A DNA stretch of 64,000 nucleotides from Teredinibacter turnerae. GTDB taxonomy: Bacteria > Pseudomonadota > Gammaproteobacteria > Pseudomonadales > Cellvibrionaceae. A program made the position numbers and the translations under genes. The notes under the pieces were generated by a model that worked only from the letters and a program-made list of their open reading frames with translations, was not told where the DNA came from and did no database searches. The DNA is taken from contig NZ_CP149817.1 of the NCBI RefSeq assembly GCF_037935975.1, positions 1,550,001 to 1,614,000 of the forward strand, written 5' to 3'. Shown in pieces: positions 1-64,000 of the stretch (within the stretch, counting starts at the first letter, position 1; the number at the start of each line of letters is the position of its first letter).

Positions 1-157
1 GGTGTACCTGGTCGGCCTGGAAGTCATCGGTGACACCACTCACAGTTATAGCGACTTTCCCCTCCACTCGCGTTTTGAAGATCGCGGTTTCAAAACGCTT
101 TCCATTTCCACGCCACTGGGCCACTTTGCCGCTATAGACACCAACTACCTTTGTCAT
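1..157 (-). CDS. MOSC-domain protein, 5' part (YiiM-like), runs off the window
   Basis: The minus strand opens with ATG at 157 and stays open to the window edge, giving about 52 residues. The N-terminus (MTKVVGVYSGKV, then ETAIFKTRVEGKV and DDFQADQVH) matches the start of MOSC-domain proteins of the YiiM type, in which a leading beta strand is followed by a TAIFK strand and an acidic segment before the cofactor-binding core. The core, with the expected molybdenum-cofactor cysteine, lies outside the window. E. coli YiiM and YcbX detoxify N-hydroxylated bases (known for the family). Here the gene is the third on the minus strand after the amidotransferase and rubredoxin, 89 bases downstream of the rubredoxin stop. 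A plus-strand ORF covers the same bases but has no recognisable family. Confidence 0.62.
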   Translation of the reverse strand, partial: MTKVVGVYSGKVAQWRGNGKRFETAIFKTRVEGKVAITVSGVTDDFQADQVH

Positions 158-246
158 GAGGAGCCCCCGATATTGCAATCAATACGCTTTCTTTCTTTTG
201 TGTGTTCTGTGGACCCGCTTAGCAGGGACAGTTGGGTATTGGGGCG

Positions 247-459
247 CTAGATTGCATCCGTTTCCGCGTTCGAAGCCGCGCGCTTGCTGCCAAATTGTTT
301 GAGCATACTCTTTTCTAGCAGGCACTCGGGGCAGAGCCAGTCGTCGGGAAGTTCGTCATAGGATGTTCCTGGACGGATTCCGCTACCAGGATCGCCCTCC
401 GATTCGTTGTATATGTACCCACACATGACACAGACGTAAGTTTTTGATCGTTTAGACAT
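247..459 (-). CDS. Rubredoxin
   Basis: A 70-residue protein with both iron-binding knuckles of rubredoxin: CVMCGYIY near the N-terminus and CPECL about 33 residues later, with the usual GDP…G…PGTSYDELPDDWLCP stretch between. It is a soluble one-iron electron carrier. The start is placed at ATG 459 (MSKRSKTYVC) because this gives the normal rubredoxin length; the frame is open further upstream but without homology. The C-terminal tail beyond the second knuckle is about 20 residues of low-complexity sequence. It follows the amidotransferase gene by about 105 bases. Rubredoxins commonly reduce non-heme diiron oxygenases, and a diiron oxygenase is encoded divergently at 2197, so it could be that enzyme's electron donor (inference). 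Confidence 0.88.
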   Translation of the reverse strand: MSKRSKTYVCVMCGYIYNESEGDPGSGIRPGTSYDELPDDWLCPECLLEKSMLKQFGSKRAASNAETDAI

Positions 460-564
460 AACGAGTTGAACTCCATTTGCATTCAGATCGTAGTACTTCA
501 CTTGTGAAATCACGTTTTTTCTATGAAATTGACTGCCTGCCCGTGAGAATAGACGTAGCAATTC

Positions 565-1293
565 CTAAGCATCTATCGCCTCGGCTGGCGTCGATACTTG
601 ATCCAGCCAGCTGAGCCAAATTTCACCGGCAACATGCTCGAGCTTACCTGCGTACTTCGCGCTGTCACTGCGTAGTTGGCTGACGCTCGTTCCGCGTGTT
701 TGAGAAATTTCTGTTGCGTGCCCTATATACCACCGCTCCATATTTAGCTCAGTAACCTCTGGGTGGAATTGCAGGGCTAAACAATTGTTGCGCCACCGAA
801 ATGCTTGATTGGGATAACGCTCACTTGCGGCTAGGTGGACAGCGCCATCGGGTATATCGAACGTATCTCCATGCCAATGGAGAACCGGAACATTCTGTAT
901 TTCAAAGGGTGCGAGTAAAGAACGCTTGCCGGCCTCGGTGAGACTCAAAGGAAACCATCCGATTTCTTTTTCTCCGCCGGGATAGACCTTTGCACCTAAC
1001 GCTCGAGCCATGAGCTGAGCGCCAAGGCAGATCCCAAGAGTCGGTCTGTCTCTATGAAGGCGGCTTTGTAGAATTGAAAGCTCTGTCTTTAAAAAAGGGT
1101 AGTCTGCGTCTTCGTACGCACCTATTGGCCCGCCAAGGATGATCAAAAGATCCGGGTCATCAGCGAGGATTTTATTGAATTCGCAAAGGCCTGCTTCATA
1201 GTAGCTAACGGTATAGTTTAAGCGCGATAGTGCGTCCGCAAGCGTACCCAGATCTTCAAAAGCCAAGTGACGAATTATGGCGGCCTGTTTCAT
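565..1293 (-). CDS. Class I glutamine amidotransferase (GMP-synthase-like)
   Basis: A 242-residue stand-alone amidotransferase. The nucleophile elbow GICLGAQL supplies the catalytic Cys and the later FHPEV supplies the His-Glu pair; ILGGPIGAYED forms the oxyanion region. The overall layout is that of the GuaA N-domain-like family, which hydrolyses glutamine and passes ammonia to a partner or acts on a gamma-glutamyl compound. No synthetase domain is attached, so the acceptor is unknown. Start ATG 1293 is followed directly by MKQAAIIRHL, the usual first beta strand. It is first on the minus strand, transcribed away from the diiron oxygenase/radical SAM pair. Such proteins are sometimes degraders of gamma-glutamylated intermediates, which would also fit a small biosynthetic set. 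Confidence 0.85.
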   Translation of the reverse strand: MKQAAIIRHLAFEDLGTLADALSRLNYTVSYYEAGLCEFNKILADDPDLLIILGGPIGAYEDADYPFLKTELSILQSRLHRDRPTLGICLGAQLMARALGAKVYPGGEKEIGWFPLSLTEAGKRSLLAPFEIQNVPVLHWHGDTFDIPDGAVHLAASERYPNQAFRWRNNCLALQFHPEVTELNMERWYIGHATEISQTRGTSVSQLRSDSAKYAGKLEHVAGEIWLSWLDQVSTPAEAIDA

Positions 1294-2196
1294 TGAATTT
1301 GTCCTTTGTAAATAGCAGTTTTTACGCTTGAATGTAATGTAAAGTAATTACTAGCACGGCGATAAAATAGGTGATGCCATCTATTTTATCGCGCCCTTGA
1401 AATATCGACGATTAATTGTAAATTTCAAGTATTTCAACGAGTTATATCGCCCTTCGGGCACATTGAGTGCTAATCTTTCTGTGCTGGGTATTATCGACCT
1501 TATTTGGTTAAGATTTCCAATAATTAAACTCTTTCAGAAGAATAACTATGCCTTATGGCCATTTGCTTCGTGGCGCTTAAATGGTGTCAACGGTTGCGAG
1601 CGGACAAATCTGTCTCTGTTTTAGTCGGTTTTTTTTGGTGTGAACCGTTGCTCATTCCTGCAGTAAATAATAATTTCGAACTCTGGTGAAAATTTTTAGA
1701 TAATTAAATAGTTATTTAAAATCAATGCGATAATTTTCTTTTTAAGAAAAATAAGAAAACCTTATTTCTGAAAAAACAAATAACTATTGGAATCAACGTC
1801 ATCTGTAGCGTTATACCTTACGCCGCACATCGCGGATCTTAAAAGAGCAGCGTGGATTAAATCAATAAAATCATTGTCCTCGGTTTTTTTAAGGGGCCTA
1901 CTCATAGCGCAAATTGACCAGCCAATTAAAATACAAATTAGGTGTCACTATTAAGGTGGTACACGTTTTCCGTGATCTGCGGAGAAGCTGATATTTCAAT
2001 AATAATTTTCGCTCATATAAAACGCTAAGCGATGTGGCAGGTTGTTGTACATTAGTTCAAGGTTACGGGGCGCGCGAACATGCAAGAAAATTTACGCTCC
2101 AAGCGTCGAAATACCACATTGTTTCGCAGCTAAGGTTTAGCTGCGATAGCAGTGATTGAATCAGTATTAACAGACCAAAAAATGGAGAGTTGTAAA
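1294..2196. other. 900-base AT-rich divergent intergenic region
   Basis: This stretch separates the minus-strand amidotransferase from the plus-strand diiron oxygenase and must carry both promoters. It contains the palindromic repeat described at 1359–1459. The remainder, especially 1680–1800, is very AT-rich with A- and T-tracts. A 75-codon ORF (1397–1624) starts inside the repeat and has no family resemblance, so I do not call it a gene. Confidence 0.6.
1359..1459 (+). repeat. Palindromic repeat element, copy 1
   Basis: The element begins with a 34-bp inverted repeat: arm GCGATAAAATAG (1359–1370), 10-base loop, arm CTATTTTATCGC (1381–1392). A weaker stem follows, TTGAAATA (about 1398) pairing with TATTTCAA (about 1430), and then a UUCG-type hairpin GCCCTTCGGGC (1449–1459). 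A second copy in opposite orientation lies at 63543–63646 with nearly identical spacing. Paired differences between copies preserve the stems. Confidence 0.75.
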
Positions 2197-3183
2197 ATGA
2201 ATATGCCAAAAACAAGTTCAAACGATTATGACGATTCAGTAGATGAGGCATTTGACAATCAAAGCTTTGAAGTGCTTGAACAACTCGCTGAGCACTGGGA
2301 GTTGCGTGCTGGCGTAAAAAAGAAAGAGTTGAATCCGGAAATAACATTTGACGCGCATGCGCCTGACTTTTTACCTGAGCTTTTACCTTTTCACAATCAT
2401 GACCTCTTTTTGTCTGCCGATAGCCAGGTGAAGTCTAAAGCACTTTCATGCGGTTGGGTCGCTTACAACGAAAAAACAATCGATATTGAGTCGTATATTG
2501 TATCGCCTTCCTGTCTCGATATCCTTTACGGAAGACTGCCGCAAACACAAAACAGCATCATAAAATGGACTGCAAGTGAAACCTTAACCGACGAGGCCTA
2601 TCATGTTTTACTTGTTACCAACACCTGTCGAATTACTCGCCAGCGACGTGGGCTTGAAACCCTTAAGCTGCCAACCTTTGATCTCGTGCGATTTATGCAG
2701 CGTGAAATGGCTATGGTGGATGAGGAGTGGAAAAAACGGTTGATAAATCTGGCTACAGCTACCGTGTCTGAGGTCTTTGTCAGTGATTACCTGTCATTGA
2801 TAGCCGACGCTGAGCACATTCAACCGATCAATAGGCTAACGACAGATGTTCATCGCAAGGATGAAATGGCGCATAGCAGTATTTTTAAACATCTCATGAA
2901 GATTATCTATCCATACTTAACCCAAAAAGAACAGGATTATCTGGCTGAGATACTTCCAAAACCTGTTAGTTGGTTTGCCAGTCAAGAACTTGATGTCTGG
3001 GAGAGCATGCTGAGTCAAATCAGGTTTCCGAATTACCAGGAAATGATTGCGGATTGCCGATCCGAGCATATAGTTAACCTCGGGCGCATTGACTACTCCG
3101 GATTAACAACCCTCGCTGATGAGCTGGGAATTTTACGCTCCCAGCGTGGACAGGATAGCTTTGGTGAAGCCGGCCTGCAGTAG
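2197..3183 (+). CDS. AurF-family diiron oxygenase (putative N-oxygenase)
   Basis: A 328-residue protein resembling AurF, the p-aminobenzoate N-oxygenase (PF11583 family). All seven AurF diiron ligands (Glu101, Glu136, His139, Glu196, His223, Glu227, His230, quoted from memory) have counterparts here at Glu98, Glu133, His136, Glu192, His219, Glu223 and His226, with an almost constant offset of 3–4 residues. The motifs are DEAYH, SEVF and HRKDEMAH. The start is ATG 2197 behind a GGAGAG ribosome site; upstream in-frame codons are not needed. Family members oxidise aryl or alkyl amines to hydroxylamine or nitro groups, though some perform other oxidations. The next gene on the same strand is a radical SAM protein 331 bases downstream. 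The substrate is unknown. Confidence 0.82.
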   Translation: MNMPKTSSNDYDDSVDEAFDNQSFEVLEQLAEHWELRAGVKKKELNPEITFDAHAPDFLPELLPFHNHDLFLSADSQVKSKALSCGWVAYNEKTIDIESYIVSPSCLDILYGRLPQTQNSIIKWTASETLTDEAYHVLLVTNTCRITRQRRGLETLKLPTFDLVRFMQREMAMVDEEWKKRLINLATATVSEVFVSDYLSLIADAEHIQPINRLTTDVHRKDEMAHSSIFKHLMKIIYPYLTQKEQDYLAEILPKPVSWFASQELDVWESMLSQIRFPNYQEMIADCRSEHIVNLGRIDYSGLTTLADELGILRSQRGQDSFGEAGLQ

Positions 3184-3514
3184 TAAGCTGGTGAGAAAAC
3201 CTACATGGGGTATGCGCTCCCCTGCGTGCGGTCCACAAAAATTGTTGGCCTATGAAGTGTTGTGATGCGCATGCTCCCGCGACTGTCAATCAAAAAAGTT
3301 ACACTCTGAGATCTCTGAAGACGAGCTATTCAATAATAATCTGTTTCATTCTGCGCTTTAGCGGCAAAAAAGGTTATTGGAGTCTTTCAAAACCGTTAGT
3401 AGTGTTGTCGCCTCGTGTTTCTTTGGTCATTTCAATGCTCAGCTTGGCAGTCATAATTTTTTATTTTTTATCGTCACTCAATCACATACGGATCTTTTAT
3501 ACCGGAGAAACTTG
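3184..3514. other. Intergenic region with first copy of a 16-bp direct repeat
   Basis: No convincing gene is seen in these 330 bases. The sequence AAGGTTATTGGAGTCT occurs at 3370–3385 and again, exactly, at 4857–4872 just after the next gene. The last bases carry the GGAGAA ribosome site of the radical SAM gene. Confidence 0.6.
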
Positions 3515-4855
3515 ATGACTACACTTAACGATCTAGTGCGTAAAATACAGACGCTTGCAGAGGAGATATACCCACCCGACCTTTCTGCCGCTTATAGCGA
3601 GTTGGAAAACAGTCTTAACGACACCAGAAATGCCATCAAAATCGCGAAAAAAATCAAAGAACTCAAGCAAACATACAAAACGAAAGCATACAGTATCGAC
3701 TGGTCGGACTTTTTTGAGAGAATTACCCAGGATTTTAAAAATGGTTCCAGCATTTCTATCGAAGACATTATAAAACTGGAGTATGCCCCAGAGGATCAAG
3801 CCGATAACGTTATCGAATTGCTCAATGTAGTGGCAGCCAATCGCGTAACGGAGAACAACGAGGCGATTCGCGTTTGTCAGTCCATATACGCGTTCACAAC
3901 GTGCTTGACACCGTGCAACTACGGTACGTACGGGTCTTGCATTTTTGTACCGAAAGATAATGAAGAAACAAGCGTGGCTGAGCGGATACTTGGAAATATA
4001 AACACAGTAGAGGAGTTTGTTGAGGCGATTAAAAACAAATCTTATTCTAACAATCGCAAACTTATCACCACATCTCGTACAATCACTAGCCACCAATTTC
4101 GTGTGATTCTGAACACCATAAGAGAGATTCGTGCGAGCGACGACCCACACTGCCGTGATCTTCCCATGTGCGTATCGCTTGGGTCTTTGAATGAAGACCA
4201 TATTATTCAGCTTAAGGATGCTGGGGCCACTAGAATTAATCACAATCTCGAAACCTCCTATTTTAATTCTTTGTATTTATCTGCAATGTCTCAGATGGAG
4301 GATGAACAGAAACCGAAGAAAAAAACATTAGATAATGAACACAAGCGCAGGTTGTCCACGCTACTATCTGGACTGAAGAATGACATCGGCTTTTGCTCCG
4401 GTGGTATGCTTTTCTATGGTGACGATGAGATGGTTGAAGACAGAATACTGCTTTACCTCACATACCGAGAGCTCGACAAAATAAAGGGGGGTAACTCATC
4501 CCCGTTTAATGTTTACGTTCCGCTTGATGAAATCGTTGAAAAATCCAGTGAATGGTTCAGCACCTTTGAACTACCCGTCATTGAGCGAAAGGCTCAAGTT
4601 GATCGTTATAGCATTCTTAAAACCTTATTGTCGTTTAGTTTAATTGTCTCAAGTCAGCACAAAATCATTGTTAGTGCAGGATCAAAATGGCTAGGAGACG
4701 AATACTACGCACTTGCGATTAAGCTCTCGGGCGGCGCTGGTTTAGCCAATTACCTCCAGCAAATAGATTCCGAAACCACTAAGAATGTGGTGGACAAGTT
4801 GACTCGAGAGAAATTTGCAAGCAGCTCACCAGAGGCAATACCGAATCAAATGTAA
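3515..4855 (+). CDS. BioB-like radical SAM protein with non-canonical cysteine motif
   Basis: A 446-residue protein related to biotin synthase over its C-terminal two thirds: MCVSLGSLNEDHIIQLKDAGA, then TRINHNLETS, CSGGMLFYGD, SSPFNVYVPL and IIVSAGSKW correspond in order to BioB segments ending with the SAGRE strand. The Fe-S motif is not the usual CX3CX2C. Cys130 and Cys134 are present, the third position is Gly, and the next Cys is Cys142, giving CX3CX7C. Of the BioB [2Fe-2S] ligands, the Cys97 and Arg260 equivalents are absent while Cys128 and Cys188 equivalents remain. About 125 residues precede the motif, against about 50 in BioB, and are partly helical/charged. Start ATG 3515 follows GGAGAA. 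It is not a normal biotin synthase; the reaction is unknown. It is the likely partner of the upstream AurF-like enzyme. Confidence 0.75.
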   Translation: MTTLNDLVRKIQTLAEEIYPPDLSAAYSELENSLNDTRNAIKIAKKIKELKQTYKTKAYSIDWSDFFERITQDFKNGSSISIEDIIKLEYAPEDQADNVIELLNVVAANRVTENNEAIRVCQSIYAFTTCLTPCNYGTYGSCIFVPKDNEETSVAERILGNINTVEEFVEAIKNKSYSNNRKLITTSRTITSHQFRVILNTIREIRASDDPHCRDLPMCVSLGSLNEDHIIQLKDAGATRINHNLETSYFNSLYLSAMSQMEDEQKPKKKTLDNEHKRRLSTLLSGLKNDIGFCSGGMLFYGDDEMVEDRILLYLTYRELDKIKGGNSSPFNVYVPLDEIVEKSSEWFSTFELPVIERKAQVDRYSILKTLLSFSLIVSSQHKIIVSAGSKWLGDEYYALAIKLSGGAGLANYLQQIDSETTKNVVDKLTREKFASSSPEAIPNQM

Positions 4856-4856
4856 C

Positions 4857-4872
4857 AAGGTTATTGGAGTCT
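4857..4872 (+). repeat. Second copy of 16-bp direct repeat
   Basis: AAGGTTATTGGAGTCT, identical to 3370–3385, begins two bases after the stop codon of the BioB-like gene, so the two copies bracket that gene as a 1.5-kb unit. Confidence 0.7.
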
Positions 4873-4906
4873 CATTTCTAGCAGGGAAGCTTATAAATTC
4901 GTTATA

Positions 4907-4925
4907 GGGATTTGAACTGGCGTCC
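4907..4925 (-). other. tmRNA T-arm-like fragment, candidate island left end
   Basis: On the plus strand GGGATTTGAACTGGCGTCC matches the complement of this genome's own ssrA 3' T-arm (19347–19365) at 16 of 19 positions and in the same orientation. Direct repeats of a tmRNA 3' end are typical attachment-site scars. The match is short and imperfect, so this is a candidate only. Confidence 0.4.
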
Positions 4926-5049
4926 TTATATGGCCTCGATTCAAGTTCGATGGGGACTTGAACTTAATTTCTACCTGAAACGCCCTAAGATAAGCGAAGC
5001 TTAACCCGGGCCATCTTGCTCATCCAAAAAACGAACGGTATCTTCCTTC

Positions 5050-5421
5050 GACATGTAGCTATGCTTTCACTTCGTCTTGCCAACTTTCTTTATCGAAAAT
5101 CGGCAGCTGGCATAACGCAGGTGTGAACCTTAAGAAGCGAAGCGCGTAAAGGCCAATAATCTGTTGTCCAGCCAAGTGCCGATAGGTGGTCTGATCGCTT
5201 AATTCACTAAACTGACGTTGGGAGCAATCCTGGCATTTGATATGTGGTTTGTTGCAGACCCCTTTTATCCACTCATTGTTTCAAGCCACTGAGTAGCCAC
5301 TTCGTCCTTGTTGATTTTGCCAACGGTTGGCAAAAATATCGGTGCGCCCCCGGAACAAGCGTCTGAAAATCGCTATCTTTTGTTCTGGCGAGAACGATTC
5401 TGGAAAAGAAGGTATGTGCTT
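5050..5421 (-). pseudogene. Remnant of a primase–helicase gene (paralogue of 7493–9913)
   Basis: Reading the minus strand from 5421, one frame gives FSPEQKIAIFRRLFRGR, DIFANRWQNQQGRSGYSVA, then an in-frame TGA where the paralogue has Cys, then NNEWIKGVCNKPHIKCQDC and SDQTTYRHLAGQQIIGLY. These align with residues about 60–130 of the intact primase–helicase at 7493–9913. Further on, after frame disruption, FDKESWQDEVKA matches that protein's FDKDGWQDAVKA segment before another stop. Everything downstream of that is gone. The fragment abuts the truncated tacT-like gene directly, so one recombination event probably joined the two. Confidence 0.75.
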
Positions 5422-5422
5422 T

Positions 5423-6032
5423 GGTTTTTGCATCCAGGCCTGTGCCCTTATGGCGGATGGCCACGTCCAGGCGTGCCATTAAAATCAGTGGCACTGGATA
5501 GTGCGGCAAGCTTTGTTTGGTCGGTATCTGCTCACGGGTGACGTTGCTTGTCGTGAGTGTAAAATACGCCGCGATGGGTGCTTTGCCAGTTTCGGTGATT
5601 TCCGGTAGAGCATAGGTGTGGCTCAGTCCAAGCTTGCCGTGTTTTTCAGCGAACCTGGCGAGGAAGGCGTTCATTGTGGGTATGCCGCAGTCAAAGGCCT
5701 CTAGGGCCTGTTAACACTAATTCAATTCGCTCTGCTGGAGTCTGTATTTTCAGGATGAAAGGCATTTTTTGCGTTGTTTAGCGGGCTAAACGAGCGAAAA
5801 ATAACGCATCAGCCTGGAAATACAGGCCCAGCCCTGCGGGTTGCGGCTAAAATCCCGCTCTCAGCGTTGTTTATCGCTCATTTGGAACAACCAAACTATG
5901 CTCCAAACGTCGGGGTGCCGCATCACTTGATAGCGAAATTTTAGCCGCAACAGAATGAATCGAATTAGTGTTAACAGGCCCTAGGTCGTGGTGACCTTTA
6001 CTTGCGGCAACAAAGACCTGCTCCAGTGGCAA
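5423..6032 (-). pseudogene. TacT-like GNAT toxin, split by a MITE and truncated at the C-terminus
   Basis: The reading frame starts at TTG 6032, directly after the antitoxin stop: MPLEQVFVAASKGHHD. It is interrupted at codon 17 by the 276-bp MITE (5705–5980), and resumes as LEAFDCGIPTMNAFL through RLDVAIRHKGTGLDAKT at about 5423, where homology to GNAT toxins ends and the helicase remnant begins. Removing the MITE and one CTAG copy restores an uninterrupted frame. The C-terminal acceptor half, with the last acetyl-CoA-binding strands, is missing, so the toxin was probably dead irrespective of the MITE. TacT-type toxins acetylate charged tRNAs (known for the family). The remaining ORF at 5273–5674 is a chimera of this remnant and an out-of-frame helicase fragment. 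Confidence 0.8.
5705..5980. mobile_element. 276-bp MITE with CTAG target duplication
   Basis: The ends are 30-bp inverted repeats matching at 27 of 30 positions, starting GGCCTGTTAACACTAATTC on both sides. It is flanked by CTAG at 5701–5704 and 5981–5984. The 4-bp YTAR-type duplication is typical of IS5-family transposition (inference on family). Inside are two further inverted repeats: CTGTATTTTCAGG (about 5741) with CCTGGAAATACAG (about 5813), and GTTGCGGCTAAAAT (about 5839) with ATTTTAGCCGCAAC (about 5938). There is no transposase gene. Confidence 0.85.
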
Positions 6033-6302
6033 TTAGAACCCCTCGCTGTCCAGTCTTTTCGCGGCATCGAGGATCTTTTTGCTGGGTGCTTTTGCGGTTT
6101 CACACACTTTTATGAAGTGGTCAAAACGCTCATTAGTCAATACGATCTCGTTTTGGGCTTTGAGGCGTTGCGGGGCATCATTGCGCACCAGGTAAGCGAG
6201 ATAGTCGGTCAAGCTGTAGCCGCTGGCCAAGGCGGCACGTTCTGCCAGCGCTTTGAGTTCGGCGGGAAATCGGGCTTCTATACGTTCGGCTTTTGTGGTC
6301 AT
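6033..6302 (-). CDS. TacA-like antitoxin (DUF1778, ribbon-helix-helix)
   Basis: An 89-residue DUF1778 protein. The N-terminus MTTKAERIEARFPAELKALAERAALASGYSLTDYLAYLV is the ribbon-helix-helix DNA-binding part, and the C-terminal half, with ERFDHFIKVCE…PSKKILDAAKRL, is the toxin-neutralising tail. It lies immediately upstream of the disrupted GNAT toxin, the standard TacAT order with antitoxin first. A near-perfect palindrome at 6336–6352, 34 bases before the start, is the likely autoregulatory operator. The gene itself looks intact, so it is an orphan antitoxin now. Confidence 0.88.
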   Translation of the reverse strand: MTTKAERIEARFPAELKALAERAALASGYSLTDYLAYLVRNDAPQRLKAQNEIVLTNERFDHFIKVCETAKAPSKKILDAAKRLDSEGF

Positions 6303-6335
6303 GGGATACCTCCAGCGTTTTCACTCAGCTTTGCA

Positions 6336-6352
6336 TACGGCAAGTTGCCGTA
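6336..6352. promoter_or_regulatory. Putative TacA operator palindrome
   Basis: TACGGCAAGTTGCCGTA is a 17-bp palindrome broken only at its centre. Its position just upstream of the ribbon-helix-helix antitoxin start suggests the autoregulatory site. Confidence 0.5.
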
Positions 6353-7062
6353 CAAGACAACAGTTCCAGAGAGCAAACCCCTTGATCAGCCAAACCCTAT
6401 TGAACCGGGCCCGATGTCCCTAGATGTGTGTTTCTGGCAATACCATTCTGGAGAGTGGTCCACCCCGCGTAACAGATGGTTTGATGCACTTATTAGTGAG
6501 GTACAGGCTGTTATATTTGATCTTTGAACGAGGTTGCTGTGTACTTAAAATTAGCTGAGCGATAGCAGACAGCAGGCAGGCCGCAGAGGGTAGACTACAG
6601 GGCCTAAAAGCTTGTGGTAGTTGGCGTTTTAAGCGCGAAGATATTGGAGTGGATAGAAACGAAAAAGAAGAATAAAAGTAGGGATATATTGGATGTTACT
6701 TGCTATCAAGAGAAGCGCTGAGAGTAAGTACGCTAAGCCATCCTTGGTTCAGTCTCAGCGCGAGATCGCTGAAGGTGCATGCGCTTCAGGTTGGCACGGC
6801 TTCGGGTGGAGCCAAATGGCGTAGAGCCGGCAGATCAAACTCCAGGGTTTCTATATTAAGCCGCCATGGCTTACTTTATTCCCCACTTGGTTGCCTGTCT
6901 GACGGCCTTTTCCTATAGTTTTAGTTAACTTCTTCCATTGGCATGCCTGGAAGAAGCTCTCCTGGCGTGGACAATTTGTGGACATCTGTGAACGTTTTGA
7001 ATCTTTCGTCATAAAAAACCCTAACAAAATCAATTTGTAAGGTTTTTTTTGGTGGTGCTGTA
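6353..7062. other. 700-base stretch without a recognisable gene
   Basis: Only short ORFs without family resemblance occur here. Near its end, 7016–7050 can fold as a hairpin flanked by A- and T-runs, AAAAAACC…GGTTTTTT, which could act as a terminator. The tmRNA-like fragment follows directly. Confidence 0.45.
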
Positions 7063-7081
7063 GGACGCGGGTTCAACTCCC
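7063..7081 (+). other. Foreign tmRNA T-arm fragment, candidate attachment scar
   Basis: GGACGCGGGTTCAACTCCC is the classical tmRNA T-arm as found in enterobacterial ssrA. This genome's own ssrA has GGACGGGGGTTCAAATCCC at that place, so this fragment appears to come from a different host's tmRNA gene. It is inverted relative to ssrA at 19334–19724. Confidence 0.5.
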
Positions 7082-7221
7082 AAAACGGGAACTGAATTGG
7101 TCCATTAAACCGGTGCTTTCACCTGAGCCAAATCCCTGCCTGCAAATGTCCTAAATAGCTTGCAACCCTTCCTGCTACGAGCGTTCATGGCCTCCCGCAA
7201 ACAACAATAAGGTGAGCGAAA

Positions 7222-7449
7222 ATGGAAGTATTACATATGAACCAGCGGCAGCTGGCAAACCGATGGGGCGTCAGTGAGGCCTGCCTTGAGCGCTGGCGAT
7301 CTGAAGGCATTGGCCCGCAATTTCTGAAGCTGCGTGGTCGAGTGATGTACCGCCAGGTTGACGTTGAAGCCTTTGAGGAAAGCTGCCTGAGGCAGTCGAC
7401 CAGCAGCTCTAAACCCAAGCAGCAGATCCGCTCGGTACCGTCGGCGTAA
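7222..7449 (+). CDS. AlpA/excisionase-type helix-turn-helix protein
   Basis: A 75-residue protein with a single winged-helix domain of the MerR/AlpA excisionase type: NQRQLANRWGVSEACLERWRSEGIGPQFLKLRGRVMYRQVDVEAFEE. The pattern, a helix-turn-helix followed by a G-x-GP-x-F-x-K-x-x-x-x-x-Y strand and a DVEAF helix, is characteristic. Such proteins are excision factors or regulators on integrated elements. The first in-frame start is ATG 7222; a second ATG five codons later (MNQRQL) is an equally good start. It stands alone on the plus strand, converging with the primase–helicase gene; its stop lies 44 bases from that gene's stop. Confidence 0.75.
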   Translation: MEVLHMNQRQLANRWGVSEACLERWRSEGIGPQFLKLRGRVMYRQVDVEAFEESCLRQSTSSSKPKQQIRSVPSA

Positions 7450-7492
7450 CGATCTTGCGGCCGATGCAATGCATTGTCAGCAATGGCGGGCA

Positions 7493-9913
7493 TTATTCGG
7501 CCGCGCCATTTTCGCCAGCGTCATAATCAGTTTTCCAATCGGAATATTGTATTTGATAGCCCATCGCTTTATATCCCTTCTCGCGCTTAATAAACATGCG
7601 CTGAAGCATTGGCAGGGATGCATCAACATAGTCAAATATCGTAACCAGCTCCTTGCCTTCAACTTCGCGATGGATCCTTCCTGCATATTGAGCCAGTGAA
7701 CCTTTCCAGGCTATTGGCATTGCCAGAAATAGAGAGTCGAGTCGTGGCAAGTCGAACCCCTCACCAACGTACTTTCCAGTGGCAACGACTACTTGGGCGT
7801 CAGACAGTCGTTCCGTAGCGGATTTACGTTCATTGGCTCGCATTGCCCCTTTCAGGATTACCGAGTCAAAACCTTGATCAGTCAGTAATTGGTTGATTCG
7901 TTCTGCATGCTCACGCCGTTCTGTGAGCACTAAAGGATGTTTATCATCTGCTATTTTAGCGATGACATCGTCGACGATTTTTCGGTTGCGTTTTTCATCT
8001 TCCGCCAACCATCGGTAAACATCAGTAATGCGCGGCCGCTGCTCTAAATGTGTCAGCTCAATTGGCGGTTGGCTGTAGAGTTGGGTAACATTGACTCGCT
8101 GCTCGAAACGCTCTGAATGGTCAGGCTTAACCTTGTGACGTATCGGGCCAGCCGTCATAAAAATGATTTTCTGATGGCCATCCTGCCGGTCTGGTGTTGC
8201 TGTTAATCCAAGAACAAATTTTGCGCGCACTTCATTCAGCACCATTTCAAATCGCGGTGCTGAAATATGATGGCACTCATCCACAATGATATGGCCATAG
8301 TCCTGTACTAGCGGATCTACGGTGTTGTCATTTTTGTTGATAAGGCTTTGATAGGTGGCGATGTCTATCTGTCCAGTCGGTTTTTTCTTGCCTCCGCCAA
8401 TTGTGCCAATCTCTGTTTCTGTCAGGAATGCATCCAGGCGCTCTTTCCATTGGTCGAGCAGCTGGCGACTATGTGTGAGGATCAAGGTATTTGTCTTGCG
8501 TTTGGCGATAACTCCAATAGCAGTTACTGTTTTTCCGAAGGCCGTAGGAGCATGCAGAACGCCGGTATCGTGTTTGGTTATGACGCTCACTGCTGCGGTT
8601 TGGTTTTTTCTCAGCGTGCCGAGAAATTTGAGTTTTTTCAGTCGCTCTCCAGTTTCGCGCTTGTCGTCAATAATTGCCGTGATTTTGTGTTCATCAAGTA
8701 GCGTCAATCCGTCATCAAGGCATCCACGCGGTATGGATAGATAACCCTGCTCAATGCGGGCGCAAGTAATATATCCGGGGATCTTATGGGTTGAAAACCT
8801 CATTGCCTGTGTTTTAAAGAATACAGGATTGGAAAAGCTAGCCAATCGTCTGAGCCTGGCTGTCAGCGGTGCAGGCAATTCATCGAGTTTGAAGTAAATA
8901 TGATTTGCCAGTGTGATGGTTACATGCTCGGGACAGTTATCGATCTTCTCAGGCTTGATTTTGGCACCCTGTTCCCAGGGTGGTCTGGAATCGATAATTT
9001 CTTGCTCGAATAGCTTCAATTCATTAGGCGCCAGAACTGCGATCAATTCAGCCAACTGTGTTGATGAAACCCTTGTTATTTGCTTCAATTGTTGCCACTG
9101 GTCGACGAAAGGCTCCAATGCTTGATCGACAAATTGACTGTTTCCGCTCTGCCTGACTTGCTTCTGCAGCGGCAGTGCGATGAGATTGCCAAAGCCACCA
9201 TCTGGCATAATATCCTGATTGGGAAACAGGCGGTCATAAGACTCGAATGAAAGGTTTGGATGGATTTCCATCGCCTTGTCGAGTAGTCCGAATCCCAACA
9301 GTCTGGCATCGCGGGCCGATACCGCGTCAGTAAAGAAGACCCAAAGGTGAGCACCATTACCTGATCTTGAAATCTCTACCAAGTGCGGAATGTTGTATCG
9401 CCTGCAAGCTTCCGACATGGCTTTTACAGCGTCTTGCCAACCATCTTTGTCGAAATCGGCTGCTAATAAATGGCAGGTATTATCTGGCAAAAGCGGATAG
9501 AGCCCGACGATATGTTTGCCTGCCAAATGGTCGTAAATCGCTTGGTCGTCTAGCGCTTTGTGCTGTCGATTCGGGCACTCGCTACATTTAATGTCTGGCT
9601 TTTTGCAGATGCCAGGCACCCACTCGTTATGGCAAGCAACAGAATAACCGCTGCGACCTTTCGAGTTTTGCCATCGAGTGGCAAATACATCTGCTCGGCC
9701 TTTAAAAAGCTGCTTAAACAGAGCGACTTTCTGATTGACGGTAAGTGACTCGAGTGTTCGAGTTTCGATTATCTGCCTTGTCTTTTCCTCTTCGTACAGC
9801 TCGATCAGAGAATCACGCTTGGTCTTTAAAGTTTTGAGCTCTTCCTCCAGCTGGACAATTCTCTGGTTTATTGATCGTAGATCTGCACTGGTTTCACTGT
9901 CAACGCCACTCAT
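7493..9913 (-). CDS. AEP-type primase fused to superfamily 2 helicase (TOTE conflict-system-like)
   Basis: An 806-residue two-enzyme protein. After a coiled-coil N-terminus (about 1–45) comes an archaeo-eukaryotic primase-like domain: a Cys-rich segment (ACHNEW, CKKPDIKCSEC), the catalytic ADFDKDGW (DxD) and SGNGAHLWVFF. The C-terminal half is an SF2 helicase: APTAFGKT (Walker A), VDECHH, LTATPDRQDG, and GSLAQYAGRIHR (motif VI). This architecture is the one named TOTE conflict-system primase–helicase, tied to mobile-element conflict. The start at 9913 (MSGVDSE) overlaps the end of the AbiEii gene; an upstream ATG at 9937 is also possible. The overlap suggests co-expression with AbiEi/AbiEii. 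A decayed paralogue lies at 5050–5421. Confidence 0.82.
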   Translation of the reverse strand: MSGVDSETSADLRSINQRIVQLEEELKTLKTKRDSLIELYEEEKTRQIIETRTLESLTVNQKVALFKQLFKGRADVFATRWQNSKGRSGYSVACHNEWVPGICKKPDIKCSECPNRQHKALDDQAIYDHLAGKHIVGLYPLLPDNTCHLLAADFDKDGWQDAVKAMSEACRRYNIPHLVEISRSGNGAHLWVFFTDAVSARDARLLGFGLLDKAMEIHPNLSFESYDRLFPNQDIMPDGGFGNLIALPLQKQVRQSGNSQFVDQALEPFVDQWQQLKQITRVSSTQLAELIAVLAPNELKLFEQEIIDSRPPWEQGAKIKPEKIDNCPEHVTITLANHIYFKLDELPAPLTARLRRLASFSNPVFFKTQAMRFSTHKIPGYITCARIEQGYLSIPRGCLDDGLTLLDEHKITAIIDDKRETGERLKKLKFLGTLRKNQTAAVSVITKHDTGVLHAPTAFGKTVTAIGVIAKRKTNTLILTHSRQLLDQWKERLDAFLTETEIGTIGGGKKKPTGQIDIATYQSLINKNDNTVDPLVQDYGHIIVDECHHISAPRFEMVLNEVRAKFVLGLTATPDRQDGHQKIIFMTAGPIRHKVKPDHSERFEQRVNVTQLYSQPPIELTHLEQRPRITDVYRWLAEDEKRNRKIVDDVIAKIADDKHPLVLTERREHAERINQLLTDQGFDSVILKGAMRANERKSATERLSDAQVVVATGKYVGEGFDLPRLDSLFLAMPIAWKGSLAQYAGRIHREVEGKELVTIFDYVDASLPMLQRMFIKREKGYKAMGYQIQYSDWKTDYDAGENGAAE

Positions 9914-10802
9914 TGGCCGCCATCCAATTTTTAACAAAAGGCTGACCTGAGCGTACCGCCTCTATGATAGGTGCAAGAAAGCTTGTTACTTGAGCAACGA
10001 TATCGGAAAAGTCGTTTGGTAAATACTCCTGGTTAATTCGTCGGCAAAATGCTGTCCACTGAACCTGTTTTTCTTCGATGAATGGTGCTTGGAAGGCGAC
10101 GATATTGTTTGAAAGGGTTGTGCCTCGCCGTTTAAATGTAAGCTGAATTGCTTGCGCTAATTGACTGCCATTGAAGTTAAACTGTCGCGAGAGCAGCCAA
10201 ATATCATAAAAGTCCTTCATTCGGCTGTTCAGGACTCCGAGCTTGACCATCGCTTCGAACTTCTCCGCAATGGCGCTCTCACGGCTGTAGCAGAGCAATC
10301 TCGGAGCAGTGAAGTCGAGTATGGTCGGCAGATCACATTCTTCCGGACTTGGGTGAACAATATCTCCGAACCCAATATCAATCTGCATATTAATTCTGGC
10401 TGATTCAAGAGTGCCTCGAAACCTTATGCGAACGCCCTGATAGTCTGCATCCTCTTTGATCCGTTCAGATTGAATTGAGTCAACATCGAAATTCAAACCG
10501 TCGGGCTCAACCGCCAAATTAAGAACTTCAGTTATCTGCGACACGATATTGGCTTCATCATTGCTGGTTTTTCCCAGCATATCGATGTCCATCGTTGGCC
10601 TGAATTCTGGTGATTCCCAAACACGCAGCATCAGAGCACCTTTAAGGATGAAGTGCTTTGAGTGGGTTGATTGGGACAAGCGATATAAAAATCTCTCCAT
10701 GGCATAGTATTGGAGCAATTCGGCAAATGGCCGCTTATCGCTTCTTGCGCGGTTCAGTAGTTTTTGGCGTACCGAGGCTGCGATATTTTTAGTTGTACTC
10801 AA
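9900..10802 (-). CDS. abiEii: AbiEii-type nucleotidyltransferase toxin
   Basis: A 300-residue AbiEii/AbiGii family protein. The nucleotidyltransferase signature is visible as LKGALMLRVW, then RPTMDIDML with the DxD metal pair, followed by KFEAMVKLG and RMKDFYDIWLL, the conserved C-terminal motifs of this family. The start is TTG 10802, whose TTGA overlaps the stop of the AbiEi gene. AbiEii toxins modify tRNA or bind GTP and are bacteriostatic (known for family members). The gene's 3' end overlaps the start of the primase–helicase by about 14 bases, making a tight three-gene operon. Confidence 0.88.
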   Translation of the reverse strand: MSTTKNIAASVRQKLLNRARSDKRPFAELLQYYAMERFLYRLSQSTHSKHFILKGALMLRVWESPEFRPTMDIDMLGKTSNDEANIVSQITEVLNLAVEPDGLNFDVDSIQSERIKEDADYQGVRIRFRGTLESARINMQIDIGFGDIVHPSPEECDLPTILDFTAPRLLCYSRESAIAEKFEAMVKLGVLNSRMKDFYDIWLLSRQFNFNGSQLAQAIQLTFKRRGTTLSNNIVAFQAPFIEEKQVQWTAFCRRINQEYLPNDFSDIVAQVTSFLAPIIEAVRSGQPFVKNWMAANEWR

Positions 10803-11419
10803 AGTGTGGCCTCTAAGTAGGGGCGCATTATTTTTTCGACTCGGCAGACTCTTGCATACATTATTAGCTTTTCGAGATTGAATGTTTTGCGCGCTTTATA
10901 GAAGTTCAGTGCTTCTAGCACTATGTCCATTCCCAGCTTGTTTCTGAATTTAAAGCAGTCAGCCAGAGTCTTTTCTGGGCAGTAAATATTGATTGAAACA
11001 CCATCAATCTGATGCGTTTCAACCCCTTCTTTCAGTGCAGCCTCAGAAAACCTATGCACCGAGATCGGTGGATAGTCTACCCGAGGAGTTTCCGCGCCTT
11101 TGGGCAGAGCAATAGAAACAGCATGCGGAATTTGGGTGGTGATATCGTGATAAGCCAGTGCCGAAACGAGGCAGATGACTGCTTGAGGAACCCGTTTGGC
11201 TACGATCACAAGGTCCGGATCAGACATTTGGTCCTGATCCATAAGGCGATAAACACCACGAGATAGGACTTCTAGCTCACCGGAATCTCTGAGTTGGTAC
11301 AGAGTTCGAGGGTGAATCCCCGCCTGGATTACATCCATTGTCCGAATTGTGCCCCCTAGCTCTCGGATGGCATCAAGGGCCTTACGGCAGGCTTTGCTTG
11401 TTGCAGGCATTCTGGCCAC
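10799..11419 (-). CDS. abiEi: AbiEi-type antitoxin and repressor
   Basis: A 206-residue AbiEi family protein. The N-terminal winged helix-turn-helix (ALDAIRELGGTIRTMDVIQAGIHPRTLYQLRDSGELEVLSRGVYRL) is followed by the AbiEi C-terminal antitoxin domain, including ALAYHDITTQIPHAVSIALPKGAETPR and CPEKTLADCFKFRNKLGMDIVLEAL. It is the first gene of the operon and is expected to bind inverted repeats upstream; such a repeat lies at 11430–11455. Length and motifs are intact. Confidence 0.88.
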   Translation of the reverse strand: MARMPATSKACRKALDAIRELGGTIRTMDVIQAGIHPRTLYQLRDSGELEVLSRGVYRLMDQDQMSDPDLVIVAKRVPQAVICLVSALAYHDITTQIPHAVSIALPKGAETPRVDYPPISVHRFSEAALKEGVETHQIDGVSINIYCPEKTLADCFKFRNKLGMDIVLEALNFYKARKTFNLEKLIMYARVCRVEKIMRPYLEATL

Positions 11420-11429
11420 GGATAATAAA

Positions 11430-11455
11430 ACCTATAGAACTAAATATGTATAGGT
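11430..11455. promoter_or_regulatory. Inverted repeat upstream of abiEi, putative operator
   Basis: ACCTATA (11430–11436) and TATAGGT (11449–11455) form an inverted repeat 11 bases upstream of the AbiEi start. AbiEi proteins are known to repress their own promoters through inverted repeats. Confidence 0.5.
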
Positions 11456-11577
11456 AATACTATCCATTTAAGTGGGAGTCGGCAAGTAATGAATGATGAA
11501 GAGTAATTGCCGTGTAATATGACTAACCACCTGAGGAGTGACTTGCTCACCGGCCCGCAGCTTCATCCATGATGTTG

Positions 11578-11615
11578 CTAAATGTCGGCAATTATCAGGA
11601 TTTGCCGACGTTTAG
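11578..11615. repeat. Strong inverted repeat between abiE and recombinase modules
   Basis: CTAAATGTCGGCAA (11578–11591) and TTGCCGACGTTTAG (11602–11615) are inverted with one mismatch and a 10-base spacer. There is no T-run on either side. A second small palindrome, TTAAACCCAGGGTTTAA, lies at 11649–11665. These could be a terminator-like structure behind the minus-strand recombinase operon or a recombinase binding site. Confidence 0.5.
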
Positions 11616-11679
11616 TTACAGGTGATGGGTTTAGAATTGTCGTGATACTTAAACCCAGGGTTTAACAATCGACGGTATT

Positions 11680-12186
11680 TCAAACCATATGCCTTTCCCG
11701 CTGTTCCGACCACAGTCTTGGCGGGTCCACCGCCAGGTCAAACAGGGTGATATTAGGCGGCAAACATTCGTCCAAAATGGCCTCGACGATATCCGGCGCC
11801 AATGTGGTCAGGTTAACCATCCGGCTGATGTAGCTATTGTCGAGCCCCTCCAATTGGGCAATCTCGCGCAAAGAGCGGACTTCGCCCGTTTCCAGCATTT
11901 GCAACCAGCGATGCCCTCGAGCCAGCGCCAGCTGCAGTGGGGTTGGCTGGGTATCCCAAGGTCTGGGCTCGTCCGGCAAGGTTATCAAGCGCCGTCCGCT
12001 GCGGCGCTTCAGGTTGATGGGGACGTTGATGCTCAGTTTGCAGTCACTGGACTCGACCACACTGGCCGCTCCGGGTCGCTCGAACTCAAAGGGGTAGCCG
12101 CTACCTTTGTTGCTCACCCCGTCCTTGGGGTTCGCCGCTTCGCGGCCCACAGAGCGGTCCAAATTTTTTCCTGAAAAATTTGTCAT
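11680..12186 (-). CDS. Recombinase-associated helix-turn-helix protein
   Basis: A 168-residue protein. The C-terminal half carries a helix-turn-helix with LATGHRWLQMLE-like spacing: LALARGHRWLQMLETGEVRSLREIAQLEGLDNSYISRMVNLTTLAPDIVEAIL. This is the small ParB/KorB-like or LuxR-like domain often found behind large serine recombinases. The N-terminal 70 residues are polar and basic without a recognised fold. Its ATG overlaps the recombinase stop codon (ATGA), so the two are translationally coupled. A regulatory or accessory role in recombination is inferred from position only. Confidence 0.6.
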   Translation of the reverse strand: MTNFSGKNLDRSVGREAANPKDGVSNKGSGYPFEFERPGAASVVESSDCKLSINVPINLKRRSGRRLITLPDEPRPWDTQPTPLQLALARGHRWLQMLETGEVRSLREIAQLEGLDNSYISRMVNLTTLAPDIVEAILDECLPPNITLFDLAVDPPRLWSEQRERHMV

Positions 12187-13532
12187 GCCACATCCTCCTG
12201 CTTGTAGGAATCGGTAATTTCCAGAGCCAGCCGCTCAACGCCATTGTCCCTCAGGCGCACATCCACGCTATCGGGGCTGACCACCACCTTCTCAACCATC
12301 AATCGGATGATCCGAGCCTGCTCCTCCGGAAATAGCTGATCCCACACTTTGTCGATCTGGTTGAGGGCCACTGCTACCTGAGCCTCATCCATGGCATCTT
12401 CCCGCTGGCCGGTAACGGCCGCGATTCGTTCTCTAACTGGCGCGGTTTGTAGCAGGCCACGAATCTGATCGACCACCACCGATTCAAGCTCGGCAGCCGG
12501 TATTCTCGGCAGGCCGGAAGCACCTGAAAACTCCTTCGTATCCCGGGTACTAATGTAATACCGGTACCGGCGCCCGCTTTTCTTCTTGGTCGAGGTCCAG
12601 CATGTCAGAGCGCGGCCATCCTTGCCGAAAATCATGCCCTTTAGTAAAAACGGGATTTTGCCTTTGGTGTAGTTACCACGCGTCCGGAAGTTAACAGCCA
12701 GGATGGAGTGCACATCGTCCCAGAGCTTTTTGTCGATAATCGGTTCGTGTTTACCGTCGTACCATTGATCCTTGTGCCGCAGCTCACCAAGGTAGGTCCG
12801 GTTGTTTAACAGTTTGTATATCAGCCCTCGATCAATCAGCTTGCCTGGGCGATGACGACCGTCTTGCGTGGTCCACGACTTGCTCGTGATATTCTCCAAT
12901 CTGAGCTCTTTGTATAGAAGTGTGGTGGAGGCTATTTCAGTGAACCGCTTAAAGATGTGCTTGATGAGCTTGGCTTCCTGCGGATTGACCACCAGGCAGC
13001 GATCGACAACATCGTAGCCAAGCGGCGGAATGCCACCCATCCAGAGTCCTTTCTTCTTGCTGGCGGTGATCTTGTCGCGGATGCGTTCGCCGGTGACTTC
13101 TCTTTCGAACTGAGCAAAGGACAGCAAGATATTCAGCATCAGCCGCCCCATGGAGTTGGTGGTATTAAACTGCTGGGTCACTGATACAAAGGAAACGCCA
13201 TGGCGCTCGAAGACTTCGATCATCTTGGAGAAGTCCATCAGGCTGCGCGTCAGGCGGTCTATCTTGTAGACCACCACCACATCGACTCTGCCTTCCATAA
13301 TGTCGGCCAGCAGGCGTTGCATCGCTGGCCGGTCCATATTCCCGCCAGAATATGCCGGGTCGTCATAGTCGTTTTCGACAGGGATCCAGCCTTCCGCCCG
13401 TTGGCTAGCAATGTAGGCATGGCCCGCGTCTCTCTGGGCGTCAATCGAGTTGTATTCCTGGTCGAGCCCTTCATCGGTTGATTTACGTGTGTAGACAGCG
13501 CACCGTAGGCGCTTTTTTATTTCTGAGCTCAT
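12183..13532 (-). CDS. Large serine recombinase
   Basis: A 449-residue serine site-specific recombinase. The N-terminal resolvase domain begins RCAVYTRKSTDEGLDQEYNSI, with the catalytic Ser in TRKS, and continues with the DRLTRSLMDF motif; the middle is a recombinase domain (GIPPLGYDVVDRCLVVNPQEA); the C-terminal part has a KKKSGRRYRYYIS strand of the zinc-ribbon type, but the usual zinc Cys residues are missing, as in a known subgroup. Start ATG 13532 is chosen because it overlaps the DUF2924 stop (TGATG); the longer reading from 13604 has no support. The neighbours are a DUF2924 gene and small accessory genes, a recurring mobile module in proteobacteria. Confidence 0.88.
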   Translation of the reverse strand: MSSEIKKRLRCAVYTRKSTDEGLDQEYNSIDAQRDAGHAYIASQRAEGWIPVENDYDDPAYSGGNMDRPAMQRLLADIMEGRVDVVVVYKIDRLTRSLMDFSKMIEVFERHGVSFVSVTQQFNTTNSMGRLMLNILLSFAQFEREVTGERIRDKITASKKKGLWMGGIPPLGYDVVDRCLVVNPQEAKLIKHIFKRFTEIASTTLLYKELRLENITSKSWTTQDGRHRPGKLIDRGLIYKLLNNRTYLGELRHKDQWYDGKHEPIIDKKLWDDVHSILAVNFRTRGNYTKGKIPFLLKGMIFGKDGRALTCWTSTKKKSGRRYRYYISTRDTKEFSGASGLPRIPAAELESVVVDQIRGLLQTAPVRERIAAVTGQREDAMDEAQVAVALNQIDKVWDQLFPEEQARIIRLMVEKVVVSPDSVDVRLRDNGVERLALEITDSYKQEDVA

Positions 13533-14023
13533 CAGCTTTTTCTCCCCTTGGTTTTGCTCTTGTAGACTTCTTTGCGCAAGCCAAAGAACAACGGGCCAGA
13601 CCATTGTGTACCGGTAATTTCTCTGGCAATGACCGACAGGCTTTTATAGATGCGCCCTTCAAATTCGTACTGACCGTCATGCGTGACGGTCACGCGATAC
13701 TCTTCATCGCGGTAAAGCCGAGATAGCACTGTCCCAGCGATCGGTTGTGGATAGCGATCGCGTAACGGTTTCTTGCCCGTCTGCATGATGGCCGCAATTC
13801 GGCGGTCGTTTTTATCAGCTTCGGTCTAATGGGCTCGCCTGAATTCTTGTTCTTGCAGCCGGTAAGCCAGCCTTCGTTCAAGAAAGGTTCGAATATGGGT
13901 GGGTGGCTCGCTGCGATATACTTTCCGCCACAGCGATTTAATTTCCTCAATGTCCATGTCGGGCAATTGCGCGATTTGCGCGACGACCGATTTCGAGGGT
14001 TGGAAGATTACTTTTTTGCTCAT
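13532..14023 (-). pseudogene. DUF2924 gene with one in-frame amber codon
   Basis: The frame from ATG 14023 encodes MSKKVIFQPSKSVVAQIAQL through EEIKSLWRKVYRSEPPTHIRTFLERRLAYRLQEQEFRRAH, then hits TAG at 13826–13828. The same frame continues without any shift as TEADKNDRRIAAIMQTGKK to the normal DUF2924 ending with GPLFFGLRK. Both halves are recognisable DUF2924 sequence, and the total, about 163 codons, is the usual length. So one nonsense substitution splits the gene, unless the TAG is read through. It overlaps the upstream small gene and the downstream recombinase, as in intact modules. Confidence 0.85.
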
Positions 14024-14289
14024 TCTGCCTCCGATTTATTTGTACTCTCAGCGTTTGCATGGCCGCTCTCGTCCATCCATGGACTTCGCGGCATTCGTGC
14101 GTCCTGCACATCAACGCTTCGGTAGGCAGGCATAGCAAGTGAAATATCGCTATCTGAGTCCGAATCTGTTGGCAGTTTTTGGGCTGGCATTCGCAAGCGC
14201 ATAAGCCCTTCGGCCATAATATTAGCGACTTCCAGAAGCCGCTGATCTTGAGTCATTCGCTCAGGCGATAATGAGTTCGTATTTTTCAT
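14020..14289 (-). CDS. Small hypothetical protein of the recombinase module
   Basis: An 89-residue hydrophilic protein starting MKNTNSLSPERMTQDQRLLEVANIMAEGLMRLR, then a D/S-rich linker (SDSDSDIS) and a charged tail. I do not recognise a named family. The MTQDQRLLEVANIMAEGLMRL helix resembles small proteins that regularly precede DUF2924 and serine recombinase genes. Its stop overlaps the DUF2924 start (ATGA), placing it first in that operon. An ATG at 14328 would add 13 residues. Confidence 0.55.
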   Translation of the reverse strand: MKNTNSLSPERMTQDQRLLEVANIMAEGLMRLRMPAQKLPTDSDSDSDISLAMPAYRSVDVQDARMPRSPWMDESGHANAESTNKSEAE

Positions 14290-14418
14290 TTGGGTACCAC
14301 TCTGACTGTTCAATTCACCGTTGAACATTGTCGTTTCAGAGTGGCTGGCTAGCCATGCGGGAGTTTGCAGCCCCTTACAAGGACTGCAGGTATTTTCAAA
14401 TTTTCCGGAGTTTAAATT

Positions 14419-16703
14419 TCACTCATGAACAGTTGCGTATGGTGATATATCTTTCAAAACCTGCAAGACCCCCGTTGATTTAAAAAACTTAGCGATTTCC
14501 AGAATAGATATGTCTCGACCTGCTATTGGATCTTTGTAGGTTTTATTTATATCGCCACCACAAATAAGCATCTGCTCAAAAATTGCTCTTTCATCCATTT
14601 CGACGGCCAGCATCAGTGGCGTGTGCCCTTTCAGCGGACTGACACTCTCCGCATTAACATTGGAGCCGCTACTGATCAACAATGAGGCAATGGCTCGAAG
14701 CTCATCTATATCCATATGCCTGTGTATATTTCGATACACGATATCAATGTGAGTATGTTGAATATCAGAGTACTGGCCTGATTCCTTCATAGCTTGAACC
14801 GCCTGCTCCTGATGATCCATGGTAAATCCTGTTTGTCCGCGTGTCTGCCGACGCAGTGAATCCAACGCCTCTGCCGTAACTGGCATTGATGCCTGGAGTT
14901 TTTTACAGAGTTCAGGATCTTTCAGAATAGCAATTAACTTCAAGCACACGTAAAGCGCTGTATATCCATCTTTACCTACGCTGCTTGGGTCTGCTTTCAT
15001 GTCCAAAACTGCCTTAACCACATCCTTCCGGCCAGACCTGATCGCCCAAATAATTGGCAGTGATCTTGTTTGTTCATTCTTCGTGTTCACTATCTTTTCG
15101 TCATGCTGAAAACTACTGATCAACTTAAATGTTTCATCTTTCAGCGAACGAGATTTTCGCCCGCATTTATCGAACTCATACTCGGTGACATTGAGAGCTT
15201 CAAGCGCCATCAAAATAGGTGTGTCGCCAACCTCAGATTGAACATTAATATTTGCTCCTTTTTCAATAAGCTTTCGACAAACGTCAACATCTTCATTTTT
15301 TGCAAACCAAACCAATTGAGGCATGCGGATACCATCAATTTTTATGGTTCGGTTTGGATTTCTGTAATCTGGTTTTACTTTTGATAGGTCCAAAAAAAGC
15401 AACGGACCTCGTGCTTCCGTCGAAGGTTTACATTCTGCCCCTGGGAACAGGCCAGCTTTAGGAAAAACCCAATCAAAGCTTGATCGCCAAAGGTCGATCT
15501 CCCATTCTTCAATGTTGTCCGATACCTTCTGGGAAGGTTCTGAACTCGTTATTGATGGAATGTCGTAGCCAAAGATTATCTGCATCCATTTAATCTGTTT
15601 GAGAAACACCTTATCTGGATTTGGTTGGCACGCCGCAACGACAATCGCTTCTTCGGCGATGTACTTTTGATTTTCCCCAGCAACAAACGCAGCCTTTTCA
15701 AATGCGCTCTTGTAAAGACCACTAGCTGCCTTCAAATCTCCGGAGAAAACGTGCCATCGAGCATCATGCCAGTCAATCCAATAACCGGTATTCTGCAACT
15801 TTTCTGATGCATTAATCAGCTCTCGGACTTCTTTAATGATGCTTCGATATTGTTCTGGATCTGCTTTCTCAACGGTACGCCTCAGGCCAGACCGAAGCTT
15901 TGCAATATGACTTTCTGCGGGGCCACGTGACTGCAATAAACCAGCCTGCATGGATCTTATTTCTTTGCCAATATCGGCCTTACTTTCTGCGCCCCATAAG
16001 GCAAGTCTGGCTTCATTTAAAAGTACACGCCCTTGCGCATCTCGCTTAATGAAATCAATAGAACGGGCTAGAAAAAGTAATGGTTTGATCAGGTTCCAGT
16101 TAATGGAATCTTGGGAGTCGTCATTAGGCGTGTTTGGCTGTGACAACAAATAAATAGATTGCGCAGAAGGCAGATCTTCACCTTTTCTCCAGGCTGCAAT
16201 CATATCTCGACGTTCCTTATTGAGCCCCGCCAAGTAGGAACCCCAATGTGGTTCATTATCGGAGAGCCACGCAAACAGCGCATCGACCGTTCCTGACTCA
16301 GAAGAAAACCAGAAACTTGGATGAGGCCCGCCAATCTCATCTCTGAATGCCACCGAAAATTCAACGAGCTGATCTTTGATAGCGGTTTTGATTAAAATTT
16401 CCAGGACGGATTTTCTGCTTACGCCGTCGGCTGGAATTTCTCCAGCAACGCTGGATAGATAATCACCAATAAATTGATCTACGCGAATTGATATCAGATC
16501 AGTGGTTTCATGCCCAATATATTTGGCAGCGACATCAGTAAAATACTGTCTAAGAGCGAGGCTAAACTCTCTTGGACATATATTCGCTTAGCCGCCATAT
16601 CGTCCAAGCGCTTTTTATCTTTTTCCGGGAGTTTTAAATCAAAGCTGCGCAATAGATACCTAAGCATCTCAAAGGGCGTTGGGTATGGATAATCAGCAGG
16701 CAT
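14419..16703 (-). pseudogene. Ankyrin-repeat protein with a frameshift near its N-terminus
   Basis: Frame one runs from ATG 16703 (MPADYPYPTPFEMLRYLL…AAKRIYV) and then diverges. The shifted frame reads PREFSLALRQYFTDVAAKYIGHETTDLISIRV and continues unbroken through the start of the long ORF at 16353 to the stop at 14419. Joined near 16575 this gives about 760 residues. The C-terminal third contains ankyrin repeats: WFAKNEDVDVCRKLIEKGANINVQSEVGDTPILMA, IWAIRSGRKDVVKAVLDMKADPSSVGKDGYTALYV, and TPLMLAVEMDERAIFEQMLICGGDI. The central part is helical without a family I recognise. A one-base indel or sequencing error would explain the break; the downstream 644 codons may still be translated from GTG 16353. 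Confidence 0.7.
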
Positions 16704-16913
16704 GCAACATTCCCTGTTTATTGTTAATTTGTTTTATATCTCGACTGAAATTTAACCAGGCTCTGCGATCGCTAGGCGTTGAAGGAACGGTCAAGTGTAG
16801 CCTGCCGGTGATATGACCCTTGCATGCTTGCTACCGTTTTTTACCTTCCAGCCCGATTTGATCAGCATTCGAACTTCCTGGTTAATGTTTTTGTCATTGC
16901 TGTATCGTCTCAT
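16693..16913 (-). pseudogene. HicA-like mRNA interferase toxin, frameshifted
   Basis: From ATG 16913 the minus strand reads MRRYSNDKNINQEVRMLIKSGWKVKNGSKHARVISPAGYT and stops. In the next frame, starting two bases on, it reads LTVPSTPSDRRAWLNFSRDIKQINNK. Together these give the HicA fold: a GWKVKNGSKHARV segment with the catalytic His, followed by the TLTVPSTPSDRRAW strand and helix. One T appears to be missing in the ACTTGACC stretch near 16795. No HicB gene is visible next to it. A GGAGG site precedes the start. The end overlaps the start of the ankyrin gene, suggesting one former operon. Confidence 0.65.
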
Positions 16914-16929
16914 TTCGTTCCTCCAAGTA

Positions 16930-16956
16930 GGGCCGGCTTCACGAGGAAGCCGGCCG
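16930..16956. other. Stable hairpin ahead of the HicA-like gene
   Basis: GGCCGGCTTC and GAAGCCGGCC form a 10–11 bp GC-rich stem with a four-base loop, between the 43-codon gene and the HicA-like start. No U-run follows in the direction of transcription, so it may tune expression or message stability rather than terminate. Confidence 0.5.
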
Positions 16957-16967
16957 CTTGCTAAGGC

Positions 16968-17099
16968 TTATTTACCCTTAGCAGGCCCGTTTCCACGACC
17001 GCCACCAGAAGGATTGCCGGTAGTGCTTGGCCAGTTTCCACCCGGACCAGGGTGACTTGAAGGACCGCGACCGCCGCTTTTAGAGTTTGATTTAGCCAT
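16968..17099 (-). CDS. 43-residue Gly/Pro/Ser-rich small protein
   Basis: ATG 17099 opens a 43-codon frame with composition dominated by Gly, Pro, Ser and Asn: it begins MAKSNSKSGGRGPSS, has a PGPGGNWPSTTGNPSGGG centre and ends GNGPAKGK. An AGGAAA ribosome site precedes it. The composition predicts disorder. It lies upstream of, and on the same strand as, the HicA-like and ankyrin genes. I do not know a function. The clean start, stop and ribosome site and the organised repeats of PGGNWPSTTGNPSGGGRGN make coding likely. Confidence 0.6.
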   Translation of the reverse strand: MAKSNSKSGGRGPSSHPGPGGNWPSTTGNPSGGGRGNGPAKGK

Positions 17100-17241
17100 A
17101 ATGATTTCCTCTACTTTGCTTACCCGGGATTGGTTATCTGCAGAGTACGTCCATGGCGCCAGATCATCAGCTGGGCGGTTGGCGGAATAATTTCATATTT
17201 TACAAGGCTCCAATAAACACGAATAAAAACAACAAGATACT

Positions 17242-17706
17242 CTATTTCGGCGATTGCATAATTATTGGAGATAATTCATCGCTGAGCGCCTTTCTGAATT
17301 TCTCGACAGTTTTTTCGTCTTCCGCATTTGACGACAACTTATCAAGATACGCCGCAATCCGATCGGTAAGCTCAGGCTGAGTTATCAGTTTGTTGTAATT
17401 CTCAATAAGCGGTTCGAACCGCGCATAGCTCTTCTGCTGGAAAATTGCCTGGTACTCATCAACCATGTTACCCTTGGCCTCATGTCCGGTAAACGGATCT
17501 ATGATTTTCGGTAGGTAAACCATGTTCCAAGGTGCTGTAAACGTATAAACGTTTTTGGTTCGACCGAAGATATGAGAGATCTGGTAGTTGCGGATCGCCT
17601 CATGCCTGGCACTAGGACTTTTCGAGTACCCGGTCAGATCACGGATGATTTTAGTCGGGATGGCGTTGTTGGTTGGGTCAACGGCAACATGCTCGTTGCC
17701 AAACAC
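17242..17706 (-). CDS. HNH-like hypothetical protein, probably 5'-truncated
   Basis: A 154-codon frame from GTG 17706. The segment NYQISHIFGRTKNVYTFTAPWNMVYLPKIIDPFTGHEAKG resembles an HNH-type nuclease core (His, then R-x-KN, an APWN turn, and a later His), followed by a helical tail. The frame stays open upstream for about 30 further codons (FIPLFGRNSTGTHLFQDFYKEV) without an ATG until a stop, and that segment looks like real protein. So the gene was probably longer and lost its 5' end at the junction with the integrase remnant near 17760. The function is not established. Confidence 0.45.
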   Translation of the reverse strand: MFGNEHVAVDPTNNAIPTKIIRDLTGYSKSPSARHEAIRNYQISHIFGRTKNVYTFTAPWNMVYLPKIIDPFTGHEAKGNMVDEYQAIFQQKSYARFEPLIENYNKLITQPELTDRIAAYLDKLSSNAEDEKTVEKFRKALSDELSPIIMQSPK

Positions 17707-17745
17707 TTCCTTGTAGAAGTCCTGAAACAGATGAGTCCCGGTTGA

Positions 17746-18609
17746 ATTGCGACCAAAGAGTGGAATGAAAGTAAGCCTGATAACAGAGCACTGCTAGAGC
17801 TGATTGATATTTGGTATCAATTGTTGGGGTTTCAGCTTAAAGATGGACTACGACGAAAAAACAAATTGATCCACACCTGTGCAGGGCTAGGAAACCCTCG
17901 CGCGGATAAGCTCAGCCCAAAGGAGTTTCTAAATTACCGCTTTATTCGCACTGAGAATGGTACCTCTGGTAAGACACTAAACAACGAACTTTGCTATCTA
18001 AATAGCTTGTACAACGGGCTTAAATCATCTGGCGAAATACTTTATAGCAATCCGCTGGCAGATATAAAAATGTTGAAGCTAGATGAGCGCGAGTTATCTT
18101 GGCTTACTGTTGAAGAAATAAAGACTCTCCTGAATACAATTGAAAAATTTTCGGAAAATCCTCACGTACTAATTTTAACAAAGGTTTGTCTGGCGACTGG
18201 CGCCAGGTGGGAAGAGGCAGAAAGCATAACTGTAAGAAAGGTGATTGACCATAAAATTACTTTTTCCCAAACTAAGAATGGTAAGGTTCGAGCGGTTCCT
18301 ATTTCAAATGGGTTGAATACCGAATTGGTAGGGCATCTGGAAGAGTTTGGAGGGTTTAGTAATTCGAGCAGCGCGTTTAGGCGGGCTTTGGTAAAATCGA
18401 AAATCCGGTTGCCAAAGGGGCAAGCAGCTCATGTATTAAGGCATACATTTGCTAGTCACTTCATGATGAATGGAGGCAATATTCTAACCTTGCAGAGAAT
18501 CTTAGGGCATTCGTCAATAAACATGACAATGCGGTATTCACATTTATCGCCTGACCACTTGCTAGAGTCTATTAATCTAAATCCTCTAACCACAGCAATA
18601 GGGTATTGA
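17746..18609 (+). pseudogene. P2-type tyrosine integrase, N-terminus missing
   Basis: The frame reads KEWNESKPDNRALLELIDIWYQL, then the core-binding part (TVNNEL-like KTLNNELCYLNSLYNGLK) and the catalytic domain: ATGARWEEAESI (Arg), HVLRHTFASHF (His-x-x-Arg), LGHSSINMTMRYSHLSPDHL (His and Tyr). Thus all catalytic residues of a phage P2-like integrase are present. The first 70–80 residues, the arm-type DNA-binding domain, are missing; the frame opens just after a TGA at 17743 with no ATG before TTG 17821. It lies 0.7 kb from ssrA, the expected place for the integrase of a tmRNA-inserted island. It is probably inactive. Confidence 0.8.
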
Positions 18610-18625
18610 AGTCATATTTGCAGTT

Positions 18626-18868
18626 TCAAACTAGCGCGTTAGAGAAATCCAAGATTTGTTCACCAAAAACCTCCACAGCTTTTGCTGCCAAGCTATCGAA
18701 TAGACCGGACAATTCTAGAAAATCATTACCCGCATCTGCTGCTTCGTCTTCGTCTTCTGACTCAGCGTTAATTTTTTTCAGCCTTTCCATCTCTCGCTGG
18801 AGTGATTCAAGAATGTATCGCATTTCCCAGTCATTAAAGCTGGCGCTTAATTCGCGAACGTTCGTCAT
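18626..18868 (-). CDS. Small acidic protein, putative partner of the Tse2-like toxin
   Basis: An 80-residue acidic helical protein: MTNVRELSASFNDWEMRYILESLQREMERLKKINAE, then a D/E-rich linker and a second helix. I recognise no family. Its ATG follows the stop of the upstream toxin-like gene without a gap (TAA ATG), an arrangement typical for toxin and antitoxin or effector and immunity pairs. The role is inferred from this position only. Confidence 0.5.
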   Translation of the reverse strand: MTNVRELSASFNDWEMRYILESLQREMERLKKINAESEDEDEAADAGNDFLELSGLFDSLAAKAVEVFGEQILDFSNALV

Positions 18869-19243
18869 TTACATAACTTCCTTTTTGAACACTTTTTGGC
18901 ATTTTAGCGCTAGTTTTGAGAGTAGACCAATAAACTCATCAAGCGGCATGTTTGACACGGGGCAAATGCTGTAGTGTCCAGGGCGGTCGTTCAGGAGTTT
19001 TAACCCTGTGGGAACGGTTACCCCTTTGCCTATTTTCCAAACCCAGTCAGACATTGCTGTATTGTCTAGCCTTTCCTTTGTGGAGAGGGATATGCCTTTT
19101 CCGTTGGCTATCACAACAGTAATACCGTTGATTTCAGTGGTATCTACGTCTTTTGGTCTGCGTACATTGGTAAGTCGTGGACCACTTGAGTTTCCTAAAC
19201 GATAGAGGTCTTCAGGGGCAAAATATAAGTCTTCTAGCTGCAT
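18869..19243 (-). CDS. Tse2-like ADP-ribosyltransferase-fold toxin
   Basis: A 124-residue protein from ATG 19243 (MQLEDLYFAPEDLYRLGN). The order DLYRLGNSSGPRL, then GITVVIANGKGISLSTKERL, WVWKIGKGVTVPTGLKLLND, GHYSICPVSNMPLDEFIGLL matches the small Tse2-type ADP-ribosyltransferase-like toxin family as I remember it: an LYR-x-GN-x-x-x-PR start, a GxSLS strand, an LPxGL turn and a HYxIxP-x-x-x-M strand. The longer reading from 19276 is unlikely. The downstream gene, abutting it, is the presumed immunity or antitoxin. There is no type VI secretion gene nearby, so it may act as a toxin–antitoxin pair. Confidence 0.5.
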   Translation of the reverse strand: MQLEDLYFAPEDLYRLGNSSGPRLTNVRRPKDVDTTEINGITVVIANGKGISLSTKERLDNTAMSDWVWKIGKGVTVPTGLKLLNDRPGHYSICPVSNMPLDEFIGLLSKLALKCQKVFKKEVM

Positions 19244-19333
19244 GAAACACTCCTTATTCCGCTGCGACGTGGACAAAATGTGGCCCCCTGCTGGGGCGTG
19301 TCTAGGTATGTTATTGAAATATAAATAAAAAAT

Positions 19334-19724
19334 TGGTGGAGGCGGGGGGATTTGAACCCCCGTCCGTCAGCTCTCCATCCGCGGCTCTACATGCTTAGTT
19401 TCCGTTTATTGTTTTGACCCATCCTCAGCCCAACGGTCAGGACGTGGCGGGCGAGTCCGCTATTAGTTTTGCAATGTTGCCGCGATCTTAACAACACAGC
19501 TATCCAGTTCTATTTGACAGTCGTTAGCGCGGTACTGGCACCTTGCTAAAAACCGCTAGCGGCGCACCGCTAGAGATGCTTCACAGGCTACTTACGCAGC
19601 GAGTTGGGCACCGTAGTTGTCATCGTTGGCAACTGTAAAGTTACAGCTTTTGATTTACGTGATTGGCTGCCATCACGGCATGCACCTTGGGCTTTGACAC
19701 CGGCGTCGAATCCTAATCGCCCCC
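19334..19724 (-). ncRNA. ssrA: Transfer-messenger RNA (tmRNA)
   Basis: The 5' end reads GGGGGCGATTAGGATTCGACG and the 3' end closes as a tRNA-like acceptor with T-arm GGACGGGGGTTCAAATCCC and CCA at 19334. The tag reading frame at 19592–19630 encodes ANDDNYGAQLAA followed by TAA, a typical gammaproteobacterial tag ending in LAA. At about 391 bases it has the normal length. It rescues stalled ribosomes with SmpB, whose gene is directly upstream on the same strand. Its 3' end is a known integration target and borders the island described here. Confidence 0.95.
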
Positions 19725-19801
19725 AAAGAGTTCTTCCTGCATTTCGCGGGAAGCAAAGTAGTATATAACAAAGTGGGGGATATCCCCAGAGTTTCAAGAG
19801 G

Positions 19802-20278
19802 TTAACGCTGGTTGGTTTGCAAAATACGCTGCTTCTGCTTGTTCCAGTCCCGTTCTTTCTCCGTTTGGCGCTTGTCGTGGAGCTGTTTACCCTTAGCCGT
19901 GGCGATTTCGCATTTCACCAAGTGGTGTTTCCAGTAAAGGGCAGTGGCAACCACTGTGTGGCCTTTTTGCTCGGTCGCTTCTTTGAGTTTGGTCAGTTCC
20001 TTACGGTGGAGTAGAAGCTTGCGGGTGCGGGTCGGGTCGGTAACAAAATGCGTCGATGCCTGCGGAAGCGGTTGGATCTGAGCACCCAGCAGCCATGCCT
20101 CGCCGTTTTTGAAGATGACATACGATTCAGTCAGTTGGCCTTTACCTGCGCGCAGCGCTTTGACCTCCCAGCCCGCAAGGGAAACGCCCGCTTCAAAGCG
20201 CTCTTCGATAAAGTAGTCGTGTCGCGCTTTTTTGTTTAGTGCGATGGTATTGCTGTTTTGCGTTTTCTTCTTAGCCAT
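19802..20278 (-). CDS. smpB: SsrA-binding protein SmpB
   Basis: A 158-residue Smp[53 protein letters not shown] is the canonical N-terminal barrel, and the C-terminal tail [23 protein letters not shown] is the helix that enters the mRNA channel. It binds tmRNA and delivers it to stalled ribosomes. It lies 77 bases upstream of ssrA on the same strand, the usual arrangement. Confidence 0.97.
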
Positions 20279-20575
20279 GGCGCGGGATTATAGGGTTTAG
20301 ATCGTAGTTGAGCCAGCAGAACCGTAATGCCTTTTGTCGCTCGCTAATAATAGAAATTGTGGGGGCGCTCGCGCCAATCACAAGTAATTTCGTTGTTTTT
20401 GGCGCCGTTCGGCTTGCGCCTTGCATCAGAATTCCCTGCGAAAACTGCCCTGGATCAACGGCTTAGGCTTGCTAGCATCTTAAGTTTGGGGGAGTTTCCG
20501 GCTACAATCGAGCGTTCTGCGGCCGTAAAGAGCCGCGTGTGCGCTGCACATAGATTAAACATTTGGGGGCACTTA

Positions 20576-21940
20576 ATGGACCAACGGAAGATGCACGGCG
20601 TGTGGGGCAATCGCTGGACGTTTATTCTCGCGGCGACCGGGTCGGCAGTCGGTCTCGGTAACATCTGGAAATTTCCTTACATCACTGGAGAGAACGGTGG
20701 TGGCGCTTTTGTGTTGGTTTACTTGGTTTGTATTGCGCTGGTTGGCATTCCCGTGATGATGGCGGAGGTGCTGATTGGGCGTCGCGGGCGCATGAGTCCC
20801 ATTAACTCAATGCGCTATGTTACGCGCGAAGCAGGCCTCCATGGTGCCTGGACCGGTATCGGTTGGATGGGAGTTCTCGCTGGCCTGATGATTATGGCGT
20901 TTTACAGCGTGGTTGCCGGTTGGGCTCTGAATTACGTGCTGTTGGCGGCAACGGGCGAGCTCTCTTCTCTTAGTGGCGCTGCCGCTGGCGAATTGTTTGG
21001 CGGTTTTCTCGGCGATACTAATAGGCTGCTCGTTTTTCACTCAGTGTTTTCTCTGCTGACCTTTGCTGTTGTCGCTGCGGGGGTTACGCGGGGCCTTGGC
21101 ATGGTTGCCCGAGTGCTGATGCCGTTCCTGTTCGTTGTTCTCCTGGTTTTGCTGGTGTATGGCGTGCTTGAAGGCAACTTCTCAGCGGCGTTCGGATTTC
21201 TGTTTGACTTCAAGTTCGACAAGCTCAGCATGAGTGCTGTTCTGGTGGCGCTAGGGCATGCTTTCTTCACCCTGAGCCTGGGTATGGGCGCGATTATGGC
21301 TTACGGTGCGTATATGCCAGAGCACGCCAATGTGAGCCGTACAATTATCACGGTCGGGGTTTTGGATACCGCGGTAGCTTTAATCGCTGGGTTGGCGATT
21401 TTTCCGGTGGTGTTCGCTAACCCTGGAATGGAGCCGGGTTCTGGCCCAGGGTTAATGTTTGTTAGTCTACCCGTTGCATTTGGTAGTATGCCCGCCGGGG
21501 AGATCTTCGCCACCCTGTTTTTCCTGTTGGTGGCCGTTGCCGCCTGGAGTTCAGCCGTTTCGTTAATTGAGCCTGGTGCTGCCTGGCTTGTGGAAACAGG
21601 TAAGTTGAAGCGCGCGCCGGCCACCTTTTTACTCACCCTGGTTGCCTGGTGCGGTGGTGTGGGCTGCGTGCTTTCCAACAACTGGCTTGGTGATAAGCCT
21701 GATGGGCTGCATGTTTTTGAATCGCTGGATTTTTTAACATCACAGATTATGCTGCCGCTGGGCGGTTTGTTTATTGCGGTGTTTGTCGGGTGGCTTATGC
21801 GGCGCGCCATTGTTGTTTCTGAAATGGATGCGGAAGAGCACCCATTGTTCGATATTTGGCTGTTTATAGTGCGGTTCGTTTCGCCTGCGCTCATCGCGGT
21901 GGTCATGATCGCAAGTTTGTACGATAAGTTGGTTAGTTAA
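20576..21940 (+). CDS. Sodium:neurotransmitter symporter (NSS/SNF family)
   Basis: A 454-residue inner-membrane transporter of the LeuT fold. The first helix signature WTFILAATGSAVGLGNIWKFPYITGENGGGAF includes the broken TM1 with sodium and substrate contacts; about 11–12 hydrophobic segments follow. The start is ATG 20576 (MDQRKMHGVW) after a GGGGGC ribosome site; the frame is open upstream but not protein-like. It couples sodium entry to uptake of an amino acid or similar solute; the substrate cannot be predicted. Its stop overlaps the ratA start by one base (TAATG), so they are probably co-transcribed. It interrupts the commoner smpB–ratA neighbour pair. Confidence 0.9.
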   Translation: MDQRKMHGVWGNRWTFILAATGSAVGLGNIWKFPYITGENGGGAFVLVYLVCIALVGIPVMMAEVLIGRRGRMSPINSMRYVTREAGLHGAWTGIGWMGVLAGLMIMAFYSVVAGWALNYVLLAATGELSSLSGAAAGELFGGFLGDTNRLLVFHSVFSLLTFAVVAAGVTRGLGMVARVLMPFLFVVLLVLLVYGVLEGNFSAAFGFLFDFKFDKLSMSAVLVALGHAFFTLSLGMGAIMAYGAYMPEHANVSRTIITVGVLDTAVALIAGLAIFPVVFANPGMEPGSGPGLMFVSLPVAFGSMPAGEIFATLFFLLVAVAAWSSAVSLIEPGAAWLVETGKLKRAPATFLLTLVAWCGGVGCVLSNNWLGDKPDGLHVFESLDFLTSQIMLPLGGLFIAVFVGWLMRRAIVVSEMDAEEHPLFDIWLFIVRFVSPALIAVVMIASLYDKLVS

Positions 21941-22380
21941 TGGCAAAACGAATAGAGCGCTCAGCGCTGGTTAATTTCTCCGCTGAGCAGATGTTTAAGC
22001 TAGTGAATGATTTTGAATCCTACCCGCAGTATATGAGCGGTTGTGTGGCGGCTGAGCCTATCGACCGTGGTGAGGATTGGTTGGAGGCGCGCTTAACCCT
22101 GGAAAAAGCCGGTATCCGGCAGTCGTTTATCACTCACAATACACTAAACCCTCCACATTCTATGGCATTGCGCCTGGTGGAGGGGCCGTTCAAGCGGATG
22201 GATGGTGAATGGACGTTTACCCCGCTTGGCGATGACGCCTGCAAGGTCAACTTCTGGCTGGAGTTTGAATTTAGCAATCGCATTGTGGGGTTTGCAGCTG
22301 GCAAGTTATTTGAGCAAGTTGCCACCGAACAGGTAAATGCCCTTTGCCGCAGAGCGAAGCAGGTTTACGGCGGGAATTGA
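21940..22380 (+). CDS. ratA: RatA / Coq10-type START-domain protein
   Basis: A 146-residue polyketide-cyclase/START fold protein: RIERSALVNFSAEQMFKLVNDFESYPQYMSGC, then LEARLTLEKAGIRQSFITHN and the C-terminal FEQVATEQVNALCRRAKQVY helix. In E. coli RatA is described as a toxin blocking 50S/30S joining, while the family also includes Coq10 quinone-binding proteins; a ubiquinone role is equally plausible. It sits before rnfH in the conserved ratA–rnfH pair. Confidence 0.92.
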   Translation: MAKRIERSALVNFSAEQMFKLVNDFESYPQYMSGCVAAEPIDRGEDWLEARLTLEKAGIRQSFITHNTLNPPHSMALRLVEGPFKRMDGEWTFTPLGDDACKVNFWLEFEFSNRIVGFAAGKLFEQVATEQVNALCRRAKQVYGGN

Positions 22381-22446
22381 GCGAATCTGGGGCCTGCGCA
22401 GCCCTGTAAACAAGCAGAGAGTTTAATCAGGTAAGAGGGTGGTAGT

Positions 22447-22770
22447 TTGACCGATATTGAACCCATTTCGGTAGAAGTGGCATATGCACGTGCAGACAAA
22501 CAGCAAATTATAGGACTACTGGTAGAGCCCGGTACGACAGCGTTTGTCGCAGCGGAAAAATCTGGAATAGTGCGGGTATTCCCTGAGATCGATTTAGAGG
22601 CAGCCAATTTTGGTATTTTCGGGCAGGCACTTGGTACTAAAGGGTTGAAGCCTGCCAAAGAGCACGTTTTGAAGGCGGGAGATCGTGTGGAGATATATCG
22701 CCCGCTTATCGCAGACCCGAAGGAAGCGCGCCGCAAGCGCGCGGAGAAGGCGAAATCAGCAGAGGGTTAA
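22447..22770 (+). CDS. rnfH: RnfH family ubiquitin-like protein
   Basis: A 107-residue RnfH (UPF0125): ISVEVAYARADKQQIIGLLVEPGTTAFVAAEKSGI, then a FGIFGQALGTKGLKPAKEHVLKAGDRVEIYRPLIADPKEARRKRA tail; the beta-grasp fold ends with the typical DRVEIYRPL strand. The start is TTG 22447 (TDIEPIS). The exact role is unknown. Its stop codon overlaps the stop of convergent bamE inside a shared GTTAAC. Confidence 0.92.
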   Translation: MTDIEPISVEVAYARADKQQIIGLLVEPGTTAFVAAEKSGIVRVFPEIDLEAANFGIFGQALGTKGLKPAKEHVLKAGDRVEIYRPLIADPKEARRKRAEKAKSAEG

Positions 22771-23237
22771 CCCTCTGTTGTGTTGGGTTCGTCAGGAGCT
22801 GTGTTTCCTTCTGTTTCCGGGGTTTTCTCTTCTTTCTTGCTCGCTTTGTCTACTTCTGCCGCGGCATCGTTAAATTCTTTCGCTTCTTCTTCCTGCTTCG
22901 CCGCACGGGTTTGATAATCGCCTTCCCAGCTTGCTAGCAACCCCTCGTTGAAATGCACTGTGAAGTGATATTCCTTAAAAACTTTTTCGCCGCGTTTATA
23001 CTCAAAGTAGTAATCCCAGCGGTCGGGGTGAAAGGTGTCGGTGACCATCGGCGTGCCCATGATATAGCGCACTTGTTCTGGCGTCATACCTACTTCCAGT
23101 TGCTCGATCATGTCTTCTTCGAGATAGTTTCCCTGCTGAATGTAAATTTTGTACGCCCAGGGGAATTGAAGCTTGGAGCAGCCGGTAAAAGCGAGGACAG
23201 CGGCCGTAAGGAGCGCTGCTTTCAGAACAAATTGCAT
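22767..23237 (-). CDS. bamE: Outer-membrane assembly lipoprotein BamE
   Basis: A 156-residue lipoprotein. The signal peptide MQFVLKAALLTAAVLAFTGCSK has the lipobox FTGC, with lipidated Cys20. The SmpA/OmlA domain follows: YIQQGNYLEEDMIEQLEVGMTPEQVRYIMGTPMVTDTFHPDRWDYYFEYKRG. The C-terminal 45 residues are an E/K/T-rich extension. BamE is part of the BAM complex inserting beta-barrel proteins. It is divergent from fur, the common gammaproteobacterial arrangement. Confidence 0.95.
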   Translation of the reverse strand: MQFVLKAALLTAAVLAFTGCSKLQFPWAYKIYIQQGNYLEEDMIEQLEVGMTPEQVRYIMGTPMVTDTFHPDRWDYYFEYKRGEKVFKEYHFTVHFNEGLLASWEGDYQTRAAKQEEEAKEFNDAAAEVDKASKKEEKTPETEGNTAPDEPNTTEG

Positions 23238-23320
23238 GCCAGGGGTTCCCGAAAATCAATAGGGCGGTGATAATACCCGATCTTTCAATCCCCTGAGAAG
23301 CCCCAAACAGGAGCAACTGA

Positions 23321-23734
23321 ATGGCTGTAGAAAATCAGGAATTGCGGAAAGCAGGCCTAAAGGTGACCTTGCCACGGGTTAAGATTCTGCAAATTCTCGA
23401 AAATTCCCCAGAACGCCATCTAAGCGCAGAAGATGTGTATAAGATGCTGATGGAAGCGGGAGAAGACGTGGGTTTGGCCACAGTTTATCGCGTATTGACT
23501 CAATTCGAAGGCGCTGGCCTGGTGGAACGACACAATTTTGATGGCGGTCACTCTGTGTTTGAGCTGGATCGTGGTGATCACCACGATCATATGGTCTGCG
23601 TGGAATCAGGGAGAGTTATCGAGTTTCACAACGAGAAAATCGAACAATTACAAAAAGAAATCGCCGAAGATCACGGATACGATATTACAGGCCATAGCCT
23701 GGTGCTTTACGTTAAACCTCACAAAGAGCAGTAA
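23321..23734 (+). CDS. fur: Ferric uptake regulator Fur
   Basis: A 137-residue Fur: winged helix NQELRKAGLKVTLPRVKILQILENSPERHLSAEDVYKML…GLATVYRVLTQFEGAGLV, then the metal site region FELDRGDHHDHMVCVESGRVIEF and HSLVLYVK. The second Cys of the CxxC pair is Ser, as in Pseudomonas-type Fur. It represses iron-uptake genes with ferrous iron as corepressor. It ends in a perfect 24-bp palindrome overlapping the stop codon. Confidence 0.96.
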   Translation: MAVENQELRKAGLKVTLPRVKILQILENSPERHLSAEDVYKMLMEAGEDVGLATVYRVLTQFEGAGLVERHNFDGGHSVFELDRGDHHDHMVCVESGRVIEFHNEKIEQLQKEIAEDHGYDITGHSLVLYVKPHKEQ

Positions 23735-23746
23735 TTACTGCTCTTT
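23723..23746. terminator. Palindrome at the fur stop codon
   Basis: AAAGAGCAGTAATTACTGCTCTTT is a perfect 24-bp palindrome including the fur TAA. A CTCTTTCTCC run follows. It may serve as a bidirectional terminator between fur and convergent recN, though it lacks a spacer loop and a long U-run. Confidence 0.5.
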
Positions 23747-23897
23747 CTCCTTTCTGGCTCCACATTGAGCCTGTCGGGTTCCACCCTACAAGCCCTGCTA
23801 AAAAATGCGGTTGAAGCCGACTTTTGGGCTTTTTGCAAATAATAAGATTACACAGCAATAGGCACTAATCCCGGTATCTGCGATCAAAGAAGTGGCG

Positions 23898-25556
23898 CTA
23901 AGCGGTCGCCAGCATTTCTTTTGCATGCGCGAGAGAGCGTTTGGAATCGGCATTGCCGCCCATCATCCGTGCGACCTCGCAAATTTTCTCTTCCATGGTG
24001 AGTGGTCGAACTTGAGAAACTGCGCCAGTTTTCGAGCTGGCGGTTTTACTGACGTGCAGATGGTGATGCCCACGGCTGGCAACCTGCGCCAGGTGAGTAA
24101 CACAGAGTACTTGCCCGTTAGCGCCCAGCTCGCGTAGTAATCGACCCACTTCGTCGCCAGTGGTACCGCCAATACCGACATCGACTTCATCAAATACCAG
24201 TGTTGGTGTTGTGGATGTTTGCGCGGTAACGACTTGAATCGCCAGACTTACCCGCGATAATTCGCCACCAGAGGCTACCTTGGCCAGAGGTTTGGCCGGC
24301 TGGCCGGGGTTGGTGCTGATGAGCATTTCAACCACCTCATTGCCGTGTGCCGCAGGTGCGCTACCTTGCTGAAGATCCAAGCTGAACTTCGCGTGGGTCA
24401 TTGCCAATTGCGTTAGTTTGCCGTTGACGGCTTTGGCCAGACGGGCAGCAGCAAACTGACGTTGCTCGCTAAGTTGGATGGCGAGCTGATCATAACCTGC
24501 GCGGCTTTCTTCAAGCTGATGTTCCAGGTGCTCGAGTTGTTCGTCTCCACTTTGCATGCCGGAGAGCTCTTCGGCCAGCCGTTGGTGGTGCTCGACCAGT
24601 TCTTCCGGCGCTATACGATGTTTGCGGGCAATGTCGTAAATAGCGTTGAGACGCTCTTCCACCTCCACTAAACGGCTTTCATCCTGCTCCTGGCGATCAA
24701 TATAACGGTCGAGCTCGCCGCGCGCTTCCTGCAGTTGGATCAAGGCATTGCTGAGCATGGATTCAGCTTCACACAAAGCGTCTGGCTTCTCTTTGAGCGA
24801 GGTGAGCTGGTGCACGGCGTAGTTGAGCTGGTCCTCCAGACCCTGGTCCTGGTTGCAAAGCGACACCACATTGCTGGCGGCCCGGTTGATTGTGTCTGCG
24901 TTGGCGAGTGTGCGCTGTTCAGTTTCCAGCGCGTCCAATTCACCAGGCTCCAGCGCCAATTGATCCATCTCCTCAACCTGATAGCGAAGCAACTGGAAAC
25001 GGGCGTTAAGATCAGCGCTTTCGGAACGTAATTCGTTCAGTTTGTAGTGAACGCAGTGCCATTTTTGGTAGGCATCTTTAACCTGTTTTGCCAGTGTCGA
25101 GAGGCCGCCGAAGGCGTCAAGCAAGCGCCTGTGAGTATTAGTGTTGAGTAGTGATTGATGTTCGTGCTGGCTGTGAATATCGATGAGCATATCGCCAAGT
25201 GTACGCAGCTGACCCAGGGTGACGGTTTGGCCGTTGATAAATGCACGGGAGCGGCCTTCATGGGTAACAATACGACGCAGAATGCAATCATCGCCATCCA
25301 GCAGGGCATTTTCGTCGAGCCACTTTTTAACGTAGGGGAGCTTGGTGATATCGAAACTTGCCTGTATCTCTGCTTTTTTCTTGCCTGCGCGCACCTTGTC
25401 GGCGTCGGTGCGGTCTCCCAGTGCGAGACCGAGTGCATCCAGCATGATGGACTTGCCGGCGCCGGTTTCACCGGTAATTGCGGTTAGTCCGCATTCCAGT
25501 TCGAGGTCGAGTTTGTCGACGAGGGTGAAATCCTTAATCAGCAGGTGTGTTAGCAC
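23898..25556 (-). CDS. recN: DNA repair ATPase RecN
   Basis: A 552-residue SMC-like repair protein: N-terminal LTHLLIKDFTLVDKLDLELE and Walker A GETGAGKS; long coiled coils in the middle; C-terminal SGGELSRVSLAIQVV signature, Walker B LVFDEVDVGIGG, and VLCVTHLAQVASRGHHH. RecN acts in double-strand-break repair. The start is GTG 25556 because a GGAGG site sits five bases before it; TTG 25568 would overlap that site. Two LexA-like boxes upstream fit SOS control. Confidence 0.95.
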   Translation of the reverse strand: MLTHLLIKDFTLVDKLDLELECGLTAITGETGAGKSIMLDALGLALGDRTDADKVRAGKKKAEIQASFDITKLPYVKKWLDENALLDGDDCILRRIVTHEGRSRAFINGQTVTLGQLRTLGDMLIDIHSQHEHQSLLNTNTHRRLLDAFGGLSTLAKQVKDAYQKWHCVHYKLNELRSESADLNARFQLLRYQVEEMDQLALEPGELDALETEQRTLANADTINRAASNVVSLCNQDQGLEDQLNYAVHQLTSLKEKPDALCEAESMLSNALIQLQEARGELDRYIDRQEQDESRLVEVEERLNAIYDIARKHRIAPEELVEHHQRLAEELSGMQSGDEQLEHLEHQLEESRAGYDQLAIQLSEQRQFAAARLAKAVNGKLTQLAMTHAKFSLDLQQGSAPAAHGNEVVEMLISTNPGQPAKPLAKVASGGELSRVSLAIQVVTAQTSTTPTLVFDEVDVGIGGTTGDEVGRLLRELGANGQVLCVTHLAQVASRGHHHLHVSKTASSKTGAVSQVRPLTMEEKICEVARMMGGNADSKRSLAHAKEMLATA

Positions 25557-25578
25557 ATTAACCTCCAAACCCTGTGGG

Positions 25579-25619
25579 CTGGTTGTTTATACAGTAAATT
25601 ATATTGGCTATTTATACAG
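25579..25619 (-). promoter_or_regulatory. Tandem LexA-like boxes upstream of recN
   Basis: Read toward recN, CTGTATAAACAACCAG (25594–25579) fits CTGT-N8-ACAG with one mismatch in the half-sites, and CTGTATAAATAGCCAA (25619–25604) is a weaker copy. E. coli recN also has multiple LexA sites, so SOS induction is likely. Confidence 0.6.
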
Positions 25620-25674
25620 TAGTCGCGACTGAATGCAAGGCTTTTTTTATCTGCTGTTGCGGGTGTGGGTTTTT

Positions 25675-25704
25675 CCCTTGAATGTGGCGTTTGTGGCCCC
25701 ATAT
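25675..25704 (+). promoter_or_regulatory. Sigma-32 heat-shock promoter of grpE
   Basis: CCCTTGAA (25675–25682) and CCCCATAT (25697–25704) with a 14-base spacer match the RpoH consensus closely. It lies 38 bases upstream of the grpE start. Confidence 0.85.
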
Positions 25705-25741
25705 TGCTGACCATCGTTCAGATCATTCAATGGAGAAGCGC

Positions 25742-26314
25742 GTGTCAAACCAAGACGAACCTCAAAACTCACCGGAAGATTTCGCCGACGACCAGCAGGC
25801 CGATGTGGCAGTGGATGAGGCGAGTTCCGACAGCTCTGAAACAGCGGCGGATGTGGATCTTGTTGCTCGAATTGAAGCGTTGGAAGCTGAGCTTACCGAG
25901 GCAAAAGAACAGGCGCTTCGCGCCGCTGCGGAGATGCACAATGTTCGGCGTCGCGCCGAGCAGGACGTGGAAAAGGCTCACAAGTTCGGCCTCGAGAAGT
26001 TTGTGAGCGACATGCTGCCCGTAGCGGACAATCTCGGCCGTGCACTCGAAGCCGCGGCGGCGGAAGGTGCAGACATGACTGCGGTCACCGAAGGTGTGGA
26101 TCTCACCTTGAAGTCGCTCATGGATTCTCTGAAAAAGCATGGTGTGGAAAGCGTTAACCCGGAAGGCGAGCCATTTAACCCTGAGTTGCATCAGGCCATG
26201 ACCGCTGTGGAAAACCCAGATGCCGAACCCAATACGGTTATTAATGTGTATCAGGTGGGTTACACCCTGCACGGTCGACTGGTTCGCCCGGCAATGGTAG
26301 TGGTATCGAAATAA
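25742..26314 (+). CDS. grpE: Nucleotide exchange factor GrpE
   Basis: A 190-residue GrpE: an acidic, disordered N-terminus, a long helix ([59 protein letters not shown]) and the C-terminal wing [51 protein letters not shown]. It is the ADP/ATP exchange factor of DnaK. The start is set at GTG 25742 because GGAGAAG precedes it at proper spacing; an ATG at 25730 is in frame but overlaps that site. Confidence 0.95.
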
Positions 26315-26330
26315 GTGAAGTTGGTTTTAT

Positions 26331-26361
26331 CCCTTGAATAATTGTGGGGAGAACCAATATT
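26331..26361 (+). promoter_or_regulatory. Sigma-32 promoter of dnaK
   Basis: CCCTTGAA (26331–26338) is followed after 15 bases by CCAATATT (26354–26361). The -35 element is a perfect RpoH match and the -10 is weaker. It lies about 100 bases upstream of dnaK. Confidence 0.65.
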
Positions 26362-26459
26362 GAACAGCAACTGAGCGCGGCTACGGGAGTTCGGCTCACT
26401 ACAGAATTTTGTCGACTGGTAAGCACCGGCGACAGCAAGTAAAAAATTGGAGACTTTCA

Positions 26460-28394
26460 ATGGGCAAAATTATTGGTATTGACCTGGGAACCACTAACTC
26501 CTGTGTAAGCGTGCTGGAGGGTGATAAGGCCAAGGTTATCGAAAATGCGGAGGGCGACCGCACTACGCCATCCATCGTCGCGTTCACCGATGACAACGAA
26601 ATTCTGGTTGGCCAGAGCGCGAAGCGTCAGGCCGTTACTAACCCTCGCAACACTCTGTTCGCAGTGAAGCGCCTCATCGGTCGCAAATTCACCGATGACG
26701 TAGTGCAAAAAGACATCAAAATGGTGCCTTACTCCATTGTCGGTGCGGACAATGGCGATGCATGGGTAGAAGTAAAGGGCGACAAAAAGGCGCCACCTCA
26801 GATTTCTGCAGAAGTCCTGAAGAAAATGAAGAAAACTGCAGAAGACTACCTGGGTGAAAAGGTGACTGAAGCGGTTATCACTGTGCCTGCGTACTTTAAC
26901 GACTCCCAGCGCCAGGCGACCAAAGACGCCGGTAAAATCGCGGGTCTTGAAGTTAAGCGTATTATCAACGAGCCTACGGCGGCGGCACTGGCCTACGGTA
27001 TGGACAAAGCCAAAGGCGACCGTACCATTGCGGTCTACGACCTGGGTGGTGGTACTTTCGATATTTCCATCATCGAGATTGCAGATGTTGATGGTGAGCA
27101 CCAGTTTGAAGTGTTGAGCACCAATGGCGACACCTTCCTGGGTGGTGAAGACTTCGATCTGCGTTTAATTGAATACTTGGCAGATGAATTCAAAAAATCC
27201 AACGGTATTGATCTGCACAGCGACCCGCTTGCTCTGCAGCGCCTGAAGGAAGCAGCTGAGAAGGCGAAAATTGAGCTGAGCTCCAGTCAGCAAACCGAAG
27301 TTAACCTGCCTTACATCACTGCAGACGCAACCGGTCCCAAGCATTTGGTTGTGAAGTTGACACGCGCCAAGCTGGAATCGCTGGTAGAAGAGTTGGTTAA
27401 CCGCTCGCTCGAGCCTGTGAAAATGGCGATTAAAGACGCCGATCTCTCTGTGAACGATATCGACGATGTTATTCTCGTTGGCGGTCAAACCCGTATGCCT
27501 CTGGTTCAGCAGAAAGTCGCCGAGTTCTTTGGCAAAGAGCCGCGTAAAGACGTGAACCCGGATGAAGCTGTGGCCATGGGCGCTGCGATTCAGGGCGCTG
27601 TACTCTCCGGTGACGTGAAAGACGTATTGCTGTTGGACGTAACGCCTTTGACACTGGGTATTGAGACCATGGGTGGCGTGGCTACCCCATTGATCGAGAA
27701 AAATACCACCATCCCGACCAAGAAGTCGCAGGTGTTCTCGACAGCGGAAGATAACCAGACTGCGGTGACCATTCACGTGGTACAGGGTGAGCGCAAGCAG
27801 GCTGCACAGAACAAGTCTCTGGGGCGTTTTGACCTCGCAGACATTCCGCCAGCGCCGCGCGGCATGCCACAAGTCGAGGTTACTTTCGATATCGATGCCA
27901 ATGGTATTTTGAACGTGTCGGCCAAGGACAAAGCGACGGGCAAAGAGCAGTCGATTGTCATTAAAGCTTCCTCGGGCCTGAGCGACGACGAAATCGATAA
28001 TATGGTAAAAGACGCTGAAGCGAATGCCGAGGCGGACCGTCAGTTCGAAGAGTTGGTCTCTGCACGTAACACCCTGGAAGGTTTGGTGCATGCAACCAAG
28101 AAAACGCTTGAAGAAGCGGGTGATAAAGCGACAGCTGAAGAAAAGTCTGCCATCGAAGCGGCGATTGCTGAAGCGGAAGAAGCGCTTAAATCCGGCGACA
28201 AAGAAGCGATTGAGGCGGCGACCAAGAAGGTGACTGATGCTTCCGGTTCTTTGGCACAAAAACTGTACGCTGAGCAGTCGGCACAGCAGCAGGGTCCCGC
28301 TGGTGCGGCGGATGGCGAACAGCCTAAAGCCGATAAAGCGGCAGACGACGGCGTTGTTGACGCTGAATTCGAAGAAGTGAAAGACGATAAATAA
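26460..28394 (+). CDS. dnaK: Chaperone DnaK (Hsp70)
   Basis: A 644-residue Hsp70: [20 protein letters not shown] phosphate loop 1, [15 protein letters not shown] phosphate loop 2, [13 protein letters not shown] adenosine motif, the linker [14 protein letters not shown] into the substrate-binding domain, and a C-terminal lid ending in the EEVKDDK tail. It works with DnaJ and GrpE, which flank it. The start is ATG 26460 after GGAGA. Its 3' flank (28412–28474) has two GC-rich hairpins before dnaJ, which may set the DnaK to DnaJ ratio. Confidence 0.98.
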
Positions 28395-28498
28395 GTTTGT
28401 CGTTCCGTAGTAGACCGGGTGCCAGCCACCCGGCTTAACATTTAATCTAGCGCGGGCAATTCAGCCCGCGTTTCCCGCAGATTCCGACTCAAATACTT

Positions 28499-29629
28499 AT
28501 GGCAAAGCGCGATTATTACGAAGTTCTGGGCGTGGCCCGCGACGTATCCGAGCAAGACCTGAAAAAGGCCTATCGCAAGGTTGCGATGAAATTCCACCCG
28601 GACCGTAACCCTGATGATGCGAGTGCCGAGGAAAAGTTCAAGGAAGCAAGCGAAGCTTACGAGGTGCTCTCTGACAAGCAAAAACGCGCGGCTTACGACC
28701 AATTTGGTCATGCGGGTGTGGAAGGCCAGGGCGGCATGGGCGGCGGAGCCGAAGGTTTCGGTAGCTTCTCGGACATCTTCGGTGACGTATTTGGCGATAT
28801 CTTCGGTGGCGCCGGTGGCGGTCGCGGACGCGGCGGTCCCAGTCGCGGGGCGGATTTGCGATACACCCTGGATCTCAGTTTGGAAGACGCGGTCCGCGGC
28901 ACCTCGGTAAAAATTAAAGTTCCGACGTTGGTAAGCTGTACCAACTGCGGCGGCAGCGGTGCCAAGCCTGGCACGAATGCCACAACCTGTAATACCTGTG
29001 GCGGCCACGGCCAGGTGCGCATGCAGCAGGGCTTCTTTTCTGTGCAGCAAACCTGCCCCTCGTGTCGAGGACAAGGCAAAACCATTTCCGACCCCTGCAA
29101 CAAATGCCATGGCCACGGTCGCGTAGAAGAGACCAAAACGCTGTCGGTAAAAGTGCCTGCAGGTGTTGATACCGGCGATCGTATTCGCTTAGCGGGTGAG
29201 GGAGAAGCGGGCGCAGATGGCGGCCCTTCCGGCGACCTTTACGTACAAATGCATGTAAAAGACCACGAGTTTTTTCAGCGCGAAGGCCGCAACCTGTATT
29301 GCGAGGTGCCTATCAGTATATTTGACGCCTGTTTGGGGGGTGATCTGGAAGTACCGACCCTTGATGGTCGCGTTAAGTTAAAAGTGCCGGCAGAAACCCA
29401 AACGGGCAAACTGTTCCGCTTGCGCGGCAAAGGTGTAACCCCCATTCGCGGTGGTGCGGCTGGTGATTTGCTCTGTCGTGTTATCGTGGAAACACCGGTT
29501 AACCTGAGCAGCAAGCAGAAAGAGTTACTCGAACAACTAAAAGATACCTTTAAGGGGACTCAACATTCCCCCAAACAGCAAAGCTGGTTTGAAGGGATGA
29601 AGAATTTCTTCGGCGATATGAAAATGTAG
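28499..29629 (+). CDS. dnaJ: Co-chaperone DnaJ (Hsp40)
   Basis: A 376-residue class I DnaJ. The J domain carries FHPDRN (HPD triad) and ends about residue 70; a Gly/Phe-rich region follows ([13 protein letters not shown]); four zinc-binding repeats are seen as [24 protein letters not shown] and CNKCHGHG; then the C-terminal substrate-binding domains. It stimulates the DnaK ATPase and delivers clients. Confidence 0.98.
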
Positions 29630-29656
29630 GTCTTTTAGGGCCAACGACTTGTGTGA

Positions 29657-30478
<822 letters not shown>

Positions 30479-30659
30479 GCTACAACCCACATCTTTGCGC
30501 GGCAATCTGGCCGCGCCTGCCTTCCCTGACTTTTATCGAAACCCCCTCTCTTTTTGTACCGCAGTGAACCCGTCTGTGGGCTTATAGAAACATTTTGTGA
30601 ATAACTACACCTGATTTTTTGCCTCTACGGAATTAATCCGAATGATCTGGAACTAATAA

Positions 30660-30799
30660 TGCAGGAATTTTTTCCTGGGTTATTGGACAGCTAGAGAGCC
30701 TTTGGAGTAGAATCCGCGCTCAGACATGGCGTGAGACGCCAACCCCAGAAATGGGTTCATGATTCTTAAAAGCGAGGTCCGGTGCAGCCTCGCTTTTTT
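30660..30799 (+). ncRNA. Structured leader or small RNA upstream of carA
   Basis: Three successive hairpins are visible: GGCGTGAGACGCC (30728–30740), AACCCCAGAAATGGGTT (30741–30757) and a terminator-type stem AAAAGCGAGG…CCTCGCTTTTTT (30768–30799). The last ends about 157 bases before carA. This could be a carAB attenuation leader, as pyrimidine- or arginine-responsive control exists for carAB elsewhere, or an independent small RNA. The 5' limit is a guess. Confidence 0.45.
30768..30799 (+). terminator. Intrinsic terminator between dapB and carA
   Basis: Stem AAAAGCGAGG / CCTCGCTTTT with a ten-base loop, followed by a T-run; a good Rho-independent terminator. Confidence 0.75.
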
Positions 30800-30955
30800 G
30801 CAAATGGCCGTTCAATTCTTGATGAAATCAGGACTACATTTTAAGAGACATGTTCAACCGACCGTTGATCATGCTCTTTCGTTCGGCCTGCAGAAACTAA
30901 TCTGAGTGTCCGCTGATCGCGGATGTCAGCCAGTAAAAATGTGGAGGAGATACTC

Positions 30956-32146
30956 TTGTCATCAGAGCAAAAAGAAGAGCTAGGTTTGTTGGCGCAATTA
31001 ACCGGAGCGGGCAAGCTTCCCGCGATCCTGGTGTTGGAGGATGGCAGTGTATTTCGCGGAGTATCGATCGGTGCGACAGGAAAGTCTGTTGGCGAGGTCG
31101 TATTCAACACCTCGATAACAGGGTATCAGGAAATTCTTACCGACCCATCTTATGCCCGTCAAATTGTCACTCTCACCTATCCACATATTGGTAACACCGG
31201 CACTAATTCTGAAGACGAAGAGTGCAAAACGATCTGGGCTACAGGCCTGGTTATTCGCGATTTGCCACTTCTGGCAAGTAATTTCCGCAATTCACAGTCT
31301 CTCGATCAGTACCTCTCCAGTAAAAATATTCTCGGCATTGCCGATATTGATACCCGCCGCCTGACCCGCTTGTTGCGCGACAAGGGTGCGTTGGCCGGTT
31401 GCATCATGGCTGGCGATGTTGATGAAGCGGAGGCGCTTGAAACAGCGCGGGGTTTTGCAGGCTTGCAGGGGATGGATCTCGCAAAAGAAGTCAGTACTAA
31501 AGACACCTATCAGTGGCGCGATGGCAGTTGGAAACTCGGTTCCGGTTTTGCGCCGCTGGCCGACAAGCGTTTTAACGTGGTCGCATATGACTACGGCGCC
31601 AAAAGCAATATTTTGCGCATGTTAGTGGATCGCGGTTGCGACCTGACGGTCGTACCGGCGCAAACCCCGGCTGCAGATGTGCTGGCAATGAATCCAGACG
31701 GCGTGTTTCTGTCTAATGGCCCCGGTGACCCCGAGCCATGTGACTACGCCATCGATGCCATCAAAGTATTGCTCGACGAAAATATGCCCATTTTCGGCAT
31801 CTGCCTTGGGCATCAGCTGTTGGCTTTAGCCAGCGGTGCGAAGACCATCAAAATGAAATTCGGCCACCACGGTGGCAATCACCCGGTGCAAAATGTCAAA
31901 ACTGGTGAGGTCATGATTACCAGTCAGAACCACGGTTTTGCTGCTGATGAGTCCACCTTACCAGACTGTCTTGAAGCGACCCACAAGTCCCTCTTCGATG
32001 GCTCGCTGCAGGGGATCCACCGCACCGACAAGCCCGCATTCAGCTTCCAGGGGCACCCTGAAGCCAGCCCCGGCCCGCACGATGCCGCTGAGCTTTTTGA
32101 TCACTTTATTGAACTGATGCAGCAACGAGCTGCGTCGAACGTCTGA
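30956..32146 (+). CDS. carA: Carbamoyl-phosphate synthase small chain
   Basis: A 396-residue glutaminase subunit: [43 protein letters not shown] at the N-terminus, the nucleophile [13 protein letters not shown], and the His-Glu pair in [12 protein letters not shown]. It supplies ammonia to CarB. The start is TTG 30956 with a strong GGAGGAG site six bases upstream; this adds about 20 residues before the conserved ILVLEDG. The ATG at 30923 would place that ribosome site inside the gene. Confidence 0.96.
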
Positions 32147-32179
32147 TAGTCGGCCGTCCGACGCCAGTTTGGAGAAAAC

Positions 32180-35100
32180 ATGCCAAAACGTACAGATATA
32201 AACAGTATTCTTATTATCGGCGCTGGTCCTATTGTGATTGGCCAGGCCTGTGAATTCGACTATTCGGGCGCCCAGGCGTGTAAAGCGCTGCGCGAAGAGG
32301 GTTACCGGGTCATTCTGGTGAATTCCAACCCCGCCACCATCATGACTGATCCAGCCATGGCGGATGCCACCTATATCGAGCCGATCACCTGGCAAACGGT
32401 CGCGAAAATTATCGAAAAAGAACGCCCAGATGCAGTATTGCCCACAATGGGCGGCCAGACAGCGCTGAACTGTGCACTGGAACTGCACGCGAACGGTGTT
32501 CTCGAGAAGTTTAATGTGGAGCTGATTGGCGCCACTCAGGATGCGATCGACAAGGCCGAAGACCGCGATCGTTTCGATAAGGCTATGAAGAATATCGGCC
32601 TCGAGTGTGCGCGGGCGAAAATCGTCCACACCATGGATGAAGCCAACGAGGTGCCAAAAGAGTTTGGTTTCCCCGTCATTATCCGCCCGTCGTTCACCAT
32701 GGGCGGCTCCGGTGGCGGTATTGCCTATAACTGGGAAGAGTTCGAAGAAATCTGTTTGCGCGGCCTCGACCTCTCGCCGACCAATGAGCTGTTGATTGAT
32801 GAATCGCTGCTGGGTTGGAAAGAATATGAAATGGAAGTGGTGCGGGACAAGAACGACAACTGCATCATCATTTGTTCTATTGAAAACTTCGACCCAATGG
32901 GGGTTCACACTGGGGACTCCATTACGGTCGCGCCTGCGCAGACACTGACCGACAAAGAATACCAATTGATGCGCGACGCCTCGGTTGCGGTGTTGCGTGA
33001 GATTGGTGTCGAGACGGGCGGTTCTAATGTGCAGTTTGCGGTAAACCCGGAAAATGGGCGCCTGGTGGTCATCGAGATGAACCCGCGGGTATCGCGCTCC
33101 TCCGCGTTGGCTTCCAAAGCGACAGGCTTCCCTATTGCCAAGGTGGCGGCAAAATTAGCTGTGGGTTATACGCTGGATGAGCTGCAGAACGAAATTACCG
33201 GCGGTGCGACTCCGGCGTCGTTCGAGCCCAGCATTGATTACGTGGTTACCAAGGTACCGCGTTTCACCTTCGAGAAATTTGGCGATGCGGACGCGCGCTT
33301 GACCACTCAGATGAAGTCTGTTGGTGAAGTTATGGCAATTGGCCGCAGTTTTCAGGAATCGCTGCAAAAGGCGCTGCGCGGCCTGGAGGTTGGCTCTGCC
33401 GGCTTTGAGCCCCGCCTTGATCTGACCAGCGACGACGCTATCGACCGTATTCGTCACGACCTGGCCACGCCAGGCGCTGAGCGTATCTGGTACATCGGCG
33501 ATGCGTTCCGCGCGGGCATGTCCGTAGATGATGTGTACCAGAAATCGAAGATCGATACCTGGTTCCTGGCCCAGATTAAAGATCTTATCGATACCGAAGC
33601 CGCGCTGGCGGAAACACCCCTGTCGAATATCGACGAAAACATCATGTTTCGCCTGAAGCGCAAAGGTTTCTCCGATAAGCGCCTGGCGGAATTACTGGCA
33701 GTTTCCGAGAAGACCGTGCGTGACCATCGGCATCGGTTGGGTGTTCACCCGGCCTATAAGCGAGTGGATACCTGCGCGGCGGAGTTCTCGACTTCTACGG
33801 CCTATATGTATTCCACCTATGAGGAGGAGTGCGAGTCTGAGCCTAGTGATCGTGAAAAAATCATGGTGCTTGGCGGCGGCCCGAACCGTATTGGTCAGGG
33901 AATTGAATTCGATTATTGCTGCGTGCATGCGGCGTTGGCGGCCCGTGAAGACGGGTACGAGACCATCATGGTGAACTGTAATCCGGAGACGGTATCAACC
34001 GACTACGATACGTCCGACCGCCTGTATTTCGAGCCGGTCACTCTGGAAGATGTACTGGAAATTGTGCACAAAGAGAAGCCCAAAGGTGTGATCGTGCAGT
34101 TTGGTGGGCAAACCCCGCTCAAGCTTGCAAACGCACTGGCGGCGGAAGGGGTACCGATTATTGGCACCAGCCCGGAAGCTATCGACCGGGCCGAAGACCG
34201 CGAGCGTTTTCAGCAGATGATCCATCGGCTTGGCTTGCTGCAACCGCCCAACGCGATTGTGCGTTCCACTGAAGAGGCGTTGAGTGTGGCGAAAGAAGTC
34301 GGTTACCCGCTAGTGGTACGCCCGTCCTACGTGCTGGGCGGCCGTGCGATGGAGATCGTTTACACTAAGTCTGAGCTGACTAACTATATGCGCGATGCGG
34401 TGCAAGCATCGGAAGATGCGCCAGTGTTGTTGGATCACTTTCTGAACAATGCCATTGAGGTGGATATAGACGCGGTATCCGACGGTAAAGACGTGGTCAT
34501 TGGTGCAATCATGCAGCACATCGAGCAGTGTGGTGTTCACTCCGGCGACTCCGCCTGCTCACTGCCACCTTATTCTCTACCTGAAGACGTGCAGGACGAG
34601 ATGCGCGAACAAGTGCGCAAAATGGCGGTTGAACTGGGCGTGATCGGCCTGATGAATGTGCAGCTGGCTTACCAGGATGGCAATATCTATGTGATCGAAG
34701 TGAATCCTCGCGGTTCGCGTACGGTTCCTTTTGTATCCAAGTGTATTGGTGTATCGTTAGCCAAGGTTGCGGCGCGCTGTCAGGCGGGAATGTCACTGGA
34801 GGAGCAGGGCTTCACTCAGGAAATCATCCCCGATTATTTCAGCGTGAAAGAGGCGGTGTTCCCGTTTAACAAATTCCCCGCTGTCGACCCCATTCTGGGA
34901 CCGGAGATGAAGTCCACGGGAGAGGTGATGGGCGTTGGTGAAACCTTCGCTGAAGCTTTCTTCAAGGCGCAGTTGGGAAGTGGTTCGGCGCTGCCGACAT
35001 CTGGCAAGGCGTTTATCAGTGTACGTGATTTCGATAAACCCGGCAGTGTTGTTGTCGCAAAAGAACTGGCCGATATGGGCTTCCATCTGGTCGCCACTCA

Positions 35101-35401
35101 TGGTACCGCGCAAGTCTTCGAAGAAGCGGGTTTAACTGTAGAGCGTGTCAATAAAGTCGGGGAAGGTCGTCCGCATATTGTTGATATGATCAAAAACCGC
35201 GAAATTCACCTGGTAATCAACACCACTGAAGGCAAAAAAGCCATTAAAGACTCTGCGTCGATACGCAGGAGTGCAGAAATGAACCATGTGTACTACACCA
35301 CCACGCTGACGGCAGCGGACGCGTTATGTGTCGCAATTCGCTTTGGTAAAGAGCAGGAAGTCCGCCGTTTGCAGGATCTGCACAAGCGTATCGCCAAATA
35401 G
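32180..35401 (+). CDS. carB: Carbamoyl-phosphate synthase large chain
   Basis: A 1073-residue protein with two homologous ATP-grasp halves: first [42 protein letters not shown], second [60 protein letters not shown]; and a C-terminal MGS-like allosteric domain ([32 protein letters not shown]). It makes carbamoyl phosphate for arginine and pyrimidine synthesis. It is 33 bases downstream of carA and 19 upstream of greA. Confidence 0.98.
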
Positions 35402-35420
35402 AACACAATAAGAGAATCCT

Positions 35421-35897
35421 ATGCAGAAATACCCTATGACAGTCGAGGGTGAGAAAGCTCTGCGCGAAGAGCTGGATCACCTCAAAAAAGTGCAACGCCC
35501 GAAAATAACGGCGGCCATTGCCGAGGCTCGCGAGCACGGCGACCTTAAAGAAAACGCCGAATACCATGCTGCGCGCGAGCAGCAGGGTTTTTGCGAAGGC
35601 CGTATACAGGATATCGAAGCCAAGCTATCTAACGCTCAGGTTATTGATATCAGCAAAATGCCTGTGGGTGAGAAGGTGATTTTCGGTGTGACTGTGCGTT
35701 TGATTAATGTCGAAACGGACGAAGAGATCAGCTACAAAATTGTGGGTGAGGATGAAGCCAACCTGAAGCAGAATAAAATCTCTGTGACATCCCCCATAGC
35801 CCGCGCACTCGTGGGTAAGGAAGTTGGCGATGTTGCACTGGTGAAGGCGCCGGGCGGTGACATTGAGTACGAAATAGACGCTGTCAGTCATATTTAA
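35421..35897 (+). CDS. greA: Transcription elongation factor GreA
   Basis: A 158-residue GreA: an N-terminal coiled coil ([58 protein letters not shown]) with the conserved acidic tip residues, and the C-terminal FKBP-like domain ([23 protein letters not shown]). It stimulates transcript cleavage by backtracked RNA polymerase. In related genomes yhbY follows directly; here 20 kb of other DNA intervenes. Confidence 0.97.
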
Positions 35898-35916
35898 ACG
35901 CATTGCATTGATGTAC

Positions 35917-35944
35917 AAAAGCGGGCCGTGAGCCCGCTTTTTTT
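35917..35944 (+). terminator. Terminator after greA
   Basis: AAAAGCGGGC, loop CGTGA, GCCCGCTTTTTTTT: a GC-rich stem with a long T-run, 20 bases after the greA stop. Confidence 0.9.
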
Positions 35945-36095
35945 ATGCCTGATTCTCTGCGCGGCGCCTGCATAGCTCAGGTCACATTGCGCTGGTGACC
36001 TCATTCACAAAAACAACATTAGGCGCCAATGATGCTTAGGGTGCCGTCGGCTCTGTGTAATACTCGCGCAAATTGCGCTAACTGGAGCTAAAGCG

Positions 36096-37106
36096 ATGAA
36101 AATTGACCCGAAAACACTGGCTTTTTTGCTGGAAAGCATGCGCGAAAGTGTTCGGGACATTAAACGATTGTGTCGTCCGGGTTTTGGTTCCAGTGAGTTA
36201 CTGCAAATGGTGAGAATCGCCCACAAATTAAAAGGTGAGGCGACGGTGGTGGGGCTGGCGAACCTGTCGCTCTTGGTTTCCCAGTTTGAAGATTACCTGC
36301 AGTGCCTGCGTGACCGGGTGGCGGTGAGCCCGTCCCATCGTACGGCCATCGAGCGTTACCTTATGCGTATCAACGCTGCGGCAAACCGGATTCAAAAGTA
36401 TGTGGCTCCGGCAGGCGAAGCCACGCCCATAGCTAAACCATCTCCGGTCTCCAAAACTGAGGTTTCCACGTCTGGCTTTGCCGCGACTTTGCAGGTTCTC
36501 GCCGCTAACATGGGCCGCTCCGACAACAAGTCTGTCGCTTTGAATCTGGATAAATTTAATGCCCAGGGCATCCCGCGACCGCTGCTGGTCAAAATTCAGG
36601 ATATGGTGATGCAGCTGGTGCGCAACGCAATTGCGCATGGTATTGAGCAACCGGCGGAGCGGACGGCGAGCGGCAAGCCTGAGCAGGGACGGGTTGCCGT
36701 AGTGGTGCGCAGGGAAGCCGATGCGGTACTGGTCGCGGTTCAGGACAATGGCAAGGGCCTCGATCTTGAGAAAATTCGTCGCAGGTTGATATTCAAGTAT
36801 GGGGTTGCCGTGCGCAAAGCCGCCGATCTCACTCGCGAACAGCTGATAAACGCCCTGTATTTACCCGGGTTCAGTACCTTAACCAAGATGCAGAATCACG
36901 CGGGGCGTGGGGTGGGGCTCGATCTGGTGAAGTCTTATGTGCGCGAATTGGGTGGGCGCATCGATGTGGAATTTGAAGCTGGGCAGTACACGCGGTTTGT
37001 GCTTCGTCTGCCGCTCGCCAAGGCACCGACGGGAAAAGTTATTCGCTTGCCAAAGGGCCGCCAGGGAAGCGCGCGGTTGCAGCCGGCGCAATCACGCCAC
37101 GGATAA
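36096..37106 (+). CDS. CheA-like Hpt–HATPase protein without CheW domain
   Basis: A 336-residue protein. The N-terminal Hpt domain carries RIAHKLKGEATVVGL, with phosphoacceptor His43. After a linker (TPIAKPSPVSKTEVS) comes a CheA-type ATPase domain: QDMVMQLVRNAIAHGIEQPAERTASGKPEQG (N box), VQDNGKGLDLEKIRRR (G1), HAGRGVGLDLVKSYVRELGG (G2). The P3 dimerisation region is short, and no CheW-like regulatory domain, P2 domain or receiver follows. It may be an autonomous histidine phosphotransfer kinase for an unlinked response regulator. It stands alone between greA and the aryl-polyene-type cluster. Confidence 0.8.
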   Translation: MKIDPKTLAFLLESMRESVRDIKRLCRPGFGSSELLQMVRIAHKLKGEATVVGLANLSLLVSQFEDYLQCLRDRVAVSPSHRTAIERYLMRINAAANRIQKYVAPAGEATPIAKPSPVSKTEVSTSGFAATLQVLAANMGRSDNKSVALNLDKFNAQGIPRPLLVKIQDMVMQLVRNAIAHGIEQPAERTASGKPEQGRVAVVVRREADAVLVAVQDNGKGLDLEKIRRRLIFKYGVAVRKAADLTREQLINALYLPGFSTLTKMQNHAGRGVGLDLVKSYVRELGGRIDVEFEAGQYTRFVLRLPLAKAPTGKVIRLPKGRQGSARLQPAQSRHG

Positions 37107-37237
37107 AAAGAGGCCCTTTTACGGGCCTAATCTCGGTTCACTGCCGTTTGCGGAAAAACTGACCGCTGCTTCCAGTGTCATGCTCTACAGGCCCGTAGTC
37201 TATGAGGCAAATGGTCAAGAAAAATGGAAGGATTGAG

Positions 37238-37268
37238 GATGACCGGCACTTAACGGGTGCCGGTCATC
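37238..37268. terminator. Long hairpin between convergent genes
   Basis: GATGACCGGCAC and GTGCCGGTCATC form a perfect 12-bp stem with a 7-base loop, between the CheA-like gene and the convergent ketosynthase gene stop at 37273. Probably a bidirectional transcription end; another small hairpin (AGGCCC…GGGCCT) lies at about 37112–37130. Confidence 0.65.
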
Positions 37269-37272
37269 GTGA

Positions 37273-38511
37273 TTAAGATTCGCTGTGGCGTCGAAAGATC
37301 AGCGAGGTGTTGATCCCACCGAATGCAAAATTATTGTTCATGACAAATTCGCACTCTAACCCTCGCCCTTCGTTCATGATGTAATCCAGTTCGCCGCACT
37401 CCGGGTCCGGCGTTTTCAGGTTGAGCGTTGGCAAGTAGAGATTTTCGCGCATCATCTGAATAGTCGCCCAGGCTTCCACCGCGCCACAGGCTCCGAGAGT
37501 ATGGCCCAAATGACCTTTTAGGGTGCTCATTGGCAGTCGATTGCCAAACAGTGATGCAGTTGCGCGTGATTCGGCAAGGTCGCCCCGATCGGTCGCGGTG
37601 CCATGGGCATTCACGTAACCAATATCTGCTGGGCTGAGGCCTGCGTCTTGAAGCGCCAGTTCCATTGCGATTTGCATGGTTTCGGCATTGGGTTGCGTGA
37701 TGTGGCCACCGTCGGTGTTTTGGCCGTAGCCCAGTACTTCTGCGTAGATGGTCGCGCCACGAGCTATCGCATGTTCGCGCTCTTCCAGTATCAGGGTGCC
37801 AGCACCTTCGCCTATCACTAAGCCATCGCGATTCTGATCAAACGGGCGCGGGGTGAGTTCTGGCGTATCGTTCGCCGTGCTGGTCGCGTAAAGCGTATCA
37901 AATACAGCGGCTTCGGTTGGGCATAATTCCTCACCACCTCCGGCAACCATTGCAATTTGACGACCTGCTTTAATGGTCTCGAACGCTTGCCCGATAGCCT
38001 GGCTTCCAGAAGTACAGGCGCTTGAGGTAGTGTAGAGTCGTCCCCGCAAGCCGAAAAATACACCGATATTTACCGGTGAAGTGTGGCTCATCATCCGGAT
38101 ATAGGTGGTCGCGGTAACGCTCGTCATATTGCCTTCAATAATCATCCCGGCAAAATCCCGCACAGCGTCTGTGCTACCTGTGGAGGAGCCATAGGCGACC
38201 CCCACTTGACCCGATTTTAAAATGGGGTCGCCCAGTAGACCGGCATCGGCCAACGCCCTTTCCGCTGAGCTGGTGGCCATAAGCGACACTCGTCCCATAC
38301 CGCGGGTTTTTTTGCGCGAGAAGTGGCTGGGTGTCTGAAAATCGGTGACAGGCCCGCCCAGGCGGGTGTTGAGATCGCCGTAGCGCTCCCACTCTGCCAT
38401 GCGTTTGATACCGGATTTACCGGCCAGCGCGTTGGTTCTGAATGTCTCCCAATCACTACCAAGCGAGGTAATGGTAGACATTCCCGTAATTACTACCCGT
38501 TTGCAGCTCAA
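37273..38511 (-). CDS. Beta-ketoacyl-ACP synthase (FabF/FabB-like) of the aryl-polyene-type cluster
   Basis: A 412-residue condensing enzyme: RVVITGMSTITSLGSDWETF start, nucleophile in SSACTSGSQAIG, the two catalytic His in NAHGTATDRGD and KGHLGHTLGACG. It extends the growing polyene from malonyl-ACP. It is the last gene of the 11-gene minus-strand operon and overlaps the FabG-like gene by four bases (ATGA). Among the three ketosynthase-fold proteins of the cluster this one and 51189–52370 have a complete active site. Confidence 0.93.
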   Translation of the reverse strand: MSCKRVVITGMSTITSLGSDWETFRTNALAGKSGIKRMAEWERYGDLNTRLGGPVTDFQTPSHFSRKKTRGMGRVSLMATSSAERALADAGLLGDPILKSGQVGVAYGSSTGSTDAVRDFAGMIIEGNMTSVTATTYIRMMSHTSPVNIGVFFGLRGRLYTTSSACTSGSQAIGQAFETIKAGRQIAMVAGGGEELCPTEAAVFDTLYATSTANDTPELTPRPFDQNRDGLVIGEGAGTLILEEREHAIARGATIYAEVLGYGQNTDGGHITQPNAETMQIAMELALQDAGLSPADIGYVNAHGTATDRGDLAESRATASLFGNRLPMSTLKGHLGHTLGACGAVEAWATIQMMRENLYLPTLNLKTPDPECGELDYIMNEGRGLECEFVMNNNFAFGGINTSLIFRRHSES

Positions 38512-39230
38512 AACATACCACCATTGATTGAGATAACCTGGCGCGTGATGTACGCGGCTTTATCAGAAACCAGAAATGCCACGAGGTCGGCGACTTCCTG
38601 CGGCTCGCCCGCACGGCGCAGTGGGACCATTTGCATGGCTTCATCGCGCAGCTCTGCCGTCATTTCTGTGGCTATGATCCCGGGGGCTACACAGTTTACA
38701 GTCACTTTACGTTTCGCCAGCTCTACGGCTAAGGCCTTGCTCGCCCCCATAATGCCCGCTTTGGCGGCGCTGTAGTTTACCTGGCCACGGTTTCCCATAA
38801 CGCCGGAAACCGATGCCAGGGTAACGATGCGTCCACCCTGTTTCATACGGAGCATCGGCATGGTGATAGGGTGAAGCACGTTGTAGAAGGCATCCAGATT
38901 GGTGTGGATCACGGCGTCCCAGTCGTCGCCACTCATGGCAGGGAACGCGTTGTCACGCGCGATACCGGCGTTACAAACAACCCCATAGTAGGCCCCGTGT
39001 GCTTGTGTATCGGCGATGAGAGCCGCAGCTGTCGCGGCGCGGTCTCCCACATCAAACTGTAGCAGGCGGGCGTGGCCTCCATTGCTGCTGATCTCATCGA
39101 TTACCTGTTGTGCTTCATCCGCACGGCTGCGGCAATGCACGACCACGGTGTAACCCGCTTTACCTAAAGTGACGGCTATAGCTCGGCCGATGCCCCGGCT
39201 GGAGCCGGTTACCAGAATGGATTGGGTCAC
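38508..39230 (-). CDS. 3-oxoacyl-ACP reductase (FabG-like) of the cluster
   Basis: A 240-residue short-chain dehydrogenase: SILVTGSSRGIGRAIAVTLGKAGYTVVVHCRSRA (nucleotide loop), VCNAGIARDNAFPAM, and catalytic VNYSAAKAG (Tyr-x-x-x-Lys), ending in the FabG-type ITRQVISINGGMF. It reduces the beta-keto group during each extension cycle. It lies between the dehydratase and ketosynthase genes. Confidence 0.92.
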   Translation of the reverse strand: MTQSILVTGSSRGIGRAIAVTLGKAGYTVVVHCRSRADEAQQVIDEISSNGGHARLLQFDVGDRAATAAALIADTQAHGAYYGVVCNAGIARDNAFPAMSGDDWDAVIHTNLDAFYNVLHPITMPMLRMKQGGRIVTLASVSGVMGNRGQVNYSAAKAGIMGASKALAVELAKRKVTVNCVAPGIIATEMTAELRDEAMQMVPLRRAGEPQEVADLVAFLVSDKAAYITRQVISINGGMF

Positions 39231-39247
39231 GTTGGTGTTCCGTTTCG

Positions 39248-39727
39248 TTAAATGAAGTCAGTGGGATTTTTGGGCTGCACGCCTTTGAGTTGTGCATTGC
39301 CGAGATTCTGGCCGCGACCGTCGTGCAGCTCGCACTGAAACAGCGAAATGTCATTATCGCTTTCCAGAACCGGTTTTACTTTGATGCGGACCGCCTCGCC
39401 GTGTTTGAAACAGGGTACGTTCACGTCGAAGCTTCGGGTGCCCAGAAGAAAGCCGACATTGGGTTCGCGGCCACGTTGCCTGCGCTTGAGCCCGGCGTAG
39501 GCGGCGACAGTTTGGGCCATGTATTCAAGTGCCACCCAGGCGGGCGTGTCGCCGTTTGTCTGGCTGAATACGGTGGGCTGGCGATGATCAACCTCTGCCT
39601 CCAGCCAAGTCTCCGCTGTCGCCACAATACGAGACAGCAGCACCATGGGTTCCGCGTGGGGCAGCAACCATGCCGGTGTGGGCATGGGTTCGGTCGTCTC
39701 TAACAGGGCGTTTGGCGTGATAATCAT
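39248..39727 (-). CDS. ApeP-like hot-dog dehydratase
   Basis: A 159-residue hot-dog protein: TTEPMPTPAWLLPHAEPMVLLSRIVATAETWLEAEVD, with the LLPHAEPMVLL motif in the place of the FabA/Z active-site His, then ALEYMAQTVAAYAGLKRR with the helix that carries the second catalytic residue. It corresponds to the 3-hydroxyacyl-ACP dehydratase ApeP of aryl-polyene clusters. A second such protein is encoded at 53171. Confidence 0.8.
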   Translation of the reverse strand: MIITPNALLETTEPMPTPAWLLPHAEPMVLLSRIVATAETWLEAEVDHRQPTVFSQTNGDTPAWVALEYMAQTVAAYAGLKRRQRGREPNVGFLLGTRSFDVNVPCFKHGEAVRIKVKPVLESDNDISLFQCELHDGRGQNLGNAQLKGVQPKNPTDFI

Positions 39728-39803
39728 CGTAAATTATGCAGGGACAAAAACAGGGCGCGATTGTACACGGAAATTTCCCTGCGAATAACCCGTTGGCGAT
39801 GGA

Positions 39804-42188
39804 TTACCCGTTTGATTTATGAACAGACTGATTGTTATTTGTTGTTGCGCAAGGTGACATGAGGAAATGTAGAAAAATCACCGCCGCGTTGATCGCAATG
39901 CCGAGGCTGAGTGTGATGCCAAAGTCGCCAATCATCGGCGTTTGGCTGAGGCCGAGCAAACCGAAGGACAGTAGGCTGGTGAGTGCAGACAGCAGAATTG
40001 CCGCTAAGGTGGAAGCATCCGGGTTGTACCCGGACGCCTGTAGAAAAACGGCATAGTCGATACCCAGGCCCAAGACAAGGTACAGAGCAAAAATATGGAA
40101 GGCGTTGATAGCGCCGAAAGCACTGATAATAGCGACTGTCGCAAGGCTGCTACCCAGCGGTATCGCAATGAGCTGCAACGCGACCAGTGATCGATAGTGA
40201 ATCATAAACATCGCGAGAATCATCAGGTAGGCGACAACTAACAGCGACTGAGCTTTGTGACGAATGGTTGCGAGTATGTGAGTCAGGTCCGCAGCGCGAT
40301 CCGCAAACACCACCATCGGATCATTCAGTTCGCTAATTGCCGCTTGCAGCTTGCGGCTGTCTGGGCTCTTCAGCTCAATGACCGCTGCAACTTCGTCCCC
40401 GGCTTCCACCCACAGGTTTTGGGTGAGCGCCGAAGCTCCCGCGAGCGAAGACGGCGCAAGCAGCCTGAATTCACTGGTTTTCGCCACCGATGCTGCTGGG
40501 TAGCCAAGAGAAGTCAGCGAGTCATACACCGCGCCGCCAGGTTGGTAAAGCCCGTTGTTGTGGTCAAACGCAGCACGCTGCTCCTGCGCCAGTGGCAGTA
40601 ACGTATTAATGCTGCGAAAACCCGCGATCAGGCCGTCGGCGCGCCACTGCTCTAATGGCGTTTGTAGTGCGGCGAGTTTTTTCATCACCGCGTCTTCTGA
40701 GTGCCCGCTGACGAGAATCGCACGGCTGGGGTCGAATTCTTGAATTACGCTCGCGGCGTGTTTGAGGTCGTTGATGAGTTTGGGTGAAGCGTGGTACATC
40801 AGACGCGGGTTGTCGGATGTTGAATAAAGTGAGGCAGAAGCTGCGGCCACTGCGATTAAGCCTGCGAGAAGTGCCGAGTTGATAAGCGGCCGTTTTTTGG
40901 CTCCCTTGCCAATCGCTGTGCTGAGATAACGCGTCAGCGATGGCAGCAAAAGCGCGGGCTTATGGGCTCTGGGCAGAGAGCAGGCGATGGTTCCCAGAAA
41001 CAGCCAGGCGGCGCTCAAACCCAGGCAGGAGAAAACCGCAATTTGCTGCAGGCTGCTGAGCCCCGAGAAACTAAGGCACAAATAACCGAGCACGCTACTG
41101 GCGAGGCTCAGCAACAGCGGGGAGAAAATAGCGGAGAATACCTGTTTGCCATCGTCCTCAGGCGTTTGATAGTAGCGAGCGAACACGTGGAGGGAAAAGT
41201 CTACGCACACGCCAATCAAAGAAGCACCGAAAACCAGCACAATAAAGTGCAGCTGGGCAAACAGCCAGTTACACAGGGTAAATGCGGTTGCAAAGCCGAA
41301 TGTGATGCTGCCAATAGAGACCAGCAATGCCTGTGGCCTTCCGAACATAGCGAGGAAAAGAATCAAGATACCCAGGGTTGAGCCGGTTGCAATAACCGAT
41401 AAGTCGCTTTTCATGCTGGCAGCAGCGAATTGCGCGTGAAACACCGGGCCGAGCCGCCATAGCTGCGCCTCAGGAAGCAGTGGCGCCAGAGCAGACTCCA
41501 GTTGATCAACTGCGTCGACAAGCGTTGCCTGGGTTGCAAGATCAAGCCCACTGCCCAGGATTTGGTAACTCAGCAAAAGACTCGGCGATGTGTTGTCATT
41601 GATGATTGCAATACGATTGGCAAATACATCCGCCTGGGGGTGCGGTAGAAAGTCAGTTAGGCGCGCCTGGAGAATGCCCTGGGGGTCGTTCAGCAGGCTT
41701 AGCCCGGGCACACCTTCAAACCCGGCACCATAGGCTCTCGCGATAATCGAGGCGGCGACGTCTTCAGCGCTGCGCCCGGCCTGTATATCTGCAAAATTGA
41801 AGCGATGCTGAATTAATTTGTCGACGAGCGGCGATAGGCTTTCGCTGTGATCTACGGCGACAAACAGCGTTTCATGCGTCGCTTCGAAGGTGTCTATTGC
41901 CGTTTCTATTGCTTCTTCGCGGTTGTAGGCAGCGTCGTCGAGCGGCGTATTGATGACCAATACAAACTGATTTTCAAACTGGCGGGCGCTTTCGGTATTC
42001 CAGCGGGTGACAACGCTATCGCTGGTATTGGTGTCTATCATGTGCGCCATATCGGCACTGATACGCCATTTGTGATGAACAGTGTTGTCTACGACAGCGG
42101 CGCCAATCAGCAGGCTCAGCAGCGCAAAAATAACGCGCACACCCGCAGCGTATTGGCGATGATTTGAGTATGCTGGCGACAACTTCAA
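39804..42188 (-). CDS. MMPL/RND-family exporter of the cluster
   Basis: A 794-residue membrane protein. Two repeats each have a leading transmembrane helix, a large periplasmic loop and a bundle of five helices (for example LSVIATGSTLGILILFLAMFGRPQALLVSIGSITFGFATAFTL, and SLLVVAYLMILAMFMIHYRSLVALQLIAIPLGSSLATVAII), the 12-helix MMPL layout. The start is TTG 42188 (KLSPAYSNHRQYAAGVRVIFALLSL), whose TTGA overlaps the stop of the LolA-like gene. In aryl-polyene clusters the MMPL protein is thought to move the product to the outer membrane together with the LolA-like carrier. Confidence 0.85.
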   Translation of the reverse strand: MKLSPAYSNHRQYAAGVRVIFALLSLLIGAAVVDNTVHHKWRISADMAHMIDTNTSDSVVTRWNTESARQFENQFVLVINTPLDDAAYNREEAIETAIDTFEATHETLFVAVDHSESLSPLVDKLIQHRFNFADIQAGRSAEDVAASIIARAYGAGFEGVPGLSLLNDPQGILQARLTDFLPHPQADVFANRIAIINDNTSPSLLLSYQILGSGLDLATQATLVDAVDQLESALAPLLPEAQLWRLGPVFHAQFAAASMKSDLSVIATGSTLGILILFLAMFGRPQALLVSIGSITFGFATAFTLCNWLFAQLHFIVLVFGASLIGVCVDFSLHVFARYYQTPEDDGKQVFSAIFSPLLLSLASSVLGYLCLSFSGLSSLQQIAVFSCLGLSAAWLFLGTIACSLPRAHKPALLLPSLTRYLSTAIGKGAKKRPLINSALLAGLIAVAAASASLYSTSDNPRLMYHASPKLINDLKHAASVIQEFDPSRAILVSGHSEDAVMKKLAALQTPLEQWRADGLIAGFRSINTLLPLAQEQRAAFDHNNGLYQPGGAVYDSLTSLGYPAASVAKTSEFRLLAPSSLAGASALTQNLWVEAGDEVAAVIELKSPDSRKLQAAISELNDPMVVFADRAADLTHILATIRHKAQSLLVVAYLMILAMFMIHYRSLVALQLIAIPLGSSLATVAIISAFGAINAFHIFALYLVLGLGIDYAVFLQASGYNPDASTLAAILLSALTSLLSFGLLGLSQTPMIGDFGITLSLGIAINAAVIFLHFLMSPCATTNNNQSVHKSNG

Positions 42189-42889
42189 GGCTGAGTTTCC
42201 GACTCCAGAATATGCTTGCAGATGGCTTCGACTACGGAATCGTCCGTGCTGCAATCGGCAAACAGGTTGTGCGTGTTTTCTGTGACTTTACTGAAGCGAA
42301 CCGATTGCCATTCGCCGTTAGTCAGTTCCAGCCGGTAACCCGTGAGGTGGTTTTCAACAGTAAACTCCAGTTGCGTTAGCTGCTTGGCAACGTGTTTGTT
42401 GCGTGGGGTGAGGGTAATGCGCTGGGCTTTGCCTTCCGATGTTACCTGGGCGTTGAAGTAGCGTTCCAGATACTTCCAGTCACCGTCAATTAGCGCATTG
42501 ATAATGCGACCGATATAGCGGGTTGCCTGGAGGCGGATACGCTCGGCCCGAATACGTTGATCGTGTACCTGATAGTCAAAACTTTTTCGTGCCCCAAAAA
42601 ATTGGGCCTGCATCACCGGTTCCCGGGTAAACCAGAGAAATCCGAGTTCTTTGTCGAAAAAAAACTGGCCGGAGCTAACGAGCTTTTCGGGCAACCCGGG
42701 TAATTTGCGCTCACTGATGAATGAGCCGGCGGAGTAATCGACAGCGGGGAGGCTTAATTGGGACAACGGGGAATCGGTGTGCTCTGCACTGGCCACAGCC
42801 ATCGCCGTTGCGGCGAAAGTGTCACTGGCAAACGTGAGAAGGGCGTATACCAGGATTGCTCGGGCTGCACGGAATCGGGTTCTGGACAT
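42185..42889 (-). CDS. LolA-like periplasmic carrier of the cluster
   Basis: A 234-residue exported protein: signal peptide SRTRFRAARAILVYALLTFASDTFA, then a LolA-type beta-barrel (SGSFISERKLPGLPEKLVSSGQFFFDKELGFLWFTREPVMQAQFF) and a C-terminal segment with EFTVENHLTGYRLELTNGEWQSVRFSKVTENTH. The start is ATG 42889, which overlaps the thioesterase stop (TAATG); the frame upstream (from 42937) belongs to that overlap. It likely shuttles the lipid-like product across the periplasm. Confidence 0.82.
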   Translation of the reverse strand: MSRTRFRAARAILVYALLTFASDTFAATAMAVASAEHTDSPLSQLSLPAVDYSAGSFISERKLPGLPEKLVSSGQFFFDKELGFLWFTREPVMQAQFFGARKSFDYQVHDQRIRAERIRLQATRYIGRIINALIDGDWKYLERYFNAQVTSEGKAQRITLTPRNKHVAKQLTQLEFTVENHLTGYRLELTNGEWQSVRFSKVTENTHNLFADCSTDDSVVEAICKHILESETQP

Positions 42890-43308
42890 TACTGTTTGCC
42901 CAGGCGTTCGATGAGAATTTGTGGACTTTGAAAACACATCTCACCTGTTTTTCCGTCGACGGCCACCTGCGATGTGTGCGCTTTGCACAAGCGTTCTCCG
43001 GTCGCTTGATCATAGATCACGTATTTTAATTTCAGGCGATACTCCCACTCGGCAAGTTGGGTCACCACACGTACCACCTGATCAAACCGCAGTGGTTTTA
43101 CGTACTTGATTTGCATATCAATGATCGGCCACATATAGCCCGACTGTTCCATGGCATCGTAGTTGTAGCCAACCTTATCCAAAAATTCACAGCGGGCAAC
43201 TTCCAGATATTTAGCGTAATGGCCATGCCAGGCAACGCCCATCGAGTCCACATCGTGGAAGGGCACTTTTATTAGGGTTTCCGTTTGTATCAGCGTGTCT
43301 GTGTCCAT
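42889..43308 (-). CDS. 4HBT-family acyl-CoA/ACP thioesterase of the cluster
   Basis: A 139-residue hot-dog thioesterase: FHDVDSMGVAWHGHYAKYLEVARCEFLDKVG is the 4-hydroxybenzoyl-CoA thioesterase signature, with the catalytic Asp in HDVDSMG, followed by YKVKYVKPLRFDQ-like and KLKYVIYDQATGERLCKAHTSQVAVD strands. It may edit or release chains. It overlaps the glycosyltransferase gene by 19 bases. Confidence 0.88.
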   Translation of the reverse strand: MDTDTLIQTETLIKVPFHDVDSMGVAWHGHYAKYLEVARCEFLDKVGYNYDAMEQSGYMWPIIDMQIKYVKPLRFDQVVRVVTQLAEWEYRLKLKYVIYDQATGERLCKAHTSQVAVDGKTGEMCFQSPQILIERLGKQ

Positions 43309-44042
43309 TCCAGTTTTCTGATCAGTAATTTGGGAAGACGCACTAACATGCCGAAAAACAGGCGCGTGTGCATCCAGGAAATTGCAATGTTGTCATTGAG
43401 AACATTGAAGTGAGAGGTAATTTCCGGGCGGTAGACTACCTCGGTGCGAATTTCTATCACCCGCACGCCACGCCAGACTAACTTGACCAGAATATCTGAG
43501 TCGAAATCCATGCGGCGACTGATTTTTGACGTGTTCAGTAGCTGTAAAGTTTCCTGCAGCGGGTAAAGTCGGAAACCGCACATGGAGTCGCTGATACTGC
43601 GGGACAAGGTATTAACGCACACCCAAAAATCGGTAAGTTTGCGCGCGTACATACGACTTTTCGGGGCATTGATATAAATTCGGTTGCCACTGATGACTGC
43701 ATGGGGGTGCTGCTCTGACATCGCTAAAAACAGCGGGATATCCTGGTGGTTGTGCTGGCCGTCTGCGTCGATTTGCAGTGCATGGCTGTAGCCGAGACGC
43801 ACCGCTTCCCGTAAACCTTCACAGACCGCGCTGCCCTTGCCTTGATTGGTGGGTAGGCGCAGTAAGGTAATGAATGTATGGCGGGCGACAATCTCGTCCA
43901 GTAGTTCGGCATTCGCCGCGTCACTGCCATCGTCGACGACCAGGCACGGAAGCCCGAGCTCCGCCAGGTTGGTTGCGACTGGCGCAAATTCGCGACTGTG
44001 GTTGAAAATAGGGACCAGCAGGCAGGGCGTGTGGTTAGTCAT
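43290..44042 (-). CDS. GT2-family glycosyltransferase of the cluster
   Basis: A 250-residue GT-A fold enzyme: CLLVPIFNHSREFAPVATNLAELGLPCLVVDDGSDAAN (nucleotide-sugar loop), HALQIDADGQHNHQDIP (DxD-type metal site), ISDSMCGFRLYPLQ (acceptor motif), followed by two hydrophobic/amphipathic stretches near the C-terminus. It resembles dolichol-phosphate mannosyltransferase-like enzymes. In aryl-polyene clusters a glycosyltransferase helps attach the head group or anchor. It overlaps both neighbours. Confidence 0.88.
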   Translation of the reverse strand: MTNHTPCLLVPIFNHSREFAPVATNLAELGLPCLVVDDGSDAANAELLDEIVARHTFITLLRLPTNQGKGSAVCEGLREAVRLGYSHALQIDADGQHNHQDIPLFLAMSEQHPHAVISGNRIYINAPKSRMYARKLTDFWVCVNTLSRSISDSMCGFRLYPLQETLQLLNTSKISRRMDFDSDILVKLVWRGVRVIEIRTEVVYRPEITSHFNVLNDNIAISWMHTRLFFGMLVRLPKLLIRKLEWTQTR

Positions 44043-44409
44043 TGGCTGCTCGCAGCGTCAGCGTACCTGAAGCACAGGATTGCTCACCACTGACCCATTG
44101 GAAGCTCACTTTGCCGGTATTTCGTGCGGGTGTCAGTTCGAGTGTCAGTGGTGTATCGGATTTGATTACGTGGGTAAACTTCAAATTTTTAATTTGCCCC
44201 GGCTCGCAGGCAAGCTCAAGACGTCGTGCAAGTTCGAATGTCCAGGTTAGCAGGGTCACGCCGGGGAGTAATGGCAACTCTGGAAAGTGACCAGCGAAAT
44301 AGTCTGCACTGTACGGGGGCGCAAGGGTCACCCGGATACAGCTCTCTGACTGGTTTAGGATGGTGTGCGCAGGCAGAGGTAATTGCGTGAGCGGCTTAGA
44401 GTCAGTCAT
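44035..44409 (-). CDS. ApeI-like 3-hydroxyacyl dehydratase
   Basis: A 124-residue hot-dog protein of the FabZ/ApeI type: APPYSADYFAGHFPELPLLPGVTLLTWTFELARRLEL contains the GHFPxxPxxPGV signature with the catalytic His. The remainder forms the central strands KFTHVIKSDTPLTLELTPARN. It removes water to make the conjugated double bond. It partners with the ApeP-like gene at 39248; a second ApeI-like gene is at 49896. Confidence 0.83.
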   Translation of the reverse strand: MTDSKPLTQLPLPAHTILNQSESCIRVTLAPPYSADYFAGHFPELPLLPGVTLLTWTFELARRLELACEPGQIKNLKFTHVIKSDTPLTLELTPARNTGKVSFQWVSGEQSCASGTLTLRAAND

Positions 44410-44487
44410 TGGGTGCTATGCCAGCTGCGGTTTTGGGGCGTTGGCAGTTTGGGCGTGTTCATCCCAGACTGCCCGATTTGGTGAGCG

Positions 44488-44802
44488 CTAACCAGCGTTA
44501 GTGGTTGTCTCCACGGCTTCTGGTTCTGCCGCGGTTTCGCTATTTGACGCGTCGTTCAGCATCTTGTAGACAGCCTCAACAACATCGTTAACGGTACGCA
44601 CATGTTTAAAGTCGTCCGGTTGAATTTTTTTGCCGGTGAACTCTTTTAGTTTTACCACCAAGTCTACGGCGTCGATGCTGTCGATATCCAAATCTTCGTA
44701 GAGATTAGCGTCTGCGGTAATTGCGTTTTCATCGATCTCGAAAAGGTCAACCATAACGCCTTTCAAGTAATCGTAAATCGCCTCTTTGCTGTAATTTTGC
44801 AT
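44488..44802 (-). CDS. Acyl carrier protein (first of two)
   Basis: A 104-residue carrier protein: MQNYSKEAIYDYLKGVMVDLFEIDENAITADANLYEDLDIDSIDAVDLVVKLKEF contains the DIDSIDAV phosphopantetheine site, Ser in the D-S-I/L-D motif. A C-terminal tail (SNSETAAEPEAVETTTNAG) of about 20 residues is unusual. It carries the growing chain. Confidence 0.94.
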   Translation of the reverse strand: MQNYSKEAIYDYLKGVMVDLFEIDENAITADANLYEDLDIDSIDAVDLVVKLKEFTGKKIQPDDFKHVRTVNDVVEAVYKMLNDASNSETAAEPEAVETTTNAG

Positions 44803-44915
44803 AGGTGTATCTGTGTAATTCTGGGTAGCACTGGGTTTTATCTGAAATTAATGAGAAATCAGCCTCATGAATAGCGGCAAATATATCACAGCGTTCTGAC
44901 AAATGGTTTATCTGA

Positions 44916-45704
44916 TTACCTCTCGAGACCGAGAAGTTTATTGTAGTAGTCCTCCAGGAACCGGCAGAGCCGGCGGGCATTTTTGCTCTGATATTCCGAT
45001 GCGTTTTGAAATTCGGCTATGTCAATAGCGGGCTGCGCATCGATCAGGAAATGCGGCCGCCTATCTGGAACCTGGTACCACTGCTGGTTCTTGAGCAGCG
45101 TCGCGGGCTCGCAGGTAACCTTGACCGGCCGCACCTGATCGCTGCTAGCGAGGGCGATGTTGGCTGCACCGCGGAGAAACTGGAGGGGTTCGCCAGGCTG
45201 ACTGCGGGTGCCTTCAGGAAAAACAATAAGGGTCTCACCCCGTTCCAGAGCAGACCTGCATTTACTCAGCAGGTTGGGGTCGTCGTTGGCAATATATCCT
45301 GCAGCCGTCACTGGCCCCCGTGTGAATGGGTTGCGAAACAGCGCGCCTTTGACCACACAATTAGCCTCGGGGATTAGCGAAGCCACAAAAACTACATCGA
45401 GCAGTGACGGGTGATTCGCCAAGACCAACTGACCTGGCGCCGCGAGTCGTTCGATATGGCGGGTTTCAAAGCTTAGTAAGCCCAGGCCTCGCATGATGCG
45501 GATGTAGCACCAGAAGGCGCCGTTGATGCAGCGCCGCGTCCACACGCGCCGGCGGATGGGCGAGATCGGCAGTGGTTGTGTGAGGGTGATTGCCAGGGCG
45601 ATTATCGGCCCACCGATGCCAAAGAGCGCGAAGGCGAGCCCGGTTGCCGCAATTCGCCACTGACGGTAGACCTGGTGCTTCAGTTTAGAGCCAGCAGTGT
45701 CCAT
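44916..45704 (-). CDS. 1-acylglycerol-3-phosphate-type acyltransferase (PlsC-like)
   Basis: A 262-residue LPLAT-family enzyme. Two N-terminal hydrophobic segments (IAATGLAFALFGIGGPIIALAITL) are followed by the acyltransferase block I LVLANHPSLLDVVFVASL (HxxxxD), block II ERGETLIVFPEGTRSQPGEPLQF, and a C-terminal extension. It probably transfers the polyene to a lipid or glycerol-like anchor. It overlaps the chorismatase stop by 20 bases. Confidence 0.85.
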   Translation of the reverse strand: MDTAGSKLKHQVYRQWRIAATGLAFALFGIGGPIIALAITLTQPLPISPIRRRVWTRRCINGAFWCYIRIMRGLGLLSFETRHIERLAAPGQLVLANHPSLLDVVFVASLIPEANCVVKGALFRNPFTRGPVTAAGYIANDDPNLLSKCRSALERGETLIVFPEGTRSQPGEPLQFLRGAANIALASSDQVRPVKVTCEPATLLKNQQWYQVPDRRPHFLIDAQPAIDIAEFQNASEYQSKNARRLCRFLEDYYNKLLGLER

Positions 45705-46692
45705 CTATCTCAACCAGCAGGTCTGCACGGCATATATCGGCCGCAACATACACAAATTCACATTGCGGGAAGCGCGCTTCGACCAGGTCGCGCACGAGGG
45801 GGAAATCACTCGGATGACGGATGTACACTTTCAAAAAATCGGGCGTAATCCGAGCGGCGAGTTTCGTCCCTATATCGCTCAGCAGCGCGTCTAAATTGGC
45901 CAGCGTTTGCTGCGTCTGCTGGTGAATATCGCCGATATGCACACTCTGGTGCCCTTTAACACTGGCGGTGCCAGAGATAAAAAGTACGTTGTTTTCGCCC
46001 AGCTGGCAGGCGGTTGCGCGAGCGAAGGTCGGACTGCGGGGGCCGTATTGGCGGGGGTAATCGTAGGCGCTGACCTGGAGCGGGTTTTCAAAATGCTGGC
46101 CGCGAACAGGCGTCGATAACTGATAGAAAATCGCGTTGGCGGAGTGCGTCCCCAGCGCGCTGGCAGACGCAAAATCTGCCTGCGCTACTCCTTTTTCCTG
46201 GTAAGCGGCGGCGCGGCCCGCGCAAAATTGCTTGTAGGTTTCGCTGTCGCCATCGCCGCGATTTATGTGGGGCAGGTAATTCCAGCTGCGCACCACGTGT
46301 GGCATATGTGCTTGCCGTGCAAGTTCCAGCATTGTGGCATAGGCCCGTTCGGTTGCTTGTGCCATTTCCTCGCAGTCTTTGTCACTCAGCCATACAGCAA
46401 CAAGCAGCCAGTCTTCTGTTTGCACAACCTTCGTGTTGCCGGGTTTGACCGATAGTCTCCAGGTGCGGGATGAATCAGCGCTCCAGCACTCGATGATGTC
46501 ATTGTCACCCAGTAACTGCAGGCCCGTATCGATACGGGATGCGTCGGGAACAAAGCAGCAATCACTGCCGAAGTGAACGCCCAAAGATCGGTGGGCGCAG
46601 TGTGGGGGGCACAAGCTCACTGCGTAGCTTGCCGGTTGGGAGTCGAACACCAAGATACCTGTAAACGTTAAACTTTGGAGCAGGATAAACAT
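45685..46692 (-). CDS. Chorismatase / FkbO–Hyg5–XanB2-family protein
   Basis: A 335-residue protein matching chorismatases: NYLPHINRGDGDSETYKQFCAGRAAAY (substrate-loop motif), ASALGTHSANAIFYQLSTPV, ENPLQVSAYDYPRQYGPRSPTFARATAC, and the Rid-like C-terminal fold GTASVKGHQSVHIGDIHQQTQQTLANLDALLSD. XanB2 of Xanthomonas makes 3- and 4-hydroxybenzoate from chorismate and feeds xanthomonadin synthesis. This enzyme may supply the aryl starter here. It is the first gene of the minus-strand operon; the exact start is unclear (ATG 46692 or GTG 46650). Confidence 0.82.
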   Translation of the reverse strand: MFILLQSLTFTGILVFDSQPASYAVSLCPPHCAHRSLGVHFGSDCCFVPDASRIDTGLQLLGDNDIIECWSADSSRTWRLSVKPGNTKVVQTEDWLLVAVWLSDKDCEEMAQATERAYATMLELARQAHMPHVVRSWNYLPHINRGDGDSETYKQFCAGRAAAYQEKGVAQADFASASALGTHSANAIFYQLSTPVRGQHFENPLQVSAYDYPRQYGPRSPTFARATACQLGENNVLFISGTASVKGHQSVHIGDIHQQTQQTLANLDALLSDIGTKLAARITPDFLKVYIRHPSDFPLVRDLVEARFPQCEFVYVAADICRADLLVEIDGHCWL

Positions 46693-46879
46693 TCTACGCG
46701 CAGTGAGGCGCGCGCAGCGGCCGCATTATAGCGACAGTTGCCCGCAGGAGGCGAGAGTCGGCGTTGCGCAGGGCATAACCCTGCTGTAAAGTACCGCCGA
46801 TTTGGAAGACAGGCCTTGCCGGCGGGTACACCTGCGTGCACTCGGGGCGGTCAGGGCAGCGTTATTAGAGTGTTCATAT
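46693..46879. promoter_or_regulatory. Divergent promoter region of the aryl-polyene-type operons
   Basis: The 187 bases between the chorismatase and methyltransferase starts must contain promoters for both operons. I see GC-rich inverted stretches (GCGCGCGCAGCGGCCGC) but no clear -10/-35 pair or operator palindrome. Confidence 0.5.
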
Positions 46880-47629
46880 ATGCAAGATGGTAAGCAATCG
46901 TCAGTAGCTCCGCACCCCGTACTGTCGGATTATTATGAAAGCGGAGACGCGAGGCGCAAGAAGGTCGACGCAATGTTTGACTCTTCGGCGCAGCACTACG
47001 ACTGGATTACGAAAATGATGAGCTTCGGCTCTGGCGGCTGGTACCGCCGACAGGCGCTGTTGCGTGTCGGTGTGGGGGCTGGTCACCAGGTGCTGGATGT
47101 GGGTGCAGGCACTGGCGAAGTATCGTTAATTGAACAGGAGCTAGTCGGTTCCGACGGTTTTGTGGTAGCGCTGGACCCGAGTAAGGGCATGCTCTCAGTT
47201 GCTGTCGAAAACGGTGTACAGAGGGCAACCATGGGGCTGGGTGAAGCCTTACCCTTCCCTGATAACACCTTCGATTTTGTGACCATGAGCTATGCGCTGC
47301 GACATGTGGCCGACTTGCAAGCGGCGTTCGAAGAGTACCGCCGTGTTTTGAAGCCGGGTGGCAAAATGCTGTTGTTGGAAATCACTCGCCCAGAAGGCGC
47401 CTTTACAACGGCTGCGTTAAAAGTCTATATGAAAGGGATCATTCCTACGGTTACTCGCGTTTTTCGCGGTAGTAAAGAAGCGGAAGAGTTGATGCGTTAT
47501 TACTGGGATACCATTGATCAATGTGTTCCCCCTGCGAAAATTCTGGATGCAATGGCCAGCGCAGGCGTCAGCAACCCACAGCGCAATAAGGTTATGGGTA
47601 TTTTCAGCGAGTATACCGGCAGTAAATAA
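46880..47629 (+). CDS. UbiE-like SAM-dependent methyltransferase of the cluster
   Basis: A 249-residue class I methyltransferase: VLDVGAGTGEVSLIEQELVGSDGFVVALDPSKGML (SAM loop and acidic ribose contact), FDFVTMSYALRHVADLQAAFEEYRRVLKPGGKMLLLE. It resembles UbiE/MenG, but its place as first gene of the cluster operon argues for methylation of the aryl head group rather than quinone synthesis. ATG 46880 is preferred over an upstream reading from 46802 without homology. Confidence 0.88.
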   Translation: MQDGKQSSVAPHPVLSDYYESGDARRKKVDAMFDSSAQHYDWITKMMSFGSGGWYRRQALLRVGVGAGHQVLDVGAGTGEVSLIEQELVGSDGFVVALDPSKGMLSVAVENGVQRATMGLGEALPFPDNTFDFVTMSYALRHVADLQAAFEEYRRVLKPGGKMLLLEITRPEGAFTTAALKVYMKGIIPTVTRVFRGSKEAEELMRYYWDTIDQCVPPAKILDAMASAGVSNPQRNKVMGIFSEYTGSK

Positions 47630-47653
47630 CACAGGATTAATTTGGTTTTAAGC

Positions 47654-47932
47654 ATGAGTGGTTTAACAGATAAAGAACTGGAATTTGCCGGTTACCTGGT
47701 CGAGGCGCTCGACCTCGAAGATACCAACGCGGCAGACATCAATCCCGAGGCGCCGCTGTTTGGTTTTTCTTCCGACGATAGTTTGGGGCTCGATTCAATC
47801 GACGCGCTTGAGATTTCTCTCATGATCGCGCAAAAGTATCAGGTTCAGTTGAAGGCTGACGACAGCAATAACGAACAGATTTTTTCCAGCTTGCGATCCC
47901 TTTGCTCACATGTGTTGAGCAAAGCTGCGTAA
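47654..47932 (+). CDS. Acyl carrier protein (second of two)
   Basis: A 92-residue carrier protein: MSGLTDKELEFAGYLVEALDLEDTNAADINPEAPLFGFSSDDSLGLDSIDALEISLMIAQKYQVQL with the LGLDSIDALE phosphopantetheine site. The start ATG 47654 is preferred; a TTG 12 bases earlier is in frame. Together with 44488–44802 it gives the two ACPs typical of aryl-polyene clusters. Confidence 0.92.
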   Translation: MSGLTDKELEFAGYLVEALDLEDTNAADINPEAPLFGFSSDDSLGLDSIDALEISLMIAQKYQVQLKADDSNNEQIFSSLRSLCSHVLSKAA

Positions 47933-47952
47933 TTGGGAGTTGGGGTCGACCC

Positions 47953-48573
47953 GTGCAAATTGCGCTTTTGATTGGCTATCCGGTACTGGTATTTTTTGCC
48001 GGTAATCAATCGAACAGCGCACTCGCCAGTGCCGCGTTGTTGTTTTTGCTTCTGGGTATTGTTTTCCATCCATTGAAGGCGGGAAAAACCGGGGCAATTG
48101 TCGCGGTACTACTCGCCTCTGTTGGTCTTGCCGTCGCTGCCTACCTTCATTTCTCGCTGTGGCTCATGAAATTGCCTGCCATAGCATTTCCGTTGTTTTT
48201 ACTCGTTATATTTGCCGGGTCGTTGTTGCCTGGGCGCGAGGCTATAGTTACAGCGATTGGTGAAAACGCCCGCGGCCCCCTCTCAGAAAATATGCGCCGT
48301 TATACGCGTGCGGTGACGATACTCTGGAGCGTGCTGTTTTTGGTGATGGTTGTTGTTGGCGGAGTGACCCTGCTGCCGAGCATCCCGGAATGGCAGGTGA
48401 CTGTCGCTCACACGGTGCTTTATCCAGTGTCTGGAATTGTTTTTATCGGCGAATTTTTTTTGCGTAAACTTCTTTTTCCGCGTCACGATCACCCGTCGTT
48501 CATCGAGTATTTGAAGATTGTCACATCCGCAGGCGTTGTGCGTCCGTCGTTGCAGAGAGCTTTTCATGACTGA
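47953..48573 (+). CDS. COG4648-like membrane protein of the cluster
   Basis: A 206-residue integral membrane protein with five or six hydrophobic segments (for example IALLIGYPVLVFFAGN, ASAALLFLLLGIVFHPL, IVAVLLASVGLAVAAYLHFSLW, AIAFPLFLLVIFAGSLLPGREA). A conserved GREAIVTAIGENARG-like loop and the YTRAVTILWSVLF helix fit the COG4648/DUF4131-type proteins found next to the AMP-ligase in aryl-polyene clusters. The start is GTG 47953. It overlaps the ligase gene by eight bases. Confidence 0.72.
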   Translation: MQIALLIGYPVLVFFAGNQSNSALASAALLFLLLGIVFHPLKAGKTGAIVAVLLASVGLAVAAYLHFSLWLMKLPAIAFPLFLLVIFAGSLLPGREAIVTAIGENARGPLSENMRRYTRAVTILWSVLFLVMVVVGGVTLLPSIPEWQVTVAHTVLYPVSGIVFIGEFFLRKLLFPRHDHPSFIEYLKIVTSAGVVRPSLQRAFHD

Positions 48574-49894
48574 GCCGAGTACGCTGCTATGTACGCGCCC
48601 ACCGAACGCGGTGATCGCCCACTACCGTGGTCAGCCACTCACGGTTGCCGGGTTGGTTGCTACCGCTGAAAGCTTGGCTGCAACGCTCGAACCGGGGTGT
48701 GAGGTTATCAATCTGTGCGGTAATCGCGTCCACTTCCTCATCGTTTTTTGCGCGGTATTGCTGCGTGGTGGGAAAAGTATTCTGCCACCCAACAGGCAGC
48801 CAGGTACCATTGTTGAGCTGGCCAATGGAGGGCAGTCGCCCCGCTTTGTATTCTTCGACGAAGGCATCGAACTGGACACAATGGCGTCGCAGCGCTGGCG
48901 CAAGCTGGAACGCCTCGATATTTCCGGCGATGAAGCCTTCACCGGGATGCCTCACATACCATTGGACGACAATCTGGTAGAGGTCTATACCTCTGGCAGT
49001 ACCGGTGTGCCCAAAAAACTCGTTAAGACTTGGCGTATTTTGGCCGGTACCGGCGAAAAACTGTGCGCTGCTCTAGATAGTAATGCTACCTGCTGGGACC
49101 TGGTGGCTACAGTCCCGTGTCAGCATATGTACGGTTTGGAAGCGTCGGTGATTATGCCGCTTCGGGGGCAGTTTGCCATTGTTGAGCACACGCCCTTCTA
49201 CCCCGAAGATGTAGTAGAGCAGGTGGCGCAGTGTGTGCGACCTGTGCGCCTGGTAACAACACCGGTGCATTTACGTGCAGTGGTGCAGAGTCACTCCCAA
49301 TTGCCCGCTTCGCTGCAGCAGATTATCTCCGCGACAGCACCGCTCGCTGAGCCGATTGCGCGAGCGGCAGAAGACGCGGGGGTGGCAGAGGTATATGAAA
49401 TATTCGGGTTCAGTGAAGCGGGCAGTGTCGCGACCAGGCGGACATTGGCTGGGCCTAGGTGGCAACTGCTGCGCGGCTTCCGGTTTGAGCACGAAGATAA
49501 AGTGATGTTGTGTGCAGACCACCTCCCAGTAGCAGAACCTTTCCCGGACGAATTGGAGTTGGTTGGTGACAGCCAGTTTCGTTTTTTGGCGCGTGCGGGA
49601 GACCACCTCAATATTGGTGGCAAGCGCATGTCTCTCGCCGATCTCAGCGCGAAGCTATTAGCAATACCTGGGGTCGTTGACGCTCACCTCTATATCGACA
49701 AGCAGGGCGATGCGCGACCGGTGGGCTTCGTGGTAACGGATCTCAGTGTTCGCGAAGTACTGCATGCCCTATCGCACCGGGTGGACCCGGTGTTTCTGCC
49801 GCGGCCCTTTAAAAAAGTGCCGCAGGTAATGCGCAATGCGACCGGTAAAGTGACTGCCGTGGAGCTGGCCATCATGTTGAAAGGAGACGGCTGA
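48566..49894 (+). CDS. AMP-dependent acyl/aryl-CoA ligase of the cluster
   Basis: A 442-residue adenylate-forming enzyme: VYTSGSTGVPKKLVKTWRIL (phosphate loop), HMYGLEASVIMPL, EIFGFSEAGSVATR (A5 motif) and a C-terminal GGKRMSLADLSAKL…PRPFKKVPQVMRNATGKV with the catalytic Lys in NATGKV. It probably activates the aryl starter acid (for example hydroxybenzoate) and loads it on an ACP. The start ATG 48566 overlaps the preceding stop. Confidence 0.9.
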   Translation: MTEPSTLLCTRPPNAVIAHYRGQPLTVAGLVATAESLAATLEPGCEVINLCGNRVHFLIVFCAVLLRGGKSILPPNRQPGTIVELANGGQSPRFVFFDEGIELDTMASQRWRKLERLDISGDEAFTGMPHIPLDDNLVEVYTSGSTGVPKKLVKTWRILAGTGEKLCAALDSNATCWDLVATVPCQHMYGLEASVIMPLRGQFAIVEHTPFYPEDVVEQVAQCVRPVRLVTTPVHLRAVVQSHSQLPASLQQIISATAPLAEPIARAAEDAGVAEVYEIFGFSEAGSVATRRTLAGPRWQLLRGFRFEHEDKVMLCADHLPVAEPFPDELELVGDSQFRFLARAGDHLNIGGKRMSLADLSAKLLAIPGVVDAHLYIDKQGDARPVGFVVTDLSVREVLHALSHRVDPVFLPRPFKKVPQVMRNATGKVTAVELAIMLKGDG

Positions 49895-49895
49895 T

Positions 49896-50264
49896 ATGTT
49901 GATCCAATATCAACAGGTATCTGAAGGGCACCCGTGTTTTGCTGGCCACTTCCCCGGTAACCCACTGGTTCCCGGCGCGTTATTGCTGTCGTGGGTAGCG
50001 GCACACTTTCGAGTCGCTAGTGGTGGCGAAGTGGTGGCCATAAAGAACGCTAAATTTTTACGCCCGGTGCGCCCCGGTGACAAGCTCACCTACGAGTTTG
50101 ATGTTAATGTTACTGGCATACCGCCGCTTCCAGAAAGTTCCGGTTTCGCGGACACGCAATTGGCAGCAAACGCTTTTCCAGGTGCTGCTGGCGTTGGCAA
50201 ATTTAGCGTGCTCATCACAGGTAGCGATACGGCACTAGTGGCAACTGGGAGTTTCGAGTACTAG
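49896..50264 (+). CDS. Second ApeI-like hot-dog dehydratase
   Basis: A 122-residue FabZ-like protein: VSEGHPCFAGHFPGNPLVPGALLLSWVAAHFRV has the GHFPxNPxxPG signature with the catalytic His. The rest is short strands KNAKFLRPVRPGDKLTYEFDV. It follows the ligase by one base. Confidence 0.85.
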   Translation: MLIQYQQVSEGHPCFAGHFPGNPLVPGALLLSWVAAHFRVASGGEVVAIKNAKFLRPVRPGDKLTYEFDVNVTGIPPLPESSGFADTQLAANAFPGAAGVGKFSVLITGSDTALVATGSFEY

Positions 50265-50266
50265 GC

Positions 50267-51199
50267 ATGAGTCGAGCGAGTTCAGAGTCAGGTTGGCAGG
50301 CGCAAACAGAGCGGGGTTCTCCCCTGGGGATGGCGATTGTTGTCTGGACCGCATTGCGTTGCGGTCGAGGGCCCGTTCGGATTTTGCTTGCCGGTATTGT
50401 TTTCTATTACACCTTGTTCAGCCCCGCAGCGAGGCGTGCATCGCGCAGCTTTCTCGCGCGAACGCAATCGACGCCAGTGACGTTCTGGCAGATATACCGC
50501 CACTTTTTTTGTTTTGCCCAGGTTACCGTTGACCGCTTGTTTTTCTTGTCCGGCCGCAATGGCGACTTTGACGTTGTCGTGCATGGCAATAGCGCCATTG
50601 ATGCTCATATTCGCTCTGGGCGGGGTTGTTTGTTGTTGATGTCCCACCTGGGCAGCTTCGATGTGCTTCGCGCCGCCGGTCGGGACCGCAAAGATACCCG
50701 GGCGCGAGTACTGATGGACCGCGACCATGCGAAAAAGGCGATGGCGCTGCTGCAGGCGGTCAATCCGGATATGGCGCAGGACATTATCGATGTCGAACAG
50801 CCACCGGCGCAGTTAATGCTGTGTTTGCAGGAAGCGCTGACAAGCGGCCAGTTTGTCGGGGTTATGGCGGACAGAGTGCACCGCTCTGAACGGGTATATC
50901 GACAGGCATTTATGGGGAGCACGGTGCAATTGCCGGAGGGCTTGTGGCAAATGGCCGCGGCATTAAAAATACCGGTGGTGGCAGGTTTTGGGATCTATCA
51001 AGGCTCTCGCGCGGGTAAGGCCCGTTACGATATTTTTTTTCACGCGATTGCGGACTCCACGGAGGTGGAACGCAAAGAGCGTAAGGAGTGGATGCAGAGC
51101 GCACAGCGAGTTTACGTGGATACGCTGGAATCCATGGCGCAAGCATACCCGTATAATTGGTTTAACTTTTACGATTATTGGAAGCTAGATGAATCTTAA
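50267..51199 (+). CDS. Lipid-A-type (HtrB/LpxL-like) acyltransferase of the cluster
   Basis: A 310-residue membrane-associated acyltransferase: ILLAGIVFYYTLFSPAARRASRSFLARTQS, then the block LLLMSHLGSFDVLRAAGRD (HxxxxD-like) and MADRVHRSERVYRQAFMGSTVQLPEGLWQMAAALKIPVVAGFGIY. It is a LpxL-superfamily enzyme and the cluster's second acyltransferase beside 44916. Overlaps the following ketosynthase gene by 11 bases. Confidence 0.85.
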   Translation: MSRASSESGWQAQTERGSPLGMAIVVWTALRCGRGPVRILLAGIVFYYTLFSPAARRASRSFLARTQSTPVTFWQIYRHFFCFAQVTVDRLFFLSGRNGDFDVVVHGNSAIDAHIRSGRGCLLLMSHLGSFDVLRAAGRDRKDTRARVLMDRDHAKKAMALLQAVNPDMAQDIIDVEQPPAQLMLCLQEALTSGQFVGVMADRVHRSERVYRQAFMGSTVQLPEGLWQMAAALKIPVVAGFGIYQGSRAGKARYDIFFHAIADSTEVERKERKEWMQSAQRVYVDTLESMAQAYPYNWFNFYDYWKLDES

Positions 51200-52370
51200 A
51201 ATCGGCAGTATTACGTCTGCATCAGCGGCTGGGATAGGAAACCAGGCGTTGCTGGCGAGTCTGCAGAATGGACAAACTGGGCTGGTAAAGCGTCCGTTCG
51301 GTGAGAGTGCGCCGCTCAGCACCTACATCGGTGTTGTTGACGAATTGGAAGATCTGGTGCTCCCCACCGAATTGACTGCCTACGATTGCCGCAATAATCG
51401 TCTCGCCTACCTCGCGATGCAGCAGGATGGGTTTATTGAAGCGGCGCGTGACCTGGTGGCACGGCATGGCGGGCGCCGGGTTGGTGTGTTCGTCGGCACC
51501 AGCACGTCCGGTATTCAACAAACGGAGCTTGCTTATCGGCAGATGGTTGCTGCGCAAGGTGAGCATCTGCCGCGTTGGTACAACTACGACCTCACACACA
51601 ACAATAACTCGGCGCCTAAGCTGGTTGCGGAAGTGACCGGCGCGACCGGTATGTGTCATGCCGTGTCGACTGCATGCTCGAGTAGTGCGAAAGTCTTTGC
51701 GAATGCCTGGCGGGCGATCAAAGCGGGTTTTTGCGATGCTGCGATTGTGGGTGGTGTAGACACACTGTGTCTTACCACCTTGTTTGGGTTCAATTCATTG
51801 CAATTGATTTCGGACGATATTTGCCGACCTTGTGATCAGGAGCGTACGGGTATTTCCATTGGCGAAGCTGCAGGTTTTGCAACAGTGGAGCCCGGTGATG
51901 GCGGTGTGATGACCCTGCAAGGTTTTGGTGAAAGCAGTGACGCCTATCATATGTCCAGCCCCCACCCCGACGGCCTTGGCGCATACGATTCGATGGCCGG
52001 GGCATTGGCTATGGCGGGGCTGACGCCTGATGATATCGACTATATCAACCTGCACGGTACTGGCACCAAAGCCAATGATCTGGCGGAATCCCGTGCAGTG
52101 TGCCGGCTGTTTGAACAGCGCCTCCCGTGCAGCTCCACCAAAGGCTGGACCGGGCACACGTTGGGTGCTGCCGGCATACTGGAAGCCGCCGTCTCTGGTC
52201 TGGTGCTAAATCATGGGTTGCTGCCCGTATCACTCAATACACGTGAATTGGATGAGCAGATACAGGCCAATGTTATTCTCGGTGAGAACAAAAATATCGC
52301 GGTGCGCCGGGTATTGAGCAATTCATTTGGCTTTGGTGGCAGTAACTGCAGCCTGGTTATGGGGGTGTAG
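51189..52370 (+). CDS. Beta-ketoacyl-ACP synthase (second)
   Basis: A 393-residue condensing enzyme: GSITSASAAGIGNQALLASLQNG, nucleophile in VSTACSSSAKVFANAWRAI, catalytic His in NLHGTGTKANDLAES and TKGWTGHTLGAAG. With the KS at 37273 it forms the cluster's condensing capacity. It is followed by a ketosynthase-like protein without an active site, which may be its partner. Confidence 0.92.
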   Translation: MNLKIGSITSASAAGIGNQALLASLQNGQTGLVKRPFGESAPLSTYIGVVDELEDLVLPTELTAYDCRNNRLAYLAMQQDGFIEAARDLVARHGGRRVGVFVGTSTSGIQQTELAYRQMVAAQGEHLPRWYNYDLTHNNNSAPKLVAEVTGATGMCHAVSTACSSSAKVFANAWRAIKAGFCDAAIVGGVDTLCLTTLFGFNSLQLISDDICRPCDQERTGISIGEAAGFATVEPGDGGVMTLQGFGESSDAYHMSSPHPDGLGAYDSMAGALAMAGLTPDDIDYINLHGTGTKANDLAESRAVCRLFEQRLPCSSTKGWTGHTLGAAGILEAAVSGLVLNHGLLPVSLNTRELDEQIQANVILGENKNIAVRRVLSNSFGFGGSNCSLVMGV

Positions 52371-52371
52371 C

Positions 52372-53178
52372 ATGAGTGAGATGACCTGTTACCTCAACGG
52401 CGTCGGCCTGCTCGCTCCAGGGGTGGAGGACTGGCCGGTGTTCACCCGAATTGTCGCTGGTGAGCAATCCCATAACGCCGCTGAACCCGCGCGTTATACG
52501 CCTAAATCATTGCCGGCCAACGAACGTCGTCGCGCTTCTCAACTGGTGCGCCTGGCATTCAACAGTATTGAACAACTGCTTGAGCTGTTGCCCACTGAGG
52601 GCTACGCCACGGTGTTTTCTTCTTCTGGTGGTGATTACGATATTTTTCACAAAATCTGCTCCGCATTGGCGCTGCCTGAGAAGATTGTCTCTCCCACGCA
52701 GTTCCACAACTCCGTCCACAATGCACCGGCTGGCTATTGGAGTATCGCTACGGGTAATACGCACCCCTCCACCACGATCAGTGCGCACGATTACAGCTTT
52801 GTCATGGGGTTGGTTGACGCTGTAGCGCAATTACAGGGTGAAGCGGAAAATGTGTTGCTGGCCTGCTACGACATGGTGCCGCCATCGCCGATTAATGAAG
52901 TGCGCAACGTTGCCGGGCCATTTTCAACCAGCCTACTACTGTCTGCTCGTGCCAATGAGCACACACTGTGTGCGATGGATGTCTCGGTGGCTCCCAGAGC
53001 AGCACAGGTTCCATCTTTGGCGATTGCGGACCTGGAAACCCTTCGTTTGGGTAATGCGTCGGCGCGCAGTTTAAGCTTGCTCACCGCCATCGCTCGGGCT
53101 GAGGGCGAGACTGAATTGGCGCTGAGCAATGGTGAAAGCTTATGTATTGGTCTAAGGTACAGCGGTTTCGGTGATTAA
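52372..53178 (+). CDS. Ketosynthase-like protein lacking the active-site Cys (chain-length-factor-like)
   Basis: A 268-residue truncated ketosynthase-fold protein: TCYLNGVGLLAPGVEDWPVFTRIVAGEQ at the N-terminus and FHNSVHNAPAGYWSIATGNTHPSTTISAHDYSFVMGLVDAVAQL in place of the nucleophile elbow; there is no Cys at the active-site position and the catalytic His motifs of the C-terminal half are absent. It likely heterodimerises with the preceding ketosynthase and sets chain length or initiation, as in related aryl-polyene systems. ATG 52372 is one base after the upstream stop. Confidence 0.82.
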   Translation: MSEMTCYLNGVGLLAPGVEDWPVFTRIVAGEQSHNAAEPARYTPKSLPANERRRASQLVRLAFNSIEQLLELLPTEGYATVFSSSGGDYDIFHKICSALALPEKIVSPTQFHNSVHNAPAGYWSIATGNTHPSTTISAHDYSFVMGLVDAVAQLQGEAENVLLACYDMVPPSPINEVRNVAGPFSTSLLLSARANEHTLCAMDVSVAPRAAQVPSLAIADLETLRLGNASARSLSLLTAIARAEGETELALSNGESLCIGLRYSGFGD

Positions 53179-53650
53179 CGTGCTAACGAATCTCTCGACA
53201 TCTGAACTACATGCACTTATGCCTCATTCAGGCGATATGTGCTTGATAAACAAGGTGCTCAGTGTGGATGACACCGCAATCGAGGCGCTGGCTGAAGTGG
53301 AGGACCCCGATTCCCATCCCCTTGCCTGTGATAACCGATTGAGTGTTCTGTTGTTGCCCGAATTTGCAGCGCAGGCGGCAGCATTGCATTTGAATGGCAG
53401 TAGCGAAAGTGTGTTCGGAGTTACTGATGCGCCCGTATTCCTTGCCGCGGTGAAGCAATTTAACTGGCAGGGTGCGAGGCGTTGCCTGGGTGGAGCGGTA
53501 TTGCGAATAAATGCATGGCGTTTGAGCGCAAGTGCTGTTGGCGCAATGTACCAGTTTGACGCAACCGCTGGTGATGGGGCGGGTGAGGGTGAACTCAGTG
53601 CTAGCGGGCGCTTTTCGCTCATGGTTGCTCGCGAGCCCCATATTGTCTAA
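53171..53650 (+). CDS. Second ApeP-like hot-dog dehydratase
   Basis: A 159-residue protein: LSTSELHALMPHSGDMCLINKVLSVDDTAIEALAEVEDPDSHPLA, with MPHSGDMCLI matching the ApeP active-site loop (H-S/A-x-P/D-M), then a PEFAAQAAALH helix. It is the last gene of the nine-gene plus-strand operon; GTG 53171 overlaps the preceding stop. Confidence 0.82.
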   Translation: MINVLTNLSTSELHALMPHSGDMCLINKVLSVDDTAIEALAEVEDPDSHPLACDNRLSVLLLPEFAAQAAALHLNGSSESVFGVTDAPVFLAAVKQFNWQGARRCLGGAVLRINAWRLSASAVGAMYQFDATAGDGAGEGELSASGRFSLMVAREPHIV

Positions 53651-53759
53651 TGGCCTAGCGCCGAATTCACGAAAAATGCAATCGTCCGTGCAGCATGCCC
53701 CCCGGTGCCGCACCCGGCAGTAGCACTGGGTAACAATCTAAGGTCTGAAGTCAGCTTTT

Positions 53760-53891
53760 AACCGGAAGTTTCAGCCCGGACTTACGGCCGGGAGTTTCAA
53801 CCCAGATCTACGGCCGGACGTAGTAACGGCCTGAGCTTAAGGGCGGGAGTGACGACCTGACACTACGGCGAGTGTGACGAGGTTCTGCGTT
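53760..53891. repeat. Degenerate tandem repeat, about five 24–29-bp units
   Basis: Units begin near 53760, 53784, 53810, 53839 and 53865 with a consensus like ACGGCCGGGAGTTTCAACCC followed by GGACTT. Each unit starts (A)CGGCCGG and ends in CTT or a similar T-rich tail. It lies between the aryl-polyene-type cluster and the convergent lipoprotein gene, whose stop codon sits in the last unit. Confidence 0.6.
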
Positions 53892-54339
53892 ACCAGCGTT
53901 TTATCGTGTCGGGAAATTTTTGCCGATCGTCCGGGGTTGCCAGATCATTGCATTCACCGCGCAGCCAGGGCGCGACACCATAGAAATTGCTATCAATCAC
54001 CCAGTAGCCCTCGCGACAGTACTGACTCATTTCCATGTTTTTTTCGATCTGGCCTTGGAGCCGTTTTTGGTTGCGCTTGGCAAGTGCGTCCGTGTTGATT
54101 TGCATCCGCTGGCCGTTGGTGAAAACCACCTCTTTTTCTGGTGGCGGAATTTCTCCCCGTTCGAACATTGCTGCATATTTAACGGGTAAAATGCGAAATT
54201 CGAAATGCTTCAATCCGCCCTCGGTTATGCGGGTGCGGAATTCACTGGTGAGATCTTCAGGTAATCGCGTAGTACCGCAAGCGGTCAGTAAGCAGACAAA
54301 TGTAATCAGCGCTGTGTTCTTATTTATGCTGAAGCTCAT
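53890..54339 (-). CDS. Small lipoprotein linked to the two-component system
   Basis: A 149-residue protein with signal peptide MSFSINKNTALITFVCLLTACGTT and lipobox LTAC. The mature part (RLPEDLTSEFRTRITEGGLKHFEFRILPVKYAAMF…GQIEKNMEMSQYCREGYWVIDSNFYGVAPWLRGECNDLA) has no domain I recognise. ATG 54339 overlaps the response regulator gene by 20 bases, so they are one operon; the longer upstream frame is within that gene. It may be an envelope sensor or target of the system. Confidence 0.7.
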   Translation of the reverse strand: MSFSINKNTALITFVCLLTACGTTRLPEDLTSEFRTRITEGGLKHFEFRILPVKYAAMFERGEIPPPEKEVVFTNGQRMQINTDALAKRNQKRLQGQIEKNMEMSQYCREGYWVIDSNFYGVAPWLRGECNDLATPDDRQKFPDTIKRW

Positions 54340-55018
54340 ATTTATACCCCGCACCGTACACTGAGTGGATGAGCTCCAGTTCAGGATCGGCCTCCTGCAT
54401 TTTTTTGCGCAGCTTTTTAATGTGGCTATCGACGGTGCGATCACTGACGACGCGATAATCGCTGTAAATATTATCCATAATATACTGGCGGGAGAAAATC
54501 CGCCCTTGTTCCGTATACAGCAATTTAAACAAACAGAACTCAATGGTGGTGAGTTCAATCATCGAACCCGAAATACTAACTTGCTGACTGTTTTCGTGCA
54601 ATTGCACGGCTTGGCTGGCGCTGTCCTGGGGTTGTTCCTGCGGCAGCTGTACCCGCCGCAGCACCGCCTTCACGCGGGCAACTATTTCGCGCGGACTAAA
54701 GGGTTTGCAGACATAATCATCGGCGCCGAGCTCCAGGCCAAGCAGGCGATCAATTTCTTCCACCTTGGCTGTGACCATGATTATGGGCAGTGTTTTGAAT
54801 TGGGCCTGGGAGCGCAACTCGCGGCATATATCCAGGCCATTTTTCCCAGGCAGCATGAGGTCCAGCAATATGATGTCAGCGGTGTTGGTGCTTAGCCAGG
54901 GCTCGACTTCAAGTCCATTCCCTATAATTTCACAATGGAACCCGGCTGCCAGCAGATAGTCGCGCATCAATAGCGCGAGCTCTGCCTCGTCTTCAACAAT
55001 GAGTACGGTAGCGGACAT
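54320..55018 (-). CDS. OmpR-family response regulator (BaeR-like)
   Basis: A 232-residue regulator: receiver TVLIVEDEAELALLMRDYLLAAGF with the acidic pocket and phospho-Asp in ADIILLDLMLPGKNG, Thr/Lys switch in VTAKVEEIDRLLGLELGADDYVCKPFSPRE, and the winged helix SMIELTTIEFCLFKLLYTEQGRIFSRQYIMDNIYSDYRVVSDRTVDSHIKKLRKKM. It resembles BaeR, an envelope-stress regulator. The kinase gene lies 21 bases upstream on the same strand. Confidence 0.93.
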   Translation of the reverse strand: MSATVLIVEDEAELALLMRDYLLAAGFHCEIIGNGLEVEPWLSTNTADIILLDLMLPGKNGLDICRELRSQAQFKTLPIIMVTAKVEEIDRLLGLELGADDYVCKPFSPREIVARVKAVLRRVQLPQEQPQDSASQAVQLHENSQQVSISGSMIELTTIEFCLFKLLYTEQGRIFSRQYIMDNIYSDYRVVSDRTVDSHIKKLRKKMQEADPELELIHSVYGAGYKYELQHK

Positions 55019-55039
55019 GGGTTTACCCCTAAAAGCAAA

Positions 55040-56461
55040 TTAACTGTGGCTGAGTGGCAGGCGTAAAGTGATCGCGAGTCCACCTGAGGGTGCGGGCTTG
55101 GCGGTAATTGTACCACTATGGGCCTCGACAATATTTTTGCAAATGCTCAGTCCCAGGCCAGCACCGCCGGTTGCCCTGTTGCGCGAGTTTTCCACCCGGT
55201 ATAGACGGTCGAATATCTTATCGATCTGGTCTGCGGGCACGCCTGGCGCACTATCGGTAAAGACAATTTCAACCAGTTTGTTGGTTGTGCAGCAAGTGAC
55301 GGTTAACTGCCCTGGCGTGTCCGTGTAGCGATAGCTGTTTTCGAACAAATTGCGCAGCAGCTGCGCGAGCCGGTCGTAATCGCCGTAAATACCCGCGTTT
55401 TTGTCGAGTGAGTTGGTCATCTGAAACGCGAGGCCCTTCTCCTCCAGGCGGTGCACGTAGTCATCGGCAATTTCTTCCAACAACTCGTACAGGCAGAGCA
55501 GGCTCTTGTTATAGGTCATTGCGCCGAGATCGGTCAGCGAAAGATCGTATAAATCACTGATTAAATTATGGAGTGCATCGATTTTGTTTTTCAGCAGCTC
55601 CAGGTTTTCGGGCGTCGTCGGGCGAATACCATCCTGCATGGCTTCAATCTGAGCTTTCAGCACGGCCAGCGGTGTGCGCATTTCGTGAGAAATATCGGCA
55701 ACCCATTGCTTGCGGGCTTTTTCGTTGGCGGAGAGGGTTTTTGCGAGCTCATTAAAATTGTTGCACAGCATACCCAGTTCATCGGTACTGTTGGGCTGAA
55801 TACGTACACTGAAATCGCCGTCGGCGATCTGGCGAGCGCCTTTGGTCAGGTCGCCGAGTGGTTTGACCAGCCAGCGGGACACCAGCATTGACACCGCAAA
55901 CGAGGCGGCCACAATCGCCAGACTAAACAGTGCGAACACTTTCAGTTGCTGGCTGACAAATAGTTTATCGACCGAGCGCATAAAGTCTTTTGGCTTGATA
56001 TAGCCCAGGTAACCAATGAGCTGGTCTTCGTAAATCAGCTCGCGCCAGGAGTACTCCGCATTTTTAAATGCATTGCCGACAATAAGTTTTTTGGTGGGAT
56101 CGGTGAGAATCAGCTGATCAATAAAGACACGCTCCTGCGCCTTAACGCTGGGGTGTGGTGGTGGTTGGTTGTTGCTGATTGCTTCGCGGGTTTGCTGTTC
56201 GATAAATTCACGAAACGTGCGGTACTTGAGTCGCAGCCACAGACGATTGTTATCTCGTAGAGGTTCGAGAGAGTTTTCCCGCTCATAAATTTCTAACACC
56301 GAAATTTCGAGATTTTGCAGACGATCGATTGCCTGCTGTGTGACGTAATCCAGAAAACCTTTTTTAACACTCGCATGGCTTAGCAACAACATCGCGGTTG
56401 TCGATAGTACGAGCGTGATAAGAAAGGTGAGCCAGAGCTTAAATTTTATACTTTTGATCAT
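55040..56461 (-). CDS. Sensor histidine kinase (BaeS-like)
   Basis: A 473-residue membrane kinase: two transmembrane segments (WLTFLITLVLSTTAMLLL and VFALFSLAIVAASFAVSMLVSRWL) bound a 150-residue periplasmic sensor; HAMP region; His-box WVADISHEMRTPLAVLKAQIE; and ATPase motifs LRNLFENSYRYT (N), DSAPGVP (G1) and GGAGLGLSICKNIV (G2). The kinase is first in the three-gene operon with response regulator and lipoprotein. Proximity to the cluster makes control of the cluster possible but unproven. Confidence 0.94.
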   Translation of the reverse strand: MIKSIKFKLWLTFLITLVLSTTAMLLLSHASVKKGFLDYVTQQAIDRLQNLEISVLEIYERENSLEPLRDNNRLWLRLKYRTFREFIEQQTREAISNNQPPPHPSVKAQERVFIDQLILTDPTKKLIVGNAFKNAEYSWRELIYEDQLIGYLGYIKPKDFMRSVDKLFVSQQLKVFALFSLAIVAASFAVSMLVSRWLVKPLGDLTKGARQIADGDFSVRIQPNSTDELGMLCNNFNELAKTLSANEKARKQWVADISHEMRTPLAVLKAQIEAMQDGIRPTTPENLELLKNKIDALHNLISDLYDLSLTDLGAMTYNKSLLCLYELLEEIADDYVHRLEEKGLAFQMTNSLDKNAGIYGDYDRLAQLLRNLFENSYRYTDTPGQLTVTCCTTNKLVEIVFTDSAPGVPADQIDKIFDRLYRVENSRNRATGGAGLGLSICKNIVEAHSGTITAKPAPSGGLAITLRLPLSHS

Positions 56462-56557
56462 AACGGGGCCCGCGAGAGGGCCCCGAGTATTATCAATCAG
56501 CGGAACGATGGCAAGACAGCCAGGGCAGGTTCCATGATTTTTGCGCTTTTCAGGTGG

Positions 56558-56857
56558 TTAGCGGATATTGGACTTACGGGGGTCGGGTTTGGCCGCTTCG
56601 CGAAACAGGAGGGCCACTTTCCCTATTTCCTGAACCAACTGGGCGTTCGATGAGGTACACACCTCTTGAATTGCCGCTTTGCGCGCATCTCGATCCACGA
56701 CAGCCACTTTAATTTTGATCAGCTCGTGGTCTTCCAGTGCCCGATTAATCTCGGCGAGCACGTTGTCTGTGACGCCTTTGGCCGCAATGGTCACAATTGG
56801 GTTAAGGCTGTGACCGAGGGTGCGGTACTGTTTCATCTTATTTGCGGATAACGCCAT
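56558..56857 (-). CDS. yhbY: RNA-binding protein YhbY (CRS1-YhbY)
   Basis: A 99-residue CRM-domain protein: MALSANKMKQYRTLGHSLNPIVTIAAKGVTDNVLAEINRALEDHELIKIKV with the conserved GxxLxPxxxxGK-like loop. It is associated with pre-50S ribosomes. The start is set at ATG 56857; the four residues before it (MIKF) have no counterpart. It is divergent from rlmE as in other gammaproteobacteria. Confidence 0.92.
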   Translation of the reverse strand: MALSANKMKQYRTLGHSLNPIVTIAAKGVTDNVLAEINRALEDHELIKIKVAVVDRDARKAAIQEVCTSSNAQLVQEIGKVALLFREAAKPDPRKSNIR

Positions 56858-57028
56858 GAATTTAATCACCTGTAGGGCAGCACATTTGGTACAACGGCTG
56901 CTTGTATATTCTTAAAAGGGCGCCTATTGTACCCGTAAACACGCGGGATCGCGCGACTTCTCTCTGTAGACGCATCCATAAGCGCGCGACCTTACGTACA
57001 ACACCCAGGTAATATTAATAGTAGCAGT

Positions 57029-57649
57029 ATGGCAAGATCGAAAAGCAGTCACCGTTGGCTGCGGGAACATTTTAGTGACCAGTATGTAAAAGCTTCTCAG
57101 AAGGACGGCTACCGCAGTCGTGCCAGCTATAAGCTGATAGAGTTGGATAACAAAGACAAACTCTTTCGCCCCGGAATGACAGTGGTGGATTTAGGCGCAG
57201 CACCGGGCGGCTGGTCGCAGGTGGCTGTGCAGCATATTGGTGATAAGGGGCAGGTGATTGCCTCCGATATATTGCCAATGGACTCAATTGCCGGCGTGAA
57301 CTTCATTCAGGGCGACTTCACAGAAGAGTCCGTACTGGAGGAATTGCTTGGCGCGATGGACGGTGAAAGGGCGGATCTTGTAATTTCTGACATGGCCCCA
57401 AACATGAGTGGAGTAGCTGCTGTAGATCAGCCAAAGTCCATGTATCTGGTGGAATTGGCGTTGGATATGGCAAAGCAAGTGCTAAAACCGGGCGGCACCT
57501 TTGTGTGTAAAGTTTTTCACGGCGAAGGCTTCGATGATTTTTTCAAAGATTGCAAAGCCAGTTTCAGTAAAGCAGTGACCAGAAAGCCGGATGCGTCACG
57601 TGCACGTTCGCGCGAGGTTTACCTGGTTGCGAAGGGATATAAGGCATAA
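57029..57649 (+). CDS. rlmE: 23S rRNA U2552 2'-O-methyltransferase RlmE
   Basis: A 206-residue Fts[41 protein letters not shown] (catalytic Lys in SYKL and the SAM loop), [16 protein letters not shown] (catalytic Asp), [18 protein letters not shown] (catalytic Lys) and SRAREVYLV (Glu). It methylates U2552 in the ribosomal A loop. It is the first gene of the conserved rlmE–ftsH pair. Confidence 0.97.
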
Positions 57650-57769
57650 TCAGTCTCTGGTCTGTTTGTGAACAGCAGGGCTATACTTTGCCAACGACGA
57701 TTAATAGCATGATTTGCCGCGATGCGCGCGCCCAGGCTGGGCAGCATCGATAATGAGGAGAAAACAGCC

Positions 57770-59686
57770 TTGAATGATATGGCTAAAAACCTGGTACTTT
57801 GGCTGGTTATTGCAGCAGTACTCTTTACTGTATTCCAGAATCTTAATGATCCTGCTCCCCGGGATGAGCTCAATTATTCTGAGTTTATGCAAGATGTGCA
57901 GGACGACAGGGTTAAAGAGGTCACCATTGATGGCCAGATGATCCGCGGTGTACGTGAGGATAACTCCAATTTTGTTGTGGTTATGCCATCCGTGCTGGAT
58001 CTTAAATTGATGGACACGCTGCTCGATCACAACGTGCAAGTAAAAGGGTCGCTGCCTGAGAAGTCCAGTTTGTGGGAGCAGCTGCTTGTCGCTAGCTTCC
58101 CGATCCTGCTGTTTATCGCAGTGTTTATTTTCTTTATGCGACAGATGCAGGGCGGAGCTGGTGGTCGGGGTGGCCCGATGAGCTTCGCCAAGAGCAAGGC
58201 GCGCTTATTGGGCGAAGACCAGGTTAAAACCACCTTCGCTGATGTCGCGGGTGTCGATGAAGCCAAAGAAGACGTTCAGGAACTGGTCGAGTTTCTGAAA
58301 GATCCGTCGCGATTTCAACGCCTGGGCGGACGAATCCCCCGCGGCGTCTTGATGGCTGGGCCTCCCGGTACGGGTAAAACGCTGCTAGCAAAAGCGATTG
58401 CAGGCGAAGCGAAAGTGCCTTTCTTCTCAATTTCCGGCTCCGATTTCGTCGAAATGTTCGTCGGCGTGGGTGCATCTCGCGTGCGGGACATGTTCGATCA
58501 GGCCAAGAAGCAGGCGCCCTGCATTATATTTATCGATGAAATTGATGCGGTAGGTCGCCACCGAGGCGGTGGCCATGGCGGCGGTCACGACGAGCGTGAG
58601 CAAACGTTGAACCAGCTGCTGGTGGAAATGGACGGGTTTGAAGGGAGCGAGGGCGTGATAGTCATTGCTGCCACGAACCGCCCAGACGTTTTGGATAAGG
58701 CTCTGTTGCGTCCAGGCCGTTTCGACCGTCAGGTGTTTGTTGGTTTGCCAGACATTCGCGGCCGCGAGCAAATTTTGAAAGTACACATGCGTAAAGTGCC
58801 AATGGACGACAAAGTGGAAGCGGGCGTTATTGCGCGCGGCACGCCTGGGTTCTCTGGTGCTGATCTCGCCAACCTGGTGAACGAAGCGGCGCTGTTTGCG
58901 GCTCGTGCCAACCGGCGCGTTGTCACCATGGAAGAGTTCGAAAAGGCTCGCGACAAAATCCTTATGGGTGCTGAACGCAAATCCATGGTCATGAGCGAGA
59001 AAGAAAAGGAAAACACGGCATATCACGAAGCAGGGCACGCAATTGTGGGCCGCTTGGTGCCTGAGCACGACCCGGTGCACAAGGTCAGTATTATTCCGCG
59101 TGGCCGCGCTTTGGGTGTCACCCAGTTCCTGCCAGAGGAAGACAAACACAGCCATAGCAAACGTTCTATTGAATCGATGCTGTGCTCGCTGTTCGGTGGT
59201 CGTATTGCGGAAGAGATGACCCTTGGCTTCGAAGGTGTAACTACTGGGGCCTCGAACGACATTGAGCGCGCGACTGATTTGGCGCGCAATATGGTGACCA
59301 AATGGGGGTTATCAGAGAAGCTCGGACCATTGCACTATGGCGAGGACGAAAATGGCTACCCAGGCGTGGCTGCCCAGCAGTACTCCGGAGAAACCTCTCG
59401 CGTAATCGATGAGGAAGTGCGCCGCATTATTGACTCCTGTTATGGAAAAGCGAAAACGATTCTTGAAGAAAATCGCGACATTTTGGAAGCAATGAAAGCC
59501 GCGCTTATGGAGTACGAAACTATCGACTCTGAGCAAGTGGATGACTTGATGGCTCGTCGTAAAGTTCGCCCACCGCGTGACTGGCACGACAGCAGTTTCG
59601 GCGGCGGCAGCAGTGCAGATGGCGCTGCAGACCCAGACAAGCCTTCCGACAGTTCTACTGTTGGCGGTCCGGCCAGCCAACACTAA
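57770..59686 (+). CDS. ftsH: ATP-dependent membrane zinc metalloprotease FtsH
   Basis: A 638-residue AAA protease: two transmembrane segments around a small periplasmic domain ([18 protein letters not shown] and [19 protein letters not shown]); Walker A GPPGTGKT; Walker [15 protein letters not shown] region [18 protein letters not shown]; zinc motif HEAGHAIVG. It degrades membrane proteins and LpxC. Start TTG 57770 ([10 protein letters not shown]) is preferred because GAGGAG sits nine bases before it; ATG 57779 is too far away from that site. Confidence 0.96.
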
Positions 59687-59705
59687 ATCAGGTTAACAGG
59701 TTGAG

Positions 59706-59730
59706 GGCAGCCTACATGGCTGCCTTTTTT
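59706..59730 (+). terminator. Terminator between ftsH and folP
   Basis: GGGCAGCC, loop TACAT, GGCTGCC followed by six Ts, about 20 bases after the ftsH stop. Confidence 0.85.
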
Positions 59731-59778
59731 GTTTATGAACGGCTTTTTCGTACACGTAACCACTTTAGTTCGACAACC

Positions 59779-60633
59779 ATGATAATCCGCTGCGGTTCGC
59801 GCGACCTCGATCTATCCTCGCCCAAAGTCATGGGTATTTTGAATGTGACTCCCGATTCATTTTTCGATGGTGGGTCCAACTTCGATAACGGCCAGCTTTT
59901 TCTCGATAAAACCTTACACGCGGTCGAACAGATGTTGCGTGACGGCGCCGATATTGTCGATATTGGTGGTGAGTCAACTCGGCCGGGAGCGGCTAAAGTG
60001 TCGGTGGAGGAAGAGTGTCAGCGGGTTCTGCCCGTGGTCGCTGCGGTTGCGGAGCGCTTTGACACTATTATCTCGGTCGATACATCAACTCCCGAGGTGA
60101 TGCGGCAAGCGGCGCAGTTGGGGGCAGGTATCATTAATGACGTGCGTGCCCTCGAACGTGACGGCGCGCTGGCGGCATGCGTGGAGACGGGATTACCTGT
60201 TTGCTTGATGCATATGCAGGGTACGCCGCAAACAATGCAGGATAATCCGGATTACAACGATGTGGTCGACGAAGTGTCCCAGTACCTGCAAGGGCGGGTA
60301 GCCGCAGTGGAGACGGCAGCCGTGGGCGCCGCTGGTCAGATTATTCTGGATCCGGGGTTGGGTTTTGGAAAGTCGGACGGGCATAATCTCGCGCTTTTAA
60401 ATCAATTGTCGGCGCTGTCCGCCCTGGGCTACCCAACGCTCATTGGTGTGTCGCGAAAGTCGATGATTGGCCGCCTCTTAGGGCGGGAACCAAACCAGAG
60501 GCTCGCTGGCAGCCTTGGCTTTGCAATGGCGGCACTCGTGCGAGGCGCATCTATATTACGTGTACACGATGTGGCGGAAACGCGCGATATCGTGGAAGTT
60601 TTCAAATTGACCCATCTGGGATCGCAAGAATGA
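59779..60633 (+). CDS. folP: Dihydropteroate synthase
   Basis: A 284-residue TIM barrel: [17 protein letters not shown] (pterin loop), [46 protein letters not shown] and GVSRKSMIG. It joins p-aminobenzoate to the pterin in folate synthesis. The start ATG 59779 (IIRCGSRDL) lies after the ftsH terminator; upstream in-frame codons fall inside it. The end overlaps glmM by four bases (ATGA). Confidence 0.96.
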
Positions 60634-61970
60634 CAAGAAAATATTTTGGAACGGACGGTATCCGTGGCCAGGTTGGCCAGGGTGTGATTACCCCGCAATT
60701 TTTTATGCAGCTTGGCTGGGCTGTTGGTAAGGTTCTCGCCGAGCGGCACGCGGATGGTGGCGGCCTGGTACTGATTGGCAAAGACACCCGCATCAGCGGG
60801 TATATGTTTGAATCTGCGCTGGAGGCAGGATTGATTGCTGCGGGTGTTGATGTAGGCCTGCTTGGCCCCATGCCCACCCCGGCGATTGCCTATCTCACGC
60901 GCACTTTTCAGGCGAGCGCAGGCATTGTGATCAGTGCGTCGCACAACCCGTTTCGCGACAATGGCATCAAACTGTTCAATACCCAGGGTGTGAAACTTGC
61001 GGATGATGTGGAAGCCGCGATTGAGCATCAGGTTGACCGACCAATGGTCACTGCAGAGCGTCTCGGTAAAGCGCGCCGGGTGCCCGATGCGGAAGGCCGA
61101 TACATCGAATTCTGTAAAGGTACCCTGCCTTGGGGGTTCAGTCTTGCGGGGCTGACTATTGTCGTGGATTGTGCCAATGGCGCAACGTATAACGTGGCGC
61201 CCAAAGTTTTCTCGGAGTTGGGTGCGGAAGTCATCGCTATAAGCACGCACCCCGACGGCGAAAATATCAACCTGAACTGCGGTTCTACCAAACTGAACAA
61301 CCTGCAGAAGCAAGTGCTTGAGTCGCATGCAGATATTGGGATTGCCTTTGATGGTGACGGCGACCGCGTGCAGTTTGTTGATGAGCGCGGAGAGGTGGTG
61401 GATGGTGACCAGTTGCTCTTTATTATCGCGGCACACCAACAGCGCCATGGTGGCGGTTGCAGTGGAGTCGTTGGCACCCAGATGAGTAACTTTGGTTTCG
61501 AACTGGCACTTGAAGCCCTGAAAATTCCATTCGAACGCGCCAAGGTTGGCGACCGCTATGTTATCGAGGCGATGAACAATAACGGGTGGAAGCTCGGTGG
61601 TGAGTCTTCGGGGCACATTGTTTGTGCAGATGTGACCACAACAGGCGACGGTATTATCGCTGCCCTACAGGTGTTGCGCGCACTTAACGCGGAAGCGCAA
61701 ACTCTCTACGAGCTTAAGCAGCGGATGCAGAAAATGCCACAGGTGATGGTTAATGTGCCAGTCAAGCGCAAGTTGAATCTCGACGAAAACGACATGGTGC
61801 AAACGGCAATCGCCGAAGCGGAGCAGCGCATGGAAGGTCAGGGGCGGGTGTTATTGCGTCCATCCGGTACTGAACCAGTGATTCGGGTGATGGTGGAAGG
61901 ACAGCAACACGGTATGGTGTCGCAGCTCGCTCATGAACTGGCAGAAGTGGTGGGGCGTGCTACGTCCTAA
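60630..61970 (+). CDS. glmM: Phosphoglucosamine mutase
   Basis: A 446-residue mutase: [12 protein letters not shown], active-site Ser in [11 protein letters not shown], metal loop FDGDGDR, GEQSGH-like GGESSGHIV, and [12 protein letters not shown] phosphate site. It makes glucosamine-1-phosphate for peptidoglycan and LPS. Confidence 0.97.
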
Positions 61971-62120
61971 AAAACTTAATTGGAATCAATTAATTGCATA
62001 AGAGCGTTGTATCCTTAACGGTTCTCCGCTACTATTTGCGCCCGCTTCGCCCCAGGGCGCGAAAAATTGCCTTGGGATTTTGAGGAATTGTTTTAAAACC
62101 AACCAGTTAGGGAAGTCATC

Positions 62121-62861
62121 ATGCGTCGTCCGATCGTAATTGGTAATTGGAAAATGAATGGCGACTATGCCGCCAATCGTGAGTTGCTCACTGGGCTTGT
62201 TGAACAGTGGACAGGCGTACACCAGGCAGAAGTTGCTGTGTGCCCACCGTTTGTGTACCTGGCTCAGGCCGCTGAACTGTTGGAAAATACCAACATTGGT
62301 TTTGGTTCTCAGGACATCAGCAAGCAGGCGTCCGGTGCTTACACTGGTGAAGTTTCCGGTCCTATGTTGTCCGACGTAGGTTGTCGCTACGCGTTGGTAG
62401 GTCACTCCGAGCGTCGCGAATACCACGCTGAGACCTCTCAATTGGTAGCGGAAAAATTCCAGACTGCACTGGATAATGGTCTGATTCCCGTGCTGTGTGT
62501 TGGCGAGTCTTTAGAAGATCGCGAAGCTGGTAAAACATTTGATGTGGTCGGTGCCCAGCTGTTAGCTGTTATCGAACACTGTGGTTTGGCCGGGGTTGCC
62601 AAAGGCATTATTGCTTATGAGCCTATTTGGGCTATCGGCACAGGCAAAACAGCCACGCCGGAAATGGCGCAGGACGTTCATAGCTACATTCGTGAAGTTA
62701 TGGGGCCAGAAGGCGATTCAGTGCGAATCTTGTACGGCGGTAGTGTGAAGCCTGATTCTGCTGAAGGTCTGTTTGGTCAAAAAGATATCGACGGTGCTTT
62801 GGTAGGCGGTGCCTCCTTGAAAGCCGATGACTTTGTCGCTATTTGTCGAGCGGCAGAGTAA
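62121..62861 (+). CDS. tpiA: Triose-phosphate isomerase
   Basis: A 246-residue TIM barrel: IGNWKMNGD (catalytic Lys), ALVGHSERREYH (His), AYEPIWAIGTGKTATPEMAQ (Glu and flexible loop) and YGGSVKPDSA phosphate loop. It interconverts glyceraldehyde-3-phosphate and DHAP. Order glmM–tpiA–secG is conserved in the group. Confidence 0.97.
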   Translation: MRRPIVIGNWKMNGDYAANRELLTGLVEQWTGVHQAEVAVCPPFVYLAQAAELLENTNIGFGSQDISKQASGAYTGEVSGPMLSDVGCRYALVGHSERREYHAETSQLVAEKFQTALDNGLIPVLCVGESLEDREAGKTFDVVGAQLLAVIEHCGLAGVAKGIIAYEPIWAIGTGKTATPEMAQDVHSYIREVMGPEGDSVRILYGGSVKPDSAEGLFGQKDIDGALVGGASLKADDFVAICRAAE

Positions 62862-62905
62862 GAAACGCCGGGATACCCCGACGAGTGAAAATTAGAGAGT
62901 AACAG

Positions 62906-63352
62906 ATGGAAAACATCCTATTATTAGTGCACCTATTGACGGCTCTCGCCATCATTGGTTTGATCTTGATGCAGCAAGGCAAGGGTGCAGAGATGGGTGC
63001 CTCGTTTGGTGCCGGAGCGTCGCAGACGTTATTCGGCTCCGGGGGATCTGGTAACTTTTTCTCCCGCTTAACTGCAATTGCAGCGACTGTTTTCTTTGTG
63101 ACCAGTTTCAGCCTTGCTGTGGTCGCGAAGCATCAGTCGAATGTGGGTGACGATGATCTGGCTTTGCCTGAACTCGAGCAGTTGGAAGACGCGTCTGTCA
63201 CAACAAATAGTGACGATTCTGACGTTCCAGCACTTGAAGTCGAAGGCGCAAATGTGGATACTGCCGCCGCTGATGAAGTGCCTGTGTTAGACGCAGAAGA
63301 AACAACATCAAGCGACGCTGAGGACGAAGTTCCAGCAGCTCCGACCGAGTAA
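62906..63352 (+). CDS. secG: Preprotein translocase subunit SecG
   Basis: A 148-residue protein with two membrane segments, ENILLLVHLLTALAIIGLILMQQGKGAEMGASFGAGASQTLFGSGGSGNFFSRLTAIAATVFFVTSFSLAVVA, a clear SecG. The C-terminal 70 residues are strongly acidic and repetitive in E, D, V, P, longer than in E. coli SecG (110 residues). It assists SecYE-mediated export. Confidence 0.95.
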   Translation: MENILLLVHLLTALAIIGLILMQQGKGAEMGASFGAGASQTLFGSGGSGNFFSRLTAIAATVFFVTSFSLAVVAKHQSNVGDDDLALPELEQLEDASVTTNSDDSDVPALEVEGANVDTAAADEVPVLDAEETTSSDAEDEVPAAPTE

Positions 63353-63360
63353 AAGTTTTA

Positions 63361-63445
63361 GCCCAAGTGGTGGAATTGGTAGACACGCTATCTTGAGGGG
63401 GTAGTGGCGCAAGCCGTTCCGGTTCAAGTCCGGACTTGGGCACCA
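63361..63445 (+). tRNA. tRNA-Leu(GAG)
   Basis: 85 bases with a cloverleaf: acceptor GCCCAAG pairs with CTTGGGC, class II variable arm, D-arm GTGG…AATTGGTAGACAC, anticodon loop CTTGAGG with anticodon GAG, T-loop GTTCAAGTC, and an encoded CCA end. It follows secG directly. Confidence 0.95.
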
Positions 63446-63448
63446 TCT

Positions 63449-63478
63449 AAAAAAGGCCAGCAAATGCTGGCCTTTTTT
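63449..63478 (+). terminator. Terminator after tRNA-Leu
   Basis: AAAAAAGGCCAGC, loop AAAT, GCTGGCCTTTTTT: a perfect stem with A- and T-runs, functional in both directions. Confidence 0.93.
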
Positions 63479-63542
63479 ATTTCTATTAACTTGGCAAAGA
63501 AAATTGCGAAGTTAATAGGCGGTGTAGTGATGCACCGCCATT

Positions 63543-63646
63543 GCCCGAAGGGCAAGGTAAGCCTTTGAAGTATTAGAAAATTCACACATCTACGCCAGTA
63601 CTTCAAGGGCGCGCGATTAAATGGATAGGATCATCTATTTAATCGC
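63543..63646 (-). repeat. Palindromic repeat element, copy 2
   Basis: Inverted relative to copy 1. The terminal palindrome is GCGATTAAAT (63613–63622) and ATTTAATCGC (63637–63646), total 34 bp as in copy 1. Then follow a stem CTTGAAGTA / TACTTCAAAG and the UUCG-type hairpin GCCCGAAGGGC (63543–63553). An additional palindrome GGCGGTGTAGTGATGCACCGCC lies next to it at 63518–63539. Confidence 0.75.
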
Positions 63647-63765
63647 AGGGTTAATAGTTTGGCTTTTGTACGATTTCCAGCCTTTTGCAAGCCTACACCT
63701 TAGGCATCCGCCTTACATTCCACCATCGGGAATCACTGCCTGCCGCTCTGGAATCGAGGCATGGA

Positions 63766-64000
63766 TCATTGCGGCGTACCAAGCCGGTGAATTAATGCTC
63801 GGGTTACTTGGCGCAGCGGCGCTATGCCTGCGCTCTGGTTCGAGAGCAATACAACGATATACCCGTTCTTGGTGAAGATATCCAAATTTGCGCTTATACC
63901 GTCAAATCTGCCGCTGTGACCGACAATAGTGGTTTCGGTGGTATCCTCAACTTCGAAGCCAAAACCATAGCCGTGTGCGCCTAGATTGTCGTGAACTTTG
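63766..64000 (-). CDS. Beta-lactamase-family serine hydrolase, C-terminal 77 codons
   Basis: The minus strand is open from the window edge to TGA at 63766: GAHGYGFGFEVEDTTETTIVGHSGRFDGISANLDIFTKNGYIVVLLSNQSAGIAPLRQVTRALIHRLGTPQ. The YGFGF…VGHSGRFDGISANLDIFTKNGYIVVLLSN order is the typical end of class C beta-lactamase-like (PF00144) peptidases and esterases, with GHSG as the third active-site motif. The rest of the gene is outside the window. A plus-strand ORF (63621–63875) overlaps it and is not believed to be coding. In relatives, rimP is expected at this place. Confidence 0.72.
   Translation of the reverse strand, partial: KVHDNLGAHGYGFGFEVEDTTETTIVGHSGRFDGISANLDIFTKNGYIVVLLSNQSAGIAPLRQVTRALIHRLGTPQ

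Follow-up and report, generated by a model that had tools for sequence, protein, structure and literature searches.

A probable rubredoxin-linked relative of the Dnf (Dirammox) genes in Teredinibacter turnerae, a candidate source of hydroxylamine

The window, i.e. the whole stretch of 64,000 nucleotides analyzed here (Teredinibacter turnerae, contig NZ_CP149817.1, positions 1,550,001 to 1,614,000), opens with a locus that we consider fairly probable to encode a hydroxylamine-making relative of the Dnf (Dirammox) system that draws its electrons from rubredoxin. Genes for an AurF-like diiron oxygenase, a glutamine amidotransferase, a rubredoxin, and a MOSC protein form a grouping that recurs in other bacteria and probably makes hydroxylamine. 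We favor this reading because the linkage of AurF and amidotransferase genes recurs, because MOSC genes are confined to loci with the amidotransferase, because the trees of both enzymes place the window beside Chromatiaceae, and because rubredoxin and the reductase DnfB exclude each other by branch. How heterotrophs synthesize hydroxylamine without ammonia monooxygenase is, according to the literature passages considered, an open question addressed mainly in Alcaligenes.

Gene content of the locus

Five genes in two divergent groups had been proposed in an earlier note on this DNA, and open reading frames together with profile matches on both strands confirmed this layout. The minus strand carries the 5′ part of a MOSC (YiiM-like) gene (1..157; the complete copy, G000:C1:1549459-1550157, extends past window base 1), a rubredoxin gene (247..561; PF00301, 73 bits; likely start ATG 459), and the gene for a DnfC-like class-I glutamine amidotransferase (565..1293; NF005458, 315.6 bits, cut-off 250). 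A LysR gene is located beyond the MOSC gene. Following an AT-rich divergent intergenic region (1294..2196, GC 0.367), the plus strand encodes a DnfA-like diiron oxygenase of the AurF/CmlI type (2197..3183; PF11583, E = 1.1e-61) and, behind a gap of 331 bases (3184..3514), a lineage-specific BioB-like protein, putatively of the radical SAM family (3515..4855; 446 aa). The AurF frame is open from GTG 2152; its likely start is ATG 2197, with GGAGAG upstream. For the BioB-like gene, the likely start is ATG 3515 rather than TTG 3377, since the sister species G003 has a stop codon upstream and keeps the frame from ATG 3515.

The diiron site of the window AurF is complete, as the earlier note had claimed: E107, E142, H145, E201, H228, E232, and H235 were invariant across 34 aligned AurF sequences. 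The three His and four Glu ligands of DnfA are thereby all represented, and their spacing equals that of the DnfA residues listed in the part of PMC9478400 considered. The protein is modeled as adopting the CmlI/AurF fold (predicted model vs CmlI: TM 0.92–0.93, normalized by target). It resembles the CmlI/AurF arylamine N-oxygenases in diiron ligands and predicted fold, but is placed in another branch of the AurF tree.

The amidotransferase residues C89, H177, and E179 were intact in 38 of 38 AurF-linked relatives. The window copy, likewise with an intact Cys-His-Glu set, adjoins the AurF gene in divergent orientation and shares 46–47% identity over 239 aa with proteins of Alcaligenes loci. 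The MOSC protein matched PF03473 (117 bits) and contains a YiiM_3-alpha domain, as do MOSC proteins of the YiiM/YcbX type, but differs from them in reaching 128 bits against NF008577 (6-hydroxyaminopurine reductase, YiiM), below the equivalog cut-off of 294. It is probably a YiiM-type reductase that uses the molybdenum cofactor.

Substitution rates were derived from two sequences only, window and G003. The dN/dS values were 0 for the amidotransferase (4 synonymous, 0 non-synonymous changes), 0.11 for the BioB-like gene (14 and 6), and 0.16 for AurF (8 and 5). No sign of constraint was seen for rubredoxin (0.57; 1 and 2) or MOSC (approximately 1.07; 2 and 7), with few changes in either gene.

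An Rfam scan of positions 1-6000 returned zero families at the gathering threshold. The promoter scan was uninformative (10 found vs 8.9 expected); 15 terminator-like sites were found vs 5.9 expected. A role in defense was rejected, as AurF, the BioB-like protein, and MOSC had no match among PADLOC and PHROG families at E 0.001. No plasmid record showed a near DNA match to window positions 1-9900.

Distribution and phylogeny of AurF-linked genes

Gene neighborhoods were compared for the closest 80 of 202 AurF loci found, with gene counts taken from a tblastn table, as our own gene caller failed to report some of the AurF genes where loci were GC-rich. The amidotransferase was present in 38 of the 80. 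The window AurF grouped with those of purple sulfur bacteria and cyanobacteria, a branch of 23 loci in which the amidotransferase occurred in 20, rubredoxin in nine, MOSC in nine, and DnfB in none. The linkage between genes of the two strands, which the earlier note had exposed to just such a comparison, thus survived it, and the rubredoxin that it had suggested as able to reduce the diiron site is a likely electron donor. In the Alcaligenes/Pseudomonas branch, DnfB was found in 23/23 loci and rubredoxin in 0/23. Over all 80 loci, rubredoxin occurred nine times and never alongside DnfB, so that the two are mutually exclusive by AurF branch. In the arylamine (CmlI/AurF) branch, the amidotransferase was present in 0/29 loci vs 20/23 in the window branch (Fisher p = 1.4e-11, rows not independent). 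MOSC was detected in 11/38 amidotransferase-bearing loci vs 0/42 remaining loci (p = 1.1e-4); in two of the former, L129 and L130, the MOSC gene sits 7.4–7.5 kb away. An AsnB-like enzyme replaces the amidotransferase in all five planctomycete loci and in two of 23 Alcaligenes-type loci (L148 copy scanned). By analogy, this partner would parallel the pairing of TsnB7 with TsnB9, an enzyme that we take to be AsnB-like, which adds to the case for a Dnf-like function. The survey extends AurF and amidotransferase pairs to cyanobacteria, purple sulfur bacteria, Alpha- and Betaproteobacteria, and one Streptomyces; it shows rubredoxin in the place of DnfB and a recurrent MOSC gene as candidate protection.

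In the AurF tree, the window branch and the Alcaligenes DnfA branch split at 100/100, and the window AurF falls outside the arylamine branch with AurF and CmlI. Support for the rubredoxin-bearing branch as a whole was weak (87/72), and a warning of the tree program states that the window and the Chromatiaceae form long branches, whose joining is possibly false. The amidotransferase tree likewise placed the window beside Chromatiaceae proteins. AurF-unlinked amidotransferases were interspersed among linked ones; these unlinked rows had been chosen by a crude ORF rule, two of them came out with implausible branch lengths, and the program discarded one row.

Several observations speak against a Dnf-like reading. 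Identity between the window AurF and its counterparts in Alcaligenes loci L177 and L195 (taken as dnfA by gene arrangement) is only about 31%, and the window protein lies in a separate branch. Besides the branch support and the long-branch warning, rubredoxin was not seen in 14 of the 23 window-branch loci within the DNA covered. Most DnfC-like amidotransferases lie away from AurF: of 24 others of this type in 274 genomes of the class, one was within 1.5 kb of an AurF gene. To these are added the position of the amidotransferase group on the strand opposite AurF and the absent sign of constraint on MOSC.

AurF genes in four other relatives (G071, G009, G073, and G037) have different gene settings. 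Elsewhere among 97 relatives, 14 further MOSC matches in 13 genomes had no LysR, rubredoxin, or amidotransferase gene within flanks of approximately 1.5 kb. No AurF was found in viral contigs, and 15 plasmid records carried one (best 47%).

The BioB-like protein

The BioB-like protein was matched by the bioB profile TIGR00433 with 59 bits (cut-off 225) and by the Radical_SAM Pfam with 17.8 bits (cut-off 29.5); an ordinary bioB (421 bits) sits elsewhere in the same genome. It shares 28 positions with all five viral-contig BioB rows and 34 with four; within NHNLETS these include NHN and T, and two Cys that correspond to auxiliary-cluster ligands are also among them. It differs from biotin synthase in its cluster motif, CLTPCNYGTYGSC, which reads CX3CX7C. 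The motif can be read as CX3CX2C with a five-residue insertion; a second alignment places it elsewhere, and the canonical CX3CX2C appears in neither. Of the auxiliary ligands in biotin synthase, three Cys and one Arg, C219 and C294 are kept, and the third Cys and the Arg are replaced. Ahead of the motif, the protein is about 70 residues longer than the BioB of the genus. An AlphaFold model built with four viral-contig BioB rows was unusable (pLDDT 44.4).

Besides the window genome, the only genome with an orthologue among 97 relatives was G003. Apart from this sister species, none was found in 369 genomes of the class or 398 of the phylum (sets that overlap with the 97 relatives), and none in viral contigs, plasmids, or phages. 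Six short peptide patterns, all from this one protein, added no further orthologue from genome contigs, a search by which distant relatives could be missed. Weak matches outside G003 reached at most 31 bits in relatives, class, and phylum and 62 bits in plasmids and phages; those annotated are biotin genes. With relatives of the protein in 0/80 of the closest AurF loci (of 202), the co-occurrence of AurF and BioB-like genes stood only in two sister species. The pairing was therefore rejected as a conserved system, and the place in a conserved pathway that the earlier note had given the protein was not borne out. It seems to be a private addition of the window lineage.

It is possible, in our view somewhat less than probable, that the BioB-like gene came to lie beside AurF by chance, as cargo of the ssrA-adjacent island with no relation to the other genes; this would be compatible with a Dnf-like function of the remaining genes. 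The gene is AT-rich (GC 0.426 vs 0.537 in the backbone), adjoins an island that carries integrase, recombinase, and toxin-antitoxin genes, and has no orthologue in the six other genomes of the genus searched, but the GC of AurF is similarly low (0.446) and the order of the two genes is kept in two species that differ in the contents of the neighboring island.

Alternatively, in line with the reading of the earlier note, the locus could encode a short route to a natural product: N-oxygenation of one particular amine by the AurF-like enzyme, followed by a radical step for which the BioB-like protein would be a core enzyme. Such a pathway would agree with the position of the BioB-like gene directly 3′ of AurF on the same strand, with its conservation in the sister species under purifying selection (dN/dS 0.11), and with a 331-base gap free of terminator-like sites on the plus strand. 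We regard it as unlikely, given the restricted occurrence of the BioB-like protein, the changes in its SAM-cluster motif and in two of its four auxiliary ligands, the position of AurF outside the arylamine branch, and a subset of scanned neighbor genes containing no carrier protein, NRPS, or PKS. An arylamine or nitro-compound pathway was rejected as the main reading on account of this AurF position and the recurrent amidotransferase.

Hydroxylamine chemistry and neighboring oxidoreductases

Contrary to the statement in the earlier note that no such system was known, the literature already describes dnfABC from Alcaligenes and TsnB6/7/9 from Streptomyces. In the passages of the Dirammox literature considered, DnfA and DnfC are thought to convert glutamine via glutamyl hydroxamate to hydroxylamine (PMC9478400, PMC11440038, PMC11160463). 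Hydroxylamine production by Alcaligenes needs dnfA and dnfC, glnA is essential, and DnfC hydrolyzes glutamyl hydroxamate (PMC11440038, PMC11160463); the last two reports are further reasons for a Dnf-like reading of the window. Counting against it, the glutamine step of DnfA is contested in the part of PMC11440038 considered, where DnfA bound hydroxylamine, not glutamine, and direct evidence for the step from glutamine to hydroxylamine is described as lacking. The window shares with dnfABC the AurF-family oxygenase with its seven ligands and their spacing and an adjacent amidotransferase of the same kind, but rubredoxin takes the place of the FAD/2Fe-2S reductase DnfB, MOSC and LysR genes are present, the AurF branch is separate, and the gene order is divergent. 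A DnfB-type query had no match in 82 kb around the locus, and a MocR query (regulator DnfR) had no match either. In the synthesis of trichostatin and benzohydroxamate in Streptomyces, the AurF homologue TsnB7, also proposed to hydroxylate the glutamine amide, cooperates with the hydroxyamidotransferase TsnB9 (relevant passages of PMC13418202 and PMC11160463); the window region differs in its partner enzyme, without a match to an AsnB query.

For the Dnf-like locus of the window, we infer the following route. Rubredoxin would deliver electrons to the AurF-like enzyme, which with O2 would hydroxylate an amide nitrogen, most likely that of the glutamine side chain, yielding glutamic acid gamma-hydroxamate. 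The amidotransferase would cleave the latter to glutamate and free hydroxylamine or transfer it to an acceptor, and the MOSC protein may protect the cell by reducing N-hydroxylated by-products or excess hydroxylamine. The earlier proposal of an N-oxygenated product with self-protection is compatible with this route.

Instead of producing hydroxylamine, the locus might consume it, with the AurF-like enzyme oxidizing it to N2 or N2O and MOSC and the amidotransferase handling hydroxylated metabolites. Purified DnfA does make N2 from hydroxylamine with O2, NADH, and FAD (as given in PMC9478400), but the recurrent amidotransferase or AsnB partner and the need for both dnfA and dnfC in Alcaligenes would be left unexplained, and we hold such a role to be decidedly unlikely.

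That hydroxylamine is the product is further suggested by three loci among the nearest relatives of the window AurF, in which genes for hydroxylamine oxidoreductase (HAO) and HaoB lie downstream: L130 and L146 of Chromatiaceae and L129, a MAG locus near-identical to L130. The AurF and amidotransferase pair is thus found beside HAO and HaoB in Chromatiaceae. The L130 HAO scored 589 bits to the Nitrosomonas-type HAO, and its HaoB 146.5 bits to TIGR04392 (cut-off 200). For one purple sulfur bacterium, a hao gene is on record, with no hydroxylamine source described in the passage concerned (PMC8767323). So far, the HAO link has appeared in these three loci only, and two of the three are nearly identical. 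A general coupling of HaoB and AurF was rejected, because the L130 AurF was found in 0/9 of the HaoB-bearing genomes (nine of 369 in the class); this, and the absence of HAO from G000 (the window genome) and G003, also weigh against the Dnf-like reading.

Combining these observations, we put forward very tentatively, as improbable in its entirety, that the window AurF branch is an entry to hydroxylamine chemistry independent of ammonia monooxygenase. Purple sulfur bacteria would feed a true HAO encoded by the next genes, so that the nitrogen of glutamine would yield electrons and NO or nitrite, and the window lineage would pass hydroxamate or hydroxylamine to a new BioB-derived CX3CX7C enzyme that builds an N-oxygenated compound.

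Gene layout and the BioB-like protein

The five genes occupy the first 4.9 kb of the window (G000:C1:1550001-1614000 in the source genome, on a 5.35 Mb chromosome). Coordinates and family scores agreed with the two divergent groups described in the earlier note. The minus-strand group comprises genes encoding an amidotransferase (565-1293; NF005458, 315.6 bits, over the cut-off), a rubredoxin (247-561; PF00301, 73 bits) and a MOSC protein (PF03473, 117 bits), the last running off the window start and being complete in the genome, where a convergent LysR gene lies beyond it. An AT-rich intergenic region of 0.9 kb separates this group from the plus-strand genes encoding AurF (2197-3183; PF11583, 1.1e-61) and a BioB-like protein (3515-4855; TIGR00433, 59 bits, far below the cut-off of 225).

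A normal BioB (421 bits) is encoded elsewhere in the genome. The BioB-like protein aligns with BioB across the barrel part and retains NHN and T of the NHNLETS motif. It was also compared at the positions which we take to be the auxiliary-cluster ligands of BioB, three cysteines and an arginine; two of the cysteines are retained, and the third and the arginine are absent. In one alignment, its first putative cluster motif reads C-LTP-C-NY-GTYGS-C, i.e. the canonical spacing plus five inserted residues; a second alignment placed the motif differently, likewise not canonically.

Partner genes of AurF across genomes

Scanning genome_contigs (84,980 species) with an AurF alignment yielded 202 relatives; we retained the best 80 and examined every one, with flanks of up to 10 kb a side. 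Among these best 80 of 202 loci, 38 had an amidotransferase, 23 a DnfB-type reductase, 11 a MOSC gene, nine a rubredoxin and seven an AsnB-like enzyme. No BioB-like protein was detected in the flanks of any of the 80. The co-occurrence of AurF and BioB-like genes, which the earlier note had proposed as a check, was found in the sister species G003, in the same arrangement, and in none of these 80 loci.

In a maximum-likelihood AurF tree of 85 rows, partner genes sorted by branch. (i) Branch R comprises the window, G003 and 23 loci (Chromatiales, cyanobacteria, Tistrella, Aureimonas, Burkholderiales, Acinetobacter, MAGs and one Streptomyces); amidotransferase was present in 20 of the 23, rubredoxin and MOSC in nine each, and DnfB in none. 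(ii) Branch D comprises 23 loci (Alcaligenes, Pseudomonas, Herbaspirillum and others) and G009, from another genus of the family; all 23 carry DnfB, none carries rubredoxin and two carry MOSC, while amidotransferase was found in 18, AsnB in two and neither in three. (iii) The planctomycete branch has AsnB in 5/5. (iv) The arylamine branch with CmlI and AurF has none of these partners (0/29). Support for branch R overall was only 87/72; its split from branch D received 100/100. The window and Chromatiales rows joined at 98/92, but this was flagged as a long-branch join. As several rows are near-copies (L129/L130, L136/L137, L170/L173), Fisher values overstate independence. The branch R loci lacking amidotransferase were L127, L132 and L137; the contig of L137 stops about 2.1 kb past AurF, and its near-twin L136 has the gene 5.1 kb past AurF.

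Of 274 genomes of the class, 25 have an amidotransferase of the window type (E <= 1e-40). Within 1.5 kb of the gene, one of the 24 outside the source genome had AurF and rubredoxin (L220), another a MOSC gene (L230), and the remaining 22 neither. Taken from both sides, a window-type AurF predicts the amidotransferase, but the amidotransferase does not predict AurF. In the amidotransferase tree, the window protein stands beside those of L129, L130 and L146 (85/89), in agreement with the AurF tree; the same group holds three unlinked proteins, and further unlinked ones are interspersed among the linked.

Other AurF settings were also noted. In the planctomycete loci L140, L142, L144, L147 and L148, AurF is followed by an AsnB-like enzyme (Asn_synthase plus GATase_7 domains in L148), a possible hydroxyamidotransferase pair. 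In G009, L092:5767-10536 contains an AurF-like gene; inspection by eye added a 2Fe-2S reductase, a hydroxylase-like gene and split AsnB-like ORFs. This is perhaps a different hydroxamate-type cluster. On a Pantoea agglomerans plasmid (L257:3390-9173), genes for a diiron oxygenase, an iron-sulfur reductase, an ATP-grasp protein and an MFS transporter are consecutive.

Proposed chemistry and loci with hydroxylamine oxidoreductase

According to PMC11440038, PMC11160463, PMC9478400 and PMC12575085, which cite Miao 2023 and Kudo 2017 as primary reports, DnfA, DnfB and DnfC of Alcaligenes produce hydroxylamine and N2, DnfC hydrolyses glutamine and glutamyl hydroxamate, and there is an essential need for glutamine synthetase; glutamine hydroxylation by DnfA is proposed and disputed. 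TsnB7, an AurF homologue, and TsnB9, a hydroxyamidotransferase, are described as making glutamyl hydroxamate and transferring its hydroxylamine (PMC11160463, PMC13418202). The window AurF has ligands and spacing identical to those of DnfA, and is predicted to share the fold of CmlI and AurF (pLDDT 87.3; TM 0.92-0.93 to CmlI). Based on these likenesses, we propose that glutamine would be converted to glutamyl hydroxamate and then to hydroxylamine. Judging from gene neighbourhood only, rubredoxin may take the place of DnfB, and MOSC may provide protection.

Two Chromatiaceae loci, L130 (Halochromatium glycolicum, 9938-20015) and L146 (Thiorhodococcus minor, 769-6966), and the MAG locus L129, almost a copy of L130, share a run of genes for AurF, amidotransferase, a rubredoxin-reductase, hydroxylamine oxidoreductase and HaoB. 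In L130, a NAD-dependent-reductase-like domain is fused to the rubredoxin, the oxidoreductase is an octahaem protein with eight CXXCH motifs that matches the solved hydroxylamine oxidoreductase 6m0p with 589 bits, HaoB scores 146.5 bits (below the equivalog cut-off of 200), and CcmF, CcmH and CcmI follow (identified by eye). Possibly, this run is an ammonia-monooxygenase-free route into hydroxylamine oxidation. Neither hydroxylamine oxidoreductase nor amidotransferase was found in the stretch examined around AurF in L132 (Chromatiales). Nine HaoB-bearing genomes of the class lacked such an AurF, and no hydroxylamine oxidoreductase was found in G000 or G003; the coupling is therefore lineage-specific, yet it supports hydroxylamine as the product.

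A hao gene has been reported in Thiocapsa (PMC8767323), and our search of open-access literature listed no paper combining HaoB and Halochromatium. Among the open-access matches listed, none appeared to connect a rubredoxin partner or a MOSC protein with AurF or dnfA. Three papers contain both AurF and rubredoxin: in PMC11160463, the sole mention of rubredoxin concerns a zinc-ribbon domain of another cluster, and the other two are reviews on spectroscopy and artificial metalloproteins. Homologue holders named in PMC12575085 are Pseudomonas, Delftia and 'Microvigula'.

Origin of the locus and the adjoining island

Among 97 relatives searched (G000 included), a BioB-like orthologue was found besides G000 only in G003 (98.7% over 446 aa), where AurF, amidotransferase, rubredoxin, MOSC and LysR genes are arranged identically. 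Six other genomes of the genus have none of the six genes on the corresponding smpB side (15.8-20 kb; 40 kb in two). Between G000 and G003, synonymous changes exceeded non-synonymous ones in AurF (8:5, dN/dS 0.16) and in the BioB-like gene (14:6, dN/dS 0.11), so both look maintained; the counts for MOSC (2:7) and rubredoxin (1:2) are too few to judge. GC is low in AurF (0.446) and in the BioB-like gene (0.426) relative to the backbone (0.537), which suggests that these two were acquired; the amidotransferase group (0.505-0.514) is closer to the backbone.

An island (5273-19300) lies beside ssrA (19334-19724) and encodes a TacA-like antitoxin (6033-6302), a TOTE primase-helicase (7493-9937), an AbiEii/AbiEi pair (9900-11419), a serine recombinase (12183-13604), an ankyrin protein (14419-16353) and a tyrosine integrase (17821-18609). 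Three further genomes of the genus (loci L203, L205 and L207) contain partial TOTE matches at most 20 kb from smpB. Short stretches resembling the TOTE N-terminus, perhaps remnants, adjoin the BioB-like gene in both species (window 5273-5674, identified by eye, and L019:8107-8388). At the place beside the BioB-like gene, G003 carries genes for a HigB-like toxin and a helix-turn-helix protein.
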